From assembly GCF_030253575.1 (NCBI RefSeq), contig NC_080560.1, positions 43,105,001 through 43,169,000 of the forward strand: a DNA stretch of 64,000 bases. Reading direction: 5' to 3'. Numbering within the stretch: position 1 is the stretch's first letter; each line of letters begins with the position of its first letter. Shown piece by piece: positions 1 through 64,000 of the stretch. The notes under the pieces are model-generated. The model did not search any database. It had not been told where the DNA came from and worked only from the letters and a program-made list of their open reading frames with translations. Source of the stretch: Rhododendron vialii (lineage: Eukaryota; Streptophyta; Magnoliopsida; Ericales; Ericaceae). The position numbers and the translations under genes are program-made.

Positions 1-3000
1 ACGGATCGGTGCATGCATCTTCTTACTATCAAGTGTATATATGCTTGGCTAATGGCACATCTAATTGATTAATGCGGACTAATTAGGTAGATAATGGTCT
101 ATTTATGCCCATCATTTACAGACTGATTGGAAAATTGAAATTGACTTTGATTGGCAGGCTGGCTTAAGATTATTTGAAATGCTTATTTTACTGTTCCACC
201 AAATTGCAGATCCCTTTTTTTTTTTTAAAGAGAATTAATAAATTAAGTAATTGGGCAACTGGTCATTTCATTTAGATTCCCTTCAATACTAGGATAGGAT
301 AATAGTAGACTAGAATCTATTGCTACTATTATAAAGGGAACACCTCTTTTAATGTGAACGATTAGTTGAATATAGAATCTATTACTACTAGAATTATGAA
401 TGGAATACCTCTTTTGATGTGAACGTCAGTTTTGAGGCTTGCTTCTATTTTAGTTTTTTAAACTATCCCTTTAAATGCCTACAGAACTCTTAAGAACAAA
501 AACTTGTCACCCTAATCTTTTTCTTCCATCTTTTATACTTTGATGTACATCTCAGATTTCAAATTTGACCTTCTCAATTGAAGATATCTTATCTTTTGCA
601 TGAACGTTTTCGGGCGACACATAAAATGCGGAAAACATTAAACGCAAAAAAGGTTATACTTTTGTCACACTTAACCACGTATATTGATGTCTTTCACAAA
701 TTTTTAGACTCATTTCGTATGTTATAATGTGTTTTTGAGCATTTCTCTAGCCAAAGTTCGATCTAAAAACTGTACCCATTTTTCTAATGGTATGTATGGT
801 ACGTATCAGTACGGGTGAAATATCAAGTAATTTTTTTTATTTATCGCCATCAATGTTATTTTTCCGCATCGTAAAAATAAGTAGATACTCATTTATCTAA
901 AAGGAAATAAAATTCAAGTAGAATCCGACACCGACCGATATTTGAGCCAAAATAGATGGGCAGTCCTAGGGTACCAATCTTGCCCAAATCAAATCCATTG
1001 TTTCCCACCGTCCATAAATTAATAACGGCTGGTGCTTCAGTTCTCAAAATATCTATGCTAGCTTTCAAGTCCAACAAAGACTCCAAACAGAGTCAATTGT
1101 GAGGTGCTGCACAATAATATATTATCACTTTACTCTCACACAAATGGAGTATTAAATTAGGCAATAGAGCACTCTGCTGGTGTGAACCGATGGAAGACAA
1201 AAGCTTCAATTGGCTTGGCGTAATCGGACTGAAGCATTATTTCAACTCTCATTTGTAGGATATCTTGGACCAAGCCAGAAAATAATTGTTTTTAGAAACT
1301 TGCTGGCAGTTCACGTTTTGACAGAGACAGGAGAGAGAGAGAGAGAGAGAGAATGCAAGTGTTAGTCATGGTAGAGAGAGACGGGGTAACCCCTGAAGTG
1401 GTAACGGGATGGGCTGTAAACTCAGACATCTGACAAACTTTTGGTGCGATCGTGCAAGGCTGCAAACGAGAAATTTATTGTGAATCCTTTTAATTCCGAC
1501 GTAGATGACCTATGTTTTTGACATGACCGAGGAAGAAAATAGTCGAGGTGTACAAAATCTGGCTCGAACACCCCTGACCGTGAGAGAGAGAGAGAGAGAA
1601 TGCAAGCGTTGGTCATGCTTGTCCCTCAATGCCCGATTTATATCTTCCCTTTGACTAAAATATGATGTGTTTAATTACTTGGTGCATTCTTTTCTCACTA
1701 GCTAGGTGTTCAAAACTTCACACCACGATTAATTTCCTGAAAAGTGACATTCTGTCCAAAATGGACCAAGCCAAAGAGGTTAAGGGCCTGTTTGGGAGCT
1801 AGATTGTGCATTTTCTTACTTTTTCTGTTTGGGAGTCAAATTATGAGAATGAATTCTCTCTCAATGCATTATGGAAACTACACTTTAGAGACACCAATAT
1901 GAGATTCAGCCGTGGAGGAGCTTTTCCATTCATCCTTTGGATTATCTTCCCTTTATGAGCACCAAAAATTGTCGGGCTAATGGGAAAATTGTAATGGTTA
2001 GGCTGTGGCCCGGGCCTAATTTCCAAATTAAAATAGTGTGGGTGCAATATCATACTAGAAAATCATCAAACTTTTTTTGAACAACAAAAATGGAGCAAGA
2101 GCATACCAACAGTGTCGGCACCCTCGCAACCCGACAGTCGCCGGGAAAACATCAAAACTTAGGTAATTAAATACGTCATCGTGAGATCTTCTAAATATAG
2201 ATTTTTTTAACAAAACTTTCTGTTTCAAGATCCACCGTAATAATTGGATAGAATCTTTTTTTTTTCTTTTTAATGATTGTTCTTTGAGTCATATCAACTG
2301 ACTCGAGTTCAAATGACACGCAGATGTAACTGAATCCATTTTTAATCCAGGTAGGATAGAACATAGATCACAATGATTACTTGATTAGAAATAAAAATTG
2401 AACAGGCTTTTCAACGTGTGTTTATTCTAGGGATACAAAAAGAAAAAGAGAGTCCAATTTTGCATTTTCAAAAGCTTAAAAAAAATTGGAATCGAAAATG
2501 GAGAAGATTTTCTCAATTCACTTTTAGATCTAATTGATACGTCATTGGATTAGTCTTCGTCTTCAAAATATGACGAGAGGTTATTCCTCCGGAACAAAAG
2601 GCTCAAAACCTTCTACTACCTCACATCGGATTTACAAGTTGTTCTTTTCCTGTTAGTTCATAAGGATCGGACACCCATGTTCCAAGACCACATAAACCTC
2701 CTGGAATTGCCCTAAAACGAAATCAAGCCACCCTTAGAGAAATAAATGAATTTCAAAGATCTTGGGCAGATCCAAAGAAGGTTTTCCCGTACGTTCACAA
2801 GCCAAATAGCTGCCAAGAAGCACAAGCCAGAAAAGACAATATGTGTCTCGGCCACACCTTATTAACTACGAATCCCCGGTTGGTGACAATCAAATAAAAC
2901 TACCATGATACGGAGCAACTATCAAAATGCAACTCCGATCCTATAACCAGCATCTATTTTGTTCACGATCATAAGTTCATTGGGTTCTATCAATCATCCA

Positions 3001-6000
3001 TCTCTTATAATTTTGACTTGGACTAAGGATGCAAATTAAACCTGATAAAGGACCTCATATGTGGTTGGTGTCACACGTTCCTCTCTCCTGTCTCAATCCA
3101 TCTGTTTTAAGTACTTCCACCAAGAAAATCCGGCTTTGATTAATTTACCTAATAGTACTTTTTGGATACCAATATCAGAAAACCTTAATTAGGTCATAGT
3201 ACACAGACCAATTCTAGCTATATGCACAAACTTATTCTAACCTTTTTTTTCTTCATTTATTTCGCTTTAGGTATACCCATGCTACGGCATCGACCATTTT
3301 TAAGTTATAGTACTACTAGTATTTAACAATTGTCAAAAATAGGAATCCCAAGGGATTGGTCTGGTGGTCAATGCCGGTTTGCTCCCTTAATTTCAAATTT
3401 CAAATGAGTCCCCCAACTAGTACAACCCCCCTCACAGGTTAGAATCATGCTTGCGGGTAGTAGTCCTATGAACCAAATGTTGTGTGGAGATCCTTGGTCT
3501 TCCCTAGCACTTTAGTGGGGTTGGGGTGACTGGCTCACCTTTCCAACCAGTAGCTATGGCTCAAACTAGACATCCCACTACGGATGGAAAGCCCTGTGGT
3601 AAAACCCAAGGAGGTTGCTACGCTGGGGTTGCTCCTTCCCATTCTTTTTTGGTAGGAAAAAAAAAATTACTTGTGAGCACGGTCAGGCCAATAAATGTCA
3701 TATAAAAAAGGTACTTTGTGCTACATCGAAACAGAATAAGGGTGGTCCTAATTCCATCGGCATCAACAAATTGCCATGCTTTTTGTACCGTTGGGGTTGA
3801 AATTATGTCTGTAAAGGAACCGAGAAGCTCAAAAACTGCACTCCAGGGATGCGTTCGAGCCTTGGCTCTGTAAGTTAATAAATGAGCTCAAGTCAAAATT
3901 TTAGTTAACTGAAGGTCGGCTCGAGTACGCTCATGAATACAATACAAAACAAAAATGTATAGCTAAAGTTTTAATTTCCGGTAATATCTTCATTAAATTT
4001 TACGCTACTTTTTGCACTTTTCTCAGTGAGCTCGTGTTTGAGCTCAAGCTCGGCTCGGTTATATTAGTTCGATTCAAGCTCGATCGAGTTTCACAAGCTC
4101 TAACGAGCTCGATCGAACTCGCCTCAAGTTGGAGTTTACCTAATTTTGAACGAACCAAACTCACACATCAGAACTCAGCTCGGCTCACCCCATTTGTACG
4201 TAGTCCTAATCGGCCACTAACATGCTTGTCAAAGCTAGCAGCCACACACAATTAAATGTATGCGTGTATGACATTCTTATCATTGGAGTGAAGCAATTAG
4301 ACCAATGACAGTAACAATTTTTTTTTTCTATATCGTAGAGTGTCGACTCGTCGGTCCACTTTGGCAGGAGCTAATCCCATATCAACCCTTAATTTGTTAA
4401 GTGAAGTATTGACCAATTAAATATCCTTGAATAAGTAGTAGTCCTTTGGAGTGATTTTCTATACTTGACTAATAACTTGACCAGATATTGGTGGCTACAC
4501 GGGTGTATATATAGTGCGTGATTCAAGACGTCCGTTCCGGTAATTAATGATTCAAATTCATATCGGCAAATCTGCAAGAGTCGAGACGAACTCTGCACCA
4601 TTGATTGTCGAGACGGACGGTTCAGATCGCGCACAGCACTCATATATGGTCCCGGCTCCGACAGAAGAAACCATAGGTTTTCTCCATTCAACAATGGCAT
4701 GTCGGCCGATTGTCAAAATATTGTCAAACGTTTTTGGTGTCTTTGTCGTCACCTTTTTATTGAGTCACGAATTTCAGAATTTGGACACTTTTCAGTTTTC
4801 ACGTAGCAGTACTATTTTGACAGCCAATATCATGAATACAATATATAAGTATAAACAAATTAATATATATAATTACTAAAAGATACTATACATGGTGTGT
4901 CAATTACCAAACCAAAATGGAATACACTTAAATTTTTTATTTTAAAAAAAAAAAAAACCTACTCAAACAAACGTTTTTCGGAAAACGACATGTAATTTAA
5001 AAATCCTGCGATGATCTAGTTTTTTTTTTTTTTTTTGATCCGCTGCGATGATCTAGTTAATCAGTAAGAAATTGTTAAAAAGATTTGGAAACCTAAAGTA
5101 AGCACATATTTACTGACGATTAGCGAGAATTATGCTACTCAACCAAGATTCTATCGAAGATTTTCTAAAGACTTCGGAGGTTAAGTTCTTGAACAGCCAA
5201 AAACAGAAAACATTTAGATGAGCAAAAAAAAGATTGTCGCGTATTGTCTCATGAATTAAATTGAAATGGAAGAGAGGATCGTGCATGAAGATGTTTTTTT
5301 TTTTTCTTTCCAAAAATCAAATCTGAACAAACTTCCTTTGTCATCTAATCCCACCAAATCATGGGATGGTTAGACTAAAAACCTAAACTAAACTCGTCTC
5401 GTATCCTTAAAATTTGCCGAGTAACATTTCGTATACTCAAAATATTTTCTTTAGATTGAGCAAGGAGACAATAGCGCGGTGGTGTAAGCTGAGCACATAA
5501 GCGTTATCCCACTTAAATACCCACTGCTAAAATAAAACAAATACTACGTACATGTTATTTGTACCTTTAGTGTTATCTGCCCCATATATATGCGTTGTCT
5601 TAATTAAAAGATTTTTCGGCTTAAAAAATCTCCTCGTAATACTATATAATAGTATCGATTAAACTATATAATTTCATCTTGTAAGCAATTTTTGGTCTTA
5701 AAATCTTCGTGAGTTTCAAGTTAGATACATATATAATTGAAGAAAGTTACAATATGAGATAATTTTAAGAAAATCGTACATATAGTATAAGCATATTTTT
5801 TTGAATAAAAACAAAATGCGTACTGCTCGTTTTACTTAGTCTTTAGTTTGCGCTTACATTTTCACAGGTATTATAAGCATTTTGTTTAAATATTCTTTCA
5901 TTAGGTAGATTCAATAATTGCTTGCATATGCTGGACGAAGACTGTACATATTTTACATCTACAAATTAATCTAGACAAAGTTTCAAACAATTAAGAAATA

Positions 6001-7100
6001 TTCTATTCCCCATGAGAACATTTAGTTAGGGTGTGTTTGGCCTCAATTACTTTGTCTTAAAAACAATCTGTATTATTTATTTTTAGTGGTAGCTTGTTTT
6101 GTTTTTTGTCAAAAAGCTTTTTACATCACTAGCTTGTAAATTCGTCTCGATAAAAGGAATAAAAAAAAGTATAAAAATATAAACCGAAATTGAAAAAAGT
6201 TTAAATAAGACGACAAAAAAGACAATTATTTAAGACTTTTGTCTTTAGTAAACTTTTTTTTTTCTTTTTGCATTTCGTTGTAATTTTTTACTTATATAGT
6301 ATCTAGACTCTAGCAAGTATTAGGCCTTAGTCCTAGTCACATAAACCTTCAAAATGCTCTACGCTACTGCTCTCAATTCTCACAATGCGCTCGTGTTTTC
6401 AACCTTCGTTCTAGTAGCTTGGTGTGTGTTTCAAAAATACTTTTACGCTTCCGCTGAATCACATAAATTATGCGACTTTGGTACTAGGCGTCAAGGTTAT
6501 AGTCCTTAGTAAAATTTTATGCTCATCGCCAAGTCAAAATAATGTCATAACACGACAGACATCTTCGACGTTAAATTTGCCTGTAAATTTGGCATTTGTT
6601 AAATTTGTGACATCATTTAGGTCAACTGACACCACGAAGCGAGACACAAATATTGAGATTGATTTTATTCTATTGTCTGAATCTTTTTTCTCGAACCGAA
6701 TTGTCTGAATCCAAAAATTGTCACAAAATGACATCAAACCGATACAATATGATCAAAATTACTTTTTTCTTTCTTTATTCTATGCCAATTTCCAAACCAA
6801 ACCAATCCATAGTTTCGGATCCGGGGTACTGTAGTGCATGTGTAAAGCAGCATATAGCCGTCAATCTTATCAATCAACGGTTCAGATTAAAAATCAATTA
6901 TTATGACTGGTAAACTGGTCATAATTTAAAATTATATATCAATCATTTATTGTCAAGATTGACGACCTGTGTGTGCCCTACAAAATATCTTTCAGGCCTT
7001 GCACTACTGAATTTTCCAATCCCATACTTCCACACCTCACCTAACCCCCATCAAATATTTTCCCAAAATACTTAACTCTCGTGTGAGCTAACTACCATAC
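1..7100. other. Intergenic region without a recognised gene
   Basis: AT-rich DNA with many stop codons in all frames. The longest frames (about 60–110 codons) show no family I recognise and look like chance frames. It holds GA microsatellites (about 1326–1352 and 1582–1599), a stretch rich in GAGCTC/CTCGA words (about 3870–4140), and a possible old retroposon near 3345–3640 whose start slightly resembles a tRNA A box. Around 6025–6260 lies AT-rich DNA that resembles the foldback family seen at 63591–63944. Nothing else can be supported. Confidence 0.6.
3870..4140. repeat. Degenerate CTCGAG/GAGCTC-rich repeat, copy 1
   Basis: The words GAGCTC, GCTCGA, CTCGGCTCG and AAGCTCG recur many times in about 270 bp. 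The same style of sequence occurs at about 57370–57650 and 61740–62380. This suggests a dispersed non-autonomous element, but I could not define ends or a target-site duplication. Confidence 0.4.
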
Positions 7101-7108
7101 TGCACGTG

Positions 7109-7146
<38 letters not shown>

Positions 7147-7206
7147 CCATCCTATCGGTAGTTGTCGTCCCGCCCTCACTCTGTCTCTCTCTCTATATAT
7201 ATATAA
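7109..7206 (+). promoter_or_regulatory. ACLB core promoter: TC tract and TATA box
   Basis: A pure TC run (about 7109–7144) is followed by a second TC stretch and the TATA-like CTCTATATATATATA at about 7190–7204. A pyrimidine-rich segment follows where transcription would begin (about 7225–7240). TC-rich patches near TATA boxes are common in plant core promoters. The start site is inferred. Confidence 0.5.
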
Positions 7207-7234
7207 CCCCCACTCTCTACCCTTCCAATCCAAC

Positions 7235-9172
7235 CACATTTTCCCCTTCCCTCGGCTCGTCGGAATTCACGAGGCGAGCTCATCTTCCACGACCACAGGT
7301 ATATACACTCACGTACATACATATAAATTATATGAAAGATACTAATTGCGTATGTTTGTTTGTTGACGACGTCGGTATAGTTTGGATCTCTTGATTCGAA
7401 TTCTTTTCTGTATCCTAAGATTCGTGCAATTTGGATCGATCTCTGTTTAGGCTTAAAGTGAATTTCGATGTGGTCGAGGCAACTATGATTTGGTTTGTTG
7501 TTTAGTGTAGCATTTGGTGCTTTTTTCAAATTTTCAGTGCTGTAAAATCCGGTATAATCCATGATGGCAAAAAGTTAAATTGTTTGGATCTGGGTCCGAA
7601 CTGTCCCGAGCCCCGGAACTTGATTGGATGCGTTCACCTTTGTAAAGCTCGACGCGTAGAACGCCTCTGTAAAGAATCAAGTCAATCAGAAGTTTGGAAC
7701 CTTTCACTTCATAAAGCTCGCCCTAGGGTACGCACTAGTAAAAATTCAAGTCAATCAGAGATAGGTAACCTATTGAACATATTGAACGAAGGACATTTTC
7801 GAGCTTGTTTTTCAGACATTAATAACGACCCTGTACAAATGTGTTTCGACCACTTGGTTACCGAAGTTTGATCGACTTGATTTTGAACTTGTCGTTCTAC
7901 TCGTACTCGTCAAGCTGTACGAAGTGAATGGTCCGGATCACATTTTGGGGCTCAGGAGAGTGCCCAGGCCACTAGTTCTGAGAAATATCAATGATATCAA
8001 ATTCGCTAACCAAGATCTGGTGCACTGTTGGTTTAAGCTATGCGTGATAGAGCTACCCATGATCAGAATAGTCGTTGGCAGTTGTCAGTTTGCTGAATTA
8101 AGTCAATTGACTTTATTGCGATTGGTAATGCTCACTTGAATTTCTTATGATTGAGGTTTCCCCTCATTAGTTTTATCTGTTCTGGTTCTATATTTGGGTG
8201 GTTTAACAGCAATTATATGAAGGATAGTCTCACATCTGTTGAAGAAAAAAAAGATGGCCCTTCGTACATTCGATGGACTCACCACTTGCAAACTTGGCTC
8301 CATCTGAACCGGGTATTTTGCTAAAATAAAACTCAAATCAGTGCTTGTTTAGGTGATTTTCAAATACACATTGAAAATACTTTTTCCGGAAACAACTGCT
8401 CCCTTCTCCTCCACCCCCCCCCCCCCCCCCCCCCCCCCCCAATAAAAAATAAAAAATAAAAGTTGAACTAAAAATAATTTTGGAAAAATATGTTCAAAAT
8501 TCAAATGAGAGTTTTGGGGAAAAAATATTTAAACTGTTTTCTGAAAACAAAATTTAAAAATTGTAGTAGAAAAGTCAAAGAGCAAAGCCTTAAGCGTTTA
8601 ATTGGATATAAGTTCCAAACAATGTATGTTGCGATGTTGGTGACAGGCCCTTTGATGGGGAGTTTGCTATTTCTCCCCTTGGGATATGGCCTAATCCGTG
8701 CGCTGGCACCTCATACCCCCTTTGAAGTGGTTTGGATTCTCTCCCAACACAATCATTACCTAAACTCCAGGGCAATACCAACTGGATTATAAAACTGCTA
8801 AAACCTTCATATATTCTGATTCTATTTGCAGTGTTTTGTGTGTGATTGCTGTTGTATGGTAGTCTTATACTGGGATCATAATGGTATATTTGTGTTGAAA
8901 TTGTTGGAAATGATATCTCTAGACTTTGCTTCATTTTCTTGTTTCACCATGTTAGTCAAGCTCATGGGACTGGGGGAAATCCTAGAACGTATTACATGTT
9001 TCCATTCGAGTAAACATTTGACATAATATTATTATTGCTGTCACTTATTACTTGGTATATCTGTATTGAAACCCTGTTATTAGTGCGTTTAGCTTATGAT
9101 TGTAGTACTTTCACCTTGGAGGAAGTTACGTGTTAACCTATGAGCTGTGCGCAGGTGTATTAGGACTACAGT
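7235..9172 (+). other. ACLB 5' leader with UTR intron
   Basis: A leader exon ends at 7298 (CCACAG before GTATATAC). A suitable acceptor is GTGCGCAG ending at 9154 (alternatively CTACAG ending at 9170), just before the ATG at 9173. The intron of about 1.85 kb holds no recognisable gene. It contains a 27-base C run at 8414–8440 followed by A-rich short repeats. The leader start is approximate, and further small UTR exons cannot be excluded. Confidence 0.5.
8414..8440 (+). repeat. 27-base poly-C run in the ACLB leader intron
   Basis: C homopolymer followed by AATAAAAAATAAAAAATAAA-type short repeats. It may be slippage-prone and its length may be uncertain. Confidence 0.85.
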
Positions 9173-11043
9173 ATGGCTTCCGGACAACTCTTCTCCCGAA
9201 CTACACAAGCATTATTCTACAATTACAAACAACTACCCATCCAACGGATGCTTGATTTTGACTTCCTATGTGGTATGCATAATTTCTTGCATTTTTGTAC
9301 ATTTCACAATCTATATTTTTCTTGTTGAATTGGTTTTCATAAAACATACTTAAATCTCTTGTATTTTCAGGGAGAGAAACACCTTCAGTTGCTGGAATTG
9401 TCAATCCTGGTTCTGAGGGTTTTCAGAAACTCTTTTTTGGTCAGGAGGAAATTGCTATCCCTGTACATTCAGCGTATGTACATACACCTGCTCCTCAGGA
9501 GCTACAACGGGATTTTATTTTGTTTAGTGAGATTGTCTAGCATGCATGGCCATAATTATCTGTCGGCCTTGTCCATCCAAAGACAAATAGCGCGCAATAT
9601 GTTTAGAAACAAGTATTTGTGCTTCAATAATTGATCGTTGCAACTGGTTTAGTTATCAAGTGGGAATATGATAAACAACACCCTAATCAGTATTTTCTGA
9701 GTTAAGATTTTCTTTTCTTCATTTTGATTCTTCATTGTACCCCCCAGTGTTGAGGCTGCTTGCGCTGCACATCCTACTGCAGATGTTTTCATAAACTTCG
9801 CATCATACAGAAGGTCAGTCCTCACTTCTCTTGTACTGTTGTGGTCAGAAGCAGCACCTTTATTGAGTTCAATACTGATATTGGGTTTTGTTTTGCAGTG
9901 CTGCTGCTTCATCTATGGCAGCTCTTAAACAGCCAACCATTAGAGTAGTGGCTATAATAGCTGAAGGCGTTCCTGAGTCGGACACCAAGCAGTTGATTGC
10001 TTACGCAAAGGCAAATAACAAGGTAAAGAAATGATGCAAAGTCTGTATTTGTATGTGTGTTTTGAAGCATGACAAGTTTATAAGGAGATAGAAAGGGCAA
10101 TGCTCAGTTCATAAATGTAACATACAATTGTTACTTCTGTTTGGCAGTTCATCTTCTTTCTAGATTTTCTTTTTAGTCTGGTCATACGTTGATCTTATGT
10201 TGTAGTGATGTTGTACACAGGTTGTTATTGGCCCAGCCACTGTTGGAGGTATTCAAGCTGGAGCTTTTAAGATTGGTGACACTGCTGGAACACTCGATAA
10301 TATCATTCAATGCAAGCTTTACAGGCCTGGATCTGTGGGTTTTGTCTCCAAATCAGTGCGTAATCTTTCCAATGCTTGCCCCGCTTTCTTTTGTTGACAT
10401 GCACATAAATCGTAATATGGCAACCCAATGTCTAAATACACTCTATCAACCAGCTTACAGGCCTGGATCTGTGGGTTTTGTCTCCAAATCAGTGCGTAAT
10501 CTTTCCAATGCTTGCCCCGCTTTCTTTTGTTGACATACACATAAATCCTAATATGGCATCCCAATGTCTAAATACACTCTATCAACCAGCTGTATGTGAA
10601 ACTCAAAGATATTTCTGGCAAAAGTATTGGGTATTTGAAACTTTCTTGTGTTTCCGTTAATAATGCACTACTAATCATCAACTTGTGGAAAGAAAAGATG
10701 AAGGACCTGTAACTATAAATATTGATAAAATTGCATGAGGTTCATGGTCACATTTCACATTCCAGGCTCATATTTGAGTCATATAATGTAAAGTCGAGTT
10801 CTATTTTTATAGTGGTGGAGACTTGAGCTTCTTCTTTTTTTCCCCTGTTGTTTAACTTCTTAAGCTTCTGTGCATGAATAGAAATTTATTGCCCCTGGTT
10901 GGAGTTTCATCTGGCAGACTAGAAACCCAGACATCTTATTTATGTGTTCATTAGTAACAGATTTATTTTGTTCAACTACAGGGTGGCATGTCCAATGAAT
11001 TGTATAATTCGATTGCCCGTGTAACAGATGGAATTTATGAAGG

Positions 11044-11129
<86 letters not shown>

Positions 11130-14100
11130 GCGCATGCACGCATGGATGGTATTTTCATGTACCTTAATGACAGGATAAAATTCCGGTACTGTTTTGGAAA
11201 TCTTTTAGGTATTGCAATTGGAGGAGATGTGTTTCCTGGCTCAACACTTTCTGACCATGTTCTGCGGTTTAACAACATCCCACAGGTACACATCATTTAA
11301 ATGGTCTCAGAAATGAAAAAATTTCTTCTTCCTACTGCTGCTGTCCAGTGAAAAAGGTCCTTATATTATTATTACCCTACGACTGAAGATAAACCTGACA
11401 GATTTTCAACAATACTAAGGGCATCTCCTTAAGCCAAGTTTATTATAACAAATTTTCGAACTGTGAATTATTGAAAGAGAAGTTGTCATGGAGTTTGTTG
11501 TTTTACTTCCCTGCTTTTCTTTTTAGGCTGGTCCCATACCTTTTCTGACCTGATTTTCTGATTAACTGACTTAGATTAAAATGGTGGTTGTGCTCGGGGA
11601 ACTTGGTGGCCGTGATGAGTATTCCCTTGTGGAAGCCCTGAAACAGGGGAAAATTAGCAAACCTGTGGTTGCTTGGGTCAGTGGAACTTGTGCACGGCTC
11701 TTCAAGTCCGAAGTACAATTTGGTCATGCGGTAAGCTATTGCTGGATTACCTTGGATTGAATGTATCTTCTTTTTTTTCTCTTTTTTTTTATGTGGTGTG
11801 ATTTTTAGGGTGGTATTTTGAGTGACAATACGTGGGAAAAACCCTAATTTTGCTCGATTTTGTCTAAATCAGGGAGCCAAGAGTGGGGGTGAGATTGAAT
11901 CTGCACAAGCAAAGAATCAGGCACTTCGGGATGCTGGAGCTGTTGTCCCTACTTCATATGAAGCATTTGAAGGTGCAATTAAAGAAACATTTGAGAAGCT
12001 GGTAAGCTTTTGCATCTCTTATCCCATTTCGGCCTTTATGTGGGTAATCTTCCCCACCACCATTTTAGCAATCGTTTGCTCACATTCTGCTAGGCTGAGG
12101 AAGGAAAGATTTCTCCTGTAAAAGAAGTTAAGCCTCCACAAATCCCTGAGGATCTTAACACTGCTATTAAGAGTGGAAAAGTCCGAGCTCCAACTCATAT
12201 TATTTCTACAATATCCGATGACAGAGGTATGATCTGGACCTTTATATTTGTTTCATCTAGGCTACTTGAAGGAACCAGTCCTGAACTTCACTTTTAACTG
12301 GAAATAAGTCTGTTAGATTTGACTTTTTCTCTCTATTTGCAGGTGAAGAGCCATGCTACGCTGGTGTCCCAATGTCTTCCATTGTTGAACAGGGGTATGG
12401 GGTGGGTGATGTTATTTCCCTGTTGTGGTTCAAACGCAGCCTCCCCCGTTACTGCACAAAGTTTATTGAGGTCTGATTTTCCTCCTAATTACATGTGCTG
12501 TGAAAACAAAAATCCTTCTAATTGCTTTTCTAATTTTTGAATGAATTATTCATCGGCTTCTAAAAGAGATTTTGTAGACTGCTATATCTCACTCTCATAT
12601 GCGACTTTTCCAGATCTGCATAATGTTATGTGCTGACCATGGTCCCTGTGTGTCTGGTGCTCATAACACCATAGTAACTGCAAGGGCAGGAAAAGATCTC
12701 GTGTCCAGCCTTGTTGCAGGTAAGCTATGAAGATGTGTTAGCCAAATTATGTTTTTTCCAGGGGCTGTTTTCAAAATGGGCACAGCTGAAATGTCTTTTC
12801 GAAACAGGTTTGCTAACAATTGGTCCCCGATTTGGTGGGGCTATTGATGATGCGGCCCGATACTTTAAGGAAGCTTATGACAAGGTTAGTTCTGATGAGT
12901 GTTTTACCTGGTACAAAAGAATACACACGCTGTTGGATTAGCTAATGGTTTCTGAATCTAATATGTTATCACATTGTTGTGCTTTGGCAGGGCAATTCTC
13001 CATATGAGTTTGTGGAGAATATGAAAAAGAAGGGCATTCGTGTGCCTGGAATTGGCCACAGGTATAAAGCTTCTTCACTTAGCGACTGTTATTTTCCAAT
13101 TGGGGCCAATGTAAAATTTCTGATCTCCAAGTCCCACTTTGTTGGCCAATTTTTTACTATTCCGGATATCTCAGAAAAATATATACTCTATTTGATTGGT
13201 TTCCAGATGATTTTGAAAAACTTTCTTCAAACTTATTGAGATCTTTTGATTAGTGAAAAAAAAAGAGAAACAAAATACCAGGAAGTACATCTTTTGATTG
13301 GATTTTAGGGCACAACAAAATGAAATGGAGGGAATACTATGATTTCAAGCTCAAATATCCAGCATTCTTAATTTTTCATCCTTTATTCTACTAGTTAAAT
13401 CTAAGTTCAATGACTAATTTTTACCTTTTTCGTGGAAAAGGATCAAGAGAGGTGACAACAGAGATAAGAGAGTAGAGTTGCTCCAGCTATTCGCACGTAC
13501 TAATTTCCCTTCAGTCAAGTACATGGAATATGCTGTTCAAGTAGAAACCTACACTCTCTCCAAGTCAAATAACCTGGTCCTTAACGTTGACGGTGCCATT
13601 GGGTCCCTTTTCTTGGATCTTCTTGCTGGCAGTGGTATGTTCACCAAGCCAGAGATTGATGAGATTGTTGAGATTGGTTATCTCAATGGGCTCTTCGTGT
13701 TGGCACGCTCCATCGGTTTGATTGGGTGAGTTGGCTAACTCTTAAGAATCAGTTTGAACACAGAGAAAAAGATTTACATATATGAAAAGAACAAATAAAG
13801 AGGATCCCTTTATCTCCACCATTTGGCTGGGTACTTAATGCTTTCTACCTAATGCAATGGGGGTGAGAGGATCCCTTTATGCACTTGGCTGAGTGGCTCT
13901 GGAATTTGTAGAGGGCATTGCCGAAGGAAAGGAGAAAACAAAAGGAATTATCTTTACAAATTGCTTTGTTTCCCTTCCATAAGTACCTCCATAAATTCTA
14001 GATGCAAACGTACCTACAACCCATTTTGTTCAAGAGATATGATGAGCAATGATAATTGAGGGGAAATGAAGCCCCTCAACGCTTTCAGATTGTGAGAAAT

Positions 14101-14268
14101 TGCAAGAAAGGAAGAGAAATGGTACACCAATCACATTCCATTTCTCCCTAAAACTGGTGGGCCTTGATTAGAAACACCAACAATATATTTTCTTTTCTCA
14201 CTGCAATCGAAACAGACTGTAAGAGCTGTGTTTCTCAGTTTTTTTGTATGACATTGCGCTGACCATTT

Positions 14269-14299
<31 letters not shown>

Positions 14300-14393
14300 A
14301 TTTTCTGGAATTTGCAGGCATACCTTCGACCAGAAGAGATTGAAGCAGCCACTATACCGTCACCCGTGGGAGGATGTTCTCTACACTAAGTGA
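9173..14393 (+). CDS. ACLB: ATP-citrate lyase subunit B
   Basis: This is the B subunit of cytosolic heteromeric ATP-citrate lyase, which cleaves citrate with ATP and CoA into acetyl-CoA and oxaloacetate for cuticular lipid, sterol and flavonoid synthesis; it works with an A subunit not in this window. The 16 coding exons are 9173–9272, 9371–9473, 9748–9813, 9899–10022, 10221–10355, 10982–11042, 11209–11285, 11575–11730, 11873–12001, 12094–12226, 12343–12470, 12614–12719, 12808–12884, 12991–13061, 13441–13725 and 14318–14393. Together they give 608 aa, the length I remember for the Arabidopsis subunit. The N-terminal part resembles the succinyl-CoA synthetase alpha (CoA ligase) fold, with the phospho-acceptor H273 in GHAGAK split across exons 8/9. 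The C-terminal part resembles citrate synthase, with [12 protein letters not shown] (from 411), GIGHR (H488) and LNVDGAIGS (D539). No break was found. Odd points are a duplicated exon-5 end, a TC microsatellite at the exon-6 donor and a C run before the last exon. Confidence 0.95.
10319..10590 (+). repeat. 136-bp tandem duplication of exon-5 end and donor in ACLB
   Basis: Copy 1 (10319–10454) and copy 2 (10455–10590) are head to tail and differ at three positions that I could see. Each contains the last 35 or so bases of coding exon 5, the donor GTGCGT and about 100 bp of intron. Copy 2 lies wholly in intron 5. Confidence 0.9.
11045..11127 (+). repeat. (TC)n microsatellite at the exon-6 donor of ACLB
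   Basis: About 83 bp of uninterrupted TC repeats begin three bases into intron 6, right after the donor GTATC. On the other strand it appears as GA repeats, which produces artificial reading frames of alternating Arg/Glu or Ser/Leu. Confidence 0.9.
14269..14297 (+). repeat. 29-base poly-C run before the last ACLB exon
   Basis: An uninterrupted C homopolymer ends 20 bases before the acceptor TTTGCAG of the last coding exon (14318), so it forms part of the pyrimidine tract. A similar run of 27 C lies at 8414–8440. Homopolymer length may be uncertain in the assembly. Confidence 0.85.
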
Positions 14394-15944
14394 AAAGTTT
14401 CTCAGTTCCAACGGGGTGAATAATTTCCCAGTTCCAACTCACACATTTCCTTTCGAAGTTTCGATCATGCCAGCTATCTGGGGTGATTGTTTAGTCTTTA
14501 GATTAGTCTCTGTATTGCTAGTGCCAGAAAGAACTCCATTTTGTTGGCTTCAATGAAAGTCGTAACAGGGTATCTCTCCGTTGTCATTTATTTATTTGAG
14601 GAAAAATGAGTTCACTTTTTCAGAAGGATAAAGCATGGTACACTTGGGTGTACCGTAGAGATGTTATGCATTTTTAACGCTTGCTATTCAATTTTTTAGC
14701 ATATGTTATGTAATATTGTTTTTAGTTACGCAAGGATGTACCTTGAAAGTATATGGTCCTCATAGTTTTCAAGCATGACACGCATATTTTTGGCGCATGG
14801 TATGCGTATTTTGGATGCATAGTATACATGTATTGTGGTTCATCAGACACAGGTTTACATGTGTTTCTGTTCATCAGTCGCGCATTCTTATAGTATCAAT
14901 TATGCATCTTTTAGGTTAAGTTACAAACAGAAGTTTACGATAAAGTATTTTTGGTTAGTTACACAGTTTTTGATAGTATTATTTATGTTTTTTTTTTGTG
15001 TTAGTTACTCATTATTTTGGTTACCAAATTTTTTTAAATTACACCATGGGATTCTCCTTTCCAGAATCTTATGTTTCTGCCCACAGCGTGGGTAAGTTGT
15101 TCATTTTTTAGTATACGGGCACGTGAAAGTGAAACTTTGTGCATTCAAATGGACCACAGGTCTGTTTTTTCCTTGTATATGCACATCAAAAATTGCGATA
15201 TGCTGGCATATTCTGCACTCAAGAAAAAATATATTCCTTTTCTCATATGGGGAGAAAAGTAGAACCTCCGCAATTTGATGGGGCATTTTCAGGTTAGAAC
15301 TTTCAAAATGTCAGCTAAGTTTCTTCTCGTTTTCGATTATTCTCGTCTAGACGAATGTGTAAAACAATGAACAGGTATATGCAAATGTGAAAAACAACAC
15401 ATATGCAAAAGAAAAAAGAGTTCGAAAAATAAAACAAATGGAGTAATATAATTGTGTTGAAATAAAAGTGATGGTCAGTGCAACACAGCAACTCTGTGAT
15501 GGTAACTCAAAGGAATTTAGCCAAGTGGGTATGAGAAAATAAATACTAAGAACATCCTCATCTCCCTCTCTATTCCTCTTCTTCTAGTAGAATAGCGGGC
15601 AAAATACTGGAAAGTGAGCAGCACCAGTCTCGTGGCCTTCCACTCTACTTTGCAAATTTTGTAGTTTTGCTACACTTGCTTGTTACAAGAGGTGAGGCTT
15701 GTTCTTATTTTATTGTTTCGTCCTTCAAATTAACCTGTGGACCAAAGTAGAAAGCCAAATCCACCAAAATTGCATGCCTCAGACTCGCCTTTTCTTCCCT
15801 TCAAAGTAGCTTTGCTGCAGGTCCTCATTTGAAGAAATGAGGAACTGTTCACTCGTGTAGACATATTTTAATAGTTTTATTGTATATTTAGTTTTAAGAC
15901 TCTCTTAGGGTACTCATTGAAAAACCTTAGAGCTATAAATTCAT
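14394..15944. other. ACLB 3' flank and intergenic DNA
   Basis: The first 200 bp or so after the stop at 14391–14393 is the likely 3'UTR. The rest is AT-rich and has no gene or repeat that I recognise. Confidence 0.5.
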
Positions 15945-16625
15945 GGGAGAATTACCAGACAGAGGTGTAAGGAAGGCTTAATTGCCACTTTCTTGGGCTA
16001 CACTTTCAAAATGACTCATACACGGTAAGAAGCCTTTTAATGACAAATACATGGTAACCATAACCCCGGTGGAATAGTTGGGACAATTTTCCCAAATCAA
16101 ACCCAAATTAATATCGTTTTTTCCCAACAAAACCTAAATCAGTGGAAGTAATACAAATTCACATATTTTGATTGAAATTACAAGATCCACGATTCAGTTC
16201 ATGTAAATCAAACCCACAGTCAATACCCACGATTTTCAAATATCAATTCTTGCCTTCTTGGAGATGTGTTTTCGACTGTTTCCATTATAGAACTCATAAA
16301 GTTTGGCTGATACAAGAACATAGAGATGGATTGGTCCTTTGGATATATATGATTGGAATAGATGGGTTTCCATCAAAACTGGAAAATCGGGTAGAGAGAG
16401 AGGTGGGTGCAGTTGGTGAGAGATGGAGAAAATGCTGATTGTGGGAGAAAAATTGGGGCTAGGGCTTGGAAGTGATATATAAAGGAGGATATAATTGACA
16501 TTTCAACTTGGCACACCATGTCATCGTGAATATTTTACCTCTTATCATGGGATGAGTGATTTCAAAAGTGGAGACCATGAATTGGAGATATGACCTGGTC
16601 TACACCTCTGTTCGGTAATTCTCCC
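15945..16625. mobile_element. Non-autonomous TIR element
   Basis: The left end GGGAGAATTACCAGACAGAG and the right end (reverse complement GGGAGAATTACCGAACAGAG) are near-perfect terminal inverted repeats. Weaker complementarity continues inward (for example ACTTTCAAAATGACTCAT against ACTTTTGAAATCACTCAT). The flanks TAAATTCAT and AAAATTCAA match at 7 of 9 positions, which could be an old 9-bp target-site duplication of the Mutator kind. No coding capacity is seen. Confidence 0.65.
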
Positions 16626-16705
16626 AAAATTCAATATGATCATTTAAAATAAAATGATTAGAAAAATAAGATCTTCGCACCGGTTCAAACAGATTAAAAA
16701 TTGGA

Positions 16706-16825
16706 GAGACTGGAGGAATACTCTTAACTATTTGTCTTTTATGAGGTTGCAATTTGGGTTTACTGGAGGAATACTCTTGACTATTTGTCTTTTGTCTTTT
16801 ATAAGGTTGCAATTTGTGTTCATTG
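16706..16825 (+). repeat. Short tandem duplication
   Basis: The segment starting ACTGGAGGAATACTCTT and running through ATTTGTCTTTTATGAGGTTG occurs twice in a row (from about 16706 and about 16761). The second copy has an extra TGTCTTT. Confidence 0.7.
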
Positions 16826-17837
16826 AAGAATTTGTTCGATCGTTACCTTTAAGGCCCCAAAATCCGTTGAAGTATTCGCAAGTTGTCTGGACATCTCCGG
16901 TTAAAAAAAAAAAAGTGATGGTAAACTTCTCCATCAAAGGAAGGCGAGTCCCTGCAGGCCCCTTGTGGGCTGGAATTTGCAGGACTCCAAACTATGTCGT
17001 TTGGTGCATGCGTGGCTTAAAGAAACTCTGCCACTTTTATCCCATAGCAAACCTCACCACTTTTTGCGGATAAAAAAAAAAAAAACCTCACCACTTTTTG
17101 TAAAAGGGAAAGCTCCAAACCTTACAACTGTTACAATTTAAGGAAAACTTGTTTAAAAAAATCAATAATACCGAGAATTATATATAGCCAATAAACTCAT
17201 AATGTCAAAAAATTAATACTACATTTTTCACTTAAAAGAATGACTCAGCTATTATTGCCTAAAGGACATGAAAAGAAAAAGAATGACTATTGGTTTGTCT
17301 TGACGAGATGAATTAAAAAAGTAAAAAATTATGAACCAAAACTCATAAATTTGTAAAGAAAGACAAAAAATAAGCCAAACAAACAACATTTCTTGGATTA
17401 TTTATTACTTCTTCTTTTAAATTCTTGAGTTTCGATCATAATTTTTTACTTTTTTGATTCCTCCCATTGAGACTCGAGACAAACCAATAATTCACAAAAA
17501 TTTGATACAAAACAAATAAAAGATTATTTTTTTTGAATAAAGACGAAAAAGAATCAAAGTGGCTTATTAAGCCAAACCACCTCTCTCTCTTTTTTGTATC
17601 GGATCATCTTTTTCTTTTATTTTTTCAGGCGACATGAGCTGAGTTATTCGTGCCAGGCGATTATTTTTATGAGTTGTTTTAGTGATCCGCAACAACCCCA
17701 TGATATTAGAAGGTGACATAGAGGAAATTATTAGCGTAACAGTTGTCTAGTGGGAGGTGCATTATATTTTTCTGTCGTAAAAGGATCTATGTCTTTCTTT
17801 ATTTAAAAAAAAGTCTAGTGAAAAGTGGTGATATATA

Positions 17838-18212
17838 TCAGTCCGTTCCCCGTAAGGACCACCTCATTTTAATAAAATGCGGACCTCCCTTTTCCGATAG
17901 AATTTCGATGATCCGAGCCGCTCAATGTGTTCAAAACGTGATTTTATGGGTACTCGAGAGAAATCAGCAAAAAAAAGGATCGGGAAGAGTTTCATCCAAG
18001 CAGTTTTTGTTTATTTTTTTATCAAACGATTCAAACAAAAACTGCTCGGATGAAGCCCTTCCCGGTTATTTTTTTTGCCGATTTCTCATGAGGGAACCTT
18101 AAAATCACGTTTTGAACACATTGAGCGGCTCGGATTATTGAAATTCGATCGGAAAATGAGAGAAATGAGTAGGTCCGCATTTTAACTAAAATGCGGAACA
18201 CCTCATATATAT
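17838..18212. mobile_element. Foldback MITE-like element 1
   Basis: The two halves are near-complete inverted complements around about 18020. Examples are CAAGCAGTTTTTGTTT against AAACAAAAACTGCTCGG, and GAGCCGCTCAATGTGTTC against GAACACATTGAGCGGCTC. The right end runs into an (AT)n tract. No coding capacity is seen. The transcript would form a hairpin of about 150 bp. Confidence 0.75.
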
Positions 18213-18221
18213 ATATATATC

Positions 18222-18590
18222 GGGGCGGTTCCGGGGACACCTAAAAAAACACCCCATAGTTCCGGATTAAATTTTGATGATCCGAGCCGCTCAATGTGAT
18301 CAGAACGTGATTTTAAGGGTACCCGTGAGAAATCAGCAAAAAAAATGACCGGGAAGGACTTGATCCGAACAGTTTCGAACAGTTTTTTATTGAACGGTTC
18401 AAATAAAAACTGCTCAAATCAAACCTTTCCCGGTCATTTTTTTTGCTAATTTCTTGCGGGTACCCTTAAAATCACATTCTGCACACATTGAACGGTTCGG
18501 ATCATAAAAATTTGATCGGGAACTATGAGATTGAGATTATGGGTGTTTTTTTAGGTGTTTTTTTAGGGTGTCCATTGAACCGTTCCGTGT
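18222..18590. mobile_element. Foldback MITE-like element 2
   Basis: It is homologous to the neighbouring element 1: both carry GATGATCCGAGCCGCTCAAT and the CCGGGAAG/TTCCCGGT segments. Ends are CGGGGCGGTTCCGGGGACAC on the left and, in reverse complement, CACGGAACGGTTCAATGGAC. It is bordered on both sides by (TA)n tracts, which suggests insertion into an AT microsatellite. Confidence 0.75.
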
Positions 18591-18810
18591 ATATATATAT
18601 ATATCCCCATTAATTTGTTAGCGATATGTAATTCTCAGTATTATTATGGTTTTGGAGCTTTCCCTTTTACAAAGTGGTGAGGTTTGCTATGTGGGATAAA
18701 AGTGGCAGAATTTCTTAAAGCCACGCATGCACCAAACGACATAGTTTGGAGTCGCTTGAAAAATTCCAGTCCACAAGGGGCACTGCAGGGAGTCGCCTTC
18801 CCCATTTTGC

Positions 18811-21088
18811 ACTGTCTTCATCATTCCACGTGCATTTGAATATCCCAATTGATGGGATAAAACACTAAAGTTAAAATTCGTACAATAATCCAGGCCCAGA
18901 TCACAAAAAAACAAAAATAAAAGAGTACAATAATTCGCCAGATTTTTTTTAAAAAGTACAATAATCCAAGACCAGAAGGTCCTTTTTCTTGGATGAAAAA
19001 ATTATTCAATGCGTACTGAAGGCCATATTTTTGCAAAGTGTGATTATGGCGCAAATGTTTGATAGAAATTAGAAAGGGCTTTTGGAGCAACTCAATGTGT
19101 TCTCATGCGCATGATGGATCCATCGTGTGATATAACAAAATAAATACCACTACGATCTTCTTTGATGATAAAAAATAATATTTATTTTCATAGCTTATAG
19201 GTCCATCAGTTATCATATCATATCAATATCCGATTAAACGAGACATAAATATTACAAGAGAAATAGATTCTGATTGGTAAATTCTATTTAGACAAATTTG
19301 CTTTGATTAAACCTTTATTGATATATTATTCCTTAACATAAATCGATAATACATCGAGACTGACCGAATGTATAGATCGGTTGGTCAAATAAAATAGTGA
19401 GGAAATCCCAATTCTTTAGAGTAATTGCTGATGTTGACTATTTTCTACTTATTTTTTTTTGTAATGCCTATATTTGGAAGGGGACAAGGTGCTAAATGAA
19501 TAACTTTTTGGGATTGGTTCATGGGGAATCAATAAAATAGATAGACTAAAACCAAGTGAAGGCCATATTTTCCCACGTGGCCCAACCTCCAAGCATCTCT
19601 CTGTCAGACCAATCAACCGACCTCCTTTTTTGTAGCTCTCCTCATGTCCACATGTAAATTCTTGCTCAAATTCCCATAAAAATAGCTCAAAAAATGGGAT
19701 AAACAGGAAACATAAGAAAATGCCAAGAAAACCCAGAAATGAAAAATGCCAAATGCTTTGTTAACTCCTCCCTCCCTCCCTCCCTCACTCTCTCTCTCTC
19801 TCTCTCTCTCTCTCAAAACCTTACCCGCCACAACTATCTTTCTTCTTCCTTCCCCTCCCCCTTATGATTTTCACACCCTTGTACAGCGGTAGGAAGGAAA
19901 GGCCATGGTTTCTTTGTTTTGTTTTTCTCTCATCTCCTCAAATCAATTACTTGTCGTGATTTGTAAGAGTTTCGTTTCTCATCTTTTCGAGAGATGTTAG
20001 TTTGTCTAGGGATCAAATTCTTTTAGAGACAATATTGTTTCACAATGATATCCGTCTCAACAGTCATATCTCATGGTGACTTGTCAGATGTGTAGTTTTT
20101 GAAAAGTTCATTTGTGCATTCATATTTGATTAGAGTCCTCCCAAAGTAAATGAGAGTGAAAAGGGCCTTATCAATTGTCCCAAAACATCCAAAATTAATC
20201 AATTATCCAATCAATGGAATTTTTTGCTCTGTAACGATGAAATGTTTTTAAGCATTGGAATCCATATCTTTGAAAGTTCAATCTTGCATAAAACTAGGTA
20301 TAAAATTTAGTTTTCATTATATAACTACTTTCGAAACTAATTTCATTTCTTATTAGCCAATGACTCAACGTTCGTACGAATGATTTACTTTCTGAAACAT
20401 ATACAAAATTAACTGAAGTATAAAGTGAGGATGGAAGAGCCAAAGGGCTTCTTGTTCCTTCTTTCTAAATTGCCAAACGACATTTGAAAATGTCACCTTG
20501 TTTGTTTGGGAGTTTCGAAATCTCTGTGCACGATCCTCAATAAATTTTCTCTATCTATTTCTTTTTACTCATTATTCTTAAAAATTCCACTCAAAATCCA
20601 AACCGAACAGATGTGCAATGTGTTTAAACTCAACACAGTTTGTCAATTATGTGTATGTGTTTGTAGGTGTAGTATTCCTCAATGACACCTTATCTACTCA
20701 TACTGTTACTAATACGGAGTACTATTAGTACTTATTAATCCCAGCTATGAAAATGAGAAAAAATGGCAGTAAAATCACAGAACCTAATGTAAAAGCACGT
20801 GACCTTTCTTCTTCTTTTTTCCCCTTTTTTTTTTTTCTTTAACAGAAAAAGCAGGGGAGAGGAAAAAGAAAGGTTACGTGGCCAAACAAACAAACATCAA
20901 CAAAAAGAAAACTACCTTTTCTTCGCATGCAGTGAGGTGCGCATTTTCGAGTCGTTGGATCGTATATTCGACGGTGCAGATTTTATCTCGGTAATCAACG
21001 ATTGAAAATCGTTCATTATTGAGATCCGAACCGTTCCATGCACAACTTAAGGGCTCGAAGGTGCGCAGCACGGTGCTACACACGCCAC
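18811..21088. other. Intergenic region upstream of PHYB
   Basis: No gene is recognised. It contains a TCCC/TC microsatellite at about 19768–19814 and AT-rich DNA. The last few hundred bases are the likely distal PHYB promoter. Confidence 0.5.
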
Positions 21089-21095
21089 TATAAAA
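21089..21095 (+). promoter_or_regulatory. PHYB TATA box candidate
   Basis: TATAAAA lies about 430 bp upstream of the PHYB ATG, after a GC-richer segment (CACGCCAC). Transcription would start near 21120. A CAG/GTGCGT sequence at 21148–21156 could be a donor of a leader intron. Confidence 0.5.
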
Positions 21096-21155
21096 CACCA
21101 TCCCAAGTCGTTTGTTTGGGCTCCTTCAGCCACGAAAGGCCACCGTCAGGTGCGT

Positions 21156-21278
21156 ATGAAATCTGTCTCAAACACTATTCTTGATCTTTTTCGTAGATTC
21201 TCCCATTTCAGAGCAAAACCATTGAAAATATTGAGTACCCACACTGGGTTTCAAACCCAAATTTCAGTTACTTGCTAA
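21156..21278 (+). other. Upstream ORF 1 in PHYB leader (40 codons)
   Basis: The ATG at 21156 opens a 40-codon frame that stops at 21276–21278, 247 bases before the PHYB start. It would be absent if the leader is spliced from the CAG/GTGCGT site just upstream. Confidence 0.35.
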
Positions 21279-21408
21279 ACCTAACCAGTACACCGTAAAT
21301 ATTCCCGAGAAAATCGTGAGAAAGAGCAAGGAATTGGCTTTAGGAAGCAAAGCAACTCATATCCATCACCACCAAGGTCAAGGCCAAGCTCCAGCTCAGT
21401 CTTCAGCG
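21264..21408 (+). pseudogene. Degenerate duplicate of the PHYB 5' end
   Basis: This stretch matches the true PHYB 5' end about 192 bp downstream (21456–21587). Shared words include TTCAGTTACTT, CTAAACCTA, AAGCAAA, CAAGCT and GCTCAGTCTTC. In the copy the start codon position reads TTG instead of ATG. The frame then reads GSK, a His-rich stretch and an AQSS motif, and runs into a TGA at about 21426. It is an untranslated relic or part of the leader. Confidence 0.7.
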
Positions 21409-21443
21409 GAGCACAAGAAATCTTGAATCCCCATCAAGAGTTT

Positions 21444-21470
21444 ATGACCGAATTTTCAGTTACTTACTAA
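21444..21470 (+). other. Upstream ORF 2 in PHYB leader (8 codons)
   Basis: ATG at 21444, stop TAA at 21468–21470, 55 bases before the PHYB ATG. It lies after every plausible leader intron, so it should be in the mature mRNA. Confidence 0.45.
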
Positions 21471-21525
21471 ACCTAGCAAAAAAGGTGTGAATTTTCCCGG
21501 GAAAATAGCAAGAAAGTTCAAGAAG

Positions 21526-24500
21526 ATGGGTTCAGGAAGCAAAACAACCCATACCCACCACCCAGTAGCTCAAGCTCAGTCTTCCGGTACTAGTAACGTT
21601 AGGGACTCAGTCAGCAAAGCAATTGCTCAGTACACTGTGGATGCTCGGCTCCACGCCGTATTCGAACAATCCGGCGAATCGGGTAAGTATTTTGATTACT
21701 CAGAGTCAGTTAAAACAACTACAGAGTCAGTCCCAGAGAAGCAGATCACTGCTTACTTGTCTAAAATCCAGAGAGGCGGTCATGTTCAGCCCTTTGGCTG
21801 TATGATTGCTGTTGATGAGGCCACTTTTAGAATCATAGGGTATAGCGAAAATGCCCAAGAAATGCTTTCTCTCACGGCACAATCAGTTCCTAGTCTTGAG
21901 AAGCAAGAGATCCTCACAGTTGGGACTGATGTGAGAACCCTTTTCACCCCATCAAGTGGGGTTTTGCTTGAAAGGGCATTTGGAGCTCGAGAAATCACGC
22001 TGTTAAACCCCGTGTGGGTTCAGTCCAAGAGCTCAGGGAAACCGTTTTACGCGATTCTGCATAGGATTGATGTGGGTATCGTAATTGATTTGGAACCGGC
22101 AAGGACAGAGGACCCTGCCTTGTCCATTGCTGGGGCTGTGCAGTCTCAGAAGCTTGCTGTGCGAGCCATTTCACATTTGCAGTCGCTTCCAGGTGGGGAT
22201 ATTAAACTTTTGTGTGATACAGTGGTTCAGAGTGTGAGGGAGCTTACTGGATATGATAGGGTTATGGTGTACAAGTTTCATGAGGATGAACATGGCGAGG
22301 TGGTGGCTGAGAGCAAGAGGCCGGATTTGGATCCTTATATTGGTCTACACTATCCTGCAACTGACATTCCACAAGCTTCAAGATTTTTATTTAGGCAAAA
22401 TCGGGTTAGGATGATTGTAGACTGCAATGCCACGTCAGTTCGAGTAGTTCAGAATGAAGCACTAATGCAACCTTTGTGCTTAGTCGGTTCAACACTTAGG
22501 GCTCCTCATGGTTGCCACGCCCAGTACATGGCAAACATGGGGTCCACTGCTTCTTTAGCCATGGCAGTTATTATCAATGGAAGTGATGATGATGGTGCTG
22601 GGGGTCGGAACTCAATGAGGCTTTGGGGTCTTGTGGTTTGCCATCACACTTCTGCTCGTTGTATACCGTTCCCCCTCCGTTATGCCTGTGAATTCCTAAT
22701 GCAAGCCTTTGGACTCCAACTGAACATGGAATTGCAACTGGCTTCACAGTTGTTAGAGAAACGCGTTTTAAGGACCCAAACCCTATTGTGTGACATGCTC
22801 CTTCGTGACTCGCCCAGTGGGATTGTTACTCAAAGTCCTAGTATAATGGACCTTGTAAAGTGTGATGGAGCTGCACTTTTTTACCAAGGGAAGTACTATC
22901 CCTTAGGTGTGACCCCTACTGAAGCCCAGATAAAGGATATCGTGGAGTGGTTGTTGGCCTTCCATGGGGACTCTACTGGTTTGAGCACTGACAGTTTGGC
23001 TGATGCAGGATACCCTGGTGCAGCGTCACTTGGCGATGCAGTGTGTGGAATGGCGGCTGCTTATATCACTTCAAAAGATTTCTTGTTCTGGTTCCGGTCC
23101 CACACGGCAAAAGAGATCAAGTGGGGCGGTGCAAAACATCACCCAGAGGACAAAGACGATGGGCAAAGGATGCATCCACGTTCTTCTTTCAAGGCGTTCT
23201 TGGAAGTGGTTAAGAGCCGCAGTTTCCCATGGGAGAATGCTGAAATGGATGCAATTCATTCTTTGCAGCTTATTTTGCGAGATTCATTTAAGGATGCCGA
23301 GGGAAGCAATTCTAAGGCTATTGTAAATGCCCCACTCGGGGATTTAGAGTTGCAAGGAATGAATGAGCTCACCTCTGTCGCGCGTGAAATGGTTAGGTTG
23401 ATTGAGACTGCAACAGCTCCCATATTTGCTGTTGACGCGTATGGCCGCATAAATGGTTGGAATGCTAAGGTTGCAGAGTTGACAGGATTATCTGTTGAGG
23501 AAGCCATGGGAAAATCTCTGGTTCGTGATCTTGTTTTCAAGGAATCAGAAGAAACCATTGACAAGCTTCTGTTTAATGCTTTGAGAGGTACTGCCCGTAA
23601 AGTTTAATATCGGTTTTCTTTCTAATTTGGAAATGGTCTGAAGGTGGTCCTTCCTCATGATCACATCCCTCGTAAAGTAAGTGAATCCCCTGCCAACCAG
23701 GAAAAAAGGAAAAGAATTGGTACTTTATCTTGTTTTTGAATAGTGTTACGGCAGTAAATGGTCCCTGTGATTAACATTGACTACTGTTTTATTCACATTT
23801 CACCTCAGAAGCACTTCGTATCTAATTAGGTGGTGCATAATAGCATGTTGTACACGCTCCTGTTATTGATTTCAGTATGGCATGTTACTAGTCTTCAAAC
23901 CTCAAAAAAAATTTCTATTTTCCTCATCCAAAAGGAACTGCAAAAATAAAGGTTACCATCCAAATCTTTAGAAGGTAGCAATATCTAGCTTTGGTGTTTT
24001 GCAAATTTGAGACTGATACTTATTTTTTGGCAAGTACAATTTCGGTGTGAGTACCCAAAAATAGATGAATTGGTATTGGCTTTAAGTGTAGTTGAGTAGG
24101 TGTTTGGTGGGACATGGTCCACAAGGCTTGTTGGCCAATATATGTACCAATTCTACATCATGTTGGTTATTCGAATTGCCACTGTTCTATCACAATGGTT
24201 CAACTGATACAGGTGAAGAAGATAAGAATGTAGAAATTAAATTGAAGACATTTACCTCAGAACCACAAAAGAAGGCTGTTTTCCTGGTGGTCAATGCTTG
24301 CTCGAGCAAGGATTACACGAATAATGTAATTGGTGTGTGCTTCGTCGGTCAGGATGTTACTGGTCAAAAAGTGGTAATGGACAAATTTATCCACATACAA
24401 GGTGATTACAAGGCTATTGTACATAGTCCCAACCCTCTGATCCCACCAATATTTGCGTCAGATGAGAACACCTGTTGCTGTGAGTGGAACACCGCTATGG

Positions 24501-27500
24501 AAAAGCTCACTGCGTGGGGCAGAGGGGAAATCATAGGCAAAATGTTGGTTGGTGAGATTTTTGGCAGTTGTTGTCAGCTCAAGGGCCCAGATGCTATGAC
24601 AAAAATGATGATTGTATTGCACAATGCAATCGCAGGACAAGAAACAGACAAGTTCCCATTTTCCTTCTTTGACCGAAATGGGAAATATGTGCAAGCTCTC
24701 TTGACAGCAAATAAGAGGGTTAATATGGCTGGCCAGATAATTGGAGCCTTCTGTTTCCTTCAGATTCCAAGTCCCGAATTACAGCAAGCTCTAAAAGTCC
24801 AGAGACAACAGGAGAGGAAATGCTTCACAAGGATGAAAGAGTTGGTTTACATTTGTCAGGAGATAAAGAATCCGTTAAGTGGTATACGCTTTACTAACTC
24901 GCTGTTGGAGGCGACAGAGTTGACTGAAGATCAGAAGCAGTTTCTTGAGACGAGTGCTGCTTGTGAGAAGCAGATGTTAAAGATTATAAGGGATGTTGAT
25001 TTGGAGAGCATTGACGATGGGTGAGTATCTCTGAATTTATTAGCTTACATTATAGCTCAAAATAAAAGGCAAGATGCATGAATCAACATAAATTTCCAGT
25101 TTATCCTTATGGAGCGCATTTAACTTTGAAATTACTCGTTTTCATCTTTGTTGGTTCAAAGTACCATCGGGACTATTTGTCAATTATAGATGTATTTCTT
25201 CCTATAAAGTACTGACACTTCTAGAGGCCGACGTGTCCTCGTGTCCGACACGGGGACCCGGCAAAATACACATTTAACTTTGAAATTACTACAACAACAT
25301 AACAGAACCCATCTAGTCCCCAATCATTGGCGGTATGGGCGGGAGATGATTGGAGACAGACCTAACATTTGGCAATATATGCACAAAGTGGCTGTTCTCA
25401 GAATACCACTGAAACAGTGGCCCCCCTAAACCTCCAAGAACCGAGGAGCTACATGGATGTTTTGTTGTAGAACCATGCCCCCCAAATCAAAGCCAAATGC
25501 AATCAGAGAGGGCAGGCCTAAAGACCCAAATCAATTTATTTGCACATTACTATGCTTCCTTCATTGATAGTCCAGAGCATCAGTATGCACAACTTTGAAA
25601 TTACTCATTTTCATTTTTGTTGGTTCAAAATACCACCGGGACTATTTGCCAACTATAGATGTATTTCTTCCCATAAAGTACCAACACTCCTAGAGGCCGG
25701 CGTGTCCTCATGTCCGACACGGGGACCCGGCAAAATACACATGGGGTGTGCATTAAATTTAATTATTTTTTAGGAGAATAAGGTGGGGACACAGGAGGGA
25801 CACATATATGGACACGGAAGGGGTTAAATGTGCAAATTTTAAAACTTTTTTTGGAGTAAATGTGTATTACTTCAAATATTTTGGATTATAAAGTGTAATA
25901 TGATGTGTATGTGATGCTTGATTATATATATTGAAGCTTCAAGCTTATACATTTAACTATATTTCCACTACTAATGCTATTTATTTATTTATTTACTTTT
26001 GTTGTGTCCCCTGCCATATCTTGTCCACATTTTTTTATAAATCTCGTGTCCGTATCTTTGCTACATAGATTTCTTCTATTAATTTCCTGTTAACATTTTT
26101 AGTTTTCCTTAAGGTAATATTGCTAACTGAGAGTCTTAAAATCTATCCATAATATTTTTTTATGACTGAATTACAACTTAGGGGTGTTGTGCATACCGAT
26201 GCTCTGGACTATAATGAAGGAAGCATGGTAATGTGCACAGAAATTGAATAGGGTCTCTAGGCCTGCCCTCTCTGATGCCATTTGACTTTGATTTGAGGGC
26301 ATGGTTTCGCAGCAAAATAGGTATAAGGGACCACTATTTTAGTGGTATTCTGAGAGCAGCCACTTTGTGCATATTGCCAAAGGTTATGTCTGTCTTCAAT
26401 CTTCCTCCGCTCATACCTCCAATGATTGGGGACTACATGGGTTCTATTGTTGTATTACAACTTAGGGGTAATGAGCCACAGTAGTCATTCTCCTTGTGGT
26501 CATGCGTCAAAGAAGCGACACTTTTCTTTTCCGTGGCCTTTTTAACTACAAATCTAACCAATCTCATATAAGTACCATCCTGTCTTATGTGGGTTTAGCC
26601 TTTATGGTTTTATCCCTCTTTTGATAGGGTGGTTGATGTATAAATTTTCTGTGATGGCCCCTAGAATCCCAACTTATGAACTCTCCGTGTGATTTCTTCA
26701 ATAGGTTACCTTTCTCTTGTTCTTTGTTTATATAATGTGCTTTTGGACTACTTGCCGACCCGAAGGCCAAAGGTGCCCTTCCAAAACATCATATTAACTT
26801 GTTTAGGTAAGGAGACCTTATTTGATATCAAACAGAACTGGACACAGAGGAAGTTTTGAAGTCATACATACAACTTTCCCATTACTGCAAAGATTGATCA
26901 GTTGCCATTAACTGTTTCAAGCCTGATGCTGCTGCCAAGATAAATCGTGTTTGAGATCTTGCTCCCTGAGTCATGGCATTTATGCTAATGATGCCCAGTC
27001 ACCTACTTGCAGTCCTGCACACACTCACAGATCTAATTGTGCTATCTTTCGTTCAATGATCTATTGACAGAGGGGAAACCTCCAAACACAGAGATCGAAG
27101 AAACAAGCCTCAGTTACTTAATTGCACTCTATTCTGCTCAATTTCTTACTTCATTCTTCATTAAATTCTGCATATGTATGAAATGGTTCTAGGGCTTAAT
27201 ACGTCACTCATCATGGTGTACATCATTTTCTTAATGGAGACATTATCTAATCATGTTAGCATTTACTCGTTGTAGTTCATTGGAGCTTGAGAAGGGTGAA
27301 TTCTTTGTTGGAGGCGTTATAGATGCCGTCGTTAGCCAAGTAATGATGTTGCTTAGGGAAAGAGGTGTACAATTGATACGGGATATTCCAGAAGAAATCA
27401 AAACATTGGCTGTTTATGGTGATCAGGTGAGAGTTCAACAGGTGTTGGCTGATTTCTTGTTGAATATGGTGCGGTATGCACCTTCTCCAGATGGTTGGGT

Positions 27501-28316
27501 CGAGGTTCAAGTTCAACCAAGATTGAAGCAAATTTCTGGTGAAACAACTATGGTTCATATTGAATTCAGGTACTTAAGTCTAGTGTTGCTTCCAACCTCA
27601 ATATCTACTGCTTTGTAAGAAAATCAAGTCCTTTGGCCATTTTATCTCATCTGCTTTGTGAATTTTTCAGAATCTTCTAAGAATGAAATTAGTGCTTTTT
27701 CTTGTTATAGGAAATTCTTGCTGTCAACTAATTTTACTTGAAACTATATTCGGATGAATTTCTCTCCATCAAGTGATTCTTATGAATGAATTATAATGGT
27801 TTCTTATCATTTTAGAGACGGAGTATAACCCAAGTTGATCCTAAGCTATGTTGCCAGCGTACGATGCATATGATGGCCATTTTTGCGTTCCATTTTTTGA
27901 TGTCTAACATAGCAGCGTTTTTTGAATACATTTGATGTGTTTTGTTTTAACTTTGATTTGGTGTTTCATTTGCATAAGAACTACCTTCAGATGCATTTAC
28001 CCTTACCAATTAGATATTCCATGTTGCGAAAGCCAGTCCGATGTTCTACTTTCCGAAAGAAGTTAATTCAATGATTGATTTGTTTTTCTGGTGAAGGATT
28101 GTATCCCCAGGTGATGGCCTACCTCCAGAACTCGTGCAAGACATGTTTCACAGCAGCCGATGGGTGACTCAGGAAGGCCTAGGTCTAAGCATGTGCAGGA
28201 AGATTCTAAAGCTTATGAACGGAGAAGTCCAATATATTAGAGAGTCAGAGAGATGCTATTTCCTAATTATCCTCGAACTTCCCATGCCAAGGAGAGGCTC
28301 CGAGAGTGTTCAGTAG
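21526..28316 (+). CDS. PHYB: Phytochrome B, red/far-red photoreceptor
   Basis: PHYB binds phytochromobilin, switches between Pr and Pfr and, as Pfr, enters the nucleus to inhibit PIF transcription factors. Coding exons are 21526–23587, 24213–25020, 27276–27569 and 28097–28316, giving 1127 aa, normal for the family. The frame stays open upstream to a GTG at 21487, but the first ATG is at 21526. A short Gln/His-rich N-terminal extension is followed by PAS (about 75–190), GAF (about 220–400) with chromophore cysteine C330 in APHGCHAQ, and PHY (about 400–590). Two PAS repeats follow from about 613 and about 750, then the histidine-kinase-related domain (about 890–1110), in which the usual phospho-His position is CQEIKNPL, as in other plant phytochromes. 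The large first exon and three further exons fit PHY genes. PHYB rather than PHYE is inferred from overall similarity to remembered sequences. Introns are 625, 2255 and 527 bp; intron 2 holds several repeats. Reading through donor 1 would stop at 23605–23607. Confidence 0.95.
25122..25740 (+). repeat. 154-bp duplicated unit split by a SINE-like insertion (PHYB intron 2)
   Basis: Unit 1 (25122–25275) and unit 2 (from 25591 to about 25740) both start AACTTTGAAATTACTC and end near GGGACCCGGCAAAATACACA. They contain the phrase GTGTCCGACACGGGGACCCG. A SINE-like copy sits exactly at the junction. Confidence 0.8.
25291..25590 (-). mobile_element. SINE-like retroposon in PHYB intron 2, minus orientation
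   Basis: It is flanked by a perfect 15-bp direct repeat AACTTTGAAATTACT (25276–25290 and 25591–25605). Read on the minus strand, its end resembles GATTGGGGACTAGATGGGTT followed by a TGTTATGTTGTTGTAG tail, like plant SINE 3' ends with TTG repeats. It is homologous to the copy at 26185–26453 but in the opposite direction. Clear A/B promoter boxes were not found. Confidence 0.7.
25741..26070. repeat. GTGTCC-type repeat in PHYB intron 2
   Basis: The segment carries GGGGACACAGGAGGGACACA, then an AT-rich core, and ends with TCGTGTCCGTATCTTTGCTACATAG. A related copy lies in PME intron 1 (60830–61145) with the same order of words. It looks like an old non-autonomous element; its left border may include the GACACGGGGACCCGGC segment of unit 2. 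Confidence 0.5.
26185..26453 (+). mobile_element. SINE-like retroposon in PHYB intron 2, plus orientation
   Basis: It is flanked by a perfect 15-bp direct repeat ATTACAACTTAGGGG (26170–26184 and 26454–26468). The 3' end reads AATGATTGGGGACTACATGG then GTTCTATTGTTGT. It is homologous over its whole length to 25291–25590, in inverted orientation. Confidence 0.7.
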
Positions 28317-30389
28317 CTTATTGGCATTAAGACTCGCCAGAATTACCAGAATCTCCTCAAATTCAAATGGAAACCTCATTTTTAGCCTTATCATTCGAGA
28401 TGGCTTGAACAAAACCTAATACAGGGTTTCACTCAGGCTAAAGCCTCACAACTCCGCACAGGTGTCCAATTATACTACCTACCATATTTCAGTTTCAGCC
28501 ATTTTGGACTTCATTTGTGCTTTCTTTTTACGTACATCGGGATCGAGATTACGTGATGCTGTCCGATATCGAGGGCCAAGAGCTTGTTATTTGACACGTT
28601 AATAAACTACCACGGCCTGAAGACAGACAGTTTCACTGGTGTGTGCAGATGGATTGGGTGCGTTCGGCATAACTGTAATCTTTTATACTATTTGAGTCTT
28701 AAGTATTTGCAAAGTGTCCTCTCAAGTTTTGAAGACAACCATGTAATAACTACTGCTTCAAGGATACTTCCCTTAAAAGCTCATCTTATTCACCCCCTCC
28801 TGGTAATAAAGACAACTTGCTCTAGTTGTTGTAACCTATGTAACATGATATACTGGCAATCTAATTTGTGTATAACTTTCTCTTTGTTGGCGATCTCTTT
28901 ACAACAAAATTGCTTGCTTGGATATAGTTATAGAATCCATACCTTCCTGATTGTAGATCAATTGTTTCATTGTAGTGGTTGAATGTCTACTTAGTACTAT
29001 TAAAGCATACAATCTGCATGGTATAGAGGTTGAAGATGATAATAACTGAGAACAGTACTGGGGATGCAAAATCACCTATTAAGTGGATGGATGACCATGA
29101 TTTAGCACGTCTTAGAAATCCTGGTCTTGCATGAACTTTTTGTGGCCGAATGCTGTGTCTGTAGAATTGCTCAAATGGAGAACACAATCATGTGGTGTTG
29201 TTTAGTTATTTGAAGGTTCCAGTGGAATTTGCACGATGGTATTATACAGTCAGTCCCCATGAATTTGCTGTCACCTTGCTCTGCCTCCTCTCTTTATGTA
29301 TGCATGGCTTGTGTCTTATGACATTTCAGCTCGGGGCCAAGCTAATCTTCTTTGTATCGTTCCAATGTAATGAGATGTCCCCGAAGGAACATGTCATGAT
29401 CTCACCTCAATTGATAGAATTGATCTTACCTATAATTGACTTATTAGTACTGTTCTTTTTTGGGCTACAACTAATTAATACTGTGCATTTTCAGTTCACT
29501 GGCAAATATTCCTACAGTTTCATGGTTGGTGGTTCAAGCCAGGAAAGTGACTAAATACTAACACCCCAATTCACATAGGCCTAATCCAATTGTTTTTTGA
29601 CCCACAAATCTCATAATCTGCTTGAATGATGCTAAACTTCCAAGTTATGCCAGAAAGTTCAAAAATGGAATTTTAAAATAATTTGTATATTGCATAGAAA
29701 TTTTGGGTTGACCATTTTTAAAAATTGCTAGGGTTCAACCCAAGGGCCAAGTCACGGGGAATATGGCAACAAGTAAGGGGTTTATGTTACGCTCTTATGT
29801 TTGCAATTTCACCACTCACCGTCGGCAAAGAAATCCATAAGGCCACTAGAGGTTGCTCGTCATTAACGTTAGCCTTCCAGAATTAGCTACAACGAACGCA
29901 AGCTGACTTTAACACCCGATTATTACAAAAGATGTTGGGTTGCAATTCGTTTGAGTGTAAGGTTATTATATTTACTGGAGTATATCTCAAAATTGTCACG
30001 AAGGTCCAAAATCATATTGTGTATATTTTTATCTGCATGTTATTGTGACATAGACAGTTTGATGAATGACAGATATAAATCCGTTGACTATTCTGTTTAG
30101 GATAACATGAGATATATATACAATTGAAAAATTGGTGTGTACCCAACTTATCTCATCTAACACCCATTTTGATGAGTTTTCAGGTCTAACTTTGACGGGG
30201 TAGTCTGAGCTTCTAGACTCCTACATTAACGGAAAGATAAGGTTGTCCACTGTCCCTATGGCTTGTGAAATCTCTTTTATGGAAAGACTTCACATTTAGT
30301 AATAGTTTGACAATTATCTGTTCCCTTTGTGTGACGATATTGAAATGAATATATAGAGTATGTACGAAAACAAGAAGTGAGATTCTATT
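28317..30389. other. PHYB 3' flank and intergenic DNA
   Basis: The 3'UTR should occupy the first few hundred bases after the TAG at 28314–28316. Frames of 120–132 codons at 28584–28982 and 29192–29554 show no recognisable protein and are not supported as genes. Confidence 0.45.
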
Positions 30390-30715
30390 TAGGGGTGTGC
30401 AAAAAACCCGTAACCCGACCCGACCCGACCCGAAGGGTCTCAGATGGGGCCGAACATGTGGTTCGGTCGGGTACGGATTCATTTTTTGTTAAAAATAAGA
30501 TTTCGGTTTTGGGGTGCTGTGTTTCTTACCCGACCCAACCAAAACCGACCAATTCATATAGAGTAATTCACTTTTGGTCGGACCCGACCCGATCCGACGT
30601 AAAAAATTCGGGCTTGCGGACGGTTCTTACTGCTTGTTTGGTTCGGGTTCGGGGCCAAAAATGATGTTACCAGACATGTCGGGTTCGGGGCCAACCCGAC
30701 CCGTGCACACCCCTA
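30390..30715. mobile_element. hAT-type MITE with CCGACCCGACC-rich interior
   Basis: Terminal inverted repeats are TAGGGGTGTGCA and TGCACACCCCTA. The flanks ATTCTATT and ATTCTATC match at 7 of 8 positions, as an 8-bp target-site duplication. The subterminal regions carry repeated CCGACCCGACCC and its complement GGTTCGGGTTCGG. There is no coding capacity. The TIR and the TSD length fit the hAT superfamily. Confidence 0.75.
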
Positions 30716-31870
30716 ATTCTATCCGTTGCATGTCTATATCACACCCATAATTGTGTGCGTGCACGCCCTATACCATGCCTGTACGCAAGTTTTGTGTGTG
30801 CGGAGAGAGAGAGAGAGGGCGGGGGGTGGGCAACCTCCTACTTGCAAGCTTCAAGACAAGACCAAAAGAAAAAGGGAATTTAAGAACTTAAGAGATAAGT
30901 TAAGAGAGATCTGGGTTTTTGGCTTTTGGATCCGACCGGTCTCGGCAATCAAATTTTGGGATCTCCAACAGTAACGGTGAGAGCGTCATTGCAGCGGCGA
31001 ATACGATGGAAACGAGTTACAATCAGATGCAGATCCAAATTCTTTCACCCACCGAGATGAGCAGATTTGCGGGTTCCAACACGTGGATTTTTTGTGTCTT
31101 CCTTTTTCATACTTTGTATTTATTTTCTTGTACTTCGAGAACCTTTGAGTCTTGTTGTATTTTTTAGAGTTATCAATATATGTTGCTATTTCTTCAAAAC
31201 GTACGATATACGAGGATTTATTTTTTAGCTCTTTTTTTTTTCTTCTAAAAAGATAACCTTGTTTGGTTGATCGTCATTGATTTTTTTTAAGAGAATGCTC
31301 TCTCTTTTTTTCTTTTTTTTTCCCCACATTTAGAGAATACTCTACAAAACTGATTTTTGATAATTGTCACCAAACTGGGCCTTAATTCAACATGAGAGAG
31401 AATAGGGGTCCAACCCCAACTTGGTTGGAGTGAAAGTGACATAAAGATAATTAAGATAAGAGCATAAGAAAGGAGGGAAAATTAAAAGGCCAAAACATGT
31501 GAACTAGGAAATAAGTAAGAAACAAGGTCAAAAGACTCAAAACTCAAAAATGATGCTTTTTTAGAGTAGCGTTTCCTATAGAGTACTGCCATAGATTCAG
31601 CCGAAATAATGGGAATTGCACTTTGCACCTCTAGAATTCCTTGTAGCTCAAGGGTGGACTTAATGCATGAGTATGCTTCTCCTCAAATGGTAAGATACTA
31701 AATTGGTTTTTAGTTATAATTTATCCAAAAGTAAACCCATCTTTATTGATTGAGACTCCTTTTTCCTTGGTTCACATCATTACATGCATGTATCTATCTC
31801 CTTGACCTAACTATCTTTCGAATTACAAAGGTAAGCCCAGTACTTTATGAAATTCCCATCTTAACCAATG

Positions 31871-31931
<61 letters not shown>

Positions 31932-33027
31932 GCTTATGGATTAGATGTTATTCCTATAACACCTTTCTTACCATGACCAATATTAACAAATAAATATTTT
32001 TTGAGTTCCTGTCATAAATTGGTTAATTCAAAGGTATAGTGTGCAGAGGTGAATTATGCAAAATTAAAAACTAAGCTAGTTTTGCTCGATTGAAATCAAG
32101 CTAAACAAGTACTTCGACATGTGAGTCAGTTAGAGAGAATCATACAAATAAATAGTGACAAAGGCATATCCTAGAGATAAAAATGCATTTTATAATAGTA
32201 TTACTAGTTTCTCCTGTTAAGATTCGAGTATATTTAAGTTCGATGAAATCAAAATTGAAACTAAATGGTCATTTGAATGACATATTTATTTTTATATTTG
32301 GTTTACCATGGATTCATGGAATGAACATTCTAAATGGAATTACTATTCACCTTAATAAATGAATCATCATTCCACTAAAATTCACTTTTAACACTGTCAA
32401 AATTAAGTGTTACACCAAAATTCACTTTTAACACTCAAAAAATTACTATTGCCACTATATTCCAATTGGGGATGATAATCGCTATTCCTAAGCACAACCA
32501 AATTTGAAAATGAGAATGAATATTCCAATATCATTTTATTCAATTTCATTATAACATCAATTACATTCAATTGTCAATTCTATTCCATCTAACCAAACGT
32601 ACCCTAACTGCATTACGGAATCTCCCATGCGGCCACTCCACTACGAGCTAGCATTCTACTGCAAGTTTAATCGGCCCAAATGACAATACGGTTCTTATGC
32701 GAAGCACTGAAATTACTGTTGGACCAATGGGACCCAATTGAAAAACAAAGCTTCCAATCATGATGCACATGGGAGAAGCTAGCACTGGAATAAGTTTCCC
32801 TCGTGGGCGTACCAATAACCACGAAGACAGTGGTGACCAAAAATAAAATAGATTTGATGATTAGGTAAAGTCTGTTACAAGTCAGTCCAAGCCACATATG
32901 GGCGCGGCAATTGGAAGACAGGTCATCCAAACTCAAGAGGTTACAAGAGCCCTCATCCGTTGATGAAAAGGGCAAAACGGTAATTGGGTCAATTATATAT
33001 ATCCACTCCATTTTTATTTTTGGTAAT
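30716..33027. other. Intergenic region upstream of the retrotransposon
   Basis: It has a GA-rich stretch at 30805–30830 followed by a GC-richer segment with an open frame (about 30919–31167) that looks like a transcript 5' end but has no recognisable protein. A GA microsatellite lies at 31869–31929. The remainder is AT-rich and without a gene. Confidence 0.4.
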
Positions 33028-33729
33028 TGTAGCGGACCGAACCCGGCTCTGGCCTCGCCAGTGTTCGGCTTCACCGAGACATGCCGGTCGTCGGCTTTGC
33101 CATCACTTCGCATTCATCAACGGAAAGAACCATGTCAAGCTCGGCCACCTTTAGGAGGTGGCCCCGTAGGCTATTTTTCTTAGCCTGGAGTCCCTTCAGG
33201 CTCGGCTACCTTTCAAGTTCGGCTTCCCTTTTAAGGTCGGCTTCTCTTCATGCTCGGATATCCCATACGCTCGGCTACCCGAACGATCGATCATGCTCGG
33301 CCACCTGCACACTCACGTGTCGCCCCGCGTGCTGAGGCGGTTACGCCAAAGGATAATCATGGGCGCACGTGGGGTGTGCCAGCTCGCACCAAAACGGTTA
33401 CCAGATTCACCCGGTGACGTCATGGCGACGTCGCCTGACCCGTGCAAGGCACATGCCCGTGCTTGGAGAGCAAGTCAAGGAGACTCTATAAATATTGAAG
33501 GATAACGCCTCTGTAGAGGTACGCATTCTCATACGCGATTAACCACTCAAAACCCTAGTCTCTTTCCTCTCTTCCTACACGTACTTATCCTCTCGCCGGA
33601 GGGCCTTGCCGGGCAACCCCCGGCCAGGTCTTAGTCGTGCGCTCATTGTGCAGGCGGCGAGGAGAAGGCTAGGCAAACATTGGACCAGCGGAGGAAGGAC
33701 TCGAGCCAGAAGAGATCACGGGCCACACA
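33028..33729 (+). repeat. 5' LTR
   Basis: Begins TGTAGCGGACCGAACC and ends GGGCCACACA. It carries the TATA box at 33487–33494 and, upstream of it, a series of TCGGC words roughly every 15–40 bp. Offset to the 3' LTR is exactly 10,993 bp. Confidence 0.95.
33487..33494 (+). promoter_or_regulatory. LTR TATA box
   Basis: TATAAATA in the sequence ACTCTATAAATATTGAAGG. Transcription should start near 33520, so the R region would cover the last 200 bp or so of the LTR. The same box in the 3' LTR is at 44480–44487. Confidence 0.65.
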
Positions 33730-33731
33730 AT

Positions 33732-33748
33732 TGGTGAACCCGACGTGA
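33732..33748 (+). other. Primer-binding site
   Basis: TGGTGAACCCGACGTGA begins two bases after the 5' LTR. TGG pairs with the CCA end of a tRNA. I did not identify which tRNA. Confidence 0.7.
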
Positions 33749-33832
33749 AACTTCTCAGCCTCTGATCCAAACGGCTCAAACGCTCTTACAATTCACCTTC
33801 CTCTCAAAAAGACGAACGAAAACTCAGCGGCG

Positions 33833-36800
33833 ATGGGCGGAGATCCACCAAACGTCTCAGTTTCTGGAGCCAAAGACACCAGTGGAAACGCGATCCTCCC
33901 ACCGTTTGCAGAAAGGCACATGTCCATCTCACTACCACCGGATTCTGGGCTCTCTCCGGCCGCAGACGACATAACAACGGCCTACATCCGCCTTCTGCAA
34001 CGGCGAGACGACGAAAGAGACAACGAACTCGCAGCGCTGAGGGCGGAAGTAGCCCAGATGAGGCAACATATGCAGGACGCAACCCCAGCTGCCTCCAGAT
34101 CCACCGGAGGCGGACGACGGAAGCGAAGAAACTCTCCTCCCCCTCCTCCCCCTCCGCCGCGGGACCACACCAACGAGGCGGGCCATCGCGTCTCCGTCAA
34201 AGACCGCCTAGGGTTTACGCCAGAAAAGGGAGACGCCCGGGAAATTATCCTCTACAAACGACCTGCAACATCTGGTACACACCATTCAAGGTCCCACCAT
34301 GAGCGGACCCGCACCAGGGACACCGAATCATTCACGAGCACGTACTCGACTGGTCGCGCGGAGTTCTCTCACACGACGGCCTCACGCCGAAGCCGAGACT
34401 CCGTCGAAACCAGGCGCCACGTCTCTGAACGCCTCGGGGGGATACCACCAGAAAACTTGGATAATGAAAACGACGTTCGGCGGAATGGCAAAAGCGTGCG
34501 GATCGAAGGGGCGGAGGATGGGAACAAAACCTATTACGATAAAGAGAAGTCGGTTAACCACCCCCGTAGGGAGACAACGGACCTACGGGACAAGCTTCGC
34601 AGCCGTGTACGCGAGAAAACCTCAGAAAGAGAGAAGCACCCAAAGAGGCCGCGGACGGACGAGCTTGGCAAACCACCGCGCCCTGGATTCGAACGGCAAC
34701 TAAAAGACCTCGGTATCTCACCCTTCACCTCCCACATCATCAACACTATCGCCGAACCCAATTTCCACCTACCAAAATTCACCAAGTTCGACCCAAGCAC
34801 CTGTGAAGCTTACACTCACCTCATTCACTTTCGTCAAACCATCGAGTTGTGCACTACAAAGGACGAGATTAAATGCAAAGCGTTCCCATCCAGCCTCGGC
34901 TCTCTTGGACTCCAGTGGTTCAACAAATTGCCCGCTGGATCCATACGGAACCTGGCTGACCTTGAACGCGCCTTCAACACCCGTTTTATTACCAGTAATA
35001 GAACAGCGAAGGAGCCTGAATCCTTGACCCAGATGAGGAAGCTCCCAAATGAAACACTCAGGCACTACGCGGAGCGGTACTGGCAACTTTTCAATGAAAT
35101 TCCCGGAATCGATGAGTATTGGGCCGCGCGTACCTTCAAAAATGGGTTAGAATCTGGGAGCAAAATACTCGATGAACTGGCCATTCGACCTCCGCACGGC
35201 ATGGGAGAATTAATGCGTGTCGTGGAACGTTTTTGTGCTCTTGAAGAGTTCTACGCAGACCGGGCCGCTCAGGGGATTCCCAACTCGACAGCTTCCCTAA
35301 CAACAACAACCCCTCAGCTGCAGACACCAGTCGCAACTCAACAATCCCACCCAAAGAAGCACGTCAACAACATCAAGGAAGGGAAGAAACGCCAGCCAAA
35401 GGAGCACGACTACGTGGCTGAAACCACCCACTTCAAAGAACCCATCTGGTCCTTCCTAAAGGAAATCATGAGGCAACCATGGTTTGAGTGGCCGCAAGGC
35501 AAACTGGGCACGGACAACGGCCAGGCGGATCAGAACCCAAGAAAGAAGTGCTCATACCACAATGAGCTCGGCCACTACACAACGGCATGTGCTCCATACA
35601 AAGCATTGTTGGAACGACTGGCAGCCCAAGGCCATCTCGACCAATACATTGATCGAGCAAAGACGCCAGCCCGCCCACCTGTCGGAAATCCCAACCCCAA
35701 CGAGCCGCGGCCAACGATACATGTCATCCACGGCCCAATGACAAAGGAATCCGAAGCACATCTCAAAGCCGACCTCGATCGCGCCTCCACTTCTAAACAA
35801 GTGCTTGCGGTAAGACCCGGGTCAAAACGCCCGCGTCCGGACGAAACACCCAGGTGGACCATCACTTTCACGGAGCGCGACCTCGAGTTCGTACAAACTC
35901 CACATTCTGATGCTCTTGTCGTCACCGTGCAAATCGGAGTCCATGATGTTAAGCGAATTCTCATCGACCAGGGAAGCTCAGCAGAGGTGATGTATTACGA
36001 CTTGTTCAAAAAACTCGACCTTCCAGAATCGGCCCTACAACCCGCCGAAGTCCCTCTCATCGGATTCAACGGGGCACCAGTTTGGCCACTTGGACGGATC
36101 TTCCTTCCGGTCGTCGCAGGTTCAAAAACGTTGACCGTCGAATTCATCGTCGTCAACGTGCCAAGCCCGTACAACGCAATTCTTGGCCGAACCTGGCTTC
36201 ACAACATGCAAGCAATCGCTTCAACCTACCACCAAGTTGTTCGCTTCATCGGCTCCGACGGACGACAAGAAGATCTAAGAGGTGACCAAGTCGCCTCGAA
36301 AAAGTGCTACGTCTCAGCCGTCCACAACTCCGCCAAAGCTAAAAAAGTACAATGTGTTGAAGTACCCAATTTGAACGTGACCGACGACGTTGGCCAAAAA
36401 GCCGAAGACAAAGCAGAGGAAGATCTCGTCAAAATGCCGATCAACGAAGATGGCTCCCGTTTCTTCTTGATCAGCTCTTCTATCAGCGAGGTCGACCGCG
36501 AAGAAATGTTTCAGTACCTCAAGGAGAACATGGAAGTCTTTGCCTGGACCCCCAACGAAATGCCGGGGGTTGATCCAAATTTCATCAGCCACTCTCTCAA
36601 TATCAAGAAAGACGCAAAACCAGTCGTCCAAAAGGCCAGGCGCTCCGCAGCCGAACACGCCGACGCCGTCACCGAAGAGGTCAAGCGTCTGCTAGAAGCA
36701 AATGCAATTCAAGAAGTGCAATACCCAACGTGGCTGTCCAACACCGTTGTCGTTAAGAAGAAAAACGGCAAATGGCGAGTCTGCGTGGATTACACCAATC

Positions 36801-39682
36801 TCAACGACGCTTGCCCAAAAGATTGGTTCCCACTTCCAAAGATTGACCAACTCGTGGATGCAACAGCAGGACATGCTCGGCTAAGCTTTCTGGATGCTTA
36901 CCGTGGCTACCACCAAATTGCCATGGACCCTGACGACATGGAGAAAACTGCTTTCATCACGCCTTATGGCATCTTCTGCTACCGCGTCATGCCCTTTGGA
37001 CTCAAGAATTCTGGTGCGACGTTCAACAGAGCAATATTCAAGATGTTGCAAGAACAAATTGGCTACACCGTGGAGGCTTACATTGACGATTTGGTCGTCA
37101 AGAGCAAGCAGGAATCCAACCACTTGCGAGACTTGGCGGAAGTCATCGAAATTCTCAAGTACCACAAGCTTCGACTGAACCCAGAGAAGTGCGCATTCGG
37201 AGTAAGCGCAGGAAAGTTCCTCGGGCACCTTGTCACTCGAAGAGGTATTGAAGCCGACCCCAACCAAATCAAGGCTGTTAAAGAGTTGCGCCCACCAAGA
37301 ACAATCAAGGAAGTACAGCGGCTCACTGGGATGGCAGCCGCTTTGAACCGATTCATCAGCAAATCATCGGACAAGTGCCACGCGTTCTTCCACGCCTTGA
37401 AGGGAAAAAGCCGGCGCAGCTTTGAATGGACCCCGGATTGCGAATCTGCTCTGACCGAACTCAAAGACTATCTAAATTCCGCCCCGCTGCTGGTGAAACC
37501 TAAAGAGTTTGAAATTCTATATCTCTATCTCGCCGTGTCCGCCCACGCAACAAGTTCCGCACTCATACGACGGGAGGGCGCCGAAGACAAACCCATCTAC
37601 TTCACAAGCAAGACGCTCCTTCCAGCTCAGACACGCTACCTACCACTTGAAAAATTGGCACTTGCTCTCGTCACAGCGGCCAGGAAACTTCTGCCTTATT
37701 TCCAATCACATCCCATCGTCGTCTTAACGGAGCACCCGCTCAAAGCTATCTTTCGAAAGGCAGATCTCTCCAACCGTGTATCAAAATGGGCTGTCGAACT
37801 TGCAAACTTCGACATCAGCTTTGAGCCACGAACAGCAGTCAAAGGCCAAGTGTTGGCCGACTTCATAGCGGAACTCACCCCAGAAGACACAGTGGTACTC
37901 AATGCTCCTATCCCAACGGAAGTTGCAGATACTAGCCCATCAACCAAACAATGGCACCTTTTTCAAGGAGAAACTTGGCGGCTTAACGTCGACGGGGCTT
38001 CCAACAGCAACGGAGCCGGAGCCGGGGTAGTCTTGGTCTCACCTTGTGGAACACTTCATGAAAGCTCCATCACCATCGACTTCCCAGCCACCAACAACGA
38101 AGCAGAATATGAGGCCCTCCTCGCCGGCTTACGCTCAGCCGTCGCAATGAATGTCACCAACCTCGCTGTCTACTGCGATTCCCAGCTCATCGTCAACCAA
38201 GTACTTGGCGACTATGAAGCGCGGGACCCTAGAATGCTGAAATACCAAACCGAAACAGCCAGGCTCATCTCCCATTTCCACAATTTCAGCATTGAACAGA
38301 TCAACCGCGAGCACAACGCGCACGCGGACGCACTTGCGGGCCTCGCCTCGGCATCCAGAACCTCAGAATTCAGAACCATCAACTTCGGCAGCATTGACCA
38401 CCCATCCTATGAACCCACTCTAGAGGTACTCAATGTCGAACTCGGTCCCAGCTGGATGGATGAAATCGTTGCGTTTCTAAAGCACGACACCCTTCCCACA
38501 GAAAAGAAGGAAGCTTACCGTGTGCGAAATAAGGCCGCTTACTACTGGCTTTCTGAAAGCGGCCAACTGTACAGGAAATCCATCTCTGGGCCATACCTCC
38601 TCGTTGTCCACCCCACCCAAATACCTGAAATTCTGACGGAACTTCATTCAGGAAGTTGCGGCTGTCACTCTGGCGGCCGCTCCCTGTGTCAACGCGCCAT
38701 GAGTCAAGGCTACTTCTGGAAGAACATGAAGAAAGACTGCGAAGAGGTTGTCCGCAAATGTCGACCGTGCCAGCTGTTTTCACCTATCCCAAAAAAGCCA
38801 GCTCAGGACCTCTCGCCCATCACTAGTCCCTGGCCCTTTGCCCAATGGGGGCTTGACATCGTGGGAAAGCTGCCTACAGCTCCTGGAGGCTTCAAGTTTC
38901 TGATTACAGCCACAGACTACTTCTCCAAATGGGTTGAAGCAGAGCCTCTCATAACAACAACTGAGGCGGATGTCCGAAGATTCGTATGGCGAAACATTGT
39001 TACCAGATTCGGCGTCCCATACGCAATCGTCTCCGATAATGGAACTCAATTCGTCGGCAAGGACCTCACAAACCTTTGTGCCGAATTTGGGATACGCTTC
39101 TTCAACTCCACCCCAGCCTACCCACAAGGAAATGGACAAGCAGAGGCCACGAACAAAACTGTCTGTGCCGGCATCAAGCGTCGACTGAACTCCAAGAGAG
39201 GAAAATGGGCTGAAGAACTACCACGCGTTCTATGGGCCTACCGATCAACACCAAGGCGATCAACGGGCCAAACACCATTTTCAATGGCGTTTGGCATGGA
39301 AGCCGTCATCCCATTGGAGTCCAAGTTTCCAACTCTCAGGACAGAAACGTTTGATCCCAGAACAAACGACGATGCCATCGCACAGGAGCTAATTTTGGCG
39401 GAAGAGAAGCGTGATGACGCTCGCCTGCACCTTGCTGATTACCAGCAACAGGTGGCCAAGGGATATAATCGTGGCGTGCGAATCAAAAAATTCAAGCCGG
39501 ACGATTTGGTTTGGAGAAAAGTTGTGCAAGCCAGCAAGAAAACCAAATTCAAGCCCAATTGGGAGGGGCCTTTTCGAATCGTAAAAGTTGCTGGTGAAGG
39601 TGCCTACGTGCTGGAGGACATGAATGGGAAAGTTCTAACTAACCCATGGAATGCACAGAATCTCAAGAAGGCGTACATGTAG
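33833..39682 (+). CDS. Gag-pol polyprotein of the Tat-type element
   Basis: One uninterrupted frame of 1949 aa encodes the particle protein and the replication enzymes. The charged N-terminal region is followed by a gag domain (about 310–480) and a CHHC-like knuckle, CSYHNELGHYTTAC (about 570). Aspartic protease shows IDQGSS with D712. Reverse transcriptase shows YIDD (D1085, D1086). An RNase H of the usual gypsy type follows (about 1215–1350). A second, archaeal-type RNase H shows D1387 (NVDGAS), E1423 (NNEAEYE) and D1449 (YCDSQ). Integrase has an HHCC zinc finger (about 1605–1645) and the D1675, D1735, E1771 triad with the canonical 35-residue spacing. The frame has no stop and all listed catalytic residues are present, so it is probably functional. 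Gag and pol share one frame, so cleavage by the protease is expected. Confidence 0.93.
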   Translation: MGGDPPNVSVSGAKDTSGNAILPPFAERHMSISLPPDSGLSPAADDITTAYIRLLQRRDDERDNELAALRAEVAQMRQHMQDATPAASRSTGGGRRKRRNSPPPPPPPPRDHTNEAGHRVSVKDRLGFTPEKGDAREIILYKRPATSGTHHSRSHHERTRTRDTESFTSTYSTGRAEFSHTTASRRSRDSVETRRHVSERLGGIPPENLDNENDVRRNGKSVRIEGAEDGNKTYYDKEKSVNHPRRETTDLRDKLRSRVREKTSEREKHPKRPRTDELGKPPRPGFERQLKDLGISPFTSHIINTIAEPNFHLPKFTKFDPSTCEAYTHLIHFRQTIELCTTKDEIKCKAFPSSLGSLGLQWFNKLPAGSIRNLADLERAFNTRFITSNRTAKEPESLTQMRKLPNETLRHYAERYWQLFNEIPGIDEYWAARTFKNGLESGSKILDELAIRPPHGMGELMRVVERFCALEEFYADRAAQGIPNSTASLTTTTPQLQTPVATQQSHPKKHVNNIKEGKKRQPKEHDYVAETTHFKEPIWSFLKEIMRQPWFEWPQGKLGTDNGQADQNPRKKCSYHNELGHYTTACAPYKALLERLAAQGHLDQYIDRAKTPARPPVGNPNPNEPRPTIHVIHGPMTKESEAHLKADLDRASTSKQVLAVRPGSKRPRPDETPRWTITFTERDLEFVQTPHSDALVVTVQIGVHDVKRILIDQGSSAEVMYYDLFKKLDLPESALQPAEVPLIGFNGAPVWPLGRIFLPVVAGSKTLTVEFIVVNVPSPYNAILGRTWLHNMQAIASTYHQVVRFIGSDGRQEDLRGDQVASKKCYVSAVHNSAKAKKVQCVEVPNLNVTDDVGQKAEDKAEEDLVKMPINEDGSRFFLISSSISEVDREEMFQYLKENMEVFAWTPNEMPGVDPNFISHSLNIKKDAKPVVQKARRSAAEHADAVTEEVKRLLEANAIQEVQYPTWLSNTVVVKKKNGKWRVCVDYTNLNDACPKDWFPLPKIDQLVDATAGHARLSFLDAYRGYHQIAMDPDDMEKTAFITPYGIFCYRVMPFGLKNSGATFNRAIFKMLQEQIGYTVEAYIDDLVVKSKQESNHLRDLAEVIEILKYHKLRLNPEKCAFGVSAGKFLGHLVTRRGIEADPNQIKAVKELRPPRTIKEVQRLTGMAAALNRFISKSSDKCHAFFHALKGKSRRSFEWTPDCESALTELKDYLNSAPLLVKPKEFEILYLYLAVSAHATSSALIRREGAEDKPIYFTSKTLLPAQTRYLPLEKLALALVTAARKLLPYFQSHPIVVLTEHPLKAIFRKADLSNRVSKWAVELANFDISFEPRTAVKGQVLADFIAELTPEDTVVLNAPIPTEVADTSPSTKQWHLFQGETWRLNVDGASNSNGAGAGVVLVSPCGTLHESSITIDFPATNNEAEYEALLAGLRSAVAMNVTNLAVYCDSQLIVNQVLGDYEARDPRMLKYQTETARLISHFHNFSIEQINREHNAHADALAGLASASRTSEFRTINFGSIDHPSYEPTLEVLNVELGPSWMDEIVAFLKHDTLPTEKKEAYRVRNKAAYYWLSESGQLYRKSISGPYLLVVHPTQIPEILTELHSGSCGCHSGGRSLCQRAMSQGYFWKNMKKDCEEVVRKCRPCQLFSPIPKKPAQDLSPITSPWPFAQWGLDIVGKLPTAPGGFKFLITATDYFSKWVEAEPLITTTEADVRRFVWRNIVTRFGVPYAIVSDNGTQFVGKDLTNLCAEFGIRFFNSTPAYPQGNGQAEATNKTVCAGIKRRLNSKRGKWAEELPRVLWAYRSTPRRSTGQTPFSMAFGMEAVIPLESKFPTLRTETFDPRTNDDAIAQELILAEEKRDDARLHLADYQQQVAKGYNRGVRIKKFKPDDLVWRKVVQASKKTKFKPNWEGPFRIVKVAGEGAYVLEDMNGKVLTNPWNAQNLKKAYM

Positions 39683-40585
39683 TTGAAATCCCGAGCAGTA
39701 TGCCCCATGTTCGGCAACTGTCTATCCTATTTTCCTTTAAGTTGGCTTCGGCCCAAGTCTTTTTATTTCAAATTGTAATTCCATGTTTGGGAAATCAAGG
39801 AAAAATTGTCCTACAGTTGTCTTTTGCAAACTCCAAAAAATTCTTTGTTCTGTGCTTTTCTTCGGCAACACTAGCCGACCACAAACGATGACCTCGGTCA
39901 CACCCACAAACGGCTACTATGCCTCCGCTTCGGCCACTATTACTGCCCAAAAGAAGCACAACGGACATCAGGTCCACCGAGCCCGACAAAACAGTCTGGC
40001 TCCGGTTCGGCTCGGCAAGACTCTAAGGTCGGCCATAGCCTGGTTACACTCACATTTTGGTGAGCAAACCACCCACAAACATATCCCTCAACCAACTTAG
40101 CTAGGGGCTTGCACCTCGACAAAGCCCCACCACTCAATACACTTGAAATGACTAACATAAACGACCAAGCAGAACTACAGGCTCGGCAAATCCACAGCTC
40201 TAAACTACAACGTCGAGCAAATACCCATATGCTTTAGCCGAACATAGACCAAAGTGGGGGCTACGGATACATATCATGTAAGAACACTCAAAACCTGTGG
40301 CCACGCTAATTTAACCGAGCACAGCACCATGCCCGGCACTTTGTTCATACCAATCTCTTACATTACTTTGGTCCAAGCTCGGCAAAAACTTAGCAACTAC
40401 ACACTTGAACAAACTACAGAATATCAGGGAGCAAGCATTGCAAAACGCTAGTCATCCATTAAAAAGAAAGCATTGAAAAGACGAGTTCGGTAAAAACATC
40501 CACAAGCCAAAACAACCATTACACCTGGTACGGCAAAACTTCTAAATTCAGAGCCGTCCAGTCCAACAAAAAATAAGAGAAAATC
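39683..40585. other. Spacer between gag-pol and the antisense gene
   Basis: Non-coding on both strands as far as I can see. Rich in TCGGC/GCCGA words. It would carry the 3' ends of antisense transcripts. Confidence 0.6.
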
Positions 40586-43016
40586 CTAAACTTGGGGAAG
40601 ATCATCAGCAGCGACATCAGCATTCTTTCCACTCCCGTCTTCGGCAGCTTTCCCATCACTAACTTGAGCTCGCGCAGCATCCTGACTGGCAGCTTCAGTC
40701 GCGCCTCCTTCGGCTTCATCTGCCCTCTTTCCACTTAAACCTCCACCACCTTCGTTGTCGGCAACAGTCAGGTCATCTACATCCTCCTCACTCTCCGAAA
40801 ACTCCTCTGGAGGAAGTGGTGCACACTCATCGTCGGTATAAGGCAACACAAGCTCGGGCACCTCGGCTGCAGGAATCGACTTTGTCAAATTCATGTCCGC
40901 CTCGAGCTGCAAGACCCCACACGCAGCTTTTACCCCAGCCTTGTATCCCCCACGGTACGCAATGGGGACCCGGGTTTTGATCTCTTCATTAACCATCGAT
41001 CTAGCCTCCCGAACATACTCGGCTCCTGCTCTGTCATACCCAGCCTGGTAGGCTTTTTCATCAACTTCTTTCATCTTCCTCTTCTCTCTTCTTAACACCT
41101 GACCAAGCTCGCGCTCGGATTTTTTGACCTTCTCCAATGCATCATCCCTCTCCTTCTCGAGCTCGGCAATCTTAGTCTTGGCCGACTTCAAGGCGTTCTT
41201 TGCAGCCTTTGTTTTTTCACGCTCGGCTTTTGCGTCATCACGATAACGCGTCCTCTCGGCCGCCAGCAGATCAGCCTGATCAGAAACTCGCAGCAGAGCC
41301 TGTCCTGCCTACAAAGAACAAAACAGTTATGCCCAAAAGCAAAAACAAATGCCAAAAAACTCCATATCTAAGGAATCGAGTAACAAAATACCTGAACGAG
41401 GTAGGCGCTAGCATGAGCAATGCTCGGCTGCAGCTCCCGGGGAACCCTCTCCATATCCCTCGGAAGAGCCAAACCATGCAGCACGGTAACGGCGAGGCCT
41501 GGTTCCAGCTTGACACTATCGTCAACACTTATAACTCTACCCTCGGCCGTAGCAAATGAAGGCGCGAACTCCTGCAAGGTCACTTGACCCGCAGAGCCCG
41601 CCGACTTCTCCACGGCTTTGGAGCCACCAGCAGCAGATGAATCAGTTTGATCCTTTAGCACTGGCGTCGGCGGCCTGGTTGGAAAGAAGTCACGAGTAAC
41701 CTTCTGTTTCTTTGAGGCAGGCTCAGTCGTTTCGGCCTCCTTCTGCCGAGCGAGAGCACCGTCCCTGAGGTTAATCTTCACCACGTTCCTTCTGCCCATA
41801 TCTTCGGCAAATTCAGGTATTAGTGTTCGGATTGGTGGGATGCTGGCACCTAGAAACTCAGCCGGCTGACTCTCTTGAAACCAAAAATCCGCGGACTTCT
41901 TTAGAGTGGGAAACTTCACCCTTGGCTCCTTCTTCTTACCAGGATTGGGGGCAACACCTCCAGCCTCTTGTTCACCGACTGTCTTCTTCCCTTTACCCTT
42001 CGTGCTCGGTCCTGCTTCTCGCCCCCTTCTCTTCAATTTTCCCTTGTACGAAGGTACGTAGCCAAGCAACGTCGGCGCGTCACGACAGATCTGAGCCTTT
42101 AGCGTCTCGACGTGCCCTTCTACGGCAAAGGACTGCTGCCTCTTGGTAATTGCTCGGTGATCTGTGAAGAGAGATCGTCGGCCAAATAAAGAGTTAAAAT
42201 TGCAGTAGAAATTAAATTGTGCTCGGCATATAAAGGGAAAGGAGTTGAACCTCGAAAATCTTTTATCTTCGGCACTGAGTGCAGCCTCAGCAACTGGTCG
42301 CCAAACTCATAATTTCCACTAACTTCAACATAAAAATTGGCCCATTTATCAGTATCGGGAAGACCATTTATCAAGGGATCCTTGCCACTACGTGTCGACA
42401 AGTACCTACGGTCGGTCTTGCCGTGCCTGGACATGATATAAGTGTGGAAGAGGTCGGCGACCGTGAATTCTAGATTATGGAGCTCCTTCAGTTTGATCGC
42501 CGACATCACTATCCTATAGCTATTTATAGCAAAGAAATGAGGAACTATGCCGAATTTGGCCAGCAGTTCCCTCAAAAATGGGTGAAGAGGAAAACGGAGT
42601 CCAGCTTCACAGATTGCCATGAGAGGAACCGTTATGTGTTCGGGGTGGTCTTCCCTCTTATCCCTTATTTTGTTACTGGCCACCTGGCTAACGACGACGT
42701 CGTCAGGGATATTGTACGTTCGGCAGAAAGCATCGTACTCATCAGGCTGGCCGCTGAAATAGTGGGCATATGGACAAACCTGCCCTCGCTCGTATAGATC
42801 AGCAACCTCCCTGTTCTCTGATGAAGTTTCGGCCGGAACAGTACGTGAAGAAGTTGTGGCCTCGGTTTGGGCTCGGAGCCTGGACTCCGCCTCGGGACCA
42901 AGTTCGTGCTCGGAAATAGATTCCGTACTTGTGGTAAAAGTTATCTCAGGCGCAGTGTCGTACCCGCCGTCGTATTCATAGTCGCGCTCGGCATTGGAGT
43001 CACTAGATCCAGACAT
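40586..43016 (-). CDS. Antisense spliced gene of the retrotransposon (Transposase_28-like)
   Basis: A 752-aa protein is encoded on the strand opposite to gag-pol. Coding exons on the minus strand are 43016–42251, 42161–41392 and 41308–40586. The introns are 89 and 83 bp, each GT–AG, and the phases close. The start is the first in-frame ATG; the frame is open further upstream to a TTG at 43154. Residues about 70–255 resemble the family named putative gypsy-type transposon (Transposase_28), with GLRFPLHPFLRELLAKFGI as the clearest match. Basic stretches (KGKLKRRGRE, SKKQKV) could be nuclear signals. Exon 3 opens with a coiled coil of about 100 residues rich in Lys/Glu, then an acidic Glu/Asp/Ala/Gly tail. 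Antisense ORFs are known from Tat elements such as Grande; their function is not known. A TATA box and leader intron lie upstream on the same strand. Confidence 0.8.
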
Positions 43017-43147
43017 ATTGGAGGCAATTGAAGAGGCCTGTCGTCGGCTTCTGTACCTCTCCACGTACGCTCGGATCACGAGGTTTGTGGAATCGTCCCC
43101 TGAACTTTCAGAGTCGGATGAAATGATGATAATCGAGTGAGCCAGAC

Positions 43148-43538
43148 CTAACAAAGAAAAGATTGAAAAAATGAAAAATCCTCGTCGTCGGCTAGAAGAC
43201 AGAGGCCATTCTACGTTCGGCTACTTAAAACTGGCCCACTCTATTATCACAATCCACAGGTCCGTGTTCGGAAATCGAGGACGTATGTTGACGTCCTCGG
43301 CCAAATCCGTTGTCGGCCAAGCTTGTTAACAACATACTGATGCTCGGCCAGACCTTGTCATCGGCCCAGATCGTCAACAACAAGGATTGGGGCTCGGAAG
43401 AACATGTTAGGGCTGAAGATGAACAGTCTGCCATCTCCAGCGACCCACTGTTTACTTGAGGCAGCGAACCCAAAAAACGAACAGACTATGAATAAAACTT
43501 GCATAAACCACCATAATGTTAGAAGAAAGAACTCATAC
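43148..43538 (-). other. Leader intron of the antisense gene (predicted)
   Basis: On the minus strand CCTCAG precedes GTATGAG (exon end 43539), and the acceptor TTTGTTAG precedes GTCTGG (exon start 43147). The leader exon between the TATA box and this donor has no ATG. After splicing, the first ATG is the one at 43016, which supports that start. Confidence 0.5.
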
Positions 43539-43677
43539 CTGAGGTTTTTAACGAAGATCTGCTGAAGAAATCCCAGGAGATCAAGATCAGAAGTCGAGTG
43601 GGTGTAACTTCGAGTTCTGGAAATGGAGTTCTAGAGAGAGAGAGAGAAAACGTAGCTTCTCTCTCCTCCCCTCACCC

Positions 43678-43685
43678 TTTATATA
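43678..43685 (-). promoter_or_regulatory. TATA box for the antisense gene
   Basis: Reads TATATAAA on the minus strand, about 660 bp upstream of the antisense ATG and outside the LTR. A CT-rich stretch (about 43632–43650) lies at the expected transcription start. Confidence 0.6.
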
Positions 43686-44003
43686 GGATTAGGGTTTGAG
43701 GTTTGAAACTCCCGCCCATCATTACACCGCCGAACTTTTGACTATTCAGCGATTAACACGTGGCAAGAAGAGGACAACCTGCAAAGCTTGCCAGCCGTCC
43801 TCTCGCTGGCCGTACCCAGCCATGGAGCGACATCTGGCACCCTCCCACTGAGATTCTGCACCAACGGCTGATATTGCTTCCCAAGAAAGGATGGGATAAA
43901 GCACGGCTGAATCTCTTCCTTGAACAAAAGTAAAGTGACGTTCGGTAGTCCTTGTGTTCGGCCAAGGCTTGATATCAATCCCTACCTCGCGCTCGGCATC
44001 AGT

Positions 44004-44020
44004 AGAGATTGAGGGGCTAT
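44004..44020 (+). other. Polypurine tract
   Basis: AGAGATTGAGGGGCTAT directly precedes the 3' LTR. It is purine-rich with a few pyrimidines, at the position where plus-strand synthesis is primed. Confidence 0.6.
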
Positions 44021-44722
44021 TGTAGCGGACCGAACCCGGCTCTGGCCTCGCCAGTGTTCGGCTTCACCGAGACATGCCGGTCGTCGGCTTTGCCATCACT
44101 TCGCATTCATCAACGGAAAGAACCATGTCAAGCTCGGCCACCTTTAGGAGGTGGCCCCGTAGGCTATTTTTCTTAGCCTGGAGTCCCTTCAGGCTCGGCT
44201 ACCTTTCAAGTTCGGCTTCCCTTTTAAGGTCGGCTTCTCTTCATGCTCGGATATCCCATACGCTCGGCTACCCGAACGATCGATCATGCTCGGCCACCTG
44301 CACACTCACGTGTCGCCCCGCGTGCTGAGGCGGTTACGCCAAAGGATAATCATGGGCGCACGTGGGGTGTGCCAGCTCGCACCAAAACGGTTACCAGATT
44401 CACCCGGTGACGTCATGGCGACGTCGCCTGACCCGTGCAAGGCACATGCCCGTGCTTGGAGAGCAAGTCAAGGAGACTCTATAAATATTGAAGGATAACG
44501 CCTCTGTAGAGGTACGCATTCTCATACGCGATTAACCACTCAAAACCCTAGTCTCTTTCCTCTCTTCCTACACGTACTTATCCTCTCGCCGGAGGGCCTT
44601 GCCGGGCAACCCCCGGCCAGGTCTTAGTCGTGCGCTCATTGTGCAGGCGGCGAGGAGAAGGCTAGGCAAACATTGGACCAGCGGAGGAAGGACTCGAGCC
44701 AGAAGAGATCACGGGCCACACA
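44021..44722 (+). repeat. 3' LTR
   Basis: 702 bp with no difference from the 5' LTR that I could see. Its TATA box (44480–44487) faces the kinase gene that begins at 47250. Confidence 0.95.
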
Positions 44723-47249
44723 GTAATGCAGGGTGTTTTGGGACAGTTTGAGCGCACCTCAGACTAATCCCTACAATCCCTCCCACAGCCGTTTCACACG
44801 CTTACGTGTGAGAGCGCCTTGAAATGGTTAAATGAATAAGCTGTACAACAAACCAAGCTATTCGGATTTGACTCGTTAACCTTAGCAATGCTAACCTTAG
44901 CAATGCTAACCTTAGCAATGTCTTAAATAGATAACTAAAAAATGATGTGGCAACTTTTGGTTATCCAATTTTGATTATTAAATTGCGGAGGCTCTTAGAA
45001 GCTCATTTAGATTCGTTAGAGTCAGTTTGAAAAACTTTTAATTTTTAAAGGTCATTCATTTTTTCAAATCGTAACATAACAAACTATTGCTCGATTTGTT
45101 CTCCTTATGATATTTTGAAAATTCGAGTAATCTGAGATAAATATGTGCTCATTCGAGATCGACTTGTCGTATAAAGAAGTTAAATTTACACATGTTTTTA
45201 ATACTCAATAAACTTTCAATCTAACTTTCGAACAATCTATCACTCAAGTCGTCCATTTCGTTTTCTCGAGCGGAGGAGTAGTTATTATTCAGTACTCTTG
45301 GAGCATTATCATGCGACGCCCCTACGACTTGCATCACCACACATTGGTGTGGGCCGCACACTTAGTAATGAAAACTCACACGAATTTGCAGTAAAGAATA
45401 CCTTCGGAGTGCTACGTGACGGAGCTCGGTGCTCCTTGAGCAAAGAAGACAAGAAATTGGATTGGAGGGATGAAAGTCTTTAAAAAGGATAATGGAATTT
45501 GGAAAGTGACGTGCCACGCGCTTTGCCCATCTTGTGGACGTTTCGAGTACCTACTTTCTGGTTAAGTTAAAACATGATTGGCTATTAGGGCGAGTGTCAT
45601 CTACGCGCCCATGTGAAGCTCGTGGGTATCCAATTACTTGTCACACTTCTATAAGACAACTTGTCGAAAATTTTTTACGATCTCAATCCTTAAATTTTGG
45701 TTCATTTCGCATTTTGGCCATAAATAAATTATTTACAATTCAGCCCTTAACATGGTAGATTGTCAAAGCGTGGGCACCAAACCTAACCAACATTGGTGTT
45801 GTAAAGGAAAAAGCCACGTGGCAACATGGGTGACTTACACGTACTTAGATTGAATGGAAACACATGCAAATATTATCCATGGTAATTTATTAGATATGGC
45901 TTTCTTTGTACGTATTAAATTTTTTTTAGATTGTTCCTCAACTATAAGTAATGTACCTCAACTATAAGTAATGTAAGGCCTCGTTCCAGAAACCTTCTTA
46001 AAAAATAAGCAGTTTATTTAACATTTTCAAACTAAAAAATAATGTAAATAAAAAATAAATTTTCAATATTTTTTGCATTGTATAAAAGATTTCATCGAGA
46101 TCTTTCAAATAAGATCCGTATTGCATATTTTTAGATTTCAATAAAATCATAATTTTTGAACTTGAAATTACCTTCTTAAAAAATAAAGATTTTTTTTCGT
46201 TTGCGGAACGGGCTCTAAGTAAGCTAGTGCTAAATTCAAAGATCTCACGTTTGGCCGTTGTACACCAACTTAGAAAAATCAATTTCTTGACGTACTCGTG
46301 CTCGTTTTTACAGTTTTGAGATAAGTAGAGAGGTATAATTGATAGGAGTGATGCAAGGGTAGAACAAAGCTTACAACGTAAATGTGAATTTGTGCATGTT
46401 GACAATATGATACTCTAATGATTTGTTTTGAACTTGTGGAAAAGAAAAGAAAAAAGAAAAAAGGGCAAATTTAAAATTTCTTTTTCATTGTTTGGTTTGG
46501 AAAGAGAGGAGAGAATGAAAATATCTAGAATTGTACACAGTATAATTTTACTTTCATTTTCATCGTAGTTTTCTCCCATTTCCTTTTTCTGTCTTTCTTT
46601 CATTTTCTTCAAGTTCCAAACAAAACATAATTGGAGAAGAAAGACATTTGGAGTGAGACATGAGCCAAATTTTGAGGGACAAAAGTGCTATATTACCAAT
46701 CTTTAGATTCAGATGATGATGAGAGAACAGCAGAGAGAAACAGAGAGAAGCAACCATCGCCAATACCGCCCATAGAAGCCAGTGAGAATCACAGCTAGAC
46801 ATTTGGAGAGAGAGTGAGAGCCAAGAAATACAAGTGAAAAGTAGAAGAAAGGATAAAAAGTTGAGAGCGAAAAATAAGGGGAGTTTCTTGACCACTCAAG
46901 GGGGTTACCATTCCATTCCCTTCACCAATACATCAATCCATCACAAAGAATGGTTTTTTCCTTTTCTAGAGAGCGAAAAAAAGAGACTGGGAATCAGTAA
47001 CGGATCCATAAACCCATACCAAAAGTAGTCAAACTTTTGGTGGGTTTTCTTCTTTCAGCTTCTCCATTTTCTTGATGACTAAATTGTCTCGCCCAGCTTA
47101 AACGGGCCTCGATTCGAGTATTTTTGGTAACTCAGCTGGACCAATTTGAGCGCACCTCGATCAGTTCTTTTTGATAATTTTAGTGGCCGGACCAACTTAG
47201 GCCAACTTAGTCCAGCTTAGTCGCACCTCAACTCGTTTGGGTTTCGTCA
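44723..47249. other. Intergenic region and 5' flank of the Raf-like kinase
   Basis: It begins with the second GTAAT target-site copy. A 15-bp minisatellite (three units of TAACCTTAGCAATGC) lies at 44877–44921. The rest is AT-rich. The 200–300 bases before 47250 are CT- and AG-rich and are the probable leader of the kinase gene. No clear TATA box was found. Confidence 0.5.
44877..44921 (+). repeat. 15-bp minisatellite, three units
   Basis: TAACCTTAGCAATGC occurs twice exactly; a third unit ends in T instead of C. Confidence 0.9.
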
Positions 47250-50200
47250 ATGGACGCACCACCACCGCCACCGGCTGAGGAGCTGCTAAAGAAGATCCAA
47301 GAACTCGAAGCGGGTCATGCCCACTTGAAGCACGAGATGTCAAAGCTCTTGATTTCCACCGATCAGCAAAAGTCAGCCCCAGCACACCAACAGAGGTCCC
47401 ACTCGGTGTCGCCGCAGCGGCTGCGGCGGAGAGTCGGCGGCGTTGAAGGCGCGACGGCGGTGTTGAAGAAGGGTTCGGCATCGTTTCGGAATTCGTCGCC
47501 GTTGCAGAGGGAGAGTCGGAGTGGTGTCGCATTGAACTCTGGCGGTGGAGGGTGTGGGCCGGCGGCTGTGGGATTTAATGATAGGCAGTATTTGAACATA
47601 TTGCAGTCAATGGGTCAGTCTGTTCATATATTTGATCTCAACCTTCGTATAATCTACTGGTGAGTTAATTGAATTGCATTTCTAAGTTGGGAAAAGAAAT
47701 TGTGGTGCTAGCTCATTTTTGTCAATTGTTGTTTTAATTAAAAGAACACAATCACGGCATATCCTCCCTTGAATTTTCGAGTTTTGGAGCTATAGGGCCG
47801 CCATTTTAGTGGTAAAACTTTATGAGAGAAGCCCTTTGAGAGTAACACTTTGTGCATATATTGCTAAAGTTTAGGTTTGCCTTCGGTCCTCCTCGCCCAT
47901 ATCCCATGGACTGGGGATTGATTGGGAATTAGATAGGTACTGTTGCTTAAAGTAGCAGTTCTCTTGCTTTGATAGTTTGATTCATTGAGTTGGGTTTATT
48001 GGTTGAGATTGATTACAGTTACTGAGGTAGGAAAGCTTTTAACAACAGTGTTGAAATCCTTTCTTGAAACCTTCCATATTTGCCCATTTGGTCTTTTGAG
48101 ATAAGGGTTGAAATCCGTTTCTGAAATCTTCAATCATTGCCCGTTTGGTGCTTATTCTTGTGCAGGAATCGTACTGCAGAACAACTCTATGGTCATTCTG
48201 CAGCAGAAGCTCTCGGTCAGGATGCCATTGAGCTCCTAACAGATGTCCGAGACTATGCTGTAGTTAGTGATATAATACAACGGGTGACAATGGGGGAGAG
48301 CTGGGCTGGTCAACTTCCTGTTAAGAATAAGAGAGGGGATACGTTTGTAGTCCTTGCAACCAACTCCCCCTTTTACGATGACGATGGCACTTTGGTTGGA
48401 ATTATCTGTGTCTCTAGTGATTCACATCCATTTCAAGACAGAAGGGATGATTTCCCAGGTACAAAGCACACAGAGGGAGGTTTGAGCTTTAGCCGGCCTA
48501 GAAGCATTGCTTCAGCCAAACTTGGTCTTGATCCTCAACAACCTCTCCAAGTTGCAATTGCGTCTAAAATATCTAATTTGGTTAGTTCAACAGCTTTTGT
48601 AGTTTTTCTGTGGTTTAGTAATAGTGTAGCTTATATTGATTGGTAAAAACTTCAAAACAGGCTTCCAAGGTGAGCAACAAGGTTAAGTCCAAAATGAGGA
48701 CTGGAGAGAGCAATATGGATCGTGAAGGTGGGGGTGGAGATGGTCATTATTCTGATCATGGTTTCTCAGATGCAGCACTGTCTGATCATAGGGAGGATGC
48801 CAATTCAAGTGGAGCTAGTACACCCAGAGGAGATATACCACCATCTCCCTTTGGAGGATTATCTCAAGTTGCACATGACGAGCACTCCCCAGGGAAACTC
48901 TCTAGAGATTCCGGTGATGAGAGTGAAGGGAAACCTGGAATTCATAAAATCATTAGTTCAAAAGCAGAGGCATGGATTGGTAAGAAAGGATTGTCGTGGC
49001 CGTGGAAAGGGAATGAGCATGAAGGCGTGGAAGCAAAGAACATCCGGTTTGTTTGGCCGTGGTCGAACAATGATCATGAGAATGACTTTGGTCATCTGAA
49101 GAGTTCTTTTTCTGGTGTGAAACAAGATAGTCAAGTGGGTGAGAGTAATCGGCCTACCCATAATGAAGCTTCAGGGTCATGGTCATCATCATTCAATGTT
49201 AACAGCACAAGTAGTGCAAGTAGCTGTGGAAGTACCAGCAGTAGTGCTGTTAATAGAGTGGATGTGGACACTGATTCCTTGGACTACGAAATCTTGTGGG
49301 AGGACTTGACAATAGGAGAGCAAATTGGACAAGGTAATTAATTGTTGATCTAACAGGTTATGAGTAGTGAGTGCTTATTTTTGTAATTTTTGCATACCGC
49401 TCTCTCACCTTCAACTCCCACTTTTCTGTTTCCTCTTAATGCCACTGAAGCATGTATAATGGCAGGCAGACAGTGAGTGGGGTTTATCAACTACGTTTCA
49501 TTTGTTTCCATTTTAGTTTCCACTTGGAAACGAGTCTTTTATTTTTGCAACTTTTGTGGTTAGTTGGTTGCTCGTTTCCTTGATGAACATACATGCATTG
49601 AAGCCTAAATGCACATCTCTTGGTCCTTTTGTTGTTTGCCACAGATTTGGTGGTTCCTATGGTTAAAATGCTTATTACACTGTTTGTGATGAATACCTTT
49701 CATTCTAATTCTTATGTTTTTGTCTTTTATTTTATTCCTTTTCTTCAATGTTTTGGTAGGTTCTTGCGGAACTGTATATCATGCTCTTTGGTTTGGATCG
49801 GTACGTTCTTTACATCTTTTTGGATCTCAATTTCAATATATTTCTCTTCCTTTTATAATGCATGAAAGCAACTCTTTTACTTTACCCAAAAACAGGAAAC
49901 ATCCTTTTGGTTATATTTGGTAAAGGAACTATAATGTCAAAGTTCCTTGATCGACTAAAATTGAGATGCAAGAACTGACTAATTTTACATTGAAAATTTA
50001 CAGTGAAGTGTTCCAGAACAAAAAATTTGGAGTTGGAGATGGAAAGATAAATTTGTTCACTACTATCCTCTGAATGTCTTTGGAGGTCCACAGAATGGGT
50101 TGAATTTTAAGCACTTAGCTATCTTAAAAAATAGTCCCAACTTTAATTTGTGAATATGACAAGCTATGGAGAAATCGATCAAGTCTTACTGGTATAGTGT

Positions 50201-53200
50201 TCTGGGAAGTCTGGGTAGGTCACATCTAAACTAACTGATCGTGCTCATAAAAACACCTTGAAGCTGTGATAGCAGCCCTGGGAAAAGAAAATGTACAAAG
50301 TACGACCTAAATAGTGAGTTTGGCCACTCGTGATTGGATTTTTGGCTATACTCATCACCTAATCGAATTAAGAAGGGCTAGAAATGGACTGTCGACTTTA
50401 GTTGGAGGTTCTCCTCATCTTTGAATGAATTATTTCCCCTTTTTAGAGGTAAAAGAGCACAAAGAAAGTTAAAAAGATACAAAGACAGATAATGATATCA
50501 ATGTTTTGCAGGATGTTGCTGTCAAGGTTTTCTCCAGGCAAGAATATTCAGAGGATGTGATATATTCCTTCAGACAAGAGGTGTGTGCTTAACTAGTTAA
50601 TGAATCATTCAGAAGTCTCTAATGCAGTTGAAGTTTGATTGGCTTTCTGAATTGTAAAATTCCTGATTAGTATTGTTTTCAAACTCTTTATCTATTTATG
50701 AATATTCGGGTATGTTATGGGGGATACCTTTCTAGATACCCACCTCCTCCCCGTCTCCTTTTGATCTGCTTTATTAGATGTCCATGTTTTGCATATGCAA
50801 TTTGAGCATTGTATTATGGCTTTTTTCCTTTAGTGGTTACCAGCAATGACTTATTTCATCATCCCCTCTCTTTGCATCCTACTGGATTCAATGTACAATT
50901 ACTTCGAATGCAAGCTGAGCTACATTGCTGTGCCACTGCTTTACTCTTTAGTGCTTACTGATGGTAAGTTACAGGCAGAAAGGATACCATTATCTTTGTC
51001 GGAAGTTGGATGAATTTCATGAATGCTTGGGCGGTGAACTGTTCCAGGAAGAATAAATGTTATGATTCTTATGAACTTATCATAAAGTATTGGTTTTTTG
51101 GGGCCATGAGAAGATAGACAGTTAGGACAATGACATGAAACAAAGAAGGGAGACTTAGCCAAAAATCCCTCATATTTATATTTTTTGAGCTCAAGGACAA
51201 GCATCTTTTGCAATCAAACATAAGGACAAATGTACCCTATGAAAGTGCCTAAAACCCTAGGGTACCCTATGAAAGTGGCTAAAATCCTATGATACCCTAT
51301 AAAAGTGCCTAAATCACTAAAACCCTATAATAGGAAAGTGCACCCTAAATGAAAACATGTTTTGGCCTTATGGCTAAAAAACTCAAAAAATTGAAGGACC
51401 TCTACAAAAAAACTATTTTGCTAGCGTCCTTCCCCTAAATGGAAACTATTTTACCGTCCTTATGGCTAATTTTCCCAACAAAGAAGACAGAAGCATGAAC
51501 CCTCTTATGAGTAGAGTACGTCATATGCAAACCTTCAAGTGACATGTGAAATGAAACAGTTCAATGCCTCCAGCTCTTTATTGCCTAAAACCTAAGATTT
51601 TAACCATTGCACGAGTCAATATGCCAATAGTTCGCAATGTTTCATTAACCCTGGCCTATGCTAGTGTAGTCACTAGTTATCACTAGTTACTCCCACATCT
51701 GATGTGTGATTTGAACAATTGAGAAAGACATCTAGTTACCCAGCTTGACTGAACAAACTGTGGCTGTTCTCATTGTCTTCTTGGTACTGGAATTGTAATT
51801 GTAATTTTTATTTCTGACATCAAGTTGTCATTTCTGAAGGTATCTCTCATGAAAAGGCTTAGACATCCGAATGTTCTACTCTTTATGGGTGCAGTAACTT
51901 CCCCTCAGCGTCTCTGTATTGTTACAGAGTTCCTTCCACGGTGTGTTGCCTATTATGCTCTTGTCAATTTCATTTTCTGCAAGCAATTTGTGTCTTAATT
52001 CTAGTACTACTGGACTGTCAAATAGTTTGCCACTTTTATTTCCTTAGATTGTAGTTGATTTGGCTTGTTCAGATCTTCTAGGATTTGTACGTTTTGCCCA
52101 ACTGGTGTGTAGCTTTACTATCTGCTTATTGTCTTCGGGGTTTTTTTTTTCCCTAGCGGAAGCTTGTTTCGGTTACTACAGAGGAATACATCAAGATTAG
52201 ATTGGAGACGACGGGTTCACATGGCTTTAGACATAGTAAGTATCATACGTCCAAATTGCATGAGGAAAACATGATTTTCATTTGCAACGATCGCTGTTGT
52301 TGTCCACTCAGGTATTACTGAGTGTTAGCTTTTTGTTGAGTAATTTTTTTACCATTCCGGGTGGATGGGTTTTCCTACTTCCAACTTTTTATGTTTTGGT
52401 GAGATATGGTAAACTTGTTCTCAACGTACATAGGGCATCTTGTCTTTAGCTATTATGAATCATAAGACATTTTGCTCCAACCATCTACAGGTACGAGGCA
52501 TGAATTATCTTCATCATTGCAACCCACCTATTATTCATCGTGATTTGAAGTCTTCAAACCTTCTAGTTGATAAGAACTGGACTGTGAAGGTATCCCCTTT
52601 TACTTCTGTTTTTATTTTTTATTTTTTATTTATGCTTTTGTTCAATATTTGCCTTTTGGGATTATTTCTTTTCCATTTAGTATTCTTTTCCAACAAATAA
52701 TTGTCTCAAGTATTTTCAACTCAGGTTGGCGATTTTGGTCTGTCGCGCCTCAAACATGAAACATTTCTTACTACAAAAACAGGGAAAGGAACGGTATGGT
52801 AATTGGCATTCATGATACCTTCTTTGGTTACATTATTTGTTTCTCAGTTTAAATTTGTCATATGAGACTGCTTAATCTAGTTTCTAGTTGAAGAACAATG
52901 CACTGTTAATCTTGGTTATTTAATCTTGTTTTGCAGCCTCAATGGATGGCACCAGAAGTTCTTCGTAATGAACAAGCAGATGAGAAGTATGTCTACTTTT
53001 AAGGGCAGTAATTCTTTTAGTTGTATTATATGTGATCTTTTAAGGGCAGATGAGATTCTTCGTAATTCTCTTAGTAAATCTGTTAACTTATAAACAATTC
53101 TGTGTCTGGAAATCTTGCAGATCTGATATATACAGCTTTGGAGTTATCTTATGGGAGCTGGCCACCGAAAAGATCCCTTGGGATAATCTCAACTCAATGC

Positions 53201-54619
53201 AGGTATAGTTTTCCCTTTTTACATTTTGTGTAAGCATTGGTTCTGAATTATCTCTCTTATCTCATGGTGCATTGTGGGCGTTTTAACAAGAATTTCTTTA
53301 GGATACTTACAGGTGATTGGAGCGGTAGGTTTCATGAACCAGCGATTAGAGATTCCCGCAGATGTGGATCCACAATGGGCCTCTATAATTGAGAGCTGCT
53401 GGCACAGGTTACTTTTATCCCCCTTCACGATTTTTACACACTTGATTTGTATGTCTTAAGTGATAAACCATGTATGAGTCCTTCGTATGTCAAGGTTCTT
53501 TGTAACTTTGAGTCAAACTTCCAGTTATTTAACTGCAGCGCATCCTAGCATCACACCCGTTAGACATAAGCATATATAGCCAAAGGCTCTATCTCCAGTC
53601 CTCACCCTATCCCCATCGATTGTGGATTAAATGGGTACTGTTATTGTTGAGCTAATACGTGTGCTAATGTGCATATGCATAACATAAAACTTGGCCAACG
53701 GAATTAAGGATTTGGATTTTGTCTAGCCTCTTGCAGTAATGGGGACCCATATCCTCTTTCGTACGAACTTGAAAATGATGATTGGCCTAGGAACAGTTGC
53801 CCTCTGTTTGTACAATACAACAATTTGATCTTATGAATGTTGCAACTGTTACTTACTGGGGTTATTAATAGGACGAAGGTCTAGTCGAGTTTTATTCATG
53901 TCCAGTCCGGTCCAGTTTTGGGTCGTTGTGGGCTTGGTCATCAAGCTTTCAATCAACAAAGCAAGCATAGCTGACCCCCATGAAAAATGTCCGATGCCCT
54001 CAAAATCTTCCAGGAAAGAGAGATAACTTCCATGTTGATCATGAAAACTTCTACCCAGGGTCGTATCTTGGCAACCGGGCCTCCGTTGGACGCGCCGTTT
54101 GTTCTCACACGATGCTTACTAGTTCCTCTACATATTCCGACCTCCCGATATTTGAAGCCCAAAAGAAGCAGGGGGGGCAGAAGCTTAGCTAAAATGGCAG
54201 AAGTTTTAGCAATATAAGTACCGTTTCAGATTTCAATTTTTTTTTTGTATGTTTTTAATATATTTATATTTATATTAAACGAAATCATTGAAGCCTATAT
54301 ATAAAGATACAGGAGTAGTACATAAAGATACTATAAAGATATAGTGCTAAATCCTTTGTTTTCATTGCCAAGGTAGTTTTTGGTCTTAGTAGTTGCTGCT
54401 GCTGCGGATTTTTTTTCTTTTTTCCAGCTAATATTACCTCTATAATTTTTTTTCTATCATGAATAATGATTTGAGTTATGGCTAACTCACAAAATATGAA
54501 AAAACAGCGAGCCACAGAGCCGGCCAACGTTCCAAGAATTGCTGGATAGGTTCAAGGATCTGCAGAAACAGTATGCCGTTCAATTTCTAGCTGCTCGTTC
54601 TGCTGCGGGAGATAGCTAG
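47250..54619 (+). CDS. PAS domain Raf-like MAPKKK (RAF10/RAF11 type)
   Basis: Cytosolic Ser/Thr kinase of the plant Raf-like MAPKKK group with a PAS domain; the Arabidopsis relatives RAF10/RAF11 act in seed dormancy and ABA responses. The 13 coding exons are 47250–47659, 48166–48580, 48661–49333, 49760–49800, 50512–50580, 51840–51940, 52157–52235, 52491–52589, 52725–52793, 52937–52986, 53121–53202, 53313–53407 and 54508–54619 (764 aa). A short coiled coil (about 9–35) is followed by a PAS domain (about 108–235), then a Ser/Gly/Asp-rich linker with SxSS runs. The kinase domain starts at about 490: glycine loop GQGSCGTVY, K518 in [12 protein letters not shown] with D614, DFG with D632, TPQWMAPE. 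All catalytic residues are present. Start: ATG followed by a proline run and an amphipathic helix, as in the family. Introns 1 and 12 carry SINE-like tails. The orthology (RAF10 against RAF11 or the At3g066xx group) is not resolved. Confidence 0.92.
47785..47960 (+). repeat. SINE-like fragment in kinase intron 1
   Basis: Contains CACTTTGTGCATATATTGCT, TTTGCCTTCGGTCCTCC and ATGGACTGGGGATTG, the same order of words as the 3' half of the PHYB intron-2 copies. No target-site duplication was found. Confidence 0.55.
51232..51345 (+). repeat. Imperfect tandem repeat in kinase intron 5
   Basis: Three units of about 35 bp built on TACCCTATGAAAGTGCCTAA and AACCCTA. Each unit differs by a few bases. 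Confidence 0.7.
53565..53665 (+). repeat. SINE-like tail in kinase intron 12
   Basis: CAAAGGCTCTATCTCCAGTC, CCCCATCGATTGTGGATTAA and ATGGGTACTGTTATTGTTG follow the 3'-end pattern of the other SINE-like copies in the window. It is short and old. Confidence 0.45.
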
Positions 54620-55609
54620 AGAGAATTCTAGGATACTGTTGGAGAAGTCTCTTACTAGTGGTGTTGAGGTATGGCAGCTGGCGTGTCAGAAATTCCTGTC
54701 GAAAGTTTGCACTTACCCGCTCAAGTTGATGATTACCACGTTGCCATACACTGCTTGGGTTATTGGCACAACTATTTCTGCAGCTCCATAGCGTGTAAAG
54801 AATTGAAGCAAAAATTAGAGGTGTCGTCGCCAATGAAAGTTCTTGATATGTCTTGTGATGGATTTTTTCCTCCTTTTGACACCATCAAATCTTTTGTGAT
54901 GGGTTTCTTCTCCATCTCGACACTATCAAATCTCATCTCGGGAGATCATACATCGGCCACTTTTCACTAGGGTTTGATGATTCATGATGTTGGAAACTTT
55001 TTGTATTTTTTTGATCTTCGCAATAATAGAATCACTGGAGAACATCTGTACATAGGAGACCACACGGTTTGTCATTCAGGTTGAAAAGTGATACCATCCG
55101 TTGTGTTGTAAAACTTCTTACTCATTTTCTCAAGTAGGTTATTTTCTAGTTTCAGTTTGTTCTTGTTTTCCTATGTCTTCGAACTTGGGTAAGGGAAAGA
55201 CGAAGTAAACTGACTCTGGCTTTCATTATCACATTAATCACACTATTACTGTATTTGCAAGAGTAGTATTATGGTGGATTTCTTGTCGCGTTGATGAAAT
55301 TTAATTCACAAACGACCGGGCACCAGCTTGACAACCAGTTAAGTAAAAATTCCCGCAGCTCTTGAAACAGAACATGAGCATTACCAATAGAGATGTTGAT
55401 CTCATATTTTCGAGTACAAGATGATGTAGCGACTGCTCCAATTTGATAACTAGACATATCCAGAACAGACTCGAATTCTGCAATAGAATACGAAACTGTA
55501 TTTCACAAGCAACTGGAATAAGCATGTTGCTTACGAAAAAAAGGGTTACAAGTCAAAATTTCTCATTAAAATTCAGCAACTCAATACACTTGCAGGGTTG
55601 TAAGGCTTT
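54620..55609. other. Convergent 3' flanks of the kinase and HYPK genes
   Basis: The kinase stop (54617–54619, plus) and the HYPK stop (55610–55612, minus) face each other across about 1 kb, which should hold both 3'UTRs. No other gene was recognised. Confidence 0.6.
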
Positions 55610-57815
55610 CTAGTGAAGCAAGTGTCGAATGGCAGCAACAGCATCACCTTTGTGCTCGCGCAAAGTTCTTTCAGCCACCTTCTTGTCCACCTGTTCCCAA
55701 GGTTAACAAACGAAGCAAATGCAAATGATAAGTCTGCAAGAAATGTACGGTAACACACTAAAGAGCGCTGAGAAACATAAGGACCTTACCTCTAGTTCGT
55801 TAGCAATTAAATCGATATCAGCTGCGTTGATCTGAACTGCGGCCAATTCTTTCTCCCTGCAAGGCACCAATTACCATTACCATTTTCATTAACAGGCCTC
55901 ACTTGCAACTGTCGGAAATCTATCAAGTATGGAGCAGACCCCTATAAGATTGTCCCATGTCAATGTTCATGGTTCAGCAGAGTGCTGACTGCTGAGTATC
56001 TGTTCAAACGTCAAATAAGTTCTTTTTTTCTTTTCTTGACAAATGGAAATTGTGTACGATATTTAGTGAAGGTAACACAGTAATGAAGCTGCGAATGGTG
56101 TGATGTTACTGTGACAATCAGATTGTCGTAAACACAATTCATCTATGGAAATGAAGCTAATAGGATCTTTTACCTAGAATAAGGACCTGGGTTGATAAGT
56201 AAATTGACCGAGAACTGACAATACAGGCAGCATATACCAGAGAGATACATTAATCTCACAAACAAATCATACACAAAAGCAGTGTTCAAAAAGTCACCGC
56301 CTGGGCACTAGGCGGTGGTCCGCCGCCTCGACTAGGGGCCTAGGCGCTGAATTAGGCGGCAAGACGACTAGTCGGTTGCTAGGCGAGATTAGTTGGCAGG
56401 ATTAATCGTGGGTTAAATATGTAATTTTGCAAATCTAAAGGGTTAAACGTAGTTGTAATATACTACAAGGGTCTTAGTATAGTTTTAGTATAATATTTAC
56501 ATCTACACTATACATATAAATGATCTATCTAAACCTAGCTTTAAATATAATGTTTACATCTACGCTATACAAAAATACAGTGAAATTATGTGTATGTAGC
56601 TCTATTTCTCTATGTTCTACTTACTCAAAACTTGGGGAGGGGGGTGGACAATATTCTTAAAAGTTGAAAAAAGAGAGGAAAAACCGACTAATCTCTAGGC
56701 GCCGATTAATCCCCGATCAATCGGCCAGGGCACTTGGCGGTGCCTGGTTGCTCAACTAGTGCCTAGCGACTTTTAGAACATTGCACATAAGTGTCAATTC
56801 TGATATGACCAAGAACTAACACAATGTTAATCTCACAAACAAATCATACCTAATTGACCTAGAACTGACAATACAGGCGAAAATTAGGCAAGGCCCCGAT
56901 ATGAATGGCCATATTTGGCACTTGGTTTAGCCATCTTCCAAATTTGGGCCATACCCTGATATCTTTCTCTCTCGAGATGGGACTAAACAAAAAATTCAGT
57001 CAAGATTTGATCTTTTAGGAAAGACATGGCAGAAATCATCTCTCTTTTGAGCAAGATCGCTAAACGTCAACATTTTTGAACATTTTAGTCTGCAGCATGT
57101 CATAAGCTAGCATTTCAACAGCTAAAACGGACACTTGCATGCTCTTAATCACACAAGGTCAACCCAAAATAAAAGCTCAATCTTGTTCAATCATCAGCTC
57201 GAGAAAAAAAGTAGGAGAAAATACGGACCTCATTCTCATAGCATTCAAATCAGCTTCCTTAGCTGCATATATCGATGCCATAGCCTACCACACAGACACA
57301 GAATACCACTCAACTCAATCCTTATATACATACACGGATGCACATATACATGCATAATTGATCACTTGTGTTTTTACGCTTAGGACTGATAAACGAGCCC
57401 AACAGTTGATTGCCCTTTAAAAATATGTTCGAGCCGATAACAAACCAATCTCGAGCAGCTTAAAATTTTCATACATCACAAGTCAAACGAGCTGAGCAGT
57501 AGCTTATTCGAGAAAGCTTAACGGGCTTCAAAAATCATATTCCAAGTCTTGTTCGCTTGTGTAACAAATCCATCTCAAACGTGCTTCTAACGAGCGAACA
57601 TGAGCTGAAACTCGAGCGGTTTGGTTCGTTTATCGGTCCTATAATAGTAAAGTGTGAGCCTGAAAGGGTACGCAATACAATACCTCTTGAACGCGAGTGG
57701 AATCGAGCTGACGATCTTCGACATGGTCGGTGAGCTTGTCAAGGGCTTTGCTCTGCTGCTGCAGGTCCTTGGAGTCCAGTATGTCGATCATCATCCCTTC
57801 GTCCCCGCCCTCCAT
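55610..57815 (-). CDS. HYPK: HYPK-like NatA regulator with UBA-like domain
   Basis: Small protein homologous to Huntingtin-interacting protein K, which binds the ribosome-linked NatA N-terminal acetyltransferase and tunes its activity. Coding exons on the minus strand are 57815–57684, 57284–57229, 55856–55790 and 55690–55610, giving 111 aa, close to the family length. The N-terminal part is acidic (MEGGDEGMMIDILDSKDL), then a helix (about 20–60). The C-terminal NAC/UBA-type domain carries REKELAAVQINAADIDLI and the closing motif AERTLREHKGDAVAAI. The computed frame starts at a TTG at 57839; the ATG at 57815 is the first real start. A TATA-like sequence lies about 75 bases upstream. The 1.37-kb second intron contains a hAT-type element. 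All phases close. Confidence 0.9.
56280..56783. mobile_element. hAT-type non-autonomous element in HYPK intron 2
   Basis: Terminal repeats are CAGTGTTCAAAAAGTCACCG and, in reverse complement, CAATGTTCTAAAAGTCGCTA. The flanks CACAAAAG (56272–56279) and CACATAAG (56784–56791) match at 7 of 8 positions. Inside are clustered TAGGCG/GGCGG/CGCCTAGG words near both ends. No coding capacity. Confidence 0.75.
57370..57650. repeat. Degenerate CTCGAG-rich repeat, copy 2 (HYPK intron 1)
   Basis: Words such as ACGAGCC, TTCGAGCC, CTCGAGC, GAGCTGA and AACGAGC recur in the style of the copies at 3870–4140 and 61740–62380. Borders are uncertain. Confidence 0.4.
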
Positions 57816-57887
57816 TGCTTTGATAAATTCTCCCAACAATCTTTGATTCTCAATTAGGGTTCTGACAAACTAGCCTGTAAATTAGCC

Positions 57888-57896
57888 TATATATAT
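57888..57896 (-). promoter_or_regulatory. HYPK TATA box candidate
   Basis: ATATATATAGG on the minus strand, about 75 bases upstream of the HYPK ATG at 57815, a short but usual distance for a plant gene with a small leader. Confidence 0.45.
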
Positions 57897-58923
57897 GATG
57901 ACCCAGATAGAAGACCCGGATGTAAACAAGTAGTATCCACAATTAAACGGGTGAATTGGACTTGGACTGGGCATAGGTATTTACCCCGGTTATTGGACTT
58001 TGGATTGGATCGGGTTATATTTTGTTGGGCCTGGCTGGTTTTACAAGTTCACCACAATCCATTTTAAACCTTTCCCCCTCTATTTTTCTGTTCTAATAAG
58101 TTATGAACAACTTTTTACTGTCCAACAGTTAAAAAAAAAAAAATTCTTATTGTCCAAAAATGTAAAGTTGTTTTCACTAATCCATAAATTGTATGAGCGG
58201 GTTAAAGGAAAAAATAGAGGGAAAAAATGAAGAAAAAGAAGTTGTGGGTTAGTGTGAACAATGTGACAAAATGCAATAACTTATAGTCAAAATTTTTAGT
58301 AGAACACTGAAAGGGTAGTGCTACGCACCTACATTAATGAGAGGTTGGTTCAGTTGTGGAAACTCGGACTTAGTTGGATAATACTCAGCTTTGGGTTCCC
58401 ATAGCTCCTTATTGGGACCAAACATACTTTTAACACCACCCACACGTGATGGGACCTTACCTTTGGCTCCATGACGCATATCTTGCCTGCACTTCCATTT
58501 AACTAGTAGAAAAAATAAAGAGCGTACTGCTGCGAACATAGGTGTTTGGATTTATCCAAGCCTGTGGCTGAAAATATTTCTGTTAGTTGATACTCCCAAA
58601 CCACTCAGGAGCATCATAGCAAGAGCCCATCACAACATAGTAGAAACTATTGAACATTACACATTCGCTAATCGCTATCAACCTACATACAGGAGTTCTT
58701 GTAAAGTTGGACAACATAAGTTCACTCATACAACAGTGGTTGTTTTCTTGCCTTTCCTGGAAAAAAAAAAAAAAAAAAATCACATATCTTGTGAGTATAG
58801 TATCCCGATCTTTATATCACTACTACATATATGTGTATGAACAATAGTAACTAAATCTTCAAACGATCACATGGTCGCTAATGCAGCAACTCCTTGTTAT
58901 CGCTAACGCCAGGCTTATAAGCT
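57897..58923. other. Intergenic region between HYPK and PME genes
   Basis: About 1 kb with AT-rich sequence and an 18-base A run near 58760. It holds the HYPK promoter and the PME 3' flank. No gene was recognised. Confidence 0.55.
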
Positions 58924-61472
58924 TCAAAGCCATGCTGGAAGCCATTCCTTGCCATCGATGAAATCTATAGAAAGGTAAGGAGCAGCTTCTTTTTCATTGA
59001 GCTGTTTTGACCAGGGAGCCCTGCTTGTTGTATTGGATCCTGGTCCATGGTTATCATACTCTGCTTGGTATAAGTTCCTGTTTCAATGTCACAAGAAGCC
59101 GCTCGTGAGAAGATTGGAATCTCGCGTTTGTTGTCGTCTACGTTTTCTGTTTTCATTTCTCGAAAACCACAAAATACTTTGATAAGCTAGTTGCGATCTG
59201 AAAACTAATTCCTGGTAAACCAACCATTACTTGAACCAAGAAGAGCTGTTTTTGGCACAAAAAATGGATTGTTTTGGTTTCTGAAAGCAAGATAGACATG
59301 TTCGTTAATGTTTACATTTTCTATCTTCGTTTCTCAAAAGCACAAAAAACTTGTTATAAAGGATTACTGTTTCCGAAAACTAGTTTCCAACAAAATTTCC
59401 CACTTCTCAAACTTTGAAGAGCTATTTTAGCACAAAGATGAAACTCCCAAGTTTTTGAACTTTTCATTGTTTGTGTTTCTGAGAGCATGAAAAAGCTAGC
59501 CTAAAGCGGAGAACGAAAACGAATGGAGCCCTAGTCAAGTTTGCTTACTCAGTGCTGCCAGAGTAGCCCGAAGTAGTCCACCCTTGAGGAACAATGCCCT
59601 GAGACAAGTAGGAATTAGCAAAAATGACTCTAGAATAGGCACCTTTTGCTTTACCCAAGTGAACATCTGAAATGCCAAAGGCCCTCCCTTTGATGAACAC
59701 AAATCCACTCTTCTCTTTTGCACTCCCCCTTTGATGGGCTGTTATGGACCCATGGATTTTCAACCTTCTATCTGTAATCACAAATATGTAATAGTTCTGC
59801 AACCACAAAATTACAACAAATTGGTGATCAATAAATCGAAAAGTACCGCACTTCTGTCTTTCACCTACAAAAGAAACGCGGATTAGCTACATTCTAAGCC
59901 CATAGTTTTAAGAAGATGTCTTGTCCACTTGTCCTGTGTTTGTATGTGTGCTTCGTAGGTGCACGAAAAAATTAAGTCTGGGGTAAAAATTTAAATTTGG
60001 TTCGATGTCGGCCCCATACACCACAGGTCAAAGCCCCAAGTTTTTCTCATTACTTAAGCATATTAGTACTTAATGAACTGCACATGGTTTCTAAAATTGG
60101 TGCGACGATTTTAACCACTCACATGGAAGATGGATTGGCCGCGACCAAATATGCAGTCGACAGAGCCCTGGATGTAGCAGCTATCATAGTAATGCCTGCC
60201 TTTGTAATCAAACAGTGTGTTGTGAGTGCTTGAAAATGAACAATGGTAGAATGCAGCCTTATCTGCAGCAACAACCGCGGCTACCGACTGGTTTTGTGGA
60301 GTGAATGCCTCCCCAGTTGGAGCATCATTCTGAAAAATCGTGATACTAAATTTTAACAACTACGAATATTATTTATGCAAAATCTAATTTCAAGAAATTA
60401 TGGGAAGAAATTTGACTATGGTTACCTTGAATCGGATACCGAAAGCGACAAAGTGTGGAGCTTCCACCCTGAAAGTGGCAGACTCAAGGTTGTCATGAGA
60501 ACTTTGGGACCAAACAATGGATGTCTTACTATTTCCATTCCCTCTCATGAATATGTAGGGTTTATTCTCTGGTATGTACACCTTTTCCCTGCCAGAAAAT
60601 TGCAAGAAAGTCACAACAAAAGAAAAAGAAAAAGAAAATACAAATTCGTTTATCTACTTTTGATATTGCAAGATACGTTTTTGCTCTGAAGTTTCCTGAA
60701 TTTCCAGTTAAAGAAATTGTAACCTCTGCTGAAGATTAATACAAAATTGTCATCCACATCGGAAATATGGCAAAATACATATGTGCTATGCCATGTTGTG
60801 CGCCGATTAAAGCTTAATATTTGTTACTAGAAGACATGCCTGAGAGACAGTTGACACACACGGGGACACAAAAAGGCGATTTTTGCAAAATTTATAACTT
60901 TTTTCGAAGGTAAATACTTCACTATTGGAGCAAAAGTGTAACGCAAACTATGTGTATGTAATGAAGCACAGAACATTGTCAATAACGCGTTCGTTTATCT
61001 GAACTTTTAATCCTTCCAAGGATATATGACCAACTAAATAAAAACAACAAATTTGTTCTGTCTCCGCTTTGCTTGTGTCCTCGTTATTTGAGAATTGGTG
61101 TTTTTTTTTTGGTCTGTATTCGTGTCCATGTTACATAGCAATGGCTTGATGTTCTTAATTACTTTTCATGAAAAATCACCTGTAAATCCCTTTCGTTACG
61201 TGGATGATAATCCAACCAGAATTTCCCTCCGGAACAGAATTGATTGCATCTTGAATAGATTTGAAGTCTCCGTTCCCATTGACATCGACCATGATGGATC
61301 GGTTGGCGCCAATCTTCTGCGTGAGGAGGGGAGAGTCTATCACTCCTGGTTTTGCTGATTTTGAGAAGCCATGGACAGCATCCAAGGTAAAAAACGACGT
61401 AACAAAAAGGATTGCAAACGCAATGCGAATTGCTCCATTTAACTTTGAGGAAATTGAAGATGACAAAGGCAT
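58924..61472 (-). CDS. Pectin methylesterase-like secreted protein, catalytic residues altered
   Basis: Pectin methylesterases (EC 3.1.1.11) remove methyl groups from wall homogalacturonan. Coding exons on the minus strand are 61472–61180, 60588–60426, 60329–60123, 59796–59549 and 59077–58924 (354 aa). A hydrophobic signal segment (IAFAILFVTSFF) lies near the N-terminus and there is no PMEI pro-region. The catalytic domain is of the parallel beta-helix type and full length: GIYREKVYIP, NQSVAAVVAADKAAFYHC, GSVDCIFG, GSITAHQRG and the C-terminal WLPAWL. The computed frame started at GTG; the true ATG is at 61472. In active enzymes two Gln, two Asp and one Arg are essential. Here Q166 and D210 remain, but the Gln-Asp pair before TL is H188-N189 and the Arg after LG is K270. 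The reading frame and splice sites are intact, so it is probably expressed but weak or inactive as an esterase. Assignment to a PME subclade is uncertain. Confidence 0.88.
59140..59440. repeat. Imperfect duplication in PME intron 4
   Basis: About 59140–59270 and 59315–59440 share TTTCTCGAAAACCACAAAA/TTTCTCAAAAGCACAAAA, GAAAACTA, GAAGAGCT and TTAGCACAAA in order. Identity is moderate. Confidence 0.5.
60830..61145. repeat. GTGTCC-type repeat in PME intron 1
   Basis: It contains ACACACGGGGACACAAAAAG, an AT-rich core with TGCAAAATTTATAACTTTTT, CTTGTGTCCTCG and the end TTCGTGTCCATGTTACATAG. The same order of words occurs in PHYB intron 2 (25741–26070), so both come from one dispersed family. Confidence 0.5.
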
Positions 61473-63590
61473 TTTTTTGGTTCTCTTTTCTGTTTTGGGT
61501 GGTGAAAACACTACAAAATTTTGTTAGGTTTCTGTACAGGTAACAAAAGAAGATTTGAAGGTCCAAAGGTGTTGCTTTATTTAAGGGCTTCAGTTTGTTT
61601 TCAATGGTAAGATTTTTATGGGCTAGTTTGGAAGGTCTCTATAAATTGGAGGGCTTTTCCAACCGTTTCATGTGTGGTGGTTAATTAACAGATTAGAAAC
61701 TGTCATACGTTGCCCCATCTGCTCCGCATGTAAATTCTCTACCCAAGGTAATGCATATCGATACGAGGTTTGTTAAATAAATCAAGCTACTCGAGTTCAA
61801 ATTTTGTTCGGCTTCTCAAAAGCTTGTTTGAGATCAATTCGTTGGGTGAATAATACGGTAGACAAGTTTTTAAAAGCTCGTTTGAACTATGCGTGAATAA
61901 CCCGCTACTCTGATAGATAACCTTATATAGCTTGCTTAGAAAAGAAGTAAGCCACTCGAGTTCGAGCTAGTGTTCATTGGTTAAAAACTTGTTAAAGTTT
62001 GGTCGGCCAGGTAAACAAATCATATATTGGAATATTTTTTTTGAAACTCTTAAGCTTTCAAACCAAGCTCGGACAAGCTAATCATCTCGTTCGGCTTGTG
62101 ATGTATAAAAATTCAAGCGACTCGAGAGTGGCTGTGTTCAGCTCGATTGAAACTCGTTTGAAATCAGCTTGCTTTATAAACAAGTTGAAGCTTGAACATA
62201 TTTGTAAAACTCGTTAAGTTTTCAAATTGGACTTGGAAAATGAACTACTCGGCTCGTTTATCTTGACTAGTGATTGGTTCGAGATACAAATCAAATTATG
62301 ATTGAAAAGCTCTTAATTACATTTTCAAACTTAACATGAATGACTCACTATTCGTATCGACTCGTTTACCGTCACAATCAAATTTGCATTTTTTTTTTTT
62401 CACAACGCGGAGGTTGAAAATTTCTTGGTTCTCATCTCAGAGTGAAAGAAGAAACTGAAACCAAACCAAATAGAAAAAAGAAAGAAAGGATGTTATGTTT
62501 CAATTGTTGCAAAAGGAAAAGAATGCCCCATTGAGCCCTTGCCTATCATTTGTTGTATGGCCCAAATTTGTCCTTATCAATTTCTGGAAGCCAGGTTGGG
62601 AATACATTGTTTTATCTCTTATCCAAAAACAGAAAATTCAAATTAATGAGGTGGGCTCATACTCATTTATGAAATTAAAAATTAAAAAACGTAGATTTTT
62701 GGAAATTTATCATCAATGCAGCTGGCATCCAGTCTTAGAGAAGGTAATGAAGGGGAAGGGGGACCTCATTTAGGTTGTATTTGGGGAGTACTTATTAGTT
62801 ATTAATAAGCACTTCAATTGGGCTAGTGTTTAAAAGCACTTTGTTAAGGTTTCATGGCTGCATGTGCTGTAACGAGTTGTGCAATTCAATTTAAGGCACA
62901 TGGCAAAGGGTCTGAGGAAAAATCCTAGAGCTATCCCAATCACACATTTGTGGGCCAGGGCTAATAAAAGTTTCGAACGAGCTTTAGAATATGTTCAAAG
63001 CTTGACCGGTTTATCAAGCGAGTCGATTTCGAAAGTAATTCAAACGAATCTATCACGTGTGAATTTTTTACCCGTCGTATGCGAGTTGAACAAGACGTAC
63101 GATAGTTTGTTTGTGGACAAACTTAACTTTAATTGGGCATGCAAGTGTTAAAAGCACCATTTTTTTAAAGGTAATTCATGTCTGGGCTATAATTAACTAG
63201 TTGTTTAATTATACTTATTAATGCACATGGCAAAGGGACAACTAGTCACCTCAGCAACTGCGTTGCAACATTTCACTGCCTCACTGGGGCTCTCATTTTC
63301 TTGGACCTGAATTTATTGTGCTCATGGACCACAGTTAATTAAGTCAAGAAAACTCAAAACTGTCTTTCAATAATACTCTCCAAATCACATGAGTGACCGG
63401 TATGGAATTTAAATCCAATTCAAAGCAATTTTAATGAGTACACATGGTGCTATATGAATCCGGGGTCCCTGTAGCGCCTCAAAGTGCTACGGGGTGTAGC
63501 GCTAGCGCTTAATCTTAACTATCCAAAAATATTTTGGATAGTCCAGATTTTAAAAGAACTCTTGCAAGGAAGAGTTGGAAGAGTCTTTTT
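61473..63590. other. Intergenic region upstream of the PME gene
   Basis: The PME promoter should lie here (a weak TTAAATAAA on the minus strand at about 61574–61582). No gene was recognised. It contains the CTCGAG-rich repeat at 61740–62380. Confidence 0.45.
61740..62380. repeat. Degenerate CTCGAG-rich repeat, copy 3
   Basis: Words such as ACTCGAGTTC, AAAGCTCGTTTGA, GGCTCGTTTAT and ACTCGTTTG recur over about 640 bp. Similar sequence is at 3870–4140 and 57370–57650. Ends were not found. Confidence 0.4.
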
Positions 63591-63944
63591 TAAGGGGTTG
63601 TTTGGCCTAAATAAGCCAAATTTTTATGTCCTTATTCAATTTTTTTGCGCATTTGTTAGCTTTTCGTCATTTTTTTTAAGGATTATTGCTTCGTCATGAC
63701 GAGAGGAATTTAAAAAGTAAAAAATCACGATTGAAATCCAATTTTTTTTTGAATAAAGACAAAAATATTTATTCAAAAAAATTGGATTTCGATTTTAAAT
63801 TTTTACCTTTTAGATTCCTCTCGGCATAACGAAGCAATAATCTACAAACAAAAATTGACGAAAACTAACAAATGCGAAAAAAAAATTGAATAAAAACAAA
63901 AAAAAAACAAACAATTTAGCTTATTTAGGCCAAACAACCCCTTA
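63591..63944. mobile_element. Foldback MITE at the right edge
   Basis: Long terminal inverted repeats: TAAGGGGTTGTTTGGCCTAA on the left and its perfect complement TTAGGCCAAACAACCCCTTA on the right. Complementarity continues almost to the centre (ATTGGATTTCGATTTTAAAT against AATTTAAAAAGTAAAAAATC and nearby). The TIR looks like Tourist/Harbinger-type starts (GGGG.TGTTTGG), but I could not define a target-site duplication. Confidence 0.75.
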
Positions 63945-64000
63945 TGCGTCGTATTCTACTTGCGATCGACCCTTTCCCTCCTCTGTTGAAGTCACCCGAC

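Follow-up and report, generated by a model that had tools for sequence, protein, structure and literature searches.

A spliced antisense gene with a probable CUG start and a directional GCCGA(G/A)C array in a Tat/Retand-type LTR retrotransposon

The window analyzed here, a 64,000-nt stretch of DNA whose numbering is used for all positions, contains a Ty3/gypsy LTR retrotransposon with a second, spliced gene on the strand opposite to gag-pol. We confirm that this antisense gene inside the element comprises a TATA box, a leader exon, a leader intron, and three coding exons (Table 1), the last joining into a 752-aa frame counted from the AUG at 43016. The protein it encodes is under purifying selection in all exons. 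Two features go beyond the original prediction made from the window: a probable CUG start and a directional array. Translation probably begins at the CUG at 43145, giving a protein of 795 aa, and a short word, GCCGA(G/A)C, is densely arrayed in one orientation in the antisense-gene half of the element. Judging from sequence, a role of the antisense protein in the control of its element is plausible, with the array as a candidate cis target.

Table 1. Features of the element and its antisense gene (window numbering; / in the intron borders marks the splice junction).
Feature	Position	Strand	Remarks
5′ LTR	33028..33729	+	702 bp, 100% identity with 3′ LTR
gag-pol	33749..39682	+	single frame of 1977 aa, counted from stop to stop, with no fixed start codon
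Region 3′ of antisense gene	39683..40585	-	holds GCCGA(G/A)C words
3′ LTR	44021..44722	+	GCCGA(G/A)C words on minus strand in first ~300 bp
TATA box TATATAAA	43685-43678	-	pattern match
Leader exon	43539..43655	-	ATG-free; start put at TATA+30
Leader intron	43148..43538	-	391 bp; donor 32/33, acceptor 33/33
Exon 1 with N-terminal extension	42251..43147	-	part from AUG 43016-42251
Intron 1	42250-42162	-	89 bp, phase 1, GAG/GTTCAA...TTCACAG/A
Exon 2	42161-41392	-	coding
Intron 2	41391-41309	-	83 bp, phase 0, CAG/GTATTT...TTTGTAG/G
Exon 3	41308-40586	-	ends in TAG; acidic tail and coiled-coil-like part judged by eye
N-terminal extension	43017..43145	-	43 codons without in-frame AUG upstream
Proposed CUG start codon	43143..43145	-	CTG in 69/73 copies, ATG in none
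SUMO-interacting-motif-like stretch IIIISSDSESS	43101..43133	-	sequence
First AUG	43014..43016	-	start of 752-aa form; ATG in 31/33 rows
Transposase_28 (PF04195) match	42480..42617	-	residues 177-222, 20.3 bits versus cut-off 26.2
Basic NLS-like KKQKV	41698..41712	-	K-(K/R)-QK kept in 15 aligned proteins

The host element is young. Its LTRs, trimmed by eye to TG...CA, are 702 bp each and 100% identical, and a 5-bp target duplication, GTAAT, flanks the element at 33023-33027 and 44723-44727. The gag-pol frame contains RVT_1, RT_RNaseH, RVT_3, integrase zinc-binding, and rve domains, and no chromodomain match was found in it at E ≤ 0.001. A reverse transcriptase and RNase H accompanied by an additional archaeal-type RNase H (RVT_3) and an integrase, with no chromodomain, fit the Tat/Retand lineage, which is marked by the dual RNase H. 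The region between pol and the 3′ LTR (39683-44020), which holds the antisense gene, agrees with this placement; at 4.3 kb, it is comparable to the 2.9–6.6 kb reported for Retand elements (PMC11963269).

The splice model is settled by its conservation in relatives and by the greater divergence of introns than of exons. Among 33 aligned rows, all from one genome and with the window included, the numbers retaining each of the six splice dinucleotides are 32, 33, 31, 32, 33, and 32, respectively, and mean p-distances are 0.46 and 0.516 for the introns between coding exons versus 0.237–0.33 for the exons. The three-exon gene with two short GT-AG introns that had been predicted from the window alone is upheld by this comparison. 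Two other kinds of evidence were discarded. Frame openness alone is little proof of splicing, because many alternative GT-AG pairs also leave the single sequence of the window open. Likewise, similarity reaches the junctions in most matching loci, and since the exons were separate tblastn queries that themselves stop there, these matches cannot show that similarity ends at the junctions.

The predicted promoter and leader are also borne out. The TATA pattern was found in 64 of 72 copies; of the eight misses, five (all but L013, L014, and L034) were inspected: the TATA box sits further upstream in two (L011 and L012), the stretch of upstream sequence examined in two more (L026 and L033) contains none, and that of L036 is incomplete. 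The distance from TATA box to leader donor is steady, at about 135–148 nt with a single exception of 117. The leader exon is not protein-conserved (mean p-distance of 0.443), and it is nearly free of ATG. Across 62 of the 72 copies, leaving out the ten in which a TATA box or donor was not recognized, it holds two ATGs versus 39.6 expected (two versus 37.9 in 56 distinct leaders). Only five ATGs, versus 82 expected, lie between the leader acceptor and the AUG, and the leader intron is not depleted (415 versus 309 expected). This pattern follows the splice model, and the counts are not materially affected by a leader end that is possibly one base short.

The leader intron also holds part of the array. 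In the window, eight GCCGA(G/A)C sites lie on the gene strand versus none on the other, and in the leader introns of the 72 copies, counted over a constant 328 nt leading up to the acceptor, the numbers are 451 versus 11. The sites hold their positions between copies, and conservation is higher at their columns than elsewhere in the intron (0.814 versus 0.471 in clade B). The antisense coding sequence is enriched beyond codon use (30 versus 11.4 expected, maximum 21 in 1000), gag-pol is not (15 versus 20.4 expected), and the region 3′ of the gene has ten words on the gene strand and five on the other (shuffle mean of 0.76). LTR sites are present in the window and six copies, two near-identical and four mosaic; in 13 other copies, the alignment was confined to the later portion of the LTR, where there are 0–2 sites per strand. 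The element thereby carries a dense, one-orientation array similar to those to which VANC anti-silencing proteins bind.

It is possible, if short of probable, that this array is a cis element for an AP2/ERF-DREB host factor and that the antisense protein does something else, e.g., nuclear import or integration targeting. The enriched words include GCCGAC (22 in the element), which matches the plant DRE/CRT core, and the array is placed like an enhancer, downstream of the antisense promoter and within the LTR. However, GCCGAC is outnumbered by CCGAGC (34) and CCGAAC (26), and one-strand orientation combined with presence in the antisense coding sequence and not in gag-pol is unusual for a plain enhancer; moreover, in a distant Transposase_28 family, none of four loci showed the array. 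Binding of the array by the antisense protein is likewise possible, if short of probable; nothing observed ties the array to this protein more than to a host factor, and the pairing is put forward as a candidate.

The original prediction had placed the first ATG of the mRNA at 43016. This codon is conserved, but as 43 coding codons precede it, an additional start is probable. The dN/dS of this extension, calculated without L066 and L051, is 0.187 in 49 rows and 0.243 in 21 rows, versus 1.09–2.03 for the wrong forward frames. In 66 of the 72 copies, i.e., all except six with no recognized donor, the spliced leader could be read, and none of the 66 readings has an in-frame AUG before 43016; the leader has an in-frame stop in 40 and is open in the frame of the extension in 26. 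Because the extension is coding and lacks an in-frame AUG, the CUG at 43145 is the probable start. Its context is good (purine at -3 in 66/66, G at +4 in 72/72), and the combination of a selected, AUG-less in-frame extension with a near-cognate codon in such a context is that of a non-AUG gene. Among 29 conserved Leu codons, none is as synonymously fixed as this CTG (31/33); the GCT after it (33/33) is joint first among 25 Ala codons, and CAC (33/33) is first among nine His codons. Synonymous divergence reaches its minimum for the gene in the first 20 codons (0.05 versus a median of 0.359), which points to a nucleotide-level constraint there; some letters of codons 1–3 are perhaps fixed by splicing, since these codons touch the splice acceptor. 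The start codon was counted in 73 copies, 67 of which keep an open frame between CTG and AUG; in five it is broken by a stop or shift, and one copy, L069, counted only in this set, has lost the start. The frame is 129 or 135 nt long according to clade, with one exception. Within the extension, a hydrophobic-then-SSDS stretch is similar across clades (IIIISSDSESS, IIVISSDSESS, and VIDVSSDSD types), and it is a candidate for the SUMO-interacting-motif class, in which a hydrophobic core precedes an acidic/phospho-serine run. A possible homology of the start with MSEGFIN of the distant Transposase_28 family (L002, L005-L007) was rejected, as the alignment is too short.

If AUG 43016 were the sole start, the 129 nt upstream would be kept for splicing or RNA structure, not for protein. 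The low synonymous divergence of this segment fits such a role, as does, by way of a weak hint, a short stem at +33 to +48, in which 97% of cells are paired and two double-change pairs occur, a figure without a null model. Low dN/dS in the extension frame alone and a frame kept open at clade-specific lengths speak for protein instead, making a sole AUG start improbable. We find it more improbable still that the extension is read from an AUG lying further upstream, in a different first exon (e.g., LTR-derived) joined to this acceptor or, in some copies, in a retained leader intron. The acceptor can pair with other donors, and retention would supply an in-frame AUG in 13 of 72 copies; even then, 59 copies would have none, and the fixation and context of the CTG and the steady spacing of TATA box and donor also speak against this reading. 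Initiation at CUG 43145 remains our preferred reading.

A dN/dS comparison with related copies, proposed with the original prediction, shows purifying selection on every exon, which in exon 1 approaches that on pol. For one set of loci, the values are 0.064 for pol, 0.079 for exon 1, 0.158 for exon 2, and 0.17 for exon 3; medians over pairs, limited to those with dS of 0.05–1.2 and not independent of each other, are 0.085, 0.16, and 0.163 for the three exons. The copies are not a random sample: they were drawn from the best-scoring exon 1 matches (149 scored of 2345 candidates), and further ones from Transposase_28 matches (at least 109 among the 150 scored of 1960 candidates). Exon lengths preserve phase in 19 of the 33 rows and all exons are intact in 11, the other 22 failing the intact-frame test, two of them because they are cut by the fetched piece. 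Given this selection and phase-keeping, it is very improbable that the antisense RNA acts in place of the protein, e.g., as a source of double-stranded RNA silencing the element, a role discussed for such ORFs in PMC7264820.

The predicted Transposase_28-like domain is a weak match in the window. An HMM search matched 8/8 aligned members at E ≤ 1 (best 9.8e-7), and L008, of the same gene family, scored 32.2 bits; the match of the window itself lies below the cut-off. The KKQKV stretch resembles a nuclear localization signal. The exon frames gave no Pfam match to the VANC domain (DUF1985), and exon 1 folded from its single sequence had a mean pLDDT of 33.9, with no usable fold. Exon profiles compared with solved structures gave no match at E ≤ 1 for exon 1, none at E ≤ 0.01 for exon 3, and a single weak match for exon 2, La-related protein 7 (E 0.55).

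In general terms, these observations can be rationalized into three steps. (i) Transcription: we infer from the sequence that the antisense gene is expressed, as a second transcription unit whose TATA promoter would lie just inside the 3′ LTR and whose mRNA would lose the leader intron and two coding introns. (ii) Translation: ribosomes would scan the ATG-free leader and initiate at CUG 43145, directly behind the leader splice junction, yielding a protein of 795 aa whose N-terminus is SUMO-interacting-motif-like; those passing the CUG would initiate at AUG 43016 and make the 752-aa form, which lacks this stretch. (iii) Regulation: the protein, with its Transposase_28-like domain, NLS-like stretch, coiled coil, and acidic tail, would enter the nucleus and bind the array, directly or via a host factor, thereby regulating its own element; the bound sites would lie in the leader intron, in the half of the element with the antisense gene, and in the initial part of the LTR. 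The evidence leans towards this explanation as a whole (an antisense unit, CUG and AUG protein forms, and array-bound self-regulation). The most likely form of regulation would be to hold the element open or counter silencing, as VANC does for VANDAL, but anti-silencing, as opposed to another regulatory role, is a tentative suggestion.

Retand elements are known to carry antisense Transposase_28 (TRP28) ORFs, which a survey (Vicient 2025, PMC11963269) found in 97% of its recently active clusters. As in those elements, the gene described here is antisense between pol and the 3′ LTR and is accompanied by identical LTRs; its Transposase_28 match is a weak one. The survey differs in scoring ORF-finder ORFs separately, whereas here they form one spliced gene; its text contains ‘intron’ 0 times, and ‘splic’ and ‘exon’ in its references only. 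The leader intron, probable CUG start, SIM-like N-terminus, and directional array go beyond it. According to PMC7264820, gene23 of maize Grande (Gomez-Orte 2013) is likewise antisense between pol and the 3′ LTR with its own promoter, and a nuclear protein is reported, whereas antisense transcription and a nuclear location are predictions for the gene described here. Work on VANC and VANDALs (Hosaka 2017, PMC5735166) describes an element-encoded protein and a dense, one-orientation short motif in non-coding parts, including introns, as here. However, VANDALs are Mutator-like DNA transposons, not LTR retrotransposons; VANC has DUF1985, for which the antisense gene has no match; and VANC motifs form tandem repeats, with gains and losses from copy to copy, in contrast to the fixed positions of the leader-intron sites. 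The retroviral genes of the HBZ/APH-2 kind (PMC10186651) are also antisense and spliced and encode a nuclear regulatory protein, as proposed here, and HBZ forms differ at the N-terminus, like our two proposed forms; their promoter is in the 3′ LTR, in contrast to the internal region with a TATA box. A Retand-type, self-targeted counter-silencing system, in which CUG and AUG forms of a DNA-binding protein, with and without the SUMO-interacting-motif-like N-terminus, would recognize their own array in LTR, leader intron, and gene body and keep the element open in a VANC-like manner, having arisen independently in class I, is a speculative reading of these parallels.

For the gene class, the analysis means that ORFs previously scored separately belong, in this element, to a single spliced gene under selection. 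Its start is probably non-AUG, and a specific DNA word is its candidate target. Annotation restricted to single, ATG-initiated open frames would overlook the splicing as well as the N-terminus. A class of unknown role can be turned into three direct questions, namely where translation starts, whether GCCGA(G/A)C is bound, and whether the protein alters methylation or transcription of the family. If true, control of its own element through self-binding would explain the role of the antisense Transposase_28 gene class.

The antisense gene lies on the minus strand between pol and the 3' LTR of a Ty3/gypsy (Tat/Retand) element, whose gag-pol forms a single 1977-aa frame encoding RT, integrase, and two RNase H-type domains and lies 4.3 kb from the 3' LTR. 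The original prediction of three exons, joined through introns of 89 bp (phase 1) and 83 bp (phase 0) into a 752-aa product, stands. In the window sequence alone, many alternative GT-AG pairs also keep the frame open, making the splice model weak from a single sequence; relatives were therefore compared. All were drawn from the same genome (532.6 Mb, 13 contigs) as top-scoring or most convenient matches, i.e., a non-random sample: 38 loci for the exon comparison, a 33-row alignment that includes the window, and 40 additional start regions. Splice dinucleotides are retained in 31–33 of the 33 aligned rows, and mean p-distance is 0.46 and 0.516 in introns 1 and 2 versus 0.237, 0.303, and 0.33 in the exons. 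The ends of exon-by-exon matches were dropped as proof of the junctions because the queries themselves stop there; the case for the gene is unchanged, since it rests on the splice dinucleotides together with the divergence of the introns and the depletion of ATG. All exons can be read through in 11 of 33 rows, including the window; the other 22 failed the intact-frame test, a failure that in two rows reflects the early end of the fetched piece. Broken frames are expected in old insertions. Two other copies encode exon proteins identical to the window's, with 3' LTRs 99.86% identical to that of the window.

Features in and around the host element (window coordinates) and GCCGA(G/A/C)C word counts, with the mean and maximum of 1000 shuffles
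Feature	Coordinates	Words, gene strand/other strand	Shuffle mean	Shuffle maximum	Remark
Host element	33028-44722				LTRs of 702 bp, identical; target duplication of 5 bp (GTAAT)
LTR		9/2	2.07	7	
Promoter-LTR spacer		3/1	0.39	3	
Leader exon	43655-43539	0/0			Minus strand; putative 5' end, taken as TATA+30
Leader intron	43538-43148	8/0	0.41	3	Minus strand
Exons 1-3	43147-42251, 42161-41392, 41308-40586				Minus strand
Coding introns		2/0	0.06	2	
Region 3' of gene		10/5	0.76	4	
Stem-loop	43098-43113				Short, ~33-48 nt after CTG; over 45 distinct sequences, pairing in 97% of cells and two double-change pairs, counted without a null model
Inverted repeat	18255-18527				121-nt arms, 86% complementary, 31 nt between, direct repeat adjoining; possibly a small inverted-repeat transposon
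Direct repeat	10319-10590				136 nt, tandem, 98%
Direct repeat	25122-25742				152 nt, 92%
Open frames	47211-49341				Plus strand, right of element; resemble a PAS-domain/kinase host gene (by eye)

Median dN/dS for exons 1–3 is 0.085, 0.16, and 0.163 (175, 195, and 158 pairs), while medians are 1.30–2.13 in the wrong forward frames and 1.26–2.36 in two of three reverse frames. The third reverse frame gives 0.20–0.33, as expected because wobble positions coincide, and the true frame is always lower. Within a single set of 16 sequences, the values are 0.064 for pol and 0.079, 0.158, and 0.17 for exons 1–3. Four copies, L011–L014, are mosaics, with exon 1 96–97% identical to the window protein, exon 2 ~74%, and exon 3 ~65%, a pattern we read as inter-family recombination inside the antisense gene.

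The TATA box and ATG-free leader, both claimed from the window alone, are present. The TATA pattern was found in 64 of 72 copies and, where the leader donor was also found, lies ~135–148 nt 5' of it (117 in one copy). In L011 and L012, whose leader intron is longer, the distance is 142–145 nt. Across 62 copies, ATG occurs twice in the leader exon versus 39.6 (sd 5.2) in dinucleotide shuffles, five times versus 82 expected between the leader acceptor and AUG 43016, and 415 times versus 309 expected in the leader intron. Depletion on both sides of the intron, and none within it, matches the splice model. The comparisons show an antisense protein gene that is spliced and under selection, its promoter, leader, and start region being constrained.

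AUG 43016, predicted as the start, is probably not the sole one, since the 43 codons between the leader acceptor and this AUG are protein-conserved (dN/dS 0.187 in 49 rows, 0.243 in 21; wrong forward frames 1.09–2.03); it would fit as a leaky-scanning start. In the spliced reading, none of 66 copies with a recognised donor has an in-frame AUG upstream, and the leader is stopped in the extension frame in 40 and open in 26. Retention of the leader intron supplies an in-frame AUG in 13 of 72 copies, absent in 59. Of 73 copies, 69 have CTG as the extension's first codon, two have TTG, one has CTA, one has lost it, and none has ATG; position -3 is a purine in 66/66 and +4 is G in 72/72. This CTG has the lowest synonymous variation among 29 conserved Leu codons; the following Ala codon is kept in 33/33 rows (joint first of 25), as is a His codon (first of 9). 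The simplest reading of these sequences is that translation would initiate at CUG 43145 (795 aa), some ribosomes reaching AUG 43016 by leaky scanning. The first 20 codons show the least synonymous divergence (in 13 close rows, 0.05 against a 0.359 median; in 21 rows, 0.299 against 0.558); therefore, a nucleotide signal also lies there, perhaps serving initiation or splicing. The added N-terminus, LAHSIIIISSDSESS... in the window and LAHEVIDVSSDSD... in the L008 clade, resembles a SUMO-interacting motif.

The same element carries a directional array: GCCGA(G/A/C)C is enriched on the coding strand of the antisense gene. The coding sequence holds 30 words versus a codon-preserving expectation of 11.4 (maximum 21 of 1000), and gag-pol shows no enrichment (15 versus 20.4 expected). 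CCGAGC is the top 6-mer in all four copy sets, spanning three clades (e.g., 272 versus 24.8). The 328 nt preceding the leader acceptor contain, over 72 copies, 451 gene-strand sites and 11 opposite (~35 expected), with at least three in every copy. Many sites keep their positions between clades, and site columns are more conserved than the remainder of the leader intron: 0.917/0.706 in clade A (14 rows), 0.814/0.471 in clade B (10 rows), and 0.661/0.363 in clade C (2 rows), with the observed value reached by 2, 0, and 1 of 372 slid masks, respectively. In clades A and B, flanking bases lengthen the word to about TTGGCCGARCNYGA; the extension is weaker in C. LTR sites are present in six copies besides the window; the alignment of 13 other copies covered the later LTR part only. 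No such array is seen at four loci that belong to a distant Transposase_28 family, where GCCGA occurs 5 and 2 times in 12.5 kb. This family (L002, L005, L006, L007), without a GCCGA(G/A)C array, has a different upstream part (MSEGFIN...) and an open ATG-poor stretch 5' of its ATG.

Earlier reports describe antisense ORFs with Transposase_28, present in 97% of clusters and predicted to bind DNA (PMC11963269), Transposase_28 in 23% of Retand elements (PMC6317226), and, for Grande gene23, its own promoter and a nuclear protein (PMC7264820); the authors of the last urge examination of antisense and spliced transcripts. A word search of PMC11963269 found 'intron' and 'TATA' 0 times, and 'splic', 'exon', and 'promoter' in references only. 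Among the open-licence PMC matches listed, no title or abstract opening described a Retand antisense gene that is spliced or begins at CUG.

The nearest functional model is VANC, the anti-silencing protein of VANDAL transposons, for which PMC5735166 describes dense one-orientation arrays in non-coding regions and introns; the element here has a similar one-orientation array. Pfam gave no match in the antisense gene to DUF1985, by which VANC membership is judged, so the protein falls outside that family. The main rival reading has a host AP2/ERF factor binding the array. In the mechanism that we propose instead, the antisense protein, initiated at CUG, would act in the nucleus and bind the array as its candidate target, and may thereby counter silencing of the element.
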